Source of the DNA: Antedon mediterranea
Taxonomy: Eukaryota > Echinodermata > Crinoidea > Comatulida > Antedonidae
Assembly (NCBI RefSeq): GCF_964355755.1
Contig: NC_092671.1
Location: 36,907,304-36,971,303, forward strand
Reading direction: 5' to 3'
DNA length: 64,000 nt
The notes below the pieces were generated by a model. That model was not told where the DNA came from. It worked only from the letters and a program-made list of their open reading frames with translations, and ran no database searches. Shown one piece after another: positions 1 to 64,000 of this stretch (positions within the stretch are counted from its first letter, which is position 1; each line of letters starts with the position of its first letter). The position numbers and the translations under genes are program-made.

Positions 1-27
1 AAGGTCAAATGTCGTCAAAAAACATAC

Positions 28-3000
28 CTTCCTCCTCAGCATTTTTCAACCATTCCACCATTTTGGTTGTTTGCTTAATGAAGATCGACTTGCCTTTAGG
101 TAGATGCAACTCATCATACCATTTAACAATCACCTGCTCAGACAGAACATCAACTAAAAAAATAAATAGTATTTAAAAAAGAGGGTTAGGGAGGGAGCAG
201 AGAAATAGTTAATAAATTAGTATGTAGTAGAATTTTCCATAAGATAATAGGTTTCGCAACACTACGAATACGATAACAAAACACACTTATTCATAAGCCA
301 GTAAAAAAAATATTGAGGATGCCGTCCAAAATTTGAATGAAGCGCAGGTACGTACTGCTTGGCTGCCTAGGCCTAGCGTAACGAGCGATGGCTTTAAAAA
401 CTGCTATTTATCAAAATTGACCTGACATTTTTAGTAAGTTGTTTTCAATAAATTATCTATAATTATATTATAATCATGAATCATTCTCGATTCAATGTAA
501 AATATGCAAAGTTTTGTAGTTATGAATTTGACTGGCAATATTTGTCAACACGAATATGCTTTACGAACATGAAATGGGGATCAGCTCAAACGTTTCACAA
601 ATGTGTGACGTTTCCGTTTTGCGAAACCTCCCTAATGTCAACTGTCAAGCATAAAATAACGAAAATCTTTGCCTTGACAAACTATATTATCAAGTTATAA
701 GTAAATGCTAATCTATGATAGCAATTCAATTTAGTACCAGCAAGTATTATTATTTAGTTAGTCACTTGTGTTGGTAATTCAATTTAGTACCAGCAAGTAT
801 TATTATTTAGTTGTCACTTACGTTGATAAAAGATCATTAAGATCTTACAGAACATCTTCATAAGATACATATTGTCGAAACAATACTCCTAAAAAAGAAA
901 AAAAATAAATCAAATATTGTTGGACAACTTATTTCAAGGGCCTATTATTTTTAAAAATTAAAAATAACCACCATTTTTGTTATTACCCGTCTGTGTTCTA
1001 AAGTTAAAAAATCTAGGTCAAATTCATATTTCTTTATTGCGGCAAAACAAATTAAAGTTCAAAAAAGGTCACTAAAAATTAATGTTATGTTGCAGCTAAT
1101 AAAGTACACAGTAAATAAATAATAAAATACATGTGAAGGACAAATGAAAGCAGTTTGAATGTAATCTGTTGTTGCATATACAAAATTGTCGTGAGGTAAT
1201 TTTCCGATTGATCGTAATCAAAACGGTACTGGGTATGGTCTACTAGCTTTTCTGCTCCCAACCAGTACATCCATTCATAGAAGCCTTGATGAAGTAAGCC
1301 TACCTGGTGGTGACCATAGAACGGTCCCGAGATCTGTTGTTACATATACAAAATTGTAATATAAAAAATGCAAAATAAATATATATGAAAAGAATGATAA
1401 AAACAAAATTGATTACAACAAACAAGAGGCAAATTGTAGAAAAGCTTTGAAAAATATAAATATTTCTAGTCATTATTTTTATAATTATCTTTGCATCAGG
1501 CTCATTAAATCAGTTTTACCTCCAGTTTTAAAGTCAGGTAGTAAAAAGCTCATCATTTGCAACGTACATTAACACCATGCAACTTAAGTGTTAACACCAT
1601 GCAACTTGAGTGTTGACACCATGTAACTTGAGTGTTGACACCATGCAACTTGAGTGTTAACACCATGCAACGTGAGTGTTAACACCATGCAACTTGAGTG
1701 TTAACACCATGCAACTTGAGTGTTAACACCATGCAACTTGAGTGTTAACACCATGCAACTTGAGTGTTAACACAATGCAACCTCAGTGTTAACACTATGC
1801 AACTGCAAGTGTAAGCATAGGTTTTTTAAGTAGATTCTGCGTGTAGTGTAACAATTATGGACTCACCTGTATTTTCAAAATCAAACTGATCTCAGACGTT
1901 GCTTTAGTTGTAAAGGCTTCAAATAATGGCGCATACATCTAGAAAATAAATTGAATTAAATAAAGAGTAAATTATGTATTTGTTCAATAGTGGAGTTGTG
2001 TTTTTGCTTGGTGGTTATGATGCTTGACTACCACACCAAGGGTCCTGGGTTCAAGTCCCGTCACATGTCAGGATTTTTTCCAAGGACAAAATTACAACTC
2101 TACTTTCAAAAACATGTAATAAGACTTTGTTTATGTAGAGCATCTTGTGTATATGTTTGTCTTGTGAACTTCTACAGCAATTGCTGGATGGATCACCTTC
2201 ATTAAATATGGTAAAAAAAAAAAATTATGAACTGAGGAATGATTCAACCCCCGGGAGGTAATTTACGAAACAAAAAAAGTATTTTAGCAAAAAATGCGAC
2301 TGCGGCCGCTTACGAGAGGTGGCCGCTTACGGGAGGTACCATATGCACTAATTAGATAGGAGGAACGAACAGGCTTTTGAAAGTGCGTCCGTTAAGGGAG
2401 GGGGAGCCAATAACGGAGGTTAAACTGTATATAAAGAGATAATTGGAGTATGATTATGATTACTATTATATACCTTGAGATGTTTAGTGACCTGTTCTGT
2501 TATCTGGTCGTCTTTCTTACTCCATTCCTGAGCAGCCATTATGGTTTTCCACAGCAGTTTTGCAACCTCTGGCTCTGGAATATTATGCTTCAACATCGTC
2601 TCAGAGATGTATGCTTCCATCTGATAAAATATTGTTTATTTAAATGTATTAAATTTACTCATAATAAACATTTATCATTATTTATAATATATATTTGTTA
2701 ACAAGAATACAAATTTATATGAATATATATAATTTCAAACGATAAAGATGAGGAAATCTGCGAGAATGAAAAAGGTCCAGCAACCGAGTTTCGAACCCAC
2801 AACCTTCCGTCTGATTTGCAGATGTTCGAACCCTTAGAACACTGAAGCTTTCATGGTATTTGTTCAAAATCAATTGGATAGCAGACTCTTTAACACTCTC
2901 GGCATGGTACGGCGGACCAGTACTAGTCCCTCAACGCACTAGAGATAAAATTGATACGCCCTCATCTTTCTTTATTCATGAAGCTGGATAACACTGGCTT

Positions 3001-5982
3001 ACCTCTTTAAGTGGCCTTTCATTTTCTATATACTCTTTAAGCTCAGACACCATTTCATTCTTAATACCTGCTTGTTGCAAGGCTTTCTGCAAAAAAAAAC
3101 CCCACCAAATTTCAATTTAGAAAATTAAAACCAGTATATATACACGGGTAATATTAAAGTCAGGCAATACGGCTGAATGAATTTAACATGCACATACAGT
3201 TGAAAAAAGAAACATCTTACATATTACAAATTTGAAGCACTTTTCACAAGAACCTTAATTAGTTTTATCACATTTCATTGCAGAGTACAAACATTAGGTT
3301 TCTTAGTATTTTGAGACTGATAACTGGCTTATTCTTTAGCATTACTGCTTTTACATACATTAACATACCTGATAGTTGACGAGCGATTCCAAGCCTGCTG
3401 CTTCAAAGTGAAGTGCAAAATTCTCATCCGTGCGCTTATTGGCAGGAAAAATATGCTACAAATACAGAGATATCAATAACAGTCAATCCAATGCTGTTTC
3501 AGCTATACTCTAAATTCACTAAACTAAATACATATATAAATTAGAAAAAGTGAAAGAATATATTGTCCATGATAGATTAGAAGACTCGGATAAATCATCA
3601 GTTCTTTTAGGTAGTTCAGATTGTACTCTTGTGTATTTTAAAATTTTTGTTTCACCCTAGGGTGATCCTAAACAGCGTATGCTGACAATCAAGAGGCCCT
3701 CTTGATGAGTTATGATAAGTGTCTGTGTGTGACAGTGGCTGTGTGTGTACTGGTACTGGTTCAAATAACCATCTCACAGAGACATCTGGTAGCCATTGAC
3801 TTAAAGTTGGCATTTGGATGTGTTACTTTTAAATGTACAGTATGAGAGTGACTACTACCAAATTGCAGAGTCACAAAACAACTTATAAAGCAGTTCATAT
3901 ATACAGTTAAAACATTGCTGGGAATTATAAATTTACTAGTACACTGGAGTAACCACTTACTCGTCTCTAAAGATGTACTAGGTTCTTTAAAGTGCACATG
4001 AGCCAAATGTGTACACTGTTAAGTATTTCTGCTACATAATAAGATCATAAAACTGTTAATATTACTAACCATAAGCTTCTTTTCCAACTCTGCCTTTCGC
4101 AGAGTGGCTGCAATGCTGTTTATGTCTTTGTCCAGAAACCATGTTCTAAAGAGCACAATGGCAAACTCTACAGAAATACCTGTTGAAATCAATCAATTGA
4201 ATAAACAGAATTAGTATGCAAATACCGGTATAAGGAAATCACAATCTCATACAAAGTGTTCGAGCAGGTAAGACTACTGTGTGTTTGAAAGTTTAAGCTC
4301 TGTCTACATATCAAACTAGTTTGACAAACAAATTGTGATGTGTCCACATATGGTGATAATATGCCCATATATGGTGTTGATAAAGTTTGCGGTTATAAAT
4401 TAATAAATTTAACAATACAAAAATAGGGAATAAAGTACCTTCTTTAACCAAGTGCTCTTGAAATAAACTTGCCAAGCAATTTGCAGGAATCAGACCAGCG
4501 GACAAGAAGATTCCAGTCAGCATAGCCAGCTTGTTGCGATCAGACTCAGTAAAACCCTTCAAGAACATCAGGATCTACAACATACAAACAGATACAGGAC
4601 TTGAGAGATTCACTATCATTATTTCTAGTGTACAGGTTACAGTCAGGAGGACCAGCACATGATTTTTATATTTAAATTGATTTATTATTTATTCAAACTG
4701 GGTAAGCAAAAAAAAAAAACCTCTTCAGTCAAAGACTGGTCTCTCAGAGGGCTCAGTTATGATCAGTGGCTGTTCTAGTACACTGGGGTAACCCCCTACT
4801 CATCTCAAAAGATGTACTAGGTTCTTTAAAGTGCACATGAGCTAGATGTGTACACTGGACCTACGGTTTATAGTGCTCATCCGAGAAGACTCGTTTTACC
4901 ATCAGAACCATAGAGTGAGTGAGCCGAAGTAGCGCATCAATCAAGGAGACCTCATGATGAGTTATGATAAGTGATGAGTGGATGTGTGTGTACTAGTACA
5001 TCGGGGTAATCCCCTAAATCTTCTTGAAAGATGTACTAGGTTTTTTTTTTAAAGGCTATTGCTTACAACTTACCTTCTTCATCTCATCTTCCAATAATCT
5101 TTCCAGATATTTATAGCGTCTGGTCACCTTGATGAATACCTACAGAAGATAGTAAATTAATGAAGAAATCTCTGAAAACTAGAAACTCTCCCAATACCAG
5201 AGTTTTCTAAAAGGTTCCCAATTCCTTTTTATTGTTAAAAACACATTCCGAATACCAGATAGGCCTTCCTGGAAATTCATATGCCCATAGATTATTTTAC
5301 CTCATGGGAATATTTCCGAATGGATGCCACATTTTCCTCTTGAGCGAAGAGGCTGACATCACTCCGTGAGACCTTAGTCTTGTCTCCATCTTCCACAAGC
5401 GTTCCTCCTGGTGCTGCAAAAATAGATAATTTCATAAAATTATCTTACTCAATTATATACATCTAACAAGTTTATATTATGGACTATAATTTTTCAAAAA
5501 TCACTCAACAGACATTACATAGATTACATTCTTATGTATGTGTTTGGTACAGAGGATGTAATTATTTGAACCTTTCAACATAGTAAGTAGTAATGTCATA
5601 AATTCATACATAATGTATAGGGACATTAAGATGCTCGTCCTCACTCTTCTTTAACAGGGATTGGTGGATTCAACGTCTAGAAGAGACTAACACAATTAAT
5701 ACAGGCAAGTCACAAATTGAAAGTTCTTTTTGTTAGCATACCAAGAATTCCTCCAGCTATCAAAATATCAAATAGAGGCTCTGCGTAGCGGCGGTAGTCA
5801 AGCTTGTGTCCCTGGGTGTCAAGGAATTTAGCTACTTGGGCCAGATCAGTTCCTGCTGCGTTAAGCCCCTGTACAATTGCATCACGAAATCCACTAGGGT
5901 CGTATTTTTCTTTCTCATCCCTTTTTCGGACCTTGATCCGTTGTCCTGTCAGTGTTGGTTTTTTCGGCCTTTGATTATTCAT
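28..5982 (-). CDS. BZW: BZW1/BZW2-type eIF5-mimic protein (5MP), C-terminal end missing
   Basis: Eleven coding exons: 5982-5742, 5413-5301, 5139-5074, 4574-4439, 4179-4070, 3455-3369, 3086-3003, 2620-2474, 1938-1867, 888-822 and 153-28. All have GT-AG borders and phases that close, giving 416 codons. The start ([15 protein letters not shown]) matches the conserved BZW N-terminus, and [24 protein letters not shown] and FPANKRT follow in family order. The C-terminal W2/eIF5C domain ends in [14 protein letters not shown] proteins mimic the eIF5 C-terminal domain, bind eIF2 and modulate start-codon choice in the cytosol. The vertebrate protein is about 419 aa, so only a few acidic residues remain beyond base 1. 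The start exon has an acceptor at 5994-5995, implying an upstream non-coding first exon. Exon 10 ([13 protein letters not shown]) is the most diverged. A single invertebrate gene probably represents both vertebrate paralogues. Confidence 0.95.
247..632. mobile_element. MITE family D, copy 1
   Basis: Inverted ends GGTTTCGCAACACTACGAAT and GTTTTGCGAAACCTCCC bracket about 390 bp in the last visible BZW intron. The interior (about 450-600) is the reverse complement of part of the element at 62.81-63.28 kb. No transposase is encoded. Edges are approximate and no clear target duplication was found. Confidence 0.75.
722..830. repeat. Tandem duplication of ~55 bp next to BZW exon 10 donor
   Basis: AATTCAATTTAGTACCAGCA and the bases after it occur twice in tandem (from about 724 and about 778). 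The second copy carries the functional minus-strand donor GTAAGT at 821-816. The equivalent site in the first copy reads ACAAGT on the minus strand, so it has lost the donor. Confidence 0.8.
1085..1345 (-). other. Exon-like open stretch in a BZW intron, unidentified
   Basis: A minus-strand open stretch is rich in aromatic residues ([20 protein letters not shown]) and looks protein-like. It is bracketed by near-direct repeats of TGTTGTTGCATATACAAAAT at about 1168 and 1334. A possible 30-nt phase-0 microexon, 1333-1304 ([10 protein letters not shown]), has AACAG before it and GTAGGC after it and would insert in frame between BZW exons 9 and 10. Vertebrate BZW has nothing there. It could equally be a fragment of a mobile element. 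Confidence 0.25.
1563..1812. repeat. 22-bp minisatellite, ~11 copies
   Basis: The unit TTAACACCATGCAACTTGAG plus TG is repeated head to tail with few substitutions. It lies in a BZW intron, about 50 bp from exon 9. Confidence 0.95.
1984..2222 (+). mobile_element. tRNA-derived SINE, family S1
   Basis: A tRNA-like head (GTGGAGTTGTG, then GGTGGTTATGATGCTTGACT) includes a B-box-like GGGTTCAAGTCCCG, followed by a body and a poly-A tail at 2213-2223. A reverse copy with the same body (ACAAGATGCTCTACACAAAG) lies at 26.99-27.21 kb. Confidence 0.85.
2755..2960 (-). mobile_element. tRNA-related SINE fragment
   Basis: The minus strand reads GGAAGGTTGTGGGTTCGAAA, which resembles a tRNA B box and the adjacent arm. 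A second GGTTCGAAC lies about 35 bp upstream of it in that orientation. It lies in a BZW intron. No second copy was found here, so the class is an inference. Confidence 0.5.
3675..4018. repeat. Dispersed repeat R, copy 1 (rearranged)
   Basis: It shares TTGATGAGTTATGATAAGTG, AGATGTACTAGGTTCTTTAA and AAGTGCACATGAGC with the copy at 4.72-5.05 kb. Both are in BZW introns. No coding potential. Confidence 0.7.
4298..4391. mobile_element. MITE family A, half copy
   Basis: It begins with AGCTCTGTCTACATATCAAA and keeps the central ATGCCCATATATGG, but lacks the right terminal inverted repeat. Confidence 0.7.
4720..5050. repeat. Dispersed repeat R, copy 2
   Basis: It begins CCTCTTCAGTCAAAGACTGG and runs through GATGTACTAGGTTCTTTAAA and CATCCGAGAAGACTCG. 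Related copies are at 3.68-4.02, 26.04-26.30 (reverse) and 30.77-30.96 kb. It behaves like a moderately old SINE-class repeat, but no Pol III promoter is obvious. Confidence 0.75.
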
Positions 5983-6235
5983 AAAACTCGTTTCTAAAAA
6001 AAAACACCCAAGAAATTTTAATAAAACCTGAAAACAGACATTTCTTTGTATCTTGTATCTAAAAATGAAAATATGTTATCTACTGTATATAACCTTTTTA
6101 GTACTGTAGCATAACAGTATTATAGTTAAAGCCCCCTGTCCCTACGTTTTTTAGATCTAATTTAAGATCACAAACTATATTTAATGTAAAAATAATACTA
6201 TATGGTCCTATTGCGATAACTTTTTTCGTCTTTAA

Positions 6236-7287
6236 CACTTTGACTGCCAAACACGAAGATCTTCGTTTTTGGAAACACAACGCTTGACTGCCAAAAACGA
6301 AGATCTTCGTTTTTCGCGTTTTTTTACTAAATCCGGTAGATAGGTTAATTATTGGTATATACTAAAAATATGAACACTATATTCGGTCTGGACCGTCAAT
6401 ATTTTACAATTTGAAAGTAACTAATCTGGTTACGAACGACTGTCAAAATGGTACCTGTCGAAATAACAAACACCGCGCATCACAGTAGCGCGTAGAGCGA
6501 TGGCTTGGCGCATTGTGTATCGGTCGCGCGCTAGCTATGCCGCCGAAGCATTACAAAGGTTTTTGTGGATTGACATGTTTGTTTGTTATCTGAATAAAAA
6601 ATAATGGAGTCATTTTCAATATGAAGTCTTTAATTTTATTATTGTATGTATACCCTAATTGTTTTGGTGTTTTACTGAAAGTGACCGAGTTTCACGCAAC
6701 AAACTTGTTTTGAAATGGTATGGTTATTATCATCAGTTTATTATCTCTTAGGCCTAGGCTAGTAGTACTAGGCTATAGCCTAGCCCTAGTCGTAAAACGG
6801 TTCCGGACCAACTTTAGGCCTGGTTAACTAGGCCTGGTGTCTTTACTATGTGGATTTTGGCGAAACATTGATGTAAGATTTATGATTTATAAAATGTAAT
6901 ACATTTTTCGATAGTGATAACTTGTTTTTATAGGCCTATCGGTGCCGTGTAAGTAACTTTTTCGTTGTTTGTTGATCTCACCGGGCGATATTTTCATATT
7001 GTGATGTCTTGCACAAAATCGCGATTATCTCGACTTTCTTGCGCGAAACTACGAAAAATTCAAAAAGTGGGTTACTTTCATTTTACTATTACGATTTACA
7101 TATTGCGATTTAAAAATCGTTCTTGGTACCAATGTAAAGCTAAAATCTTTATGATTATTTTAGTCTAAATTACATATAAATCAGATCACATACATGGTTT
7201 CAATCAGCTTTAATAAAAACATCGAATTGGGCTAAAAACGCTGGCGGTGGCAGTTTCTAACTGGAAAAACCTCTGGCAGTCAAAGTG
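6236..7287. mobile_element. piggyBac-like non-autonomous element
   Basis: The ends are CACTTTGACTGCCA and TGGCAGTCAAAGTG, in perfect inversion. Each is flanked by TTAA (6232-6235 and 7288-7291), the piggyBac-superfamily target duplication. At 1052 bp it is too short for a transposase and no long open frame is present. Just inside the left end, ACGAAGATCTTCGT is repeated twice. It lies upstream of BZW, between that gene and MTFMT. Confidence 0.85.
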
Positions 7288-8543
7288 TTAAACGGTTAAA
7301 AATGTGAAAAATAAGTCGATTCTAATAATTATAGCAGCCCGCTATAAATCCCAAAATGCATTGCGCGCGGATTGATATTTTTGTTTTTCACCTGTAAATC
7401 GCCCACTTTTCGATCGATCGTGAGGCCAAAACAAATGGAAGACTCCTAACTTTTCAGCGAAAATACCGGGTTTTCCCCAATTTGTATCAACGGAGTCTGG
7501 CAAAAATAGAAAGACAATTAATGCAGCAACTATACAACGTCAGGCTAGGTATATAGCTAGCGTACGATGTTCGTACGTTACCGATGTTTACCAGTTAGGC
7601 CTACAAAACTAAGCCTAGCTAGGCTAGGCCTAAGACCGTCCACGAGAGGTCGATCGCCGCGAGCTACTTAGGTAGTGCATTGTTTCTCACTTTTTATCAT
7701 AATTTACCATAAAACGTACATTTAAGACAAGGAATGACATGGTTTAATGTTTTTAAAGTGATATATATGTATTATTTTCCAAAAAACGTCCAAAATAAAT
7801 ATTTTGAAATGTGATGCAATCCTGCATTCTATGTTTCATTTCAAGTTGGAATCCGATTCGGTTGGCCTCATTCTTATTCAAAGTATAATCCAGATAGCAT
7901 AAACGCACACAGAGAAACAGTTTAAAAAGAAAGGATCAGGTGCCGTTTTCGGCCACCTCGACTTGTATGGACTATACCATTATAAAAAGATGGGAAAATA
8001 GGGGTGTCCCATTTATTAATTGAGTGTGTTCATGTGTTAAAATACTGCTCCTTTTGTTCTTTTGTTTTTCTTGTTGTTTCAGCAACAAAGGGAAAACAAC
8101 TACGCCCTGCATGCTGTAGAATTAATTTCAGTTTTCAAGTTAATGCAGTATATTATGGCTCTTTATTTCTATATAATTTTTACAGGTTTATAGATACAGA
8201 AAGTATATAAAGAAAGTTTTTATTCCAGTTAGGCCTACAAATAAAAAATATAATTTACCTAACGATAACACAGTAGTACATTTAATAAAGATGACAGTAG
8301 TACATTTATCACATACTGATTATTAGCATGGAGTAAAATTCTTTACTCCATGTTATTAGGTAATCAGTAAAACAATAAACATTATAATTTTGTCAGTGAA
8401 TCTGTACCATTTTGTTCCCAGAAAACACAGCGTTTGACATTGCATGTTTTTAGGTTTGGTCTTTCTAAAATGTTTTAAACACGTTTTTAAACGTTTCTGT
8501 GTAGAAATACATGTTTTAATTGAACAACGTTTGCATCAAAACG

Positions 8544-8789
8544 TTATAATAGCGAATGTAAAACGGAGCTGATAATGTCGCCATGAAGAGGATGATTGGT
8601 GTCTTCCAATATAGCATGGAATACATCGGCAAGCTGTTCGCTGTAGAACGAGTCAAGCATTTGCATACTAGACAAACCAATTACTTTCCACGCTCTACCC
8701 AGCACCTTCTCAATTCGGTCTTTATCCCCCTTACATTCCCTTACTGATATTCCTAGCCCAATATACAATATGCCAAAATAGAACATCAC
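8544..8789 (-). pseudogene. Non-LTR retrotransposon ORF2 C-terminal fragment
   Basis: The open stretch reads KVIGLSSMQMLDSFYSEQLA and, further on, HPLHGD. This resembles the C-terminal tail of CR1/L2/RTE-type ORF2 proteins (a VIG...L block, then D..HPL). It is truncated on both sides and sits inside the 3.8 kb transposon. Confidence 0.5.
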
Positions 8790-9899
8790 TGATTAGTAAA
8801 ACATAAACATTCTATAGTACAAATATCCTGCTTTACCCCAAAGAACCGAGTTTCCTCAAGCAGTACAGCCTTGTATTTAACCTCTTAACTACGATCAACA
8901 TGTCCACCCATTTAGCTTTAGTCAAACACTACTGCCAGATACTTATCAATAATTGTTAACAATCTCTACTTCCTTTACTTTAATTAATGTATACTGTCAG
9001 ACCAATTATGTTTTCGAAAATCAATCCTTATTTCTTTCGTTTTATTTATGTTTAGTTCAAGAAAATAAAAAATATGATTTATCTACCGATAGGATTGGGC
9101 CGATTAGAATGCATTTGCCAACATTCGTACATATTTCACAACATTATAGAGTTTAGGTAATTTAACCGATTGTAATGTAGTATTTAGGATGTTTTAATTC
9201 CGATTGTATTGTAGTATTTAAGATTTTCTAATTTCGAATCCGATTGTACAAAAATTTAAAGTGTTTAAATCTAGATAGGAATAACATAGGCCTAGTATTT
9301 AATATGCTTTAATTTTGATTATACTGTAGTGTTTAGTTTAGTTTTTATATATAATAAGTAAGTATACCTACTTATATAGTTTTTATTTATTTATTTATTC
9401 ATAGGAATCACCTTTATATCGGTGTCACACATTTATCAGTTAATGGTGCATCCAATTTACAGACAAAATTACAAATAACATAAGCCACAAAGTTCTAAAT
9501 ACTAATACATAACATCAAAACAAAATGTAAACTAGTTAATTAATTTATAGATCTGTATGAAAATACATAATACGTAAATTGTACAATATATATAACTACA
9601 AAAATTAAAACAGAACAACAAAAATACAGGATAGGCCTAAGAAATAAAACTTACAGATACATCCTCATAGAGATGTATGTAGCTTGTTTACTATATTAAT
9701 CAATTAGTTGAGAGAGGTAATGTGGATAACATTGTAGATCTAGTAACCCATGCTTTCATTAAATATGTTTTACAATAAAAATCAAAGATTTTTCCTAATG
9801 TTTCATTTTCAGTGAATAAATTGTCTAGCATAAAGTGGTGTTTTAACTGAGGTCCACAATTAAAATTATCCCGGTACATACTTAATTATTGTCTAACAG

Positions 9900-10262
9900 A
9901 GTTTAATGAAGGACATTTAAATAACAAAATGGTTTACTGTTTCTTTTTCGTTTGTACTACACATCTTACATAATCCTGTGTCATGATTTGATCAGGATTT
10001 TCTACGACCCTCAAGATCTAGAGAGTTTGATCTTGCTTTAAATTTTAAATTGATACTCTTAAAATTAGTTTTATCTAACAAATATTGTTCAAGGTTTGGT
10101 TCCTTTATACATAGTATATTCCGTTAACGTTGTGTTTTGCATGGAATTTCGTTTTGCATTGTGCCTTTGAAAACCACTCGTTATGATCAACTTGTTTATT
10201 ATTTTTCCTAAATGGCTTTATCCAGTTAGTAGATGGTTCTTCATTAAATTTGTCTATAAAAT
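9900..10262 (-). pseudogene. Decayed non-LTR retrotransposon C-terminus
   Basis: Minus-strand reading gives stretches such as PSTNWIKPFRKNN and, after a frameshift, a CKMC....ETVNHF segment. The latter matches the cysteine-histidine motif near the end of many non-LTR ORF2 proteins. Stops and frameshifts show it is dead. An ATTT-rich tract at about 9380-9400 may be its 3' tail. Confidence 0.5.
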
Positions 10263-10746
10263 TAGTTTTATATAAAATATCTTAATATAATATAATAATA
10301 TTGTAATATAGTAATATTGTTACAAAATCTTGGCATTCCCTAACACTAGGCCTACCTAATAATAACATGCCTTTTTAAAATGCTAGTTTTTGATGTTCTG
10401 TATTGTTCCTTGTAGTAGGGATACCGAGAGCTGACTCCATTTTCATTACCACGATTAAACAGCGCGCACGTTACTATGCGCGCAATGTCATTGACGCGGT
10501 ATTTTTTTACTTTGGTAAACACTTTTTATTAGGTAATTATTCTGAAAATAAATTAATTATGAAAATATCCTTTTGAGTAAATATTCATTTACCTATTATT
10601 CTATAAGATCAAGTATTTTTTATTTCCATTTCATTCAACCAAAAATGTTAATATAGTGGTTAAAAGATCGTTATCGCCTAGCGCGTATAGCTTTTGTTTA
10701 CTACGAAACCCTCGGAAGGCTCAATGACCTACCATTTTCAACCTTA

Positions 10747-10996
10747 TTTTTGTAGTTGAGCCTCTTATGACCTCAAAATGTATTTTATTCCTACACCAAG
10801 ATAATATAGTTCCACATACCATGTGCTTGTTACTAAGAAAAATATTAATTTTAAGTGCTAAAAAAACAGTTTTATCCCGATATGAGGTCTATATAATTCG
10901 AATATTTCATAGTAACAGCCCATATACCATGAAAAATAGCTGTTTTGTCCATTTTAAAAATAATTTTTGGAAAATTCCGAGAGGCTCAACTACAAA
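10747..10996. repeat. 250-bp inverted-ended element
   Basis: TTTTTGTAGTTGAGCCTCT at the left is mirrored by AGAGGCTCAACTACAAAAA at the right. The interior has no gene. It is probably a short MITE nested in the 3.8 kb transposon. Confidence 0.55.
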
Positions 10997-11723
10997 AACG
11001 CCATTTTATGGTATGATGTCATCGCAAGCCAATCAAACCTTCGCATTCGACCGCTCCGCATGTCTCACGGTTGAACGATTTTGGATTCTCGCCCTTTGAT
11101 TGGTTGACGCGAATCAACACACAGCGGAATAATTTTCTCGCAAGTGCCGTGAAGTCACATGGTGTCAGGCCAGTCCAATTACACGGGAAAATAATGCATT
11201 GAAATTCTTTGAATGAGGTTAAATAAACACTCTTTTTTATATAATAAATAAGTATCATCATATTTGATTGAATTTTACAATGTTGATATACAAAATATAT
11301 TACTTAAAACCGTGATTTTATATAATTATTTTTACGAAAAATGACTAGTTCATACAATTGTCGACTGGGGGCGCAATTTGTTTACATCGTTCGTGGCTAA
11401 AAACGATCATTTTCGGCGATGTTTAAAACCCTATATTTCGAAAACTACAAGTCATATTTTCATAATTCTTTCTTTATTATAATATTGATACAAAATACTA
11501 ACAGGCAATGTATAATTTGTTTGCAAAATATTAACTTTTAATTTTACATCGTTATCCCTACTTGTAGTTTGTACTGTAGGTTACATAACAGAACAATTGT
11601 ATTGTCTTCCCATTAATAGACACCCTTCTCTACATAAAACATAATACACCACACCCCTATCAAAATAATGGTATAGTCCATATAAGTCGAGGTGGCCGAA
11701 AACGGCACCTGATCCAAAAGAAA

Positions 11724-13454
11724 TAACTGAAAATCCATTTTTTTATTTTTACTCTTTTTAATTTGAATTAAAGCCTAAAAAAACTATAATTTCATTAATT
11801 AAACAATAAAATCATACTTTAATAACATAAAATACAGTAATTGAAATGACAAAACATAAAGCCTACAAAGTTTCTAAATAGCCTAGTCTTAAATGAAAGC
11901 CAATCCGGTCTTGGACACCCGAATGAGGCTTTCTCTTTCCTTGTTCACACAAAAAGAATACTTGGCTTCGGCCTACAGATTCTTGTCAGACAACACCCAT
12001 AATTTATTACTCATTGTTCATTAAAACTATAATTTGTATAAAAACCGGTCATACAAATGTAATAAATATATATTAGAGAATATAATGTAGTAACAAATAT
12101 GACATGAAATGTTTTCAAAGTAGAATATTTAAAGAAATAAGGCAACTCACGTGTCCTTTAGATTAAAAAAATGCTCTTTTTTCAACGACAATGAAACGGG
12201 GAAGTAAAGACAAAACGGTTTAGGGGTCAACATGACTTTACCTATTTTTTGTTAAATTATTTGTATTAAAATTGTAAAACTCATTGATTATAGAAAAATA
12301 ATAAATAAATAATAATATTTTATAATATTATAAATTATATTTATTAAAAGCAATAAAAAGAATGATTCTAATGTTTTACCAAATTTTATTAGGTGTGTAT
12401 ACCCCGAGTATAACCTTTTCCGGGTTCTTTCCGGGTATCAGACTATTTTTAACTTTGTTTTTTAAAAACGTGCATATCTTTGAATAAATAAACATAAAGA
12501 TAAAACAGCAAATTAAAATATGACTTAAATAGAATTCTTTATTTTAAATTCTTTAATTAAAATGTTAATATCAATTTGAAATTTAAAATTGCAGAATGTT
12601 GTTACATAATGTAAAAGGTTACACGGTGGGTCATATACTAGTCATTCATGCATAACGTTATGCAATACTGCTGTACCATGTGATTACAGTGTATAATTAT
12701 TCAACAGCAGTATTCAAATTAACAAGTGTGTTCCTTTGTTCTATGTTGGTTAAAAATTCCTCAATGTGATTTGTTTCATCGGCGATTCAAATTAGCAAAT
12801 GGGTTATTAAATTTTAAGGTTAGAATAGAGTAAATGCTAGGCGAGAGGTATAAATGTAGAGTAAATATTAAAATATGATGAAACTATCATCACATTTTTG
12901 ATAGACCTTTGCTGTCTAAGTCTTAGGGCCTAGGCCTAGCCTGTGCCCTCCCCTGGCTATCTAGGAAAGGATAGGCCTTTTGTACAAAATAATTTTGCAT
13001 ATATTATAAAGACAAAAACAGTTAACCAATCCTCTGTTGATAATATTCAATGCCTTCTATCTAATTGACCATTCTTTTATGGTTTTTAGATAAATATTTT
13101 TGTTTGTTTAGGACAATAATTATGATCAATGAATCTTCAAAGTAAATCATTATCTGACATTAAAATAAAATGGCTTATTTATTCAAACATTATCTTTTAA
13201 TTGCAATTAACACCTTTTTACCATTACTCTTTTTTCTATGACTTATTTTGTACTTGTTTGATGACACTTAAAACCATGAGAATGCTTTAATTAATTCTGT
13301 CGACCATTTTTTTTAAAAACAGGATTTGGAAAATCAATTCATGGTATGGAAACTTCATAAATGATTTCACTATCATTTCAAACGCAAGATGCTTCCTGAA
13401 AGTTTTTAACATTTTATTTGCTTTAAATTTTGAATACGAGTAGTATTTGAAAAA
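11724..13454. other. AT-rich sequence upstream of MTFMT
   Basis: No exon, repeat array or element end was recognised. A CTAGGCCTAG cluster lies at about 12926-12940. The MTFMT promoter is presumably in the right half, but no TATA or initiator could be assigned. Confidence 0.4.
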
Positions 13455-16400
13455 ATGTATAGATTTCATAGACATTTATTAAAACTATGTTCAATAAAGC
13501 CCTATCATAAGATTGTCAATGGTTACTGCAAGTCACAACGTAGAAATTGGAAAATTTTGTTTTTCGGTACCGATTCTTTCTCCTTAGAAACACTGAAGTT
13601 ACTCAATGAAAACAGGTGAGGACTGAAGATAAATTTTAATTAAAAACAAGGTTTTCTGACTTTTGAGGTTTTCATAGTGAGAGTCATAAATAAATTATTC
13701 TGTGACATTCATCATTTAAACTTGGAGATAAAAAACATATGGAAAACTACGTAACTTTAATAAATAATGACTAAATTAAAATGGAATCCCTTTAAAAATA
13801 AATACATTGAATAGAAATAAAGAACCAAAACAGATTAGCTACAGTAATACAGAAACGACAGTAAACCTTTGCAAATATTATTTATATTTTCCATATATTT
13901 AATGAAATTGATATTTTTTCTTTTATAAGCATTTGCTTCTTGAATTTTCTCCTTTTCTTTGTTTAAATCAGTTATTTTAAATTTTTTGTTATATTGAAAT
14001 TTAATTCATCGGTCAAAGAAAATAAAAGAAGTTGTCACTGTCATCAAAATGCATTTTTCTTTTTTTAGAAAGAAAGATGGATTGGTTTGTGAACTCCAAG
14101 TTGTCTGTGCTAGTAAAGTAAGTAGAAAAAGAAAGGGTGCAAAATATAAATGCTCTTGCAGTAACAGCTATTGTTCTACTAATTCATTTTGTGCTTTTTA
14201 CATTTTCTGTTGATTGTTCAGTACTTTAGAGGCACCCGCATTTTGCGCTATATAAATTGAACATTATTATTAATCTAATTTTTTAAATTATTTAGTTTGT
14301 CAAAGTTCGGCGTAAGTTGAAGCAGGTTTCTCCCGTGTGGACTTACGTGCAAGACAACGATTTGAAGACTATACCATGGCCGGTGGTTGATAAACAGAGT
14401 CTGAAAGGTTTTGATGTTGGTGTACTGTCATCTTTTGGCCATCTTATACCATCTGACGTTCTAGATTCACTACCACTGTAAGTGTCAACTATGTTTAAGA
14501 ACTATTTATTTATCTGTGTTTACAATACCAGTACAGGGCCGTAGCCACCAGTACAGTTGGTAAGGTTTCACCCTGACCACTTTTTCACAGAGGCTTTTGA
14601 CAACCCTGTGGCTATAGACTTGCTCCAAGTCTGTATTTATTATCTTTTTTTATGCCATTCCATACGTCATCGTTTTGATTTTTGTCATGAGTATCCAAAC
14701 TCAAGTAATACACGTATGAAACACCATATGTGCAAAAATGTTTATATTTTTACTAATATTAAGACAAAACTTCGTCTGGAGCCCAGACTACCCTGTGACT
14801 TGAACAAAGATTGTTCCCTTTTCTTGCGAAAACCGAACCACTTTGTTTCTTATGGCTACAGCACTGCAGTATGGTAGTTGCAAAAGGATATTGTCACCTG
14901 TTGTTTAAAGATGCCACCAAAGTGAATGATGAATTAAATTACATTTTAGTAAACATTACATTTAGTTTGACAAAGTAAATACTGTACATTTACTTTAATT
15001 ATGAACTGTAATCTAAACCATAGTAGATGTTACAATTAGTTCAGAAAGAGTTCACACATTTGATTACCAATACCAGACAAATTGAAATATATACAGTTAT
15101 TGTAAAGCTCTGTCTACACTATCAAATTAGTTTGACAAAATAAGTGTGATGTGCCAAAATATGGTAGCGATATATTAAAAATTATGGTAGTGATATGATG
15201 ATCATCATGTCCATATATGGGCACATCATATTTTGTTGTCACATAAAGTTTAATAGTGTAGACAGGGCTTAACTGAACTACAAACTCATAAATATATAAT
15301 GTGGCCATTTTGCAGTGGTATTATAAATGTACATCCCAGCTTACTTCCACGTTGGCGAGGTGCCAACCCAATCATGCATGCTATACTTAATGGTGACAAG
15401 GAGACTGGAGTAACCATAATGCAACTTAGTGAAAGGTAAGCATGTATATTGTGGTGGAGCTGTAGTTGGTGCTTGCCTTCCAATCCAAAGATCCAGGATT
15501 CAATTCTGACCAGGTGCCATGGTTGTACACTATCAGTATCAAAATAATTTGACAAAAAAAAGTGTGATGTGGCCAAATATGGTAGTGATATGACATCACT
15601 ATGTCTATATATATGAGCACATCACATAAAGTTTGATAGAGACAGAGCTTAAGCCTCAAATAAGACTTAATTTATAAGCATGATAAATTATAAAATAGTT
15701 ATATCCATCTTGTAATTGGCGATTTGCTTACTGTTGAATGCGTATGAAATAAATGTGTATATAAATAAGAAAGATTGAAGGCAGTCTAGTATATAGAGTA
15801 TATTACACCTCCATTCATCGGACACCAATTTTAAAGGGGGCGCTATATACTGTATGTTTTAACAGACAACTCCTATTCAGAGTACACTTTGTTTGATAAG
15901 GTTTTGATAATAAATCTGTACTCTTATACAGTAGCCATTTTTGTATTTCATCATAATTCAAATATTTAATATATATTAAAATAACATTTTATTTTAGGTT
16001 TGATTGTGGACCTATATTAAATCAAAAACACTATCCTGTTCCTGCTAAGTGTACTGCTGCTGATCTGAGACAATTACTTGCCAAAGAAGGTGGAGCTCTA
16101 GTGAGTGGAACGTCATCATACATGTTACTAAAAATAGAACAGTACACTCATTTGCTTTCAAACCATTATTATAATTGTTCAACCGGATTTGCTCATTAGG
16201 GCCAATATAGTATGTTTGCAACAGATAACATGATAGAGCGTGGTTCCCACTAGCGATGCAACACAAGGACGTAACGCAACGCAAGTGAATTGACCAATCA
16301 CAAGCGATGGCTTATTCGCTTGTGATTGCTAACTGTCTATAACTTTGCTTGTCATTGGTTAAAACGCTTGCGTTGCGTTTACGTCCTTGCGTTACATTCT

Positions 16401-17772
16401 AGTGGGAACCAAGCTTAACAGTTGTATCTCTGCTTCCACTACTGCAGTGTAAATTGTAAACAGTCGAAATTGATGGCAGCAAATATAATTAATAGGTAGT
16501 TCAGTAAATGTTAAAATGCTAGGCATACTATTTTCTAATACAAACTGTATAGTAGACTTACTGTCCGTATACTATTTATGTCATGTGTAAAAAGAGTAAT
16601 ATGCTCTAAAGCTCTGTCTACACTATCAAACTTTATGTGACAAAAAAAATGTGCCCATATATGGACATGAAGTCATAGCACTAACATATTGGGTATATCA
16701 CTACGATATTTGGGCACATCACACTTTTTGTGAAACTAGTATGATAGTGTAGACTTTGTTGTTTCAGTTAATAGAAACACTGAGAGATCTTGAACAATGT
16801 ATTGCTAACAAGAGGGAACAGGATGAAAGAGAAGTGGTGGATGGTAGGTACAGTAATTATTACGTTGTATAGCTTTTGTGTTCTATGAAATTTTATTAAT
16901 CAAATTAAGTAATGACAAAAATATAGAGGTTTACAAAGGTTTATGAAAAATAAAAATTAAACATATTTAATTAATTAATTTTTAAAATGTTTAGCACCCA
17001 AACGAAAGCCAGGGATTGAAATAGTGGATTGGAGTAAGAGTTGTGAAAGTATTTCCCGATTATATCGTGCAATATCAGATGAGGTGAGTTATAAATATAT
17101 AGTCATAAAAATAAGTAGTCATTTTAATCATGTACTATAGAACATTACTGAACAAAGAATAATTTTGTATGTTTAAATTTGTTATTTTTAGGTAACATTA
17201 CAGACTGTTTGGAAGGGTGATGTGGTCAAATTGAGCAAAATGGTAACAGTGGAATCACAAAGCATAGGTTTGTTGAAAAATATATCTACATTATCAAACT
17301 TTGTGTGAAAAAAAATGTGATGTGCCCATATGATGATGTCATATCACTACCATATTTGGACATATCACTACCATATTTGGGCACATCACACTTTTTTGTC
17401 ACATAAAGTTTTATGGTGTAGACAGAGCTTAACTGTTGCTAGATGAACAATTTTAGGCAAGGTGAGGCTTGGTATATATGATGATGCCTGCCTATTAATG
17501 CATGTGTTTCTTACAACAAAACTTCTCAACTCAAACCATGTTAAGTTTATATTCTTTTTATAGGCATCAGTGATGTTGTTGCAGGTCAGATAAGCTACTC
17601 AAAATCACACAAGGCCCTGTGTGTTCATTGCAGAGATGGGTGGTTAGGATTCCAAGAGATTGTGTTCAATGGGAAACGGTTATCAGCAGCAGATTTCAAC
17701 AACGGTTTCTTAGCAGGGCCTAAAATCAAAACAGTTGAAATATTTCAATCAAACATAGATGATAAATCGTGA
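13455..17772 (+). CDS. MTFMT: Mitochondrial methionyl-tRNA formyltransferase
   Basis: Nine exons: 13455-13615, 14069-14117, 14296-14477, 15316-15435, 15998-16100, 16768-16843, 16995-17083, 17192-17267 and 17564-17772. All are GT-AG and in phase, giving 354 aa. The enzyme formylates Met-tRNA(Met) with 10-formyl-THF so that mitochondrial translation can start. Residues 1-33 lack D/E and are rich in K/R/H, as a mitochondrial presequence should be. FFGTD (36-40) opens the formyltransferase fold. [12 protein letters not shown] (135-146) is the family signature. The catalytic triad is intact: N135, H137 and D173 in FDCG, with the same H-to-D spacing as bacterial Fmt (H108/D144). The C-terminal tRNA-binding domain ends normally, without the extra basic tail of the human protein. 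MITE-A copies sit in introns 3, 4, 5 and 8. Confidence 0.96.
15104..15271. mobile_element. MITE family A (MTFMT intron 3)
   Basis: The ends AAGCTCTGTCTACACTATCA and GTGTAGACAGGGCTTA are inverted. Inside, ATGTCCATATATGGGCACAT forms the centre. It ends 44 bp before exon 4. Confidence 0.9.
15448..15765 (+). mobile_element. tRNA-SINE family S2 interrupted by MITE A
   Basis: The head (TGGAGCTGTAGTTGGTGCTT, GGATTCAATTCTGACC) and the tail (CTCAAATAAGACTTAATTTA, TTGGCGATTTGCTTACTGTT) match the uninterrupted copy at 61.47-61.65 kb. Between them (about 15524-15652) lies a MITE-A copy ending in GATAGAGACAGAGCTT. The MITE is therefore the younger insertion. Confidence 0.85.
16237..16416. mobile_element. 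Short MITE, tips GTGGTTCCCACTAG
   Basis: GTGGTTCCCACTAGCGATGC at the left and CATTCTAGTGGGAACCAAGC at the right are inverted. Inside are paired CAAGGACGTAACGCAACGCA and TGCGTTGCGTTTACGTCCTT. It is a 180-bp hairpin in MTFMT intron 5. Confidence 0.8.
16609..16759. mobile_element. MITE family A abutting MTFMT exon 6 acceptor
   Basis: Its left end is AAAGCTCTGTCTACACTATC. Its right end GATAGTGTAGAC runs straight into TTTGTTGTTTCAG, the acceptor of exon 6 at 16768. The branch point of this intron may lie in MITE sequence. Confidence 0.85.
17279..17431. mobile_element. MITE family A abutting MTFMT exon 8 donor
   Basis: It begins about 11 bp after the exon 8 donor (GT at 17268) with ATCTACATTATCAAACTTTG and ends GTGTAGACAGAGCTTA. 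The centre has two CATATCACTACCATATTTGG-type modules. Confidence 0.85.
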
Positions 17773-17811
17773 CATAGAGATTAGTTGTATGATACTGTAT
17801 ATAGATTTGCG

Positions 17812-17817
17812 AATAAA
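17812..17817 (+). terminator. Probable MTFMT polyadenylation signal
   Basis: AATAAA lies 40 bp after the stop codon, followed by a GT-rich stretch (TTGTGTTGAAAG). It would give a very short 3' UTR. Confidence 0.6.
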
Positions 17818-17819
17818 AG

Positions 17820-18777
17820 AATTGTGTTGAAAGATATCATTTTGTGTTCTATTAGGTGAACTTGTGCAACTGCACAGCTTAATTTGTCAGCACAACCTTT
17901 GGGCTGGCCAAGACATTTGGTCCCACATGATCCACAAGGCACTTGCTTTAGTAGCCCGGTTTATAATACATGATACACTTGTTTTCAAAAATTCCTTTTT
18001 GAAAACAAGTGTAAGGTTGTAACTTTCTGTAACTTTCATCAACAACTGACAAGATCTACTGTGTATACTATAACTACAACATGTAAAGTTAATATCATTT
18101 ATTTCACAACAAATATAAAATATCAGGAATAAATTTATATAATTTATAATAAACTATAATTACATAATATACATATTTTTAATACATACAACACTAGAAT
18201 ACAGTAAATAGATCAAAAATTGGAATTAAAACAATTCATTTAAAATTGATAGTTACAGTAAAAGATTATTTTGCAAATGCATATATTGTTTTTATACTAT
18301 CAAACTTTATGTGACAAAAACATGTGATGCGCCCATATGGACATGATGATGTGATATCACTATCATATTTGGGCACATCACACTTTTCTTGTCAAAATAG
18401 TTTGATTGTGTAGACAGCTTTACAGTATTGAGGTATAAAATCCTTATAGGGCACCAATATTCACAAAATTGAAATTTTAAAATTTGTCCATTTTGAGCTT
18501 AAAAGCTATTTTTTAGATTCACTGTAATACTATGGGATACATTAATGTTTTATGTCATAAGTTTTGTTCTGGTTTGTCTTGGATACTCCACAAACATTTT
18601 AAAATCCTTGTCGCGACTTTCCCTTGAATCCGTTGGCGACAGCGACGAGTCCAAACTCGGAGGAAGCTCATTATATTCGGTTAATATTGATGCGCTTGAG
18701 AGATTACACAGGGTAGGTATTTGTGTTCTGTGCGTTATTCTCATTTGAGCTCTCTCTGCAGATCCTCGTTGGCCAAC
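17820..18777. other. Convergent MTFMT/CEP152 intergenic and 3' UTR region
   Basis: Only AT-rich sequence was seen, apart from a MITE-A copy (about 18290-18425) and a GC-richer island at about 18595-18715 that is open on both strands. On the minus strand AATAAA occurs near 18100, a possible CEP152 poly(A) signal. Confidence 0.5.
18290..18425. mobile_element. MITE family A
   Basis: CTATCAAACTTTATGTGACA on the left, GTTTGATTGTGTAGACAGCT on the right, and ATATTTGGGCACATCACACT inside. Probably within the CEP152 3' flank. Confidence 0.8.
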
Positions 18778-21700
18778 TTATCTGAAACTTGACTGCGTGG
18801 ATAGTTGTGGGTCACGGCCAGAATTTCTAGCAGAAATGTTATCAGCATATTGTGAAGGTATTCTATTAATAGAGCTGTTTGAAGTGTTTAATAGTTTATT
18901 ATCACACGGTTTTGATTGTAACGAATTGGAATAGTAAGTCTTATCTTTCTGATTGTCTGAACTACTAGATTGTCCTTTCTCATGTCTTCTTGAACGAACT
19001 GTTATATTTCCACCAGTTTTACTTTGATCCGTATGACTTCTGGTGTTAAAAGACTTGATTGTCTGAGGAACACCAGCTTTTTGTGGTGAAGATGACATTG
19101 GTTTCTCTGGCATTGGGTTAAATTCTCTTGGGGACATTGACAAGGACTCCAAACTACCAAAATTGATATCACTCCTGTTTTTTTCTGATGAAGAATGTTT
19201 AGATGATTGAAGATGTCTTCTAGAATCTGTAGGATCAGATCTACGATGATTAAGCTCGCCATCTGTATCCAGAAAGCTGCTAAGACTAGACTCGCTGCTC
19301 CACTGTTTCTTTAAGTTGACAAGAGGTCTAGAAGATACTTTTGAATCGTGCTGATCTGCAATTGATGTCATTTGATTAGATTTTGAGGAAGATGTTTCAT
19401 GGTGATGCTGCCTCTCCAGACTTCTTGTGACACCCTCAGGATGGAAGTTTAAACTGGTTGTTTGTTGTGCTCTTTCTGGTGATAACTCCAGTGCACTAGC
19501 CATAGCTGCCAGTTTGTTTGCAGTACTTAGCATGGTTCCTGCACCATTGCTGAAATTACATAAAAATAAACTTAATATTACTCTATTATTGGTTAGATGT
19601 TTTACTACTCTGACACAAAACATAGCAAGTAATTTTTGGATGGACCCTGACTTCTAGATCACTACTCTATACCACCAAGCTTGGCCAAGTAACTTGACTA
19701 AGCAATTATCATATTATATGTGTGGTCAATATGACATGACCTTACCTTTGACCTTTTCTGTCATCTTCAAGGAGCTGTTGCAAACATTGCAGATAATACT
19801 TGCGAAGCTTCTTGGCCGTTGCGTGTCGTTCTTTGATAACCTCTTTGCGCACTGTTTCTCGACACTGCTCCCGTGTCTTCTCTACATGTTGTAGAACATC
19901 ATCTGATGTACAAAAGTAATGATAATTTTACGGTCAATTCTGAATGCATCGTTTCAAGTCTTAACATATTTTTTTGGATAAGCAATGTGTGTCAACATAC
20001 CTTTTATTTTGTTTACTGTTGCCAAGTAATGTGATCGGAGTTCTTGGAGTCCATCTGTTGCATCAGAAGGTGTATTCATTGTTTGCGTCTAAAATTATGA
20101 TAAATAACAAATACATTAGTTCCTCCTAAAGCTCTGTTTACACTATCAAATTTTATGTGAAATGTGATGTGCCCATATATGGACATGATGATGTCATATC
20201 ACTACCATATTTGGGCATATCACTACCATATTTGGGCATATCACTATTATATTTGGGCATATCACAACCCTATTTGAGTACATCACACCTTTTTGTCACA
20301 TAAAGTTTGGTAGTGTAGACAGAGCTTAAGTTTCATATAATATAAGTCAAGATAATAATAATTGGGGATGGGGGAATTAGGTTGAGTTTACAACTTCGTT
20401 TTACCATTTTTAGGCCCTGAGCTCCTCTACCCGCTATTTAAAAAAGTTTGATAGTGTAGATAGAGCTTAAGATTAATTATGTTTTAATTGATAAAAAAAG
20501 TTATAAAAAACAAACAAAAAATAAATACAATAAACAAACCTGAATACTGTTGTTAGAAACCTTAACGTGCTCCAAACGCCATCGTTTACGTTCTTGCGTA
20601 TGTTTTTTCTCCTGTGTGTCTATAGCAACTGTATGTCTTCGTTGTAATTCGGCCATTTTAGCTTGCATCGTCTCCATAGCAACTGATCCCTCACTTCTTA
20701 GCTGATCTTTTAGATGTTCTAACTCTTTGTTCATAGTGTACTCTGTCTGTTCTAACTCCTTTTCTGTCATTTTAAGCTTTCGTTGCAATCTTTGTCGTTC
20801 CAACTGTGCTTTTTCAATTAGTTTGTTATGCTCTCTTGTAAACTTTCTTTTATAACTTTCTACCTTCTCTTCCATCTTTTGTTTTGATTCCTCCGCTTCT
20901 TCTAATTTCAGAAGTAGTCTGTGTTTCTCTTCTTCCCAAGTGTCGTGTGCTAGGTTTGTTTTTCTTGAAGCATCATTATGATTCTAAGATGAAAAATTAA
21001 AAACATATATGAACACAATTAAATAAAATATATTTTCAATGTTGAATAAGAAGAAAAACTCTAGTTAGTGTTTGGTGCTCGTTGAAGGGATCAGCGTAAT
21101 TCAACTTTGAGTATGATGCTGGGCTATGTTCTATTTACCATATTATATTCTTTCTGAGTTTCTTCTTGTTGTTTAATAATTCTTTCTTTTTCTTTTTCAA
21201 GAGCATTCAATTGGTCAGTATACCTCTCTTCTAATGCTTGCCTTTCCTATTATTGAAAAACACATTTAAATAATGTGATGATTTGAATAATGTTATGTCA
21301 TATCACTACCATATTTAAGCATATCACAACCAAATTTGATAGCGTAGACAGAGCTTAATGAAAATTATGCAGTTTTTCACCTTTTGCCACCTAGCCTGCT
21401 CTTCATTAACCTTTTCTTCAACAGCATCTCGTTTACTAACACTCCATTCTTCCAAAAGTTTAGTTCTTAACTTTGCTTCAGAAATACTGTGTTCAAGATC
21501 CCTTTGTTTTAATATCTTTGTCTGAAAACAAATAAAAATCACCTGATAAAAAACTCATTAGCACTTATTTCAGATAAGGTATAAAGATTTAAAAGGTAGA
21601 AAGAACAATAAACACCAATTGATAGACAGAGAAATCAGTAAACACTACCTTCTCATTATCAAATGCCTCTCTTGCTGATTTCAGAGCTTCCGTCAGAACA

Positions 21701-24700
21701 ACCTTCTGTTCTTCCAAAGTCATCTGGAGACTATCATCATTATCTCTCCTAAGTCTATCCAGTGCATCCTGCTTTTCCTGATCTTTCCTCTTCTTCAGTG
21801 CTTCTATTTCCTGGTATTTCTTTTCCTCCAACACCTCCATTTCTCGTTTCCAGGATGTCTGTAGCTGTGACAACCGTCTGGAACTGTCCCTTGACCCATG
21901 AAGTTTTTCAATTTCTTGACTCCACTCCACTTTGGCAACCATCACTGCATCTTTGATTTTCTTTTGGACGTCTGAACTTCCTAGAATGCTTTCTCGTTCT
22001 TTCTCTAAGGCGCTGGCGACTAGTTCTTTGAGAGTGATCTCCTGTTTAGACTGCCATTCAGATTCTCCTCTAGACAATGCTGCCCTCACTGCAGATTCAA
22101 TCTCATCAGCATGAGTTGTCTTCAAAAGGTCTTTTTCTTGAGAAAGTTTCTGCTTATATTCTTCCATCACTTCTTTTCTTACTGAAGTAACTTTATCTTC
22201 TAGGTTTTTGTTGACTTCAGCTTCAAGCCTAGCCTCCCATTCAGCTTCGGCTGCTTTGGTTGCACTCTCTCTGGCCTGTCTCTGAGCTGACAACATCCAA
22301 TCAGCCTTTGCCAAAGATAACTAACAAAGACACAAGTAAAAATTCAAACAAAGGCACAATATTCCTTCTCTTCATTTCTTTTCCTTATTGTAAACCTTCT
22401 AGTTGTAGTAACATTGAAGCCGATTCCACTAGGCAAATTTGTTTATCAAAAGTGTCAGCTTATATGCCAGCGTAGAGAGGAATTTGGAAGATGGGAACAT
22501 GAATATGCATGCGTATAAGCTGACACTTTCAATTAACGGGAACAAATTTGCCTAGTCGAAATTCAGCTTTACTTGTCGAATCGGAAACAAGGTTCCAGAA
22601 GTTTTAATCTAACCAAAACCACAACAGAACTATTCCAATGAATAACCCACCTACATATGTAAACAATATGATTTGCACTGTTGGAGGGTTTGGTTATTTC
22701 ATTCCAGACATTTCTTACCTTTTCTTCTACCAATTTTTCAACTTCCTCATCCTTCACTTCCATAATCTTTTTCCGTGAGATTGCCATGGCAACACGATTG
22801 TCAGTTTCCAAAGAATTTTTTATATTATTCAATTTCTCTTCATTGTGTTTTTCAAGTTCTTCAATTGTCTACCAAAATGATAAGACGCATTTAATATTTA
22901 AAATATTATTTTATAGAAGGAGAGAAAAAGTTCTCAACAGGCTACTGAATGAAGTTTTGATTGTTGAGATGCTCGCCTACATATCCCAGGATCATACTGT
23001 AGGGTCAAATCCTGTCAGATAAAGAATTTGTTTATCTTGTCTTGTGAACAGGGTTACCTCATTTAAAGGACAATGAAGGAACTTTATGCCCAAATATGGT
23101 AGTGATAATATGCCCAAATATGGTAGTGATAATATGCCCAAATATGGTAGTAATATGACATCATCATGTGTCCATATATGGGCACATCACATTTTTTTGG
23201 TCACATAAAGTTTGATAGTGTTGACAGAGCTTTAGAGATATGCCTAAATTGAAAAAAGTAATATGACTACACAACAATTTTGTTTTACCTGCTTTAGTTG
23301 TCTTTCTGCATTTTCTGTCATCTTTGATCGTACTGTATCTTCAATTTTGTTTTTCTCCTCACAGACTTTGACATAAAGATCCTTGACATCATCTAATTCC
23401 TTTACTATTCTATCATTTTCTTCTCTGAAAAGAAAAAAAAAAGTTTTAATCACAGAATGAAGTTGTATAAATTCAATGTTGTTAAAGGTAAACAAAAACT
23501 AAGTGAATATTTCTATGTTTAACACTCACTTGAGTTGTTGAAGACGATGTCCATACGCTTCTTTGAGGGTTACTTTTTCATCTTCCCATTCTCTCACCAT
23601 CTCTTGTCGTAGGTTTTTTGATGAGTCCTCGTGAAGTTGAAGAACAGCTGTACGACATCTACGAAGAATGGCATAAGATTGAAATAAAAATTGTGAGATA
23701 TGTAAGATAGAGGACACAGAAATACCAAAATTTCACGAACAAGTTAATTTACGGTAATAATAAACAACAAAGGTAATCTTTCCTCAAGGTCTGTCGTCTA
23801 CACTGTGATGTGCCCATATATGGACGGACATGATGATGTCATATCACTACCATATTTAGGCATATCACTACTATATTTGGGCACATCACACTTTTTTGTC
23901 AAACTAGTTTGATAGTGTAGACAGAGCTTAAGGAGTTCTTCAATAGAACCAGAAGGAAAACTATTTATTATTATCAAAACACAGATTTCATTTCTTTACG
24001 AGTGTCTACTGTAAAGCTCTACACTATCAAACTAGTTTAACAAAAAAAGTGTGATGTGCCCAAATATGGTAGTAGTATGCTTAAATATGATAGTGATATG
24101 ACATCATCATGTCCATATATGGGCACATCACATTTAGTTGTCACATAAAGTTTGATAGTGTAGACAGAGCTTAAAGTATTACCTGTCAACAGCCGTTTTG
24201 CTATCTTCATCATGTTGCGTAATCATCTCAGACATCTGAATCTTCAGCTCTGCATTCTTTTTGGACAACTCTTCCGTCTTCTTCTCCAGTTCTTGCAAAG
24301 ATGATTTTAGCTTCTATAAAGAAAAACAATTTCTAATAATAATCAATTTTATTCTCCAGGTGGAATGCCATCCTGAGATGAAAGCGCATTGTCTTTTTCA
24401 TTTCGGAATACCATGATGGCATATCCATAGCAAAAAAGAAGCTTAATCTAAGAAATCATTGTACTGATAACCAAAAAAAAAACAAAAAGGATTGAGGTTG
24501 TACAGAATAACTGTCAAAATATATAAAGTCAGTGCAACACGGCATTTCACTGTATGTGCATTCTTGACACTTTAAGAACGTGGCGATTAATGGCCATGAT
24601 CAAAGAATTACTACTTGCGTTCTTGTTGTAATTAGTCAGTACAGTTTTTTTTAATGTATACATAATTTTACTTTCTATGAACCAGAGATCCCGAAATAAA

Positions 24701-27700
24701 AGATTGAATGAATGATTATTATAATTCAAATGTTCACAATATGCTCATGGGTCGTTTTGGGAGAGTAACGCCCGTATTCTTAAACCGGACTTTAGTCGTA
24801 GTTCGAGCTAAAACTAAAAAAATGACGTCATTTTAATTCATAAACCGAACTTCAACTAAATCACCGACTAAATCAGGCCAACCTCGACTAAATCGAGACG
24901 GATTTTGATTGATTTTTTTAGTCCTGGAGGGGGCAGACTAAATGGTCGACTAAATGGTTTTTAAACGATGTTTATAAAAAACGTAACAGTCATTGAGTTA
25001 TTATATTGGCCAGATATTGAAGAATGAAATATCTATATTTATATTAGCTTAATTAAATATACATTGGTATAAATTATAATAATGAAAATCATCTTTATTT
25101 ACAACTGTATACAAATTACATTATTTTCTTCGCGCAAGTCCGACTTGAGCTACGTCACGCCATAGCGACAATGGGAGATGTGGCAATTCACCACGAGATG
25201 GAATGTTTAGGGGGCCTAGCGCTTTCTTGTCACGCTATGAAGTGCGTGGTTCGTGGCGATCATACTTTGTTGGGGGCCTAGAAAATATAAAAGTTACCGT
25301 ACCGCCATGGTTCCTAAATATATTTTTAAGATTTTATTTGTTGTTAATCAAATATACTTCACTGTTAAATTAATACTGATATTGTTCTAATATTTAACGA
25401 TTACAATTATTTTTCATGTATATAGTATATAAAATACAAAAAAAAAATACAATATAGTCCTGTGCGTAAAAAGTGTTGTAAGAAATGGAAAGTGATATCA
25501 ATGCGCAAAATTTCGTCTGCTCCTCAAATACTCTCTTGTCATTGGCCAATGTATAGCCTTTGTTACCCAGACGTGTGCAACTCGACTAAAAGCTCGACTT
25601 CATTAAGTCAAACTGCAAACTTCGACTACTTCGTTTTTGAATCGAATTTGAAGTAATAGCTCGAACTACGACTTTTCCAAGTCGAACTTCGAACTACGAC
25701 TAAAGTCCGGTTTAAGAATACGGGCGTTAATTTCACAGTTTATATTTTCACATTAAAATTTTATGAATAAACGTATTTGTGTTGGTTTGTATTTGTATAT
25801 AAATAATTAGAACTAACAGCGTTTTCTTCTCCGAGTTGAGCACACTCTTCTTTAGTCTGAATTAGCTCAGAACGTAGATTTTCAGCTTGAACACGGCTGC
25901 CATCATTTGGTTTATCTTGAGATTCAAATATCCTTAGTTTAATCTGAAATCAAACAATTCATAGTTCGTTTATAAATAGAATTTAAAATAGTTTTTAGTC
26001 TGTACTCCATATTGGATTGTATCTCACAGCACTGATCTGTATATGAGACAAATGCCTTAAGTCTTTTGGTAGTGAGTGAGTGACCGAGCAGTAAAGACAA
26101 TGAAACCGTAATTACGTAGCCATAACATCGGCAAGTGTTCGAGGCTCACTCTCTCCGTAGTTCTGGTGGTAGAACGAGTCTTCTCGGATAAGGAAGAGTA
26201 GGGGGTTACCCAGATGTACTAGTACACACACAGCCACTGATCATAACTGGGCTGTCTGGAAAAACCAGTCTTTGACGGAGGTTACCCAGTATAAATAAAT
26301 AAATAACAAATTCAAAGCAAACTAGTTTACTACATTACACTACAGGTCAACAACTCATCTAAAACAAGGTGACCTTTAACACAATAATGAACAATTACCT
26401 CCTTGTCTTTTAGTTCTGTTTCCATCTCAATAATATTTTTCTTTAAATTCGCCAATTCTTCTTTGACACCTTTCAGTTCATTTTGTAATCGTGTCACTTG
26501 ACCTCGCTTTGACCTATTACTGGTCAATGACCTCTCAAGTTCGGTTTTTAAACCAGACAGTAAATCATCAGGCGCCAGCTTAGATGATCTGAGAAAATGA
26601 GATAAAATAAAATAATATCCGATACACTGTATAAATATAACTATATGAAACAATTGTGAAAAATGTTTTTTGAATTGAAAACAACAAAATATGAGTGCAT
26701 ACTGTAACAATCTAGGAGTTTTCCAGTTTTCTTTGGCAAGATTGCGTTGAATGTACGAGTCTCCAGCAGAACCGTTAGGAGACTTGGAAGGACCAACCCC
26801 AAGACCAGCAGCAGCTTCATACATCCTTAACTCCTCTTTGACATCACCCAGTTCATCTTGCAGAGCCTGGCACATGCTCTCCGTGATGGTCTTGGATGAT
26901 ATGGCTTGCTGCAGATGTAGCTTCAGTTGTCCAATCTCTTGCACAGAACCTAGTACAGAAAGTAGTAAAAATTTTTTTTTTTTTTCATATATTTAGGCAA
27001 ATTGCCAAGGATAACCATAAGCGAATTCGTTCACTATCCTTTTTAAAGGTGGAAATAATGTTCACAAGACAAACATATACACAAGATGCTCTACACAAAG
27101 TCTTATTTAGTAATTTATCATTTAAAAAAAATCCTGACATATGACTTGAACGCGGGACCATTGGATTTGTAGTCAAGCATCATAACCACCAACCACAACT
27201 CCACTCTGAATGTTGTTGTATGCAATAAATCTATATTTTACTTAATTCTAAAAAAACTGTAATGATAATAATAACAATCAGATTTTAAGATTTACATCTA
27301 CTGAGTGATTAGTTTGATTTATTTATTTTTTATTTCCTATGCATCCAACAGTACAGCATACAACTAGTAACTCGCCAATTACAGGATGGTTAAACTATTT
27401 AATAATTGACCATGCTTATAAACTTATTTAAAGTCTCATTTAAGGCTTAGGAGTGGAGTTGAAAGAGTCGTGAGTTACAACCCTGGCACAGGTCAGGATT
27501 GAACCCTGGACCTTGGAATTGGAAGGCAAGCATGTTAACCACCAAGCTACAGTTCCAGAACTAAACTAACAATTACAAACAAAATATCACAAATACCAGT
27601 GTCCAAAAGATCTCTGCACTGTCTTTGGGTTTCATCCAGCTTCCTGGTGAGTGAACCGATTGTCTCAGTCATTTCCAACTTTTCTCTGTTTTGATCTCGT

Positions 27701-30700
27701 TTCAACTGACCTAACACTTCTTTTTGGGATGATAGTTCACTCTCCTGTTTAAGAACAAAATTAAATATTAATAAAATGTATTGGAGACTACTAAAACCTT
27801 TGTGTAATCTGCTACCAGTGTCATAGGCCTAGCCAAGGAAGAGCAATTTTGTGGAGTGTCTGGTAGTATCTATCATTTTTTTTGTTATAGAACTGTGGGT
27901 TTTTTTATTATTTTCTTGTGTTATTATTGCAAACTTATTAAAGGTGAATACAAATGAATAAAGCTCTGTCTGCATTATCAAACTAGTTTGACAAAAAAAG
28001 TGTGATGTTTCCAAATATGGTAATATGGTATGGTGATAGTAATATGGCATCATCCATGTCCATATATGCGCACATCACATTTTGTTGTCACATAAAGTTT
28101 GATAGTGTAGACAGAGCTTAACAGACCACTCGTATTATTATTCTGCATTGTGTGTGATAGAACAACTCGACTCGACGAAATATTGGGTCAACTTAAAAGG
28201 AGCTATGACCTGAATTAGATGTTTATTTGATTACCTTTTCCTGTAAGGATCCATTAAGTTTGTCCAGTTTTGTTTCAAATTCATAAACTTCTTGCTGTTG
28301 CCTTCTCTGCAACTCGGCTAATTGAGCGTCATACCGATCATGTGACCTGGCGATTGTCTGTGATTTGTTAAGTTGAATGAGTTGATGGTTTAGGGCCTCG
28401 TTGTTGGCTTTTAGTTCTTCTAAATCATTTGCAAGCTATAAAAAAAGCACAAAAAGTATAAAATAAGTAAAGAAATTGTTTATATTTGGGAAATACATCA
28501 ATATGCTTTATCAATATATTAAAGGTAATTGTTTTGTAGAGTTGTGGATAACTATACGGTAAGTACACTACGTAACAAAACACATTAATTTAAATCTTCT
28601 AATACAAATACAAAGAAAATAAAGTTAAAGATATATTGTCCCTCTAAAAAATTTTTTTTCCAAATTTTTTTTTGAATATGTCATTTTAATGTCACATAAT
28701 AGTTATTCACTTCTTTTTTGTAGTTTTAATAATGTCATATAATAATTTTTTTTTACAGAAGTGAATAACTTTATTAAAACTAAAAAATGGCCTATTTAAA
28801 GTCTGATTTTATAATCTTCATTTTTCATGTTTTTGGAGGACAATACATGTTTAAATAAAATAATCAATTAATATAACTGTTCCTACTTGTTGTTTGCTTG
28901 CCATAAGCTCCTGTATGTTCTCTTCATATGTGTTTATTGTCTGTTTCAGGTTTTTGCTATCATGAACACATTTCTGAAATTGTTCTTTGTTTTGCTTCAG
29001 ATCTAAATTCAAGCGGGACTTCTCACCTAATAACATAAATATATTGTTAAACAAATAAATAATTTAAAAACTCTAATAATGTTAAGCGCTTAGAAGCTTT
29101 GTGCAATAAACGCTATATAAGAGTATTATTATTTATCATAAGAAAAGATGCATTGATTGATGATTGATAGTCATGTCTATCACAGAGGTTGTATTTAACT
29201 ACTTTACAATCTGAACAGAATTCAACTAGAGAAAGGGTTTTGAGATTATAGTCAACCAAACTCTCTAAAAACTGGAAACTCACCCAAACTAGATTTTTCC
29301 TGAGGTTCAAAAGGTCTCAAATTCTTTTTTTTTTAACCATTAAAACACATTCCGAATACCTGAATTTCCAGAAAACCAGACATATTAAGTAAGCCAAATG
29401 GTGTCCGGTATCAAAGAACTTATCACAAGAATCTCCTGTTCGTCCGAAGCGCGTAACAATTTCGAAAGGCATTGTGGGATAGAATAGATCTAATGGGTGG
29501 CGCCATGGCACGCCCTCATCAAATTAGAAAGTCAAAATCATAGAGGGGATCTGCTAATACTATAGGGGGGATAGAGTAATTGACTGAGCCCTCTATTGGA
29601 ATCAATAGTTTTGACTTCCTAGTTTGGAGGAGGCACTGCTCCATGCTGTGAAATGGCGACGCCCAGTTTGACCTTTTAACCCTGTACTTCTGATACTGTG
29701 TTTTGAATGCAAATTGATTCTTGTGTTATAAGTTCTTTGCCGGTATTGAAAGAACGGACTGTATAAGACGCAGGATGATGAAATGACCAGTAATAACTTG
29801 CAGCCATGGGCTGCTAAAACTAGCATATCATCAAATAATTAAAAGCTTATTCTCACCATCAGCTATAGCAAGTTGATGATTTAGCACTCGTGTTTGCCTA
29901 GCCCCTTCCTCTGTCACTTGCTTCAGTTTCTGACGCAACTCCTCAAGCTCTCTGCCTCTTGCTTTGTATAAGATCTGTAGCTGGCCTAGCTGCCTCGTAT
30001 CATTACTACCACCTGTGTAACAAATTTAGCTCATTTACATATTTGGTCATCAGAATGCATAGTGAATCAATTAACATGAATTACTGTATTAATAGTCCAA
30101 TTATGGTCTAGGAGTATCCTAGGAGCTTTTCATATCTAAGCCCTCCCTCTGGACAGCATGGCCGATTGTCGGTTTATCCTGGTAAGCTCGGCATGAAATA
30201 GACATTTTGATTTAAAAATACCTTGATTCATGAATTGCTGTAGCCTAATCTCCTCTTCTTGTACACTATTTACACCCCCATTTTCAGAATGGACTTGTCC
30301 ATTGTGATCTGCATAGTTCTGTGGGTAGTTTTCTTCCTGATGTGGTTTATATTCCACATGCTGGGTATACGTTTGTTGTCTCATGTAACCATCTGATAGC
30401 TTATTATGTGGTTCATAATATTGTCCATTTTTCACCCACGTGTCCACATTCTTCCCTGTTTGACGTTGCTTGTTATTGTGTGCAAACTCTTCATTACTGT
30501 TGTCATTTTTCTGAACATCTTCCTCGTGCTCCTGTGTCGCACGATAGTGAAACTTGTGGTGATACTCTGGTTGTTCATTTGTATACTGTTGTTCATGATG
30601 GTTGGCAAAGTTGTTGCCAAAGTGGTGATTGTCGTGGTAGCCATTTTGAACAGGTCGACTTAGATCTCCTGATTCTGTGTCACTCTCTTCAAAATGATCA

Positions 30701-33700
30701 GGTGTATCAGGCTATAATTATAAATAACAATTTTAATTGAATACTTTGAATTTGTTATTTATTTTATTTATACTTGGTAACCTCTTCAGTCAAAGACTGG
30801 TCTCCCAGAGGGCCCAGTTATGATCAGTGACTGTGATGTATTAGTACACCGTGTAAACCCCCTACTCATCTCTAAGGATGTACTAGGTTCTTCTAAGTGA
30901 ACATGAACTAGATGTGTACACTAGACCTACGGTTTATAGTCCTTATCCGAGAAGTAGTTGATTACTTAGCTCATGATGTTTAAAAAAAAATAATTTAAAA
31001 TTTTGTGTAATGCAAGGATGGTGAACGTTCGACGAAACCAACCTATGATGTGAGTCATATATACAATGTCTCTCTCAACTACTAAATTCTGAACATTATT
31101 ATTATTACATTATTTTGTACAATATCTAATGATCACAGGTGACCAACCTGATGTAACCTGTAATCTCGTGTCGGTGCTGGGGGTTTCAACGAGGGCACAC
31201 CACTATCAAATGGAGTTGATGTATGGGTCAAAGGTTGAGTATGGGTCAAAGGTTGATTTTGATGATGCCATCCAAACTGTTGCCACATTGGGTTTCTAAT
31301 GCAATAGAAAATAATTTTATTTACATTTTTTAATTCAATTCAATTCATTTGAAACATTTTAATATAAAAAAAAAACAGATATTGTTAATTTGAGTCAGTA
31401 ATACTATATATTCAATGTGGTAGGTACAATTGATATTGCATAACCTATAAAATGTATTTTATGTTTACACTAATACAGTATAAGATAAACATAATTATCT
31501 CTAAGTACCACTGTACCAACATGGCCAATGTTTGATAACCATTTAGCCTACATTACAGTAAGTTGCTTTTAGTGGTCTGGTTTTAGGCTGCAAATAAGTA
31601 TTGTGCAAGAATTTTAAATGTAATTACCTACTACTCTTCGTTGTTGGCGATTCAAATCCGGAGGAATCACGTGACGAGAGAGATGAGCAATCATCAAGTA
31701 GATCATCTGGAAGTTCATTGGACAAGAGATCATGTAACTGTAAAAAAATATACATTTAAAAAAAACAATAAAATCACAAAAAATATCAATTCTTACCTTG
31801 CAGTATGACTCCATTTTTGTCTTCTGTACTGTAAATGGTTACCTTTAACTCCATTCTTGTCATTAAAACAAAACGCCAATACAAAAAACTTGTCTTACCT
31901 TGTGGAGAAGGTGCTCAATTTCCACAACATCCTCAACCGTGGGAGGATCGCTATCCAACTCACTAAACATACTGACCTGTGTTAGCGACCATTAGGTTTT
32001 TAGAGCAACGTTTTGTCATGTTATGAGATGTGTAGGTCTGTTTAGTAGAGTAATTAAATTCAGAGTCTTACAAACACACAAACATCCTGTCTGTCAGCTA
32101 TGAATAAAAAAAAGTATTTTGAGGACTAGAATTCTATTTTAAGGTCAGAATTTACTCAGACCAGTTGAATAAGAAATGTCATTAAATATCTATTTAGACG
32201 CGACAATGATAAAACCTTGCTGCCTAATAACATACTTAGTAAATAGGTTCATAATCTTGTAACAGGAATTTTAATTGCTCATTTTATAGATTATAGGTTT
32301 GTTTACAAATATATCTTATCAGATTTTATGTACAGCAAAACATAGTCCTAAAATAAATAATAATTGCACATCATGTGGCGTACTGTAGGCACTGCTGAAA
32401 ATCACTAGAATATGAACTTCAAACAATGTCAGACCAAACGATGCAAAAAATATATGCAGGGATGATTGTGTACATAAACGTACAAATAATACACAAAGCA
32501 TAGTTTTGAGGAATTAATGCAATTATAGAAAATACACTGAAAATTATAGAGGAAAAGAATAGGAGGAAAATCTGCTGGAAAGTGAACTTTTACTGAAGAA
32601 CTTAAAAAACAAATATAACCATTTGTTGAAAATCAATCGTAATAAAGAAGTCTACACTATCAAACTTCATGTGATAAATAAATGTGATGTACCCATATAT
32701 GGACATGATGATGTCATATCACTACCATATTAAGCATCCACTACCATATTTGGGCACATCATACTTTTCTGTCAAACTAGTATGATAGTGTAGACAGAGC
32801 TTTACACTTGAAATCTATTGTATCAATTACATGTATAAAAAATGAATGATGAAATTCTAAATGAAAGAGTGACGACAACAAATAAATACATAAACATTTT
32901 CTTGAATGTTTGTTACAAAATATATCAATGAAAAAACATTCTGAATGTGATTTCTGAAATATTTAGCAAATTAAATGTGTTTACTTAACAAAAACAAAGA
33001 TATGGCAAAATTGGAAAGGGAAGGATTAATTTGTCACCTAAACAAAAAGAGTAACCTTTACCTTTTGTTTTCTAAACAATTAAAACTATAATCTCTTCCT
33101 AGAACCCCTGCTAAAGTTAAACCTTTCCTAGAAATAACAATTGGAACTTGCTGTGTCCATCATCATCTGACTTTAAGTTGTAATTATAGAGTATTTATTA
33201 TAATAAAAGGTTCAGATCATTTTGAGTGATTGGCAGATGGGTGTTAGTACAAATCAATTGATGATGAATTCATGTTGTGATAATGAAACCAGTCTTGTTC
33301 TAATTGCCTGCTATGCTTTGGTCAGTTTCTAAACTGACCACACTACTTGATCTTTTTATGACATTGGATTAGACATTGGGATGTTTAACTTGCCTTGAGT
33401 AGCACTTATATTAAAAATGTTACCGTGAATTGTTCAAAAATATTATTTTTTTCAATGACCAAACTTTTCAAAAAAATTTTGACAGCACGATTTCATGTAG
33501 GGCACGCAGCTTTGACATCACATCTTCATGTATGGCACGAAGTTTTGACAGTACAATTTCATGTATGGCATGCAGCTTTGACAGTACAATTTCATGTATG
33601 GCACGCAGCTTTAACAGCACAATTCCATGATGTTTGGCACACAGCTTTAACAGCACAATTCCATGTATGGCATGCAGCTTTGACAGTACAATTTCATGTA

Positions 33701-36700
33701 TGGCACGCAGCTTTAACAGCACAATTCCATGTATGGCACGCAGCTTTAACAGCACAATTCCATGTATGGCACGCAGTTTTAACAGCACAATTTCATGTTT
33801 GGCACACAGCTTTGACAGAACAATTCCATGTATGGCATGCAGCTTTGACAGTAAAATTTCATGTATGGCACGCAGCTTTAACAGCACAATTCCATGTATG
33901 GCATGCAGTTTTAACAGCACAATTTCATGTTTGGCACACAGCTTTAACAGCACAATTCCATGTATGGCATGCAGTTTTGACAGCACAATTCCATGTATTG
34001 CACACAGCTTTGACAGCACAATTTCATGTATGGCACGCAGTTTTGAATACAGTTTTTTTTTTTATTACAGTATTATCACTTAAAACCTATCAATTCATTT
34101 AATTGTGAATTTTAAAAGCCATGAAATATATTAATTATCAACTATCACAAAACATGATGGCTGCAATAAAAATTGGTCTTCAAACCAGCAAAAAATAAAA
34201 AATAAACAACCAAAAAACAACAAATCAAAAACTTGTATTAATCAATTTATCAATTAATGTTAATTGTGAATTTTAAAACCCAAGATATATCATCAACTAT
34301 AAAAAAACATGATCGTTGCAATAAAAATTGGTTTTCAAAACAGCAAACGAAACTAAAATTTGTTTTTGTTAACTATAACGTCCAAAAAAACAAAATTTTG
34401 CACAAATTAAAGGCGTTCATTAAGTGTACACATAGTCAGTGACTAGTTCTTCTTCATTGATTTTTCATCTCAAAAAAGGAATTTGATACGGTGAACAAGA
34501 GGCTCGCAGTGTGTAGGCGATAATTGCGATAATGTTTACATTCAACGAAACAAGATATCAATACTATTCTTTGGTGTTGACTAATCTACGTTAAAATGAG
34601 AGTAAAGATTTCGCATAACTACTTTAACTCCAAGGACGCTTCTATGAAAAGAACATCAATATTCAGAAACTTAATTCCAAAGCAAGACGTAAGGGGTATT
34701 GATTTATAAGTGTAATTGATGACTGGATTATCTCAATTGACCCGATCCTAACCCAGCTGGGCGACATTTAAAGTCTATAATACATTGCTTTGGGGCACCC
34801 CTATTCAGGGGTCACCACTATTTGCACAGATACCAGAGATCTGGAACCAACTTCCTCTTTCCAGCCGTTACACTCCATCCCCTTTTCAATTCAAATCTCT
34901 CCTGAAAACTCACCTATTTCAATAGTTATTCTTTTCATGTTATGCTGTGCGACTCCGGTAAAGGCCGCTCTATAAATGTTCGATATTATTATTATTAATT
35001 TATTATTAGGGGACAATTTCAGAGAAACATGTATACTTATTAAATGTGTAATTAATTCCAAAAGAATACAAGAACATGAATAATGATATTAAACATATTG
35101 TACCTATAACTGTATACTAGTATTATAGTAAATAAATCCATGTTAAAGGAAGGGGTATAAAACAACTATGACTAAAGCCTGGTTCCATTAAAATCGCTAC
35201 AACGTTTCCATTAAAATCGCTACACGCGCAGATGTCGCCGACGCAATCGGGAAGGCTCCCCGATTCATCGCAGTCAAATCGGCAAAGTTCAACCATGTTC
35301 AACTTTGCCGATTTTGTCGGCGATGAATCGTATACGCGTATTTAGCGCTTGCGTACTAGATCCCCGATAAATTCTAGCGTTTCCATAGAATCGCTACGCT
35401 CTGTCGTGTAGCGATTTTATGGAAATCAGGCTTAACCTGTTACAACAGAGATTAGGGTGAGTAACAATGCTCAGATTAGACACAATTAAACACCTTTGAA
35501 ATAGGATGTCAGATTACAATGTTCCAGCATTCCTGTCGCTCTTAGTAGTTGTTTTTATTTCTCATAGTTTACATACTGTACAAGCCTGTTTGTTTACAAA
35601 TTCAAATATGTTTGTATTTAACCAAAAACTTGAAAAATATTTTATACACCATTCAAATATTTTTTAACCAAAAACTTTAAAAATATTTTATACACCATTC
35701 AAATATTTTTTAACCAAAAACTTTAAAAATATTGTATACACCATTCAAATATTTTTTAACCAAAAACTTTAAAAATATTTTATACACCATTCAAATATTT
35801 TTTAACCAAAAACTTGAAAAATATTTTATACACCATTCAAATATTTTTTAACCAAAAACTTGAAAAATATTTTATACACCATTCAAATATTTTTTAACCA
35901 AAAACTTTAAAAATATTTTATACACCATTCAAATATTTTTTAACCAAAAACTTTAAAAATATTGTATACACCATTCAAATATTTTGTAACCAAAAACTTA
36001 AAAAATATTTTATACACCATTCAAATATTTTTTAACCAAAAATATTTTATATACCAAAATGCTGATTGTTTTGACATCTACAGTACATACAAATGAATAT
36101 GGACCACAATTAATACAAAAGTACTAAGTATTAAGCTCTGTCTAAACTATCAAACTTTATGAAAAAAAATGTGATGTGCCTATATATGGATAGGATGATG
36201 CCATATCACTACCATATTTGTGCATATCACTACCATATTTGGGAATACCAATACCATATTTGGGCACATCACATTTTTTTCCGTCACACTAGTTTGATAG
36301 TGTAGACAGAGCTTTATAGATTAATATTTTATGACTTTCCATAACTTCCAATCCTACAATGAATGTTTTTATGTCTCTGATTGATTTACTGTTGTTTTGT
36401 ACCTTGTAATGTCAAAGGTCAACAACTTACTTAAATGCTTCTTTATGGTTGTCTGGTTTGATTAATTTAAGAGTATTACATACATTTTTTAAATGCATAC
36501 TAAATTATATTTAAGTTCTATTTTTAACACCTTTCACAAAATGTTATTGTGTGATATGTGCCATTTATTTTTTTATTCATAAAATGTTACAGTATTTTCT
36601 TTTAGAAACAAAAAACACAATCTTTAAAATTTCCTTTAGTATATAAAATGTTGTTGTGACTGAACTTATTTTGGGAACTAAACTATATGTCATCTTCAAA

Positions 36701-39700
36701 TTTGTGGACAAATTTTTTTTTACAAATATTTGAACTTTTCCTATTTTTTAATGAAAATTATTCATGATTTAGTAATATTTTTTTATTATTTATATAAAAA
36801 ATTATTTATGTGAAATTTCCCCAGGAGAATTGACGGATTAAAAATCTTCAACATGATTTCAATAAAATTCCCTTCAGTATAAATTAAAATATTGTTGTGA
36901 CTAACCTTTTTTCGGGAACTAAACTATGTCATCTTCATTTGACTAACTTTTCCTATTATATATGATTTAAAAAAAAAAATTTATACATAATTTTGCTTTA
37001 CAAAGATTCCAAAATAAAAGATTGAATGAATTTATTAATTATTTTTTAATTAAACAAAGCAAATGATTCTCATAGTGAAGTATCCCCAGTACAGTCGAGA
37101 TTAAAAAATCTTTAGAATTATTTCAATAACTAGTACACAATTAAAAATTACATTGTTCTTTTGCTTTTTTTGGTTTTATCGCACTATCTTTGAGTTCATA
37201 TGCCAACGAACATGTTTAGCTAGTATTGTCTCGTCCTGTGCTTCAATTATGTTTGTATCATGTATTAATTATTTTGTTAAGGTGGCCAAATACTGTACGA
37301 GCTTTGCTCTTTTTTGGTCATCCTTCCATTTTTGCATATATTCTGTTTCATTACACTTGTTTATATTGGAAAATAAAAACTGAAACTGAAAATTGTCCCC
37401 CTTAGTTTTCTCAAAACTGATGATCACCAACACCAAAGAAGGTACAACAGTAGCCCACCTGATCTAATAACAAATCAGCAAACATATTTTTATCCTTAAG
37501 TAAATGATCAACTTGGCAGTCAAACACTTTAGAATTTTCCATGAGATTCCGAAAGTAAATCTTTTGGTCTTTTATTTACCGACAAGAAATTAGATATGGG
37601 ACAAGAAATTAGATATGGGACGAGAAGAGATTCTTTTTGAAGATTGCTTGTTTCGAATCTCATTAAATTTCATTCATCAATAAGTGATTATTTTGAATTG
37701 ATGGTCAATCGGTCAAGTGTTGGAATAGAATACATAGTGTTTGGTGAGACGCTTACGAGAGGGATAATAACGTGCTTATACAAGATGTTGATTTAGGTAA
37801 CAAATAAAAAACGAAATACGATACTTAGATCTATTAAAATCTTTAATAAGACAGACTATTATTATTGCTGACACAAGCAGTTACCATATCAACAGCTTTA
37901 TTAAAATATATGCTGGTCTTTGTTGGATTGTACATTTAACAAGAAAAACAAGTCTTTTAAAGGTGTATTGTCCCCAAAAACGAAGATTTTTTTAAATCGG
38001 ACTTTGAATAGGTTATTTTGTAGTTTTAATAAAGTTAATCACTTCCGTAGTAAAAAAAACCCCTAAAAAATATTGTTTTCGCTTATAAAATGACAAAATA
38101 AATTGTTAAATTCAACCAAAATTCCATTGGCTAGTAGCCAATTTGCTTTAAATTACAGTTTTTCAGTTAAATACATTTTTTTTCGAGGGGGACAATACAT
38201 CTTTAAACATTACTAAGAACTATAATTGTTCAATCACCTCTAAGTATTATTATCATCACAGGGAAGTACCAACCAGAAATTAATTTCTTGGAGAAGATTG
38301 GTAGAAAAATAATTAAATCAATTGGCATTCAGTGTCTATTCAATCTCGCACAACCTTTTAATACTGTCTTTAAACAAGCTACATTGGTCTATTAATTAAA
38401 TCAGGGTGAAAAGGTGAGAGAGACAATGTAAACATTGTTTGAGTATTTCTAGCATCATTTTAATTTTACAAAATTTGTACAAAGTATCTTTTGCACCAGG
38501 GAGCTATTCAGACATGATTGTACTTGTACTGTGTTGACCACATAGTAGCATTGCACCAACATAAACGGTAGTTGATACAGTGTATTGAGCATCTAGTAAA
38601 TTACGTTGCAATAGTGAGATCTGACCAATCAATTTTGAATCTGATTAGGATGGCATGACACTAGTCAATTGTTTCTCAAATCTTAATCTTTACCTCTGAA
38701 ACTTTTCAGGAATGATTTCATAAAACTTTAAATAATCTTGAGCCCTGGTGGTAAACTTTACACATGGACACAAAAATATTAATTCCCAACAAATGTAAAA
38801 AATATGAATTTCTAAATTGTCATTGTGATACTGTATTAATAAGTTAGTTTTTTTAAATGATAATTATTAACCTTTTTAAATTGAATTAAAAATTACAATA
38901 AATCATTTCTTTACTGAAAACACATTTTCTACTAATATTATAAAAATTATAAAAACGGTTTTAATCTTCAGACTTTTAATTTCTATTTATTTTATTGTTT
39001 ACTAAAATGACCAAAAAATTAGAGGTAAAATAAAAAACAATACAATTGCAGTAATTGAATAATATCACAATAAAGTATATTATGAAGAAATAAAGAATAT
39101 AGATCAATATAGATCAATCAAATTATTAAAATTACCTGATAGATTAGAAAAATCAGTATAGACTCGAGTATGACTGGAGTAGTTAGATATCAAATCCAAA
39201 TCTTTGAGCCTCTCTCATACATCAAAACCCCGTATCTCTTGACCATTGTCAATCAAAACAAATGTCATTTAAGCTCCACCCCTATTATACTTTTGAAAGA
39301 TGACTATTCCAGCAAGAACAACCAATCACAGACAGTGTATTGTATAGCTCCACCCATTTTGAATAGGATCTGTTTTGAGTGACATGATAAAGTCACTACT
39401 TTATGGTTTAGACCTCTATGTTTAGACATTATGTATATCAACTACATAAAGAGTAATAACAAAACCAAAAGCTCCACTAATGAGAGTCTAAATATGGAAT
39501 TAGTTTAATTATAAACACCTAAACAATGAAATACACACAATCATGTCAGGGGTCAATATTTAAACATTAATTATACCATCATGACATTACAGGCACAAGT
39601 TAATCATAGAAATAACAAGACATGCTTCACAAACTTTAAAAATTTTTTTAATCAACATGTTGGAATGTTGATACAATATATTATTTATTTGGGTAAATAA

Positions 39701-41046
39701 CATGATTAGAGAATCAAACATCAAATGGTATATATATGAGATATTTATTTTGGATTTTGTTGAGATGAAAATATTGTTGTCTTTAGCTCTGTCTATACTA
39801 TCAAACTTTAAGTGACAAAAAAAAATGATGTGCCCATATATGGATATGACGATGTCATATCACTACCATATTTGGGAATATCAATATCATATTTGGGAAC
39901 ATCACACTTTTGTCAAACTAGTTTGATAGAACAATAATGATGACGTGTAAGTTGGAATTTCTACAAAAAGATATTACTTACCATTTATAATAACAGACAG
40001 ACAGACAAACAGTTATTGAATGCACTTACTTACCTTTGCCTGATATACATTCAAGTTCAACAAAAATACACCAATGCTTAACATTGAACAAATGTGTACT
40101 TAAATGGCCTCTGATCTTATAAATACTTTAATAAAAAATGTCTAATTTATGGTTCAAAATTCCAAACACAGTAAATGTTACCAAATGCAAGTTTTGTTTT
40201 GGCAACATGAGTTGGTATCTTGAAATATCTTGAAATATACACTATGTATAAATACCTGAATTATATGTTTTTTTTAAATAAAAGTGGGAAGAACCCACAA
40301 AGACAAAAAAAAGGAAAAATATTTAAATCCTTGATGTGGTAAGCAAAACTAAGCATAACAAAAATATTAAAATAACATTTTACTAGTTGAATCACTAATT
40401 TTCATCACTTCAAGTGGTAGTAATTAATGAAAATGTTAAGGCAGTGATGTACAGATTAGACCTCCCAAATCTTCCAATATACCAAGTGGCCTATGTTACA
40501 AGTGCAATTTCTCCTGATTTTCCATATCATAATTAATCATCATCATAATGCACACTTGAATGCAATGCTATGAATTAGGACCTCTGACTGCCTATTGTTT
40601 ATTTTATAAATAAAATTTGTGAAGTTAGTTAATAACCTTTTCACATCTGCATACATGTTTACAACTTGTAACAACTTGTAACCGAGGTTTGATCTCCCGA
40701 TTGTTTTCATATATGCATACGCGAACGCGTAGTTGATTACTATGATTGGTCAGTTTAATACCAGAGAAATACATGCGTGCACAGTAAGAACTCGGAACAA
40801 AAACAAGCCTCACATTAGTGTGTTTTTGTCCCGAGATTTCACAGAGGTCCCCTTTGTTAAAATTGTTACAGCAGTCATAAATAGCGAATTTGCAAATGAC
40901 TACAAAGTCAATAACAAAGATGAGCTCTTTTACATTACCTCTTGCTCTCGTTTTAAATCTTCCTTCTGTTGCTCCTGTTCATCTTGTTCTTCGAGGGCAT
41001 TGGCATCAAAATGAATGCTTGTCCCTGGGTTGATCATACTGGCCAT
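18778..41046 (-). CDS. CEP152: Centrosomal protein CEP152 (Asterless orthologue)
   Basis: Twenty-three exons join in phase to 1689 aa: 41046-40939, 31976-31899, 31737-31628, 31295-31148, 30711-30222, 30012-29857, 29026-28887, 28435-28235, 27744-27597, 26949-26703, 26588-26399, 25943-25818, 24313-24183, 23658-23530, 23424-23289, 22868-22719, 22320-21649, 21521-21381, 21246-21139, 20983-20540, 20088-20001, 19902-19746, 19549-18778. CEP152 scaffolds the proximal centriole, binds PLK4 through an acidic N-terminus and CEP63 through its coiled coil. Human-like landmarks: LPDDLLDD (71-78), NPMWQQFGW, VLNHQLAIADGEKS, GSVQEIGQL, MYEAAAGLG and YYLQCLQQLLEDD (exon 22). Residues about 262-1433 are mostly coiled coil. 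The last 256 aa are Ser/Asn-rich and poorly conserved. Human CEP152 is about 1710 aa. The 36-aa first exon is assigned by phase and weak N-terminal similarity, so it is less certain than the rest. Confidence 0.95.
20129..20328. mobile_element. MITE family A with expanded core
   Basis: Normal tips, AAGCTCTGTTTACACTATCA and GTGTAGACAGAGCTTA. The internal CATATCACTACCATATTTGG-like module is present about four times instead of one or two, making this the longest copy. A tip fragment follows at 20443-20471. Confidence 0.9.
21286..21358. mobile_element. MITE family A, right half
   Basis: TATCACTACCATATTTAAGC to GATAGCGTAGACAGAGCTTA; the left half is missing. It ends 23 bp from the donor of the CEP152 exon ending at 21381. 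Confidence 0.75.
22420..22572. mobile_element. Short MITE, tips containing GGCAAATTTGTT
   Basis: CCACTAGGCAAATTTGTTTA and GTGTCAGCTTATA are mirrored by TATAAGCTGACAC and AACAAATTTGCCTAGTCG across about 150 bp in a CEP152 intron. No second copy was noticed. Confidence 0.75.
22945..23065 (+). mobile_element. tRNA-SINE fragment, S1-related
   Basis: GAGATGCTCGCCTACATATC, then GTAGGGTCAAATCCTGTCA (B-box-like) and CTTGTCTTGTGAAC, which is shared with the S1 body. Confidence 0.6.
23080..23234. mobile_element. MITE family A
   Basis: It has three tandem ATGCCCAAATATGGTAGTGA modules, central GTGTCCATATATGGGCACAT and right end AGTTTGATAGTGTTGACAGA. The left tip is degraded. Confidence 0.8.
23790..23932. 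mobile_element. MITE family A
   Basis: The left tip is eroded (GTCGTCTACACTGTGATGTG); the right end GATAGTGTAGACAGAGCTTA is intact. It lies in a CEP152 intron, 80 bp from the next copy. Confidence 0.85.
24013..24174. mobile_element. MITE family A against a CEP152 splice donor
   Basis: AAGCTCTACACTATCAAACT to GATAGTGTAGACAGAGCTTA. Its right end is 8 bp from the minus-strand donor of the exon ending at 24183. Confidence 0.88.
24766..25729. mobile_element. 0.96 kb non-autonomous TIR element
   Basis: TAACGCCCGTATTCTTAAAC at the left is mirrored exactly at the right (ending TAAGAATACGGGCGTTA). Sub-terminal GGACTTTAGTCGTAGTTCGA is also mirrored. No transposase frame. The target duplication is unclear. 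It lies in the CEP152 intron between 24313 and 25818. Confidence 0.85.
26040..26300 (-). repeat. Dispersed repeat R, reverse copy
   Basis: It contains the reverse complements of AGTCAAAGACTGGT, AGTTATGATCAGTGGCTG and CCGAGAAGACTCGTT, in the order expected from the 4.72 kb copy. Confidence 0.75.
26990..27213 (-). mobile_element. tRNA-derived SINE, family S1
   Basis: A reverse copy of the 1984-2222 element. The A-rich tail is the poly-T at about 26970-26986, and the head ends ACCAACCACAACTCCACT at 27204. It lies in the same CEP152 intron as the S2 copy next to it. Confidence 0.85.
27333..27560 (-). mobile_element. tRNA-derived SINE, family S2
   Basis: The head (reverse) is GTGGTTAACATGCTTGCCTT with GGTTCAATCCTGACC; the tail matches 61.55-61.64 kb (TTGGCGAGTT...CTGTTGCAT in reverse, here interrupted). 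Confidence 0.8.
27960..28121. mobile_element. MITE family A
   Basis: AAGCTCTGTCTGCATTATCA to GATAGTGTAGACAGAGCTTA, with an internal TGGTAATATGGTATGGTGAT variation. Confidence 0.88.
28632..28853. mobile_element. MITE family E, copy 1
   Basis: The tips TATTGTCCCTC and GAGGACAATA are inverted. The interior has TTATTCACTTC mirrored by GAAGTGAATAA. A relative is at 37967-38208. Confidence 0.7.
30775..30962 (+). repeat. Dispersed repeat R, copy 4
   Basis: CCTCTTCAGTCAAAGACTGG through CCTACGGTTTATAGTCCTTA, close to the 4.72 kb copy. In a CEP152 intron. Confidence 0.75.
32649..32805. mobile_element. MITE family A
   Basis: AGTCTACACTATCAAACTTC to GATAGTGTAGACAGAGCTTT, in CEP152 intron 1. Confidence 0.88.
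33480..34050. repeat. 33-bp minisatellite, ~17 copies, in CEP152 intron 1
   Basis: The unit is about CAGCTTTAACAGCACAATTC plus CATGTATGGCACG. Because 33 is a multiple of three and the unit has few stops, long frames stay open on both strands (11-residue repeats such as ALTAQFHVWHA on plus and VLLKLRAIHGI on minus). Substitutions are scattered and not biased to third positions, so this is treated as non-coding. Confidence 0.9.
34790..35010 (+). pseudogene. 5'-truncated CR1/L2-like non-LTR retrotransposon 3' end
   Basis: Reading plus gives IWNQLPLSSRYTPSPFQFKS, then LLKTHLFQ and a stop, a typical ORF2 C-terminus. A short 3' UTR (GGCCGCTCTATAAATGTTCG) and an ATT repeat tail follow. Similar tails occur at about 14230-14275 and 29085-29135. 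Confidence 0.75.
35165..35436. mobile_element. Short MITE, tips TAAAGCCTGGTTCCATTAAA
   Basis: The left end GCCTGGTTCCATTAAAATCG is mirrored by CGATTTTATGGAAATCAGGC. Inside, AAATCGGCAAAGTTCAAC pairs with GTTCAACTTTGCCGATTT, so the whole unit folds as a hairpin. Confidence 0.8.
35620..36055. repeat. 46-bp AT-rich minisatellite, ~9-10 copies
   Basis: The unit begins CAAATATTTTTTAACCAAAA and ends ATTTTATACACCATT. Copies differ by single bases only. In CEP152 intron 1. Confidence 0.95.
36134..36316. mobile_element. MITE family A
   Basis: AAGCTCTGTCTAAACTATCA to GATAGTGTAGACAGAGCTTT, with three internal ATATCACTACCATATTTG-like modules. Confidence 0.88.
37967..38208. mobile_element. MITE family E, copy 2
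   Basis: GTATTGTCCCCAAAAAC and GGGGGACAATACATC are inverted. The internal order resembles 28632-28853. Confidence 0.7.
39784..39930. mobile_element. MITE family A, right tip lost
   Basis: TAGCTCTGTCTATACTATCA on the left; on the right it stops after CAAACTAGTTTGATAG. Confidence 0.8.
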
Positions 41047-42150
41047 CCTTATTTTGTTTTGCAGTCAACTAGTACTACTAAAATAAAAAAAGTGCCTGAA
41101 CAACAAATGCTGGAAATGCTTATTTGCACAACTTTTCATACCAATGAACGTTAGGGGCCTATATGTAATTTATTATTTTCTATCACATGGACAATCGTGC
41201 GCTTAGTTCTCTGTGCGAATAATAAGACAACATGGTGCCATAGGCTATTATTTCAATCAATTTTATAACCCACTATACGACCCCCAGGCAGAGGTGCGTC
41301 ATGGGAGCATTATTTCAAGTAATTGATGCAGGGTGTGCATCTCAAAACCTAAATGGTACGTAACAATGCAAAATGGGTGCGTCATGGTCACCTATAGCTA
41401 AGCCTAAAGGTTTGAGTATCTTTTTGTCACAGCACATGGGTGCATCATGGTATCCATAAGGTATAACAGAAATCAGACAAATAATGCACCGGACATGGGT
41501 CATATAATTGACAATTGCATAGGCCTATATAATAAAATAAATAATTTGTATTATTAATTATATTCATCCATGGTCCATGGACCAGGCTTTAGCCTACTAC
41601 TACTACTCTATCTAGGCTAGACATATAATAAATAATATAAAATTAATAATAGTAATTTCATGAATAATATTAACAACACCTAACTTCATTAAATGACACA
41701 CTCTCTTGTAACCACCGGGATTAGCAAGTCAAAGCATCAACCTAGACCCTAGGCCTATGCTAGTAGTACCCAATCCGGCGGGCACTGGGGCTGACTGAGA
41801 CGCATCTCTACCCACACCAAACACTACTCCAGCACAGTCACTCAGTCTAGACTAGGCCTAGGCCTAGGCCTAGCATTTATGTAGTATGCAAAAGTAGAAT
41901 TATCACTTCGAAGTTAGTAACACAAAGTTGTTTAATCATTGCTCAAGATATTAAATTCAATTCACATATAAATAATTATATTTTTTAATTGATGAAATTA
42001 CCATATATTCGAGTAAATTTACGGAGCAAAACTTCAAGTTTCAAAACATTCTCATTCACGCGCCATATTTTTTTGTAAACTGTTTGAGGGCGGTGTACAT
42101 ATTTTTGGGTGTTTTTTTATCGTGATCGAGCTATATATCCAATACCAAAT

Positions 42151-42175
42151 TGGCGAGTAAATCATGTTTTACTTT
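42151..42175. promoter_or_regulatory. 25-bp edge motif upstream of CEP152
   Basis: It starts TGGCGAGTAAATCATGTTTT and is the exact reverse complement of 49889-49913. It lies 1.1 kb upstream of the CEP152 start codon and has the same orientation relative to CEP152 as the other copy has to RALBP1. A CCAAT box (42470-42474) lies further upstream. Whether it is promoter sequence or an element end is not known. Confidence 0.6.
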
Positions 42176-42519
42176 AAATTAAATTTATACGCTCTTCCAC
42201 AAGGTCAATTGTTAGTTATACATACAGACTATATTAAAACAATGATTTTGAACACGTAGGGCATTTCTTTGAATTCTTTCCTATTGTCGTTTTGTGGTAA
42301 TTTACAGCTTTTTATATGTTTAACAAACGTACATAATCAATTGCGTCTGCATCATGCTAGACTACAACTTCCGGTAGTGACGTAATCAGCATATTTTTGG
42401 TAATAAAACTTTTTCACTAAGCTAGGGAATCTTCTGATATCAATATTCATTAGACCGTACTTTAGTTAGCCAATCAAAATAAACGTATAAACAATTTTGC
42501 GGCGATGTTGTTGAGGTAA

Positions 42520-44660
42520 AATATACTGTGTTTTACAATAACCAATTTGGTTAGAGTAAAACACAATGATAAAGAATAGGAAACATTTAATAATATGATA
42601 AATGTCATTTACATAGCAATTTAGCACTGTGTTTTACTATAACCAATTTGGTTAAAGTAAAGCAGAATGATAAAGAATAGGAATTTATTAATATGATATA
42701 TGACATTTACATAGCAATTTAGCACTGTGTTTTACTATAACCAATTTGGTTAGAGTAAAACAGAATGATAAAGAATAGGAAATATTTAATAATAATGATA
42801 AATGACATTTACATAGCAATTTAGCACTGTGTTTTACTATAACCCATTTGGTTAAAGTAAAGCAGAATGATAAAGAAAAGGAATTTAATAATATGATATA
42901 TGACATTTACATAGCAATTTAGCACTGTGTTTTACTATAACCAATTTGGTTAGAGTAAAACACAATGATAAAGAATAGGAAATATTTAATAATAATGATT
43001 ATTTACATAGCAATTTAGCACTGTGTTTTACTATAACCAATTTGGTTATAGTAAAACACAATGATATAGAATAGGAAACATTTAATAATATGATAAATGA
43101 CATTTACATAGCAATTTATCACTGTGTTTTACTATAACCAATTTGGTTAGAGTAAAACACAATGATAAAGAATAGGAAACATTTAATAATAATGATTATT
43201 TACATAGCAATTTAGCACTGTGTTTTACTATAACCAATTTGGTTATAGTAAAACACAATGATAAAGAATAGGAAACATTTAATAATATGATATATGACAT
43301 TCACATAGCAATTTAGCACTGTGTTTTACTATAACCAATTTGGTTAGAGTAAAACACAATGATATAGATTAGGAAACATTTAATAATTTGATAAATGACA
43401 TTTACATAGCAATTTAGCACTGTGTTTTACTATAACCAATTTGGTTAAAGTAAAACACAATGATAAAGAATAGGAAACACTTAATAATATGATAAATGAC
43501 ATTTACATAGCAATTTAGCACTGTGTTTTACTATAACCAATTTGGTTAAAGTAAAGCAGAATGATAAAGAATAGGAAATATTTAATAATAATGATTATTT
43601 ACATAGCAATTTAGCACTGTGATTTACTATAACCAATTTGGTTATAGTAAAACACAATGATATAGAATAGGAAACATTTAATAATATGATAAATGACATT
43701 TACATAGCAATTTATCACTGTGTTTTACTATAACCAATTTGGTTATGGTAAAGCACAATGATATAGAATAGGAAACATTTAATAATATGATAAATGACAT
43801 TTACATAGCAATTTAGCACTGTGTTTTACTATAACCAATTTGGTTAAAGTAAAACATAATGATAAAGAATAGGAAACATTTAATAATAGGATAAATGACA
43901 TTTACATAGCAATTTATCACTGTGTTTTACTATAACCAATTTGGTTATGGTAAAGCACAATGATATAGAATAGGAAACATTTAATAATAATGATTATTTA
44001 CATAGCAATTTAGCACTGTGTTTTACTATAACCAATTTGGTTAGAGTAAAACACAATGACAAAGAATAGGAAACATTTAATAATAATGATTATTTACATA
44101 GCTAGCAATTTAGCACAATGTTTTACTATAACCAATTTGGTTATGGTAAAGCACAATGATATAGAATAGGAAACATTTAATAATATGATAAATGTCATTA
44201 CATAGCAATTTAGCACTGTGTTTTACTATAACCAATTTGGTTAGAGTAAAACACAATGATAAAGAATAGGAAACATTTAATAACATGATAAATGACATTC
44301 ACATATAAATTTAGCACTGTGTTTTACTATAACCAATTTGATTAGAGTAAAGCACAATGATAAAGAATATGAAACATTTAATAATATGATAAATGACATT
44401 TACATAGTAATTTATCACTGTGTTTTACTATAACCAATTTGGTTAGAGTAAAACATTTTAACTATGATAAATGATATTTAGCACTGTGCTGGATACAGTA
44501 AAACACAAATTAAGAATAGGAAACATATAATAATATGATACATTTACATACAAATTTAGTATTGTGTTTTACTATAGCCAATTTGGTTACAGTAAAACAC
44601 AATGATAATGAAACATTTATTATATGATATTATTTACATAGCAAAATATTATATTAAACA
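42520..44660. repeat. ~100-bp palindrome-bearing satellite, left array (~21 copies)
   Basis: The period is about 98-101 bp. Each unit contains GTGTTTTACTATAACCAA, one base, then its reverse complement TTGGTTATAGTAAAACAC, followed by AATGATAAAGAATAGGAAAC and TTTACATAGCAATTTAGCAC. Some copies have one palindrome arm changed (TAGAGTAAAACAC). The right-hand array is in reverse orientation. Confidence 0.95.
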
Positions 44661-44807
44661 TATCTTATTATCTAAACGTTATGAAAAGAATAGGATACAT
44701 ATAATGTAATAATATAATAAATACAAGTTACATAGTTTATCATCTTGTTTTACAGAACCAATTTGGTGACACAGTTAAACACAGTGATAAAGAATAGATA
44801 CTGTTTT

Positions 44808-45213
44808 AGGTTATATAACCCTAACCCTAGTTTGAAGCGACATAATAAATCCATCGCGAAAAAGTACGTATCGTATTTAGAAACTTTTGAAATTTGTTAG
44901 ATATGTTTAATAGGTTCTTACGTCTATAAAACAAACAAAAAATATAAATTTCACAAAAAATTCGTGATTTTAATAATTTGCATTTCTAAAAATGTACACT
45001 TATGAAATACCATACATTTTCCAACACATTTTTACTTCATTGATGATTCCCAGAAATCAAAATAAAACAAATTATGATATTTCTTTTACATTATAGATGT
45101 AAGAACCTATATTGAACATGTACCAAATTTCAAACGTTTTTTAAGACGATACATATTTTTATCGATGAATTAAACATGTGATCGCTTCAAACTAGGGTTA
45201 GGGTTAAATAACC
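44808..45213. mobile_element. Hairpin element C1 with TTAGGG-like ends
   Basis: ATAACCCTAACCCTAGTTTG at the left is mirrored by CAAACTAGGGTTAGGGTTAA at the right. Arms of more than 100 bp pair (AATAGGTTCTTACGTCTATA with ATAGATGTAAGAACCTATAT). Satellite remnants flank it. Confidence 0.85.
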
Positions 45214-45424
45214 TAACAGTTCATTCTTTAACACTGTGTTTAACTTTTAACCAAATTGGTTTTAGTACAACACAATGATAAACTATGTACATTTTATTTT
45301 TCATATTACATTATAGGATACATATAATGTAATAATAATAAATACAAGTTACATAGTTTATCATCTTGTTTTACAGAACCAATTTGGTTACACAGTTAAA
45401 CACAATGATAAAGAATAGACACTG

Positions 45425-45835
45425 TTTTAGGTTATATAACTCTAACCCTAGTTTGAAGCGATCACATACTTAATTCATCGCGAAAAAATACGTATCGTAT
45501 TCAGAAACATTTGAAATTTGGTAAATATGTTCAATAGGTTCTTACGTCTATAAAACAAACAAAAAATAAAAGTTTCAAGACAAATTCGTGATTTTAATAA
45601 TTTGCATTTCTAAACATTTACACTTATGAAAGACAATACATTTCCAACACATTTTTACTTCATTGATGATTCTCAGAAATCAAAATAAAACTATTAGGAT
45701 ATTTCTTTTGCATTATAGATGTAAGAACCTATATTGAACATATCTACCAAATATCAAACGTTTTTCAAGACGATACGTATTTTTAGCGATGAATATTAAA
45801 TATGTGATCGCTTCAAACTAGGGTTAGGGTTAAAT
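45425..45835. mobile_element. Hairpin element C2 with TTAGGG-like ends
   Basis: A second copy of C1 in the same arrangement, with CTCTAACCCTAGTTTGAAGC and GCTTCAAACTAGGGTTAGGG ends. A third, diverged copy reads into 46430 (GCTTCAAACTAGAGGGTAGG). Confidence 0.85.
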
Positions 45836-46856
45836 AAACTAAAACAGTTCTATTCTTTATCACTCACTGTGTTTAACTTTTAACCAAAATGGTTATAGTA
45901 AAACACAATGATAAACTTATATGTCAATTTTATTTTTCATAACATAAAATGTTTGATATTCTTTATAATATTTAATATTATATTTTAGGCCTACTATTAA
46001 TGACGTATAAATGCACACTACATCTGAAATAACTTTCTACTTCATTGGCGATTCTTACCAAAAAAAAGAACTAATTTTGTTATGTATATAGAGCAACCTA
46101 TTATAACATGTCTTGTATGATTTTTATCTCGTTTCAATGACATTTTATACTACAATTCAAATGAAAAAGCATCACAAAAAAATACGTCTGGTATTCAAAA
46201 AGTTTCTAAACTCGGTACACAGAAAAAAGGAAATGTTGAAAATGTATGGTCTTTCATAAGTGTGAATTTTTTGAAATGCAAATAATGGAAATCATCGATT
46301 TGTCTTGAAATTTATAATTTGTTTTGTCTTATTGAACATATCTATACAAAATTTCAAACGTTTCTGAATACGATACGTTTTTTTTCTCGATGAATTTATA
46401 ATGTCGCTTCAAACTAGAGGGTAGGGTAGTAACCTAACAAGTATCTATTCTTTATCACTATGTTTAACTGTGTAACCATATTGGTTCTAATAAAAAACAA
46501 TGATAAACTATGTAAATTGTATGTTTCATATATTACATTTTTGCCAAAAAAAATTATTGGGAATGTCAAATTTCTTTTTCATGACATATATCTACAAATT
46601 TCAGAAGCTTTTGAGTACGAGTATTTTACGCGATGTTTTTTTATCCTCATTTTAATATTTTGGTAATGTAATTCACATAAAGTTTTGTATCCAAAAATTG
46701 TTTATTCTTGGGTAGAAATGAGGAAATAAATAGTATTCCTGTATAATATAATAATCAATAATAAAGTATAAAAAAAAGTGTTGTGTAAACGAACGTTTTT
46801 TACGCTTCGAATTTTCTGTTACATTATGTTTGAATTGAAGCTACAGATATTGAATC

Positions 46857-46891
46857 ATGGACCTATAAATTAGTAATTTATAGGTCCATGA
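46857..46891. repeat. Perfect 35-bp palindrome
   Basis: CATGGACCTATAAATTA, a single G, then its exact reverse complement. It lies near the middle of the satellite island. Confidence 0.9.
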
Positions 46892-47174
46892 TTGAACATA
46901 TCGTCACTCACCACACATTTTTTGTTTTGTATTTCGAAAGTATTTATTCTAAAGAACAATTGATGCAAACATCAACTGCGTATCTTATTTCATTAATTAA
47001 TTATATTAATTATAATTTGGTGATTATTCGTCACACGAAGAGTCGAATATCGATTCGTCTCGTCATGGGAAGAAAACGTGCATTGCGTACACTGTTTACG
47101 CGCCTCAACAATAAACGGCGAATATGCGATTCGTCACTTATGGAACGCCGTTTTACACAAGTTTTTGGCGATGA

Positions 47175-47395
47175 TAAAAATTGCGTCGATGATGAAATTG
47201 CGTCGATGAAAATTGCATCGACGCAATGTAGATTGCGTCGATGCAATGTAGATTGCGTCGAGGCAATTTACATTGCGTCGATGAAAATTGCATCGATGAA
47301 AATTGCGTCGATGAAAATTGCGTCGATGAAAACTGCATCGATGAAAATTGCGTCGATGAAAACTGCATCGATGAAAATTGATGTGATGAATTTAA
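47175..47395. repeat. 15-bp ATTGCGTCGATGAAA array, left
   Basis: About 14 units of ATTGCGTCGATGAAA and the variant ATTGCATCGATGAAA. The unit is a multiple of three, so a spurious open frame runs through it (repeats of IASMK). The array at 47795-48085 carries the same unit in reverse. Confidence 0.9.
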
Positions 47396-47794
47396 TTGAT
47401 TATGAAAATTCCAAATGGTTTTAATTCAATCAATGATGAAAATGACTACTAGTAAAGTAAATGATGATGTTAATAATGATGTTAATAATGTTATTATGTT
47501 GCTAAAAATTGACGGTTTCTGAATATTTTGATATGATAAACATGTTTACCGCTTGCGCTAGCGCGCGTTATAGACAAGCGCACAGTGATCGCGCACTAAA
47601 ACAATGTTGAAATATATGCACTGATTAACATTTTAGTGATTTATTGTCAACACATTTTAGCAATGGATCCATTATTGTCCTTTCGGACACATTATATCTT
47701 CTAGCTAATTGCTTCCGTTAATCCACCAGTTCAGTACATAAAATCCAGATGTCCAGCATCCATGACATCATATTCAAATCATACCGGCAGGGAG

Positions 47795-48085
47795 ATCGAA
47801 ATTTTCATCGATGAAAACTGCATCGATGAAAATTATTTTTTTTTTTCATCGATGCAGTTTTCATCGATGCAGTTTTCATCGACGCAATTTTCATCGACGC
47901 AATTTTCATCACATTAACGCAATTTTCATCACATTAACGCAATTTTCATTACATCGACGCAATTTTCATCGACGCAATGTTCATCACATCATTACATCAA
48001 TACTATATTCATCGACGCAATTTTCATCACATCGACGCAATTTTCATTGCATCATCGACGCGATTTTATCATCGCCTAAACTGGC
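47795..48085. repeat. 15-bp array, right (inverted)
   Basis: TTTCATCGACGCAAT units, the reverse complement of the left array, with interruptions such as CACATTAACGCAAT. The two arrays form an inverted pair around a 400-bp spacer. Confidence 0.9.
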
Positions 48086-48464
48086 ATTCCATACTAATTG
48101 CGTGTGATCTGATTGGTGTATTATAAATAAATTCATCGCGATGAATTTTTCAGTAGATGTAATGAGACAGTTCAGTAGATGTAATGACAGTTAATTTAAT
48201 TGTTCTGCTCTTTTTGTACAAATCTATACTACTTTATATTATGGATTTTGTAGTACTGTTAAAATTATTAAATCTCTGGAAGTGTGTTTTACGAGTATGT
48301 CCGCAAATTTATGCGTTTACGGTTTTAAAATGTGAGTTTTAAATAGCGAACATGATCTTGTTAGGTGCACTACGCACGCAGTATTCCAAAATGTCTTACT
48401 AATTGGGAGAAAATCATATTGTATCATATCATATTATATCCATTCTTTAAATTCATATTCTTTA

Positions 48465-49715
48465 TCCAAAACTAAATTGGTATAGTAAAACACAGTGCTA
48501 GCAATTTATCATATTATTAAATGTTTCATATTCTTTATCATTGTGTTTTACTCTAATCAAATTGGTATAGTAAAACACAGTGCTAAATTGCTATGTGAAT
48601 GTCATTTATCATATTTTTAAATGTTTCCTATTCTTTATCATTGTGCTTTACCATAACCAAATTGGTTATAGTAAAACACAGTGCTAAATTGCTATGTAAA
48701 TGTTATTATCATATTATTAAATTCCTATTCTTTATCATTGTGTTTTACTCTAACCAAATTGGTTATAGTAAAACACAGTGATAAATTGCTATGTAAATGT
48801 AATTTATCATGTTATTAAATGTTTCCTATTCTTTATCGTTGAGTTTTACTCTAATCAAATTGGTTATAGTAAAACACAGTGCTAAATTGCTATGTAAATG
48901 TTATATATCATATTATTAAATGTTTCCTATTCTTTATCATTGTGTTTTACTCTAATCTGATTGGTTATAGTAAAACACAGTGCTAAATTGCTATGTGAAT
49001 GTCATTTATCATGTTATTAAATGTTTCCTATTCTTTATCATTGTGCTTTACTCTAACCAAATTGGTTATAGTAAAACACAGTGCTAAATTGCTATGTTTT
49101 ATCATTGTGTTTTACTCTAACCAAATTGGTTATAGTAAAACACAGTGATAAATTGCTATGTAAATGTAATTTATCATGTTATTAAATGTTTCCTATTCTT
49201 TATCATTGTGTTTTACTCTAATCAAATTGGTTATAGTAAAACACAGTGCTAAATTGCTATGTAAATGTTATATATCATATTATTAAATGTTTCTTATTCT
49301 TTATCATTGTGTTTTACTCTAATCTGATTGGTTATAGTAAAACACAGTGCTAAATTGCTATGTGAATGTCATTTATCATGTTATTAAATGTTTCCTATTC
49401 TTTATCATTGTGCTTTACTCTAACCAAATTGGTTATAGTAAAACACAGTGCTAAATTGCTAAATGTCATTTATCATGTTATTAAATGTTTCTTATTCTTT
49501 ATCATTGTGTTTTACTCTAACCAAATTGGTTATAGTAAAACACAGTGCTAAATTGCTATGTAAATGTAATTTATCATATTATTAAATGTTTCCTATTCTT
49601 TATCATTGTGTTTTACTCTAACCAAATTGGTTATAATTTATTTAATTTCATTTCAAAAGACATTTACCTAAATTGCTATTTAATTATAGTAAAACACTGT
49701 GCTAAATTGCTATTG
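48465..49715. repeat. ~100-bp palindrome-bearing satellite, right array (~12 copies, inverted)
   Basis: Same family as 42.52-44.66 kb in reverse: GTGCTAAATTGCTATGTAAA, then TTTCCTATTCTTTATCATTG, then the palindrome. Copies are about 95-100% alike. A larger unit (48.78-49.03 and 49.14-49.38) is itself duplicated. Confidence 0.95.
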
Positions 49716-49756
49716 TATTAAGGACGAGTTCCGAGAAGATGTATTCAAAGCTACAA

Positions 49757-49913
49757 CCAATCAGAACAGTGTTAATCAATATAGTCCATGGCTACAGCCA
49801 ATCAGAAACGTCCAAATCGCAATAACCCCTAGGCTAATAGAAATTATTGGTCCGAGTAGCCTTTTCAACCAGACGTTGCGAGGTTTAAAAAGTAAAACAT
49901 GATTTACTCGCCA
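49757..49913 (+). promoter_or_regulatory. Probable RALBP1 promoter: twin CCAAT boxes and 25-bp edge motif
   Basis: CTACAACCAATCAGAA (CCAAT at 49757) and CTACAGCCAATCAGAA (CCAAT at 49798) are spaced 41 bp apart, as in NF-Y-type promoters. The 25-bp motif follows at 49889-49913 (AAAGTAAAACATGATTTACT...). The start codon is 640 bp downstream, so a 5' UTR intron is likely. Confidence 0.5.
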
Positions 49914-50549
49914 GTTTGGTTTAGTTTATATACCTGCGTGATCGCGGAAATTCACATCGTTTATTATTGCCTTTTTTGGTTGGTTTTTATGCCATTTATA
50001 ATTCATAAAAAACACGGTTAACGGGATGGGAATTCATTTTTAAATGTAAGCCTCAGAAATAGTTTATATCATTGATTAATTGGTTAGGCTAAAGGTAATC
50101 TAGGCAGTATGGAAAGGCTGGCTACCCTGGCTAAGCTAAAAGAAGGCTAGCCTAGCTTTTATTTTTTAGTTAGTTAGGGTAGTACTGTACTATAGTAGGC
50201 TAGGGTAGGTTTTGTTTTGATGTCAGTCCAGAGACAGAGAGAGGAGTATGACTATGACTATGAGTGAGTGAGGTGTCACAATTGAAACGTCATAGGCCTA
50301 ACCATTACTATAAGTACAGAATAGTTGAGGAGTAGGCCTAGCTAGCTAGGCTAGGCTAGATGGATAATATTAGTGACGACAAAAGATTCAGCAGACTTGC
50401 TTATAATTGAATATTTGTTTATATTTATATTTTTAAATGATTGCTTACAATTAATTTTACAAGCCTACTTAATAAAAAAAAAAATTCATTGATTACTTGC
50501 AGATCACAGAAAACTCTACTAAAACCTGTTATACTTGTACGGTATAAAG

Positions 50550-53500
50550 ATGGCTGACGACCGTGTGATGGAACCGGATGTGCCATCACAGACATCAACC
50601 TGTCCAGATGATGAGGATGATGATAGTTTTAGTGGTACCGTATTGTTGACTTTAATATTGTGTTCAATCAATGCAATCTAACAACCGGACACTGAGCTCG
50701 CCGTTCCAAGATAGGAACTCGTAACAGTCCACATATTCTCCGCGCGGCGGCATGCAGTGTCTGTTAAGAGGAGTTGGACTGATTGTGTCACAGCCACAGA
50801 TAAACCCTTTGATCTCTGGAGCTCAGCATTCTGTTTGCATTCGATTGCATTGGTTCAATAAAACATACTACAATGCAGGGCGGATCCAGCATTATATAGA
50901 TTATGGGGGTGGGAGAAAAATAAAAATAGTAATTATTTTATTTCAAAAACGCATGGCTGTTAGATTTTAGGGTGGGATAAAGCCTGTTTAGACCCCACCT
51001 AAATCCGCGCCAGTTCACTATGGCCGCATATATTAGTGCCTTTCAAGACAAGACCTTGAAGTTTCCAGAATTACTTTTAAAATGTTCTTTTTAAATATGA
51101 TTTAAACAATATTTTTTTTTATAGCCGAGTCAGAATTGGCAGATGCGGAACCACTAAAGGGACGCAGGCTTGATGGTAAAGGGAAGAAAAAAGAACGAGG
51201 GTACAAAACATTTGAGGAAGACGAGACGTCCACAGATGGTGGAACCCCAGATAAGTTAGTATTTAGAACAATTAATTATGAGTATTAAAAATATTTACAG
51301 TAAATGTAAAAATCAAAAAATAATATTTGATTTGTTGATAACTAAAACTAAGAATACAGTATATTAACAAAAAATGTTTTTTAATAGTTTTATCCCAATA
51401 CTACTGTATATTTCATGATACTGTACTGTATTGTCCAAAATGTTAACAAGTTTGTGTTCAAATACAATAATATGTTGTGTTTTTCTAATAACTTGCTTTC
51501 TTTAACCTCATGCTGAGTATCTAAGTACAGTTTATCCACATAATTTTCAAGAGATTGGCTTTAGCTTGTGTTTTTCTCATTTATCTGCTACCCAACAACA
51601 CACTTTTTTATTTGTGTAATTTATATGTAATACTAATTGACAATTTTACACTTTATTTAGTAGAGCAAAACTTACAAAAAAATCCAGCTTCTTTCGGATA
51701 GGGTTCCAAAAACCGAAAGTTAAAGAAAAAGACAAAGAAAAGCAAAAGGAGAAACAGAAACCAAAAGCAAAGGATAGAAGTAAAGAGAAAGAAAAAGAAC
51801 GAAAAGTGTCAAAATCGAAAGAAGGAGGAAGATCAAGAAGCAAAAGTAAAGATAATAAAGACACAAAAATTAAGAAACAGTCTTCAACTGCTGGATTAGA
51901 ATCACAATCAACTGAACCAGGTGGGTCATTATTTATCAGTACCAGGTGGTAATATTTGAATATTGATCTCAGCAACCCAATGTGTCGTAAGGCAGGAGAC
52001 AAAGGCACTGGTTTAGCACTCCTTAAGCTCTGTCTACACTTTCAAACTAGTTAGACTAAAAAGTGATAGTACCCAACTATGATAGTGATAATGACATCAT
52101 CATGTCTGTTTATTACCACATTACATTTTTTGTCACATAAAGTTTGATAGTGTAGACAGAGCTTTACACTTATTTTATTAATTTATATATATATATATGT
52201 ATCAAACCTGTTAGTGGCGGTAATTATCGCTGTTGGTTTCGATTAAATAAAAAAAAAAAATTAAAAAAAAAAATATTATTATAACCTAGTTTAAACTTTT
52301 GCTTCTCTGCTTGTTTTTTTTCTAGTTGAGCCACGCCCTGTTTTTGGCGTGGACTTGGTGTTGGCAGTTGATCGGTCCAATCCACATGATGGTATACAAC
52401 TCCCCCTTATTGTAAGAGATTGCATTGATTATATTGAAGCAAATGGTATGTTGTTTTTCATTTTCTAAATACAAAATTTTTAAAATAAGTTATGAAAATA
52501 TGTGTATTCCTAAATTTTTTTTTAATATTAAAATTTAGGGATGTATGTTGAGGGTATCTACCGGCTTTCGGGTGTAAAATCGAGGATAGACGCTCTTCGT
52601 ACTGCGTATGACACAGCGGGTGAAGATGTTGACCTGACGGACCAGGATCCACACATCGTGGCTGGATTGTTAAAACTCTTTTTACGAGAACTTCCAGAAC
52701 CACTGTTAACCCAACGAATTATGCTGTCTCTGGAAGAAGCCTCAAGTATTTATGATTTATAAACAAATTAACAAATCAAATAGAAGCAAAGAGAACTATA
52801 AAATACCAAATTAGAGAATATTAAAATAAAATAAAAAAATAAAATAAAAAAATAGTGTGGTTATATTAAAACGATATATAATTAATAATCGCACAAGAGA
52901 AAAATACAAATAATGATTTTTTGCTTGCTTTTAAGAAATTCCTGACAACAAAGTTAAAATTCAAAAGTTTCGTGGTGCTATCAACTTATTGCCAGTTTGT
53001 AATAGGACACTGCTGTCATGGGTCATAGTTCATATGGCCCACGTCATAGGCAACGTAAGTAGACTAAACCCTTGTCCACATTATCAAAGTTTATGTGACC
53101 AAAAAAAATGTGATGTGCCCATATATGGTCATGATGATGTCATCACTACCATATTTTGGCATATCACTACCATGCTTGGGCACATCACACTTTTTTTGTC
53201 AAACTATTTTGATGGTGTAGACAGAGCTTTAAATTGAAAGCGTGAATTTATTTCCAAATCTTTTCTAGTTATGTACTTGCTGTTTGAACATGTGTTAAAA
53301 TAAATTTAAAGATTAACTATTTTCCGTAATTTATTTTTGTTAGGAAATTGAAACTAAGATGAATCTTCAGAACATATCCATTGTTCTTTGCCCTACACTT
53401 CACATCAGCCATCGTGTGCTCAATGTCTTCTTTACTTTTTGGCGTGACATATTTGGAGATGTAGTTCTCAAAAAGTAAGTCACAATTTTTCTTTAATATC

Positions 53501-56500
53501 ATAATTTCCAATTTTAAGAGGAAAAACATTCTGACCTATAAAGCAGTTCATAAAACTCATTAGGACCAAAATATTTCATAAGCTAAAGCTCTTCTACACT
53601 ATCAGTGTGTGCATAAATATGGTAGTGATATGACATCATGTCCATACTGTATATGGGCACATTTTTTGTCAAACTAGTTGATAGTGTAGACAAAGCTTAA
53701 AGTATTGTAGATCTTTAGAGGGCATTCAAGGACTACATTTATTGAATGCTGTTCAGCTATGTTTATTGGTATTTAATAATCAAAACAAATCCTCTGTTAA
53801 GCTATGTCTACACTATCAAACTTTATGTGAAAAAAAAAGTGTGATGTGCCCATATATGGACATGATGATGTCATATCACTACCATATTGGGGTATATCAC
53901 TATCATATTTGGGCACATCACATTTTTTTGATAAACTAGTATGATAGTGTAGAAAGATCTTTAAATTATGATATGTTATTGAATCCTGCTGTTGTAATAT
54001 TCTTGATATATTAATGTTGTGAAATTCCTTCCCAGAATGAAATCAAAATTCTTGTCTGTATCTGCACCATAGTGTTTGTGTATCATCAACATTTAAAATG
54101 ACTGTGTTTGTTATTATTATGTTGTACCCTGAGAAATAAGAAGTTAACATTCAAGATACAAAATGCATTCTAGAAGCTTGTTAAACTTTATCTTTGAAAA
54201 ACTTGTCATATAAACTATTATTAACAATTTTATTTCTTTCTCTCTTCATTTAAATATCATAGAATTATCTTTCAGTCACAGGATTTTCCCCTAAGCTTTA
54301 ACCTAGTAAAACAATTAATCATCAAACACGTATGACTTACTTGAAAATTAATATTTAAATGGAAAGAATAATTAAATTTTAATTGTCCAGCATCTTATAG
54401 ACAGTTTGATATCCCAAATTTCATACATACATGCAAATGTAGTGCTTTAGCTGTTTGTTGTTCAGTACAACTGTACCATTTTACTGTACTTTTTCTTTTA
54501 TCTGGTGGCTTCTAAATTGGGAGAGGGTGGGTGCGGAGGGATTCCTTTCTACCCTATAGATATACGTTTTATCTTGTATTGTCTTGTTCGCATCTTCATT
54601 GTTGACTCACTCTTTCACATCACACAACTAGAGTCAAAAGACGACTTCGATGGCGCTCTTCTCGAACATCTCTCGAGCTCCCAGACAGTTCATTGTAAGT
54701 CATCTCTAACCCTTTGCTTCCTTCTATTCTAATCATGCCTAATGTTTATTCATTACTTCATGTCAAAGTTCATGCTTGTTTCTTAGCAGAGGCTTAATTG
54801 TGGGAGATGTGTATCTTAGCTTTCATGTTTTGTACTATCTGTTATAGTTCTCCTGTTGTATTTTTTAGCAAATTTTCTTGGCCTAGGTTAACTTACTGTA
54901 ATATTTATTAATGCAGATTGCATGTTTGTTGTAAATTGTTTGTGACGTCTTGTTTTGTGTACTGATTTTGTGTACCTGTTGTCTAAATGTTAAATGTCTG
55001 TGATGAATTTTTTGGTTAATACTGTAGATAGCATTGCAATTTTTAACAAAAAATATTACTTTTTATATCAAGCTAACAACAGCCAACACAACAATAATTT
55101 TCATTTAGCACAGAAACAAATTTTTTTTATAGAGTGTGGTTGATTGATTGCATATTATTTTATAGGTTAAATAACAAATAAATCGTATAATTTTGTTTAC
55201 AGCAGCAAATGCAACCGGTTATATTTAGGTCAGGTTTATTAATGAGGACTGGACGTTGCGTGGAAAAGTGCCTTACTGTGGACAGAGTGGGTTAGTGGGG
55301 ACAGGGTGTTAGTTGAGACAGACTGTTAGTGGGGACATGAACTAAAATTGTCTTGTTAGTTTCACTACTTTAAAGTTGAGAGTTTTAAGAAATTTAGTTC
55401 AATATTTTACAATGATTTCAAAAACAAAAAATGAAGCTGCAATTAATAAGATTTTTACCAATATAATTGCAGTCCTAACTAGGTTTAAACAAACCTTTTT
55501 TTACTGTTAAAAATATTATAATAAATGATTCGAGATACAGTACTTAATAATATAGTATTGATAATCGTGCAGTGTATTCCATATTTATAGTTCTGTTCTG
55601 AGTTAACAATAAGCTAAGGTGAATCTTAATTTTTAGGAAAAATTGGCGGTTTAGAATTAATGTTCTTTGCCTCTGGTGTTTATATATATAAATAATAATA
55701 AATCCAAAGGCAAATTACTGAAAAAATGACAATGCTGTGGGTATCAGTGACTGGGGCTCAATGGAGATACAAATAAAATAAGCACTGAAAAATGACAATG
55801 CTGTGGGTATCAGTGGCTGGATCTCAAATGGATACAAATAAAATAAGCACTAACAAATGACAATTCTGTGGGTATCAGTGGCTGGATTTCAATGGAGATA
55901 AAAATAAAATTAAGCAAAAAGCTAAATGGAAAACAACCAGAAAGTAATATAATAAACATTAGGTGAAAATCTTGTTTCACATATTTTGTTATTATAAATT
56001 TAATATGTCAGAATTGGAACACTTGCATTGGTATGTCTTTTGCACATAGTGTATTTTATAAATAACTAATTAATATCATTTATGCATATTTTAATAATGC
56101 TAACACACGGCACCGGTGGGATTTGTAGTGAATGTTAACTAGAATATTTAGGATTTAATAAAAAATAATATAAAATAAGATATCTTTATTTTGACACATA
56201 TCATTGAGGCACTTTTTGATATTATGCACCCGTTTGATTCTATATTTTAAAATGTGTATTTGCAGCTAGCTAAATATTATAATTAAAACAAAACAATATA
56301 GTTAAAAAAAGACAACACTAAGCATGTTCTGTTAATTAAACAGCAGAAAGAAACATTTTAATTTTTTGACATTTCTTTTAAGAAATTACTGTATTAATTC
56401 CAATAATGTATTAAAAAAATGTATTTGCACATTTTTTATAATCTAGACTAGGGCTAGTCCTATTTATTTTCAAATCAAATGTTTTATTAAAAAAAGAAAA

Positions 56501-59500
56501 TATTTGAATATCATCTGTATTAGACTCTTCTAAAAAACTTAGCCATGTCTATTAAACACTGTTCTTTTGGTTTTGTGGATATTATAAATAAAATTGTCCA
56601 TTTTGCTTACAAATTTCCCTAAGTTGTATTTGTGCTTAGAGCTTCTAAATGGCAAATAATTGAATTATTTATACAGGATTTTGGAAGAAGAGCTAAATAA
56701 ACAAGAAGCAATCTTGTCTGAAATGCATGAACGTGTAAATAAAGGAACGGCTGATAAGGTAAATCAAATGTTACACAACATTTATCTGTGTAAATACTTT
56801 CTTTTTCGCTCTCATAACATAACAACATAATATAAACATTTCATTAACAAAATGACAAAAAAGACCAAAAGAAATCAGCTTTGTTAAAGTTAAATTAAAT
56901 AAGTTTAAATAAAAAAAAGTTATTCATCTTATTTCAAATTTCAGTCTTTAAAAACAATCTCATTTATTTTGGTTAAATTATTAAAATAATTCCACTTAAA
57001 GTATGATTCTTTTTTTCTGATTACAGAATACTGAAGAGCAACTTTGGGAAGTTCAGAGAATTGTAACCCAGCTGAAACGAAAGGTAGAAGCATTGTAGTA
57101 GTTTTCTAGCCCTTTCACATCACCTAGAAAAGTTTTGGGGAGGCACGTCTGGTGACCATCAACACTAGCATTTGGGGAGGCACGTCTGGTGGCCATCAAC
57201 ACTAGCATTTGGTGAGGCACGTCTGGTGGCCATCAACACTAGCATTTGGGGAGGCACGTCTGGTGGCCATCAACACTAGCATTTGGGGAGGCACGTCTGG
57301 TGGCCATCAACACTAGCATTTGGGGAGGCACATCTGGTGACCATCAACACTAGCATTTGGGGAGGCACGTCTGGTGGCCATCAACACTAGCATTTGGGGA
57401 GGCACATCTGGTGACCATCAACACTAGCATTTGGGGAGGCACATCTGGTGGCCATCAACACTAGCATTTGGGGAGGCACATCTGGTGACCATCAACACTA
57501 GCATTTGGGGAGGCACATCTGGTGACCATCAACACTAGCATTTGGGGAGGCACGTCTGGTGGCCATCAACACTAGCATTTGGGGAGGCACGTCTGGTGGC
57601 CATCAACACTAGCATTTGGGGAGGCACGTCTGGTGGCCATCAACACTAGCATTTGGGGAGGCACGTCTGGTGGCCATCAACACTAGCATTTGGGGAGGCA
57701 CGTCTGGTGGCCATCAACACTAGCATTTGGGGAGGCACGTCTGGTGGCCATCAACACTAGCATTTGGGGAGGCACGTCTGGTGGCCATCAACACTAGCAT
57801 TTGGTGAGGCACGTCTGGTGGCTATCAACACTAGCATTTGGGGAGGCACGTCTGGTGGCCATCAACACTAGCATTTGGGGAGGCACGTCTGGTGGCCATC
57901 AACACTAGCATTTGGGGAGGCACGTCTGGTGGCCATCAACACTAGCATTTGGGGAGGCACGTCTGGTGGCCATCAACACAAGCATTTGGGGAGGCACGTC
58001 TGGTGACCATCAACACTAGCATTTGGGGAGGCACATCTGGTGACCATCAACACTAGCATTTGGGGAGGCACGTCTGGTGGCTATCAACACTAGCATTTGG
58101 GGAGGCACATCTGGTGACCATCAACACTAGCATTTGGGGAGGCACGTCTGGTGGCCATCAACACTAGCATTTGGGGAGGCACATCTGGTGACCATCAACA
58201 CTAGCATTTGGGGAGGCACGTCTGGTGGCCATCAACACTAGCATTTGGGGAGGCACATCTGGTGGCCATCAACACTAGCATTTGGTGTCTTTTGTAATGT
58301 GCACCTGGTGTATGCAAACTCCAGAGTTGAACATTTAAAATTAATATTTCTTGGCAAAAGTTTTTGAATGCAACTTAAATAGTAGGAAACAATTATGGCT
58401 ATTTTGAAAAAATATGTTTTTTTAGAGAATGTTGAATTTTTAAAGTGAACTGCTTTCTTATTTACCATAGATTCGAGTTTGTAGGAAGACTTCTGAAACT
58501 GCAATTGCTCCTACTCTTGAAGAAGAGGAGAAACCAGAGACAGAAGATGAGAAACCAGTAGTGGAAGAAGACAAACCAGTATTTGAGGAAGAGAAACCAG
58601 TATTGGAAAAAGAGAAACCAGCAGTGGAAGAAAAGTCTGCTGATGATAAGGCAGAAGATTCTGTATTCCTTGACGCTGTACCAGCAGTTGCTGACATAAC
58701 AGAGCAAAAAGCACCAGAGGCAAAAGAGATTGAAGGAAAGGTTGAAGAACCAATTAAAGAGGAATCTGAAGTAAAACCGCAACGAAAGGAAAGTGACCAG
58801 GATGTAATGGAGACAGTGTCAACAAAGAAAGAAATTGTTGATGAATCTGTTGACAAAGTAGTTATTGAGAAAGAAAATGAAGTAGAAAAACAAGTTGAAG
58901 TAAAACAAAATGAACAAATTCAAGAAAGAGAAGTGAATAAAGTTAAAAATGTAGAAAATATTGCAGAAGATAGTGTTCAAGGTGTAAAAGAGAAAGAAGA
59001 TAAAGAAGAAGAAAAACAGACAATTGGAGAAGTTGATAATCAGCAAGTGAAAGATTCAACAGAGGAAGTATTTAAGGAAGACGAAGAGGATGATGAAGGT
59101 AATTAATTGGCTTAACATTCTGTACCTTTAATGAAAACATTTCTTCTGGTTTCGATTCGTATAATAATATAAGTAGTTCTTTGATAGTAAACCAAGAAAA
59201 CTTACGTTGGCAAGACAGTTTCGTCTAGCTGTCAGCTTGACTTCTTCAGTTGCTATGATGCGTTATGGCGCCGACTGGTCTCCTTTCCAGCCACTAGATG
59301 ATTTTGTTGTGTAGCCTAGGGGACCAGTCGTCGTCAGAAGCTGATCGTAAATGTGAGATAGTTGGTGCGCGCCTTCGTCTCTATTCATCTTTGTATTTTT
59401 ATTTTGCTTTCTTATGCTGATACTTTCTTTAATTTTACGTTTAAGCCAAACTTGTTCTTTGTGTAGTACCTCTATCTTATCCCAGTTAGGTATGTGGTTG

Positions 59501-62213
59501 TGTGTGGTCATATGGTCCGTGATTGCTGATTTATGTAAAATGGAGGACGAAACTTTCCGTGATGCACGCGTCTGCATGTTCTGTGTGTTTTCCTCAACAT
59601 CTTTCATACATATAACATACGAACATACTTTAAACCATCTAACAAAATTAAAAACTTAATCGTCCGACCGAAAGATAAAGCATGCAAAGAGGATTCCTGT
59701 GGTGTTGTCTACAAAGTGGGGTGCACCAACTGTGAGATGGTGTACATTGGGGAAACGGGTAGGGCACTCAAAACCAGAATTAAAGAGCACAAGAAAGTTG
59801 TTGAGGAAAACACACAGAACATGCAGACGCGTGCATCACGGAAAGTTTCGTCCTCCATTTTACATAAATCAGCAATCACGGACCATATGACCACACACAA
59901 TCACATACCTAACTGGGATAAGATAGAGGTACTACACAAAGAACAAGTTTGGCTTAAATGTAAAATTAAAGAAAGCATCAGCATAAGAAAGCAAAATAAA
60001 AATACAAAGATGAATAGAGACGAAGGCGCGCACCAACTATCTCACATTTACGATCAGCTTCTGACGACGACTGGTCCCCTAGGCTACACAACAAAATCAT
60101 CTAGTGGCTGGAAAGGAGACCAGTCGGCGCCATAACGCATCATAGCAACTGAAGAAGTCAAGCTGACAGCTAGACGAAACTGTCTTGCCAACGTAAGTTT
60201 TATTGGTTTACTATCAAAGAACTACTTATATTATTCTGTACCTTATTTAAATCACCAACTTAGTACAACACGTCCTGGTTAATATTATCATTCCATACTA
60301 AATAACTATCAGCATGGTTGACTGTGCCTGTAACATAGGTTTTCTATTGACATGATTGACCATGCGCTTAGTTGACTGTGCCGTCATAATTATGAAACTT
60401 GTCAATAGAAAACAAGGTAATAGTCTTGACCTTGCCGAGAATAGATATGCCGATATAGAATTTCATTCCCAGTATTCCAGATAGCCACCACACCAAAATC
60501 CTAATTTACAATCACAGTGGACAGTACCTATAGAAAACTTCAAATTACATGCAGAACCGTGCCGATAGCCTTCATAAGTAGTTCTTTAAGAATGATATAC
60601 TGTATATTGTGGTCATTAGTGGCATTAAGCACTCTTTATTATTTAAATTAAAATAATATATAATTATCATTTCTTTATACAGAAGTTATTCAATTACTTC
60701 TAATAACTCAAGCAGAAGCAATGGCAAGGCAGCAGGAACTGAAGAAGATCCAGTCAGAGTTACAGGAGAGGATCGAAGCAGAAAGAAACGACATTGAACG
60801 ATTGCGGCAGAAGCTTGCTGAAGAGGAGCGCAGAGAGTCTCTTCAGTTGAGGCCATCCTCATTTGAGAGTGGTAACAGCTCAGACTCTTCTAATAGCAGT
60901 AGTAGTGAAAGTGTATCCTTTGATTTCACCAAAAAAACAACAACTTCCTTATTTTTCTGTATAGTTATTGAACTACTGTGTCGTCTTCTCCTTTCTTCTT
61001 CCTTTTTTCTTCCTTTTCCTTGCGTATGCCTTATTTATTGTATAGTCATTGAACTACTACGTCTTCTTCTTTTCCTTCTTCTTTCTTTCTTTCTTTGTTC
61101 CTTCCTTCTTTCTTCCATTTGAAGCAAACTTCATATTTGAAGGCTAATGCTCCACTGGCTACAGCTGCTGCAATTTTTCCCATACAGTGTGTGGTGCATA
61201 CAAAGTTAAATATTAGTTTTAAAACTCCCAAACAAACTGGAACAATAATTAATATAACATTTATGTACAATATTAGTTACTCCTTAACATTTTTGTTAGG
61301 AGGATGAGGATACGTTAATGGAGATTCTAACAAAGCTAACCGAAGAAAATGAGAAATTAGAAGTAAGTATACAGTAACAGTGGTGGATTCAGAATTTTGA
61401 AATAGATGGAGGGAAGGGTGGGCCTAGGGATTCAAAACGTGAAATGAAAATCTGAACTTAACCTAATGTAGTGGAGCTGTAGCTTGGTGGTTAACATGCT
61501 TGCCTTCCAATCCCAAATTCCAAGGTTCAATCCTGACCCTTTTAACTCTGCTCCCTAAGCTTCAAATGAGACTATAAAATAGTTTAGTTATTGGCGAGTT
61601 CATGCTTGCTGTTGCATATGAAATTTAAAAAAAAATCTTCTGCATTGTATCCACCTATGAGTAATGTGCCTCTTTACTTCCGTAGACGGATTCACAGACA
61701 AAGGGTTAGGTTCAGGACAAAAAAGTGTTTGCGTAGGTAGGGGAATTAAAATCAACGTAAGACAGTATTTTGCAAAAGAAATTCTCTATATAGTTAGAAA
61801 AGGCAGTTAGAAATAATCATGGCATTTATGCAGTATTTAGAAATAGAAGAAAAGCACTCACTGTACAGAAAAATTAGTTAATATTTTCAATTCATATTAA
61901 ATATGATCACCCATTGATTTGACCCTGATAATCCAGGTAGGTGATTGGTTAATGTTTTAATCAGCTTTACCAGGATCCTTCAGCAAATTGACAATTTTGA
62001 GGACTTCATAGTATATGAAAATATTTAAGTAAAATGATTGTGTTCAATAATGTTTTTTTATAGGCTAAAAATAACGAGTTGGTTACGAGTATTCATCTTG
62101 AACGTGAACGATGCGTAGATCTACGAGTGAAAATGACTACGATGATACTAAAGGAAGATTTACAAAAAAGGAGGTCTTTTAGTGGTCCGGCACCATTGGA
62201 AACAGATCTATAG
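50550..62213 (+). CDS. RALBP1: RalA-binding protein 1 (RLIP76), RhoGAP
   Basis: Fourteen exons join in phase to 774 aa: 50550-50634, 51125-51254, 51661-51920, 52326-52445, 52539-52745, 52936-53054, 53344-53474, 54632-54694, 56677-56758, 57027-57083, 58471-59098, 60683-60912, 61300-61362, 62064-62213. RALBP1 is a Ral-GTP effector that inactivates Rac/Cdc42 and acts in endocytosis. A Lys-rich N-terminus is followed by the RhoGAP domain (about 159-351) with the arginine finger R207 in EGIYRLSG and the core KMNLQNISIVLCPTLHISHR. LRW and QLWEVQRIVTQLKRK match the conserved post-GAP region. The Ral-binding coiled coil (about 628-690, EVIQLLLITQAEAMARQQEL) and C-terminal helix follow. Exon 11 codes a 209-aa acidic stretch with KPVxEEEKP repeats where the human protein has only about 30 residues. 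The start codon is the first ATG of its exon. Confidence 0.96.
52024..52167. mobile_element. MITE family A (RALBP1 intron 3)
   Basis: AAGCTCTGTCTACACTTTCA to GATAGTGTAGACAGAGCTTT; the core is partly eroded. Confidence 0.85.
53070..53233. mobile_element. MITE family A (RALBP1 intron 6)
   Basis: CCACATTATCAAAGTTTATG to GATGGTGTAGACAGAGCTTT. It starts about 15 bp after the donor of the exon ending at 53054. Confidence 0.85.
53585..53701. mobile_element. MITE family A, shortened
   Basis: AAGCTCTTCTACACTATCAG to GATAGTGTAGACAAAGCTTA. Confidence 0.8.
53798..53965. mobile_element. MITE family A
   Basis: AAGCTATGTCTACACTATCA to GATAGTGTAGAAAGATCTTT, the second copy in RALBP1 intron 7. Confidence 0.85.
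54695..56676. other. RALBP1 intron 8
   Basis: Mostly AT-rich. At 55720-55915 a ~65-bp unit (AAAAATGACAATGCTGTGGG...TAAAATAAGCAC) occurs three times in tandem. A short G-rich stretch at about 55285-55335 repeats GTTAGTGGGGACA. No exon or transposon end was seen. Confidence 0.5.
57130..58287. repeat. 37-bp GC-rich minisatellite, ~31 copies, RALBP1 intron 10
   Basis: The unit is GGGGAGGCACGTCTGGTGGC plus CATCAACACTAGCATTT. Nearly all variation is at two sites (CGT/CAT and GGCC/GACC), with rare others, so the array is very homogeneous. It starts 46 bp after the exon 10 donor and stops 184 bp before exon 11. Confidence 0.97.
59129..60232 (+). mobile_element. Penelope-like element, 5'-truncated with inverted 5' segment
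   Basis: 59611-60135 is open and codes VVYKVGCTNCEMVYIGETGR...KTRIKEH, the GIY-YIG endonuclease of Penelope-like retroelements, through its C-terminus to a stop. About 59150-59606 is the reverse complement of about 59790-60231. ATTCTGTACCTT occurs just outside both sides (59117-59128 and 60233-60244), a 12-bp candidate target duplication. The reverse transcriptase domain is absent. It lies in RALBP1 intron 11. Confidence 0.88.
61470..61650 (+). mobile_element. tRNA-derived SINE, family S2 (intact copy)
   Basis: GTGGAGCTGTAGCTTGGTGG TTAACATGCTTGCC, B-box-like GGTTCAATCCTGACC and tail TTGGCGAGTTCATGCTTGCT. It serves as the reference for the interrupted copy at 15.45 kb. Confidence 0.85.
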
Positions 62214-62750
62214 TATAGAGAAATAGACACTAGTCAGTGCGCTGTTTGTCTAGTACAACTAAGAATCAATAATCATAGTGGCACATATCTAGATTGGTAG
62301 GTTACATATTTACTTACAAATAACAGAATTTCTCTCTAAATACCAGAATTTCTTTCTTCCTTTTGATTTGCAACCTGACTTATCACCTATGACCCACATA
62401 TATTGTATAATTTCTCGCACTGTAGAATCCAAAATGCTGTAAATTGAGCTAGGAAGTATGTGCCAATGTCCCTGGGACAAGTTCTTACGTCATCTAAGAT
62501 CAAAATCTCTCTATTATCTACAAAAAAACTTAAAACTCAATATTCGTATAAAGTAAAGTTTGCCATAATTTTTCTGCATTTATAATTATTAGCAGCGCTA
62601 TTGAATATCTAAACTATTTATTATTTAATTATAGATGCATAATTTATCAATTAATATAAATGTTATATTGGTGCTTTGTAAATGTAAAACAGGGTAGGGA
62701 ATGTTCCACATTCATGTTTTTGACAAGATTAATGGAATGATTTGTCTATT

Positions 62751-62756
62751 AATAAA
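62751..62756 (+). terminator. Candidate RALBP1 polyadenylation signal
   Basis: AATAAA 538 bp after the stop codon, upstream of the MITE-D copy. Other AT-rich variants nearby make the choice uncertain. Confidence 0.35.
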
Positions 62757-62810
62757 TTAAATTACATTTGGAAAAAATTAATAAATCTGTCCCAAATTTA
62801 CAGTAATAGG

Positions 62811-63280
62811 GAGGTTTCACAACCTTTCATAACGAAAACGGATACGTCATACATTTGTGAAACTTTTGAGCTGATCCCCATTTCATATTCGTAAAGCGTA
62901 TTCGTGTTGACGAATATCACGAGTATAGTTTTTGATCTATTTTGTACATTTTGCATTTGAATCAGGAATGATTCATGATTATAATATAATTATAGATTTA
63001 TTGAAAGTAATTTACTAAAGTAATTTACTAAAATGCCAGGTCAATTTAGATAAATAGCAGTTTTTAAAGTCCTCACTCGCTTTGATGTTACGCTAGGCCT
63101 AGGCAGCCAAGCAACACGTACCTTCGCTTCGCTCAAATTTACCACAGTCATATTTTGGACGCGCCTCGATATTTCGTTGCCATGCGAAACAGATTTTTTT
63201 ATGGCTTACGAAAACGAATACGTGTGCATGACGTATCCGTTTTCGTTATCGTATTCGTAAGATTGCGAAACCTCTCTATT
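62811..63280. mobile_element. MITE family D, copy 2
   Basis: GAGGTTTCACAACCTTTCAT and AACGAAAACGGATACGTCAT at the left are mirrored by ATGACGTATCCGTTTTCGTT and GATTGCGAAACCTCTC at the right, over 470 bp. Inside, the palindromic CGCTAGGCCTAGG also occurs in copy 1. Confidence 0.85.
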
Positions 63281-63768
63281 TTTTGTTGAATAAAGGTATA
63301 GACCAAACTTAACTCAGATATGTATTTTTGTACACTTTTACAAAATACAAAAACAATTTTAAGCAGAAGATGAATTTATTTTCAAGTCAATATATATACA
63401 GTATTTACTATTTAAAAAATACTTGTGTATAATCTTTATTTACAGATATTTAACAATATTTGCACCGAATTTAAAATAAATAACATTTTATTATTCCAGA
63501 AGAAATTGAGTTATTTTTTGTTACTTTCATTGTTGTTAAAAGATCATATTAGCTTGATATGATACTGATCTTGTAAATGGAGCTGGTAAGGATTCTGAGA
63601 TTGTTAAAAACATGTAAATGCTACAACTCTACACTTGACAGCATTGGGAATTGATGGAAATGTAAAGACATATTGGAATGTTGGTACAAGTTTATAAAAT
63701 AATGGTATTGTGTAGCAGAAGCCATCTTATGACACAAAGAATATATTTGTTTTGTTTTTTTAATTCTT

Positions 63769-63867
63769 TTAAACCATACTCAGACTTGATGGAGTTTTCT
63801 TTTCTTCCGCCTCTTTCTGCTTCTCTTTCTCCTCATCTTCAAGCATTTCTTGGAGCTCCTTTCGCCA
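63769..63867 (-). CDS. Terminal coding exon of an unidentified gene
   Basis: An acceptor (TTCTACTTTTTAAG) precedes TGG CGA AAG; 32 codons (WRKELQEMLEDEEKEKQKEA...SSLSMV) then a stop. The sequence is strongly charged and helical, probably the end of a coiled coil. The family was not recognised. The rest of the gene lies beyond the window; its intron holds a partial MITE-A copy. Confidence 0.65.
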   Translation of the reverse strand, partial: WRKELQEMLEDEEKEKQKEAEEKKTPSSLSMV

Positions 63868-63951
63868 CTTAAAAAGTAGAAAAAATGGTTACTTGGAGTG
63901 AGTCAAACTTATTATTGTTAGAATACTACTTATTTAATACAAAAACTATCT

Positions 63952-64000
63952 TAAGCTCAGTCTACACTATCAAAAAAATGTTACAGTAGTAATATGCCCA
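63952..64000. mobile_element. MITE family A, cut by window end
   Basis: AAGCTCAGTCTACACTATCA followed by AGTAGTAATATGCCCA. Confidence 0.75.

Follow-up and report, generated by a model that had tools for sequence, protein, structure and literature searches.

A nested satellite island in Antedon mediterranea is very probably one copy of a young foldback-type transposon family

The island and its limits

How does an island of opposed satellites, hairpins and short arrays come to lie in nested, symmetric order at one place in a genome? The window, that is, the whole stretch of 64,000 nt that was analyzed, comes from Antedon mediterranea (NC_092671.1:36,907,304-36,971,303, forward strand; GCF_964355755.1). 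Its island had been described from the letters alone as either one large element, such as a Helitron-like unit with internal satellites, or a break-induced inverted amplification that stayed in place. We have little doubt that it belongs, as one copy, to a young family of non-autonomous cut-and-paste DNA transposons of the foldback type. Foldback transposons are already known as a kind of element, and the enzyme that moves this family was not found in the copies read. In the window, the island is a single transposon with the following parts:

42121-42127, no strand: target-site duplication CGTGATC, left copy
42128-49936, plus strand: whole transposon, 7809 bp
42128-42175, plus strand: left terminal inverted repeat, the A end, GAGCTATATATCC..., 48 bp
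42176-42524, plus strand: A-end flanking domain, without counterpart at the other end
42525-44455, plus strand: left arm, satellite of about 101 bp, about 19 copies, with decayed copies on to about 44797
44798-45230, no strand: hairpin unit 1
45420-45850, no strand: hairpin unit 2, with stretches 88-98% like unit 1
46100-46440, no strand: hairpin unit 3, diverged
46853-46893, no strand: 41-bp palindrome, 20 + 1 + 20
47173-47380, plus strand: 15-bp array, unit GATGAAAATTGCGTC
47798-48071, minus strand: opposed 15-bp array, bounds approximate
48470-49635, minus strand: right arm, left-arm satellite running the other way, about 12 copies
49685-49888, minus strand: B-end flanking domain, without counterpart at the other end
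49889-49936, minus strand: right terminal inverted repeat, the B end, CAGGTATATAAAC..., 48 bp
49937-49943, no strand: target-site duplication CGTGATC, right copy

The preliminary description had bounded the island at 42147 and 49917; an element is indeed there, but its true ends lie about 20 bp further out. The 25-bp edge repeat (TGGCGAGTAAATCATGTTTTACTTT) is exact, although it forms just the inner half of a longer terminal inverted repeat (48 bp), in which the two ends of this copy mismatch at 7 of 48 positions. A count of 8/49 for the same ends includes a 49th base, which is outside the repeat. Every type of repeat that had been claimed was found in the window near its described place, including the opposed satellite arms (about 19-22 copies on the left and 12 on the right) and the opposed 15-bp arrays (the second starting at about 47800). 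The palindrome is perfect as described, but it is not 35 bp long. The element has the long inverted arms of tandem repeats that mark a foldback; the longest of the inverted satellite pairs listed are 90-95% complementary. Hairpin unit 1 folds far better than its shuffles (z = -13.8, with 0 of 100 shuffles as good).

The two head-to-head genes that were thought to flank the island found no backing, since none of the 10 window ORFs scanned had a Pfam match over the curated cut-off. The ORF at 46834-47424 across the 15-bp array has no Pfam match, and its openness can be explained because the array unit, at 15 bases, is a multiple of three. Ten further ORFs of four loci likewise gave nothing over the curated cut-off, and no RNA family reached its gathering score within 41000-51000.

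A dispersed family with fixed ends

A 24-bp core of the ends had 59 forward and 59 reverse matches in the 354-Mb genome; its backward control had 0 and 0. This contrast, 118 to none, bears out the earlier view that the symmetry of the island goes beyond chance. Of 60 A ends, 58 match exactly across 32 nt, and of 57 B ends, 55 do so across 34 nt. The ends pair as 56 convergent A...B elements of 3.8-22.7 kb (median, 8.7), beside one 2.4-kb pair and one 0.5-kb A-A mini-element, and no B-B pair occurs among the paired family ends genome-wide.

Seventeen A-B copies were fully read, a non-random choice made for extreme length, an unpaired end, or absence from the match lists of the inner probes, with 40 of the 56 A...B copies left out. 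The same nested order, from flank through outer repeat and inner domain to the middle, was common to 13 of the 17, with array length and repeat number varying among them; the remaining four depart from it through deletion, truncation or inversion. The long copy C10:8.10 is an ordinary copy enlarged by a nested LTR element, presumably Gypsy-like to judge from its ORFs, and C4:25.25 is an ordinary copy plus a nested 2.6-kb element with inverted repeats of about 520 bp. Three copies have an inverted centre.

Among the matches listed, the arrays do not behave as unrelated, separately dispersed satellites: two inner probes each had 40 main matches, all of which fall within elements, as do the first and last places of each of 20 satellite clusters (among the matches listed, of 563).

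These copies also bear on whether the island could have been amplified in place after a break, or be an artefact of assembly. Inverted arrays may arise by a break, and arrays are hard to assemble; however, the ends are fixed and the 7-bp duplications differ across about 57 dispersed copies, which makes either account very improbable as the source of the nested order, and amplification in place is rejected because near-identical copies lie on 11 contigs. The arm inversion itself seems to predate the spread, because satellite units have their nearest match in the same-orientation arm of another copy (0.6%) rather than in the opposite orientation within their own copy (3.5%), a comparison biased that way in that the same-orientation side draws on more units, which favours a closer match there.

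Target sites, insertion and age

The 7-bp sequence CGTGATC stands on both sides of the window copy. Exact 7-bp duplications, the mini-element included, were found at 33 of 38 elements, or 34 of 39 when C2:14.56 is added; at the remaining five of the 39 tested, none was present at the expected place. Dispersed copies with such duplications are the mark of mobility, and they uphold the idea of a single large element that has inverted arms and carries satellites inside it.

They also decide against one version of that idea. Helentrons are rolling-circle elements, and neither they nor Helitrons are known to have terminal inverted repeats or target duplications. A Helitron- or Helentron-like element with internal satellites is rejected because this family has both, and we give it next to no credence, even though Helentrons of oyster are reported to carry satellite-like arrays (PMC7492417).

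The target sites follow a symmetric rule: in 30 of 33 cases a pyrimidine lies six bases before the duplication, and in 31 of 33 a purine lies at the same distance beyond it (P = 2.6e-13), both positions falling outside the duplication. For the A-A mini-element an empty-site match exists: its joined flanks match a neighbouring tandem unit over 72 bases, ungapped, at 95.8%. No other locus in the genome joins the flanks of the window copy, whose site before insertion would read TTTTTTTAT-CGTGATC-GCGGAAATT, with the heptamer once. A comparison of 35 joined flanks with the fetched DNA gave no empty site, and its three junction-spanning matches were each to the element's own flank.

For this foldback family, we infer a transposase of outside origin that would bind TGGCGAGTAAATCATGTTTTACTT, the end core, bring two ends together and place the element at a 7-bp staggered cut, with a preference for the pyrimidine and purine just described. 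Unequal exchange or slippage would lengthen and shorten the inverted satellite arms, which may hold secondary binding sites for the enzyme, by analogy with Galileo, where these have been shown in print.

Mean divergence among 16 copies is 1.6% at the A end (397 bp) and 1.4% at the B end (252 bp). Three ends were seen in two diverged copies; all three keep the 24-bp core unchanged, and outside it 4/190, 12/193 and 20/183 aligned sites differ, plus gaps.

Satellite and ends compared

Local alignment of the satellite with the ends was not significant over 5000 shuffles, the counts being 1148 (monomer shuffled) and 866 (end shuffled) for the A end and 1164 and 544 for the B end. Shared exact words of at least 9 bases gave 7 and 6 of 5000 for the first 48 bases of the A end, a cut picked after the words had been seen, and 48 and 29 for 60 bases. 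For the B end the counts were 491 and 531 of 5000 (48 bases) and 565 and 674 (60 bases). The flanking domains supplied 29 control 60-mers, of which 5 have a single word in common with the satellite and none has two. As a lead only, the satellite might be amplified end sequence, the shared words supporting this for one end.

Candidates for the moving enzyme

No transposase gene was found in the family copies read. The 7-bp duplication, which falls within the 7 or 8 bp of the P superfamily, suggests a P- or Galileo-like enzyme, though the Galileo target consensus GTANTAC was not seen at the family's target sites. A Galileo-like, THAP-domain transposase of this superfamily is a serious if slightly disfavoured candidate: excerpts on Galileo report 7-bp duplications (PMC4168063) and foldback arms with internal tandem repeats, and a search of the genome for the P-type RNaseH domain, which could miss a divergent or intron-split gene, gave 35 matches, some in near-identical pairs. 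Against it, none of the 35 lies inside a family element, no family ends occur in the 6.5-8.0 kb of sequence surrounding each of eight (which falls short of the far ends of two near-identical pairs), and the target rule sits outside the duplication.

The target rule is not known to match that of any family, a point in favour of an alternative with about an even chance of being right, namely an undescribed transposase or one of another superfamily (hAT or Mutator-like, making 7-bp duplications). Mutator-like foldback duplications span about 8-11 bp, as against 7 bp in this family. Most foldbacks are said in an excerpt of PMC4079207 to seem members of Mutator. Duplications in Mutator are mostly longer, as in Tetris.

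A bolder version, which we regard as rather unlikely, is an undescribed transposase group that would make 7-bp staggered cuts with a pyrimidine/purine contact six bases outside each, the satellites being amplified binding sites that tune transposition. If true, array length would act as a dial of activity, to be seen in about 57 copies that are almost equal in age, and natural experiments on which parts are needed would be at hand in the A-A mini-element and the three inverted-centre copies.

Comparison with known foldback systems

One genome with about 57 paired-end copies, near-identical in their ends and variable in their satellite arms, lets the growth and upkeep of a transposon satellite be studied and lets one ask whether such arms enhance transposition; the sharp target-site rule is a possible recognition mark for the moving enzyme. 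The TU elements of sea urchins and FB of Drosophila also have inverted arms of short tandem repeats. Oyster Helentrons, as excerpted, share dispersed satellite-like arrays on a mobile element (PMC7492417), but the Antedon family has terminal inverted repeats. Galileo, of the P superfamily, has in the excerpts mostly 7-bp duplications, foldback-like arms with tandem repeats in some subfamilies, and varying arm length (PMC4168063, PMC3573991, PMC3688188); the Antedon family resembles it in duplication length, arms and arm-length variation and differs in having no transposase in the copies read, no GTANTAC and a different target rule.

Going by the excerpts of PMC4079207, the closest relative in plan is Tetris of Drosophila virilis, an apparently non-autonomous foldback whose transposase was not found, with a flanking domain, outer tandem repeats of about 220 bp in varying number, and inner and middle domains. 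The Antedon family shares the plan, the varying repeat number, the non-autonomous state and the lack of a found transposase. It differs in its 7-bp rather than 8-10-bp duplications, in its 101-bp unit, in ends that, outside the satellites, have only the outermost 48 bp in common, in the extra opposed 15-bp arrays mid-element, and in copy number, with dozens of paired-end copies here and three structurally complete ones of Tetris.

Structure of the island in the window

The island is one copy of a foldback-type transposon (window 42128-49936) inserted with the target duplication CGTGATC. Its 48-bp terminal inverted repeat has seven differences in this copy, and the 25-bp exact edge repeat is its inner half. 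Tandem Repeats Finder delimited the following arrays:

42525-44455, left array of the ~101-bp satellite
48503-49635, satellite partner in opposite orientation (several rows)
47173-47380 and 47843-48071, short-period arrays

Complementarity is 90-95% in the 25 longest inverted pairs. The stretch between the satellite arms contains three hairpin units and a perfect palindrome (20+1+20). For the first hairpin unit the folding energy is -87.2 kcal/mol, and its shuffles average -32.0 (z = -13.8; 0/100 shuffles). All the repeat types listed in the preliminary description (satellite in both directions, edge repeat, hairpins, palindrome, and 15-bp arrays) were recovered in the window.

Elsewhere in the window, which is A+T-rich apart from 57001-58000 (53% GC), there is a G+C-rich 37-bp minisatellite (57134-58285, 31 copies, 96% matches), a 46-bp array (35617-36042, nine copies, 97%), and a 33-bp array (33478-34046, 17 copies) with long open frames over it on both strands. 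The 21-bp unit CATATCACTACCATATTTGGG and its variants form many short clusters in both orientations (at 16674, 17340, 20195, 23085, 23840, 24051, 36202, 39857, 53141, and 53872). This dispersed minisatellite may in turn be the cargo of a mobile element.

Genomic census of the family

The 24-bp end core was sought across the genome (354.4 Mb, up to three mismatches), giving 59 forward and 59 reverse matches, mismatch-free in all of the first 100 places listed, and none for the backward control. A separate pattern for the left (A) end gave 60 matches, of which 58 are exact over 32 nt; that for the right (B) end gave 57, of which 55 are exact over 34 nt. Neither control gave a match. When the ends were paired, 56 convergent A-B pairs emerged, distributed over 11 contigs and measuring 3.8 to 22.7 kb (median, 8.7 kb); there was also a single A-A pair of 0.5 kb, and three ends had no partner. 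The 2.4-kb element C6:4.88 was unpaired at first, its partner B end being missed by the B pattern and present among the core matches; with it the A-B elements number about 57, next to the single A-A mini-element. A first-pass B-end search (best 40 of 118 candidates scored) gave as many candidates as the core search gave ends, a hint rather than proof that few further relatives exist.

Target sites and empty sites

Directly outside the ends (GAGCT.../CAGGT...), an exact 7-bp duplication was found in 33 of 38 elements, counting the A-A mini-element, or 34 of 39 with C2:14.56. Three exceptions (C1:24.61, C6:4.88, and C4:12.69) have replaced or shortened A ends; another (L065) has extra bases within its B end and, by eye, a shifted duplication, ACATATC, on both sides, and the last (L051) shares only five bases between its flanks. 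The suggestion that the island is one large element is borne out by the end core, the paired ends, and these duplications at many loci.

The duplication has no strong consensus, and its edge base avoids T (7/66). At the 33 of 34 exact sites with long enough flanks, a pyrimidine stands six positions before the duplication in 30, and 31 have a purine six positions after it (P = 2.6e-13, two-sided binomial test); the test was set after every distance from 0 to 11 had been viewed. A weaker preference appears three bases closer to the duplication (27/33 and 21/33, P = 0.0003), and the remaining six distances tested showed none (P >= 0.18).

The A-A mini-element sits within an array of ~70-bp units. 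Its flanks, joined with a single ACTGAAG, align without gaps over 72 bases (95.8%) to a neighboring unit, an empty-site match from which it follows that the A end can work on both sides. The joined flanks of the window copy matched nothing beyond their own two halves.

Module order and copy variation

We compared 17 A-B copies and the A-A mini-element module by module. The nested order to be looked for at other loci was indeed found there, 13 of the 17 A-B copies reading A end, forward satellite, hairpin units, center, spacer between the 15-bp arrays, reverse satellite, and B end, some without a hairpin unit or with nested insertions. The departures were C6:4.88 (ends and arms only), C1:24.61 (center missing), C4:12.69 (diverged, truncated, left satellite absent), and C8:7.07 (hairpin/center block inverted). 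As the hairpin probe is also inverted in C10:17.31 and C4:20.38, almost equal in length to C8:7.07 (10.8 kb), this rearranged form has probably spread. Satellite units numbered 0 to 58 in left and 6 to 29 in right arrays of the copies compared, and the satellite matches listed indicate a left arm of ~7 kb in one copy (C10:20685932-20701033).

Two of the three longest copies, C7:22.80 (L022/L023) and C4:31.17 (L024-L026), have additional large insertions; C7:22.80 has diverged hairpin-unit matches and, close to each of its ends, oppositely oriented ORF copies, possibly a second foldback-like family. Nested in the C4:25.25 copy (L043) is a 2.6-kb insertion whose inverted repeats measure ~520 bp and whose ends read GGGTCATTCC; it has the 5-bp duplication CATCG, and none of its ORF pieces exceeded the Pfam cut-off.

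The main matches of the center and hairpin probes (best 40 of each scored) were all inside elements, and the 40 further rows listed per probe were, by eye, opposite-strand matches at the same loci. A listed match to either probe fell inside 49 of the 56 A-B pairs, the other seven being read directly. The satellite probe gave 563 matches; among those listed, the first and last places of 20 clusters were inside elements. The alternative of separately dispersed satellites thus finds no example among listed matches, although some satellites may lie outside elements.

Age and conservation

Mean divergence among 16 A-B copies was 1.6% at the A end (397 bp) and 1.4% at the B end (252 bp), and the satellite consensus was identical in both orientations (606 units of these copies). 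A unit's nearest match differed by 0.6% when taken from another copy in like orientation and by 3.5% when taken from the inverted units of its own copy. On this comparison, in which the former side offered far more units, the inverted layout seems older than the spread of the family. At all three ends of two diverged copies (C4:12.69, and C7:6.83 with its lone B end), the core is unchanged, beside substitutions and gaps in the adjoining sequence. Such conservation, in copies found by the core pattern itself, is suggestive of an enzyme-binding site.

Transposition and comparison with known systems

The copies establish that the element is mobile, that its ends are defined, that it inserts with a 7-bp stagger, and that its arrays are unstable. 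A transposase acting in trans would move them. ORF lists covered 15 of the 17 A-B copies (all but C1:31.60 and C2:14.56) and the lone-end locus, and a Pfam scan of selected ORFs returned nothing over the cut-off, though short exons could escape such a scan. An autonomous copy may sit among the 40 of 56 A-B pairs outside full reading or at the lone A end C4:15.44.

Galileo, of the P superfamily, likewise makes 7-bp duplications (PMC4168063), and this length and the general likeness would favor a P-type transposase as the mover; however, its GTANTAC motif is missing at the target sites here, as is a P-type gene from the copies read. None of the 35 genomic places with P-type RNaseH domains is inside an element, and no family ends were found around eight of these domains in the stretches fetched, which stop before the distal ends of two repeated pairs. 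Those pairs (L028/L029 and L030/L031; 99.5% over ~5.4 to 5.5 kb, the similarity running beyond the fetched ends) look like recent copies. Galileo arm repeats contain enzyme sites, according to PMC3688188; here, sequence comparison points weakly, and for one end only, to the satellite as a putative enzyme-binding site.

Text searches of the open-licence literature for 7-bp duplications returned Galileo, Repbase, and plant work, and for foldbacks with a target preference no related description. This is a new family of a known foldback kind, possibly already in Repbase, because its domain plan is that of Tetris, which is also without a known transposase (PMC4079207).
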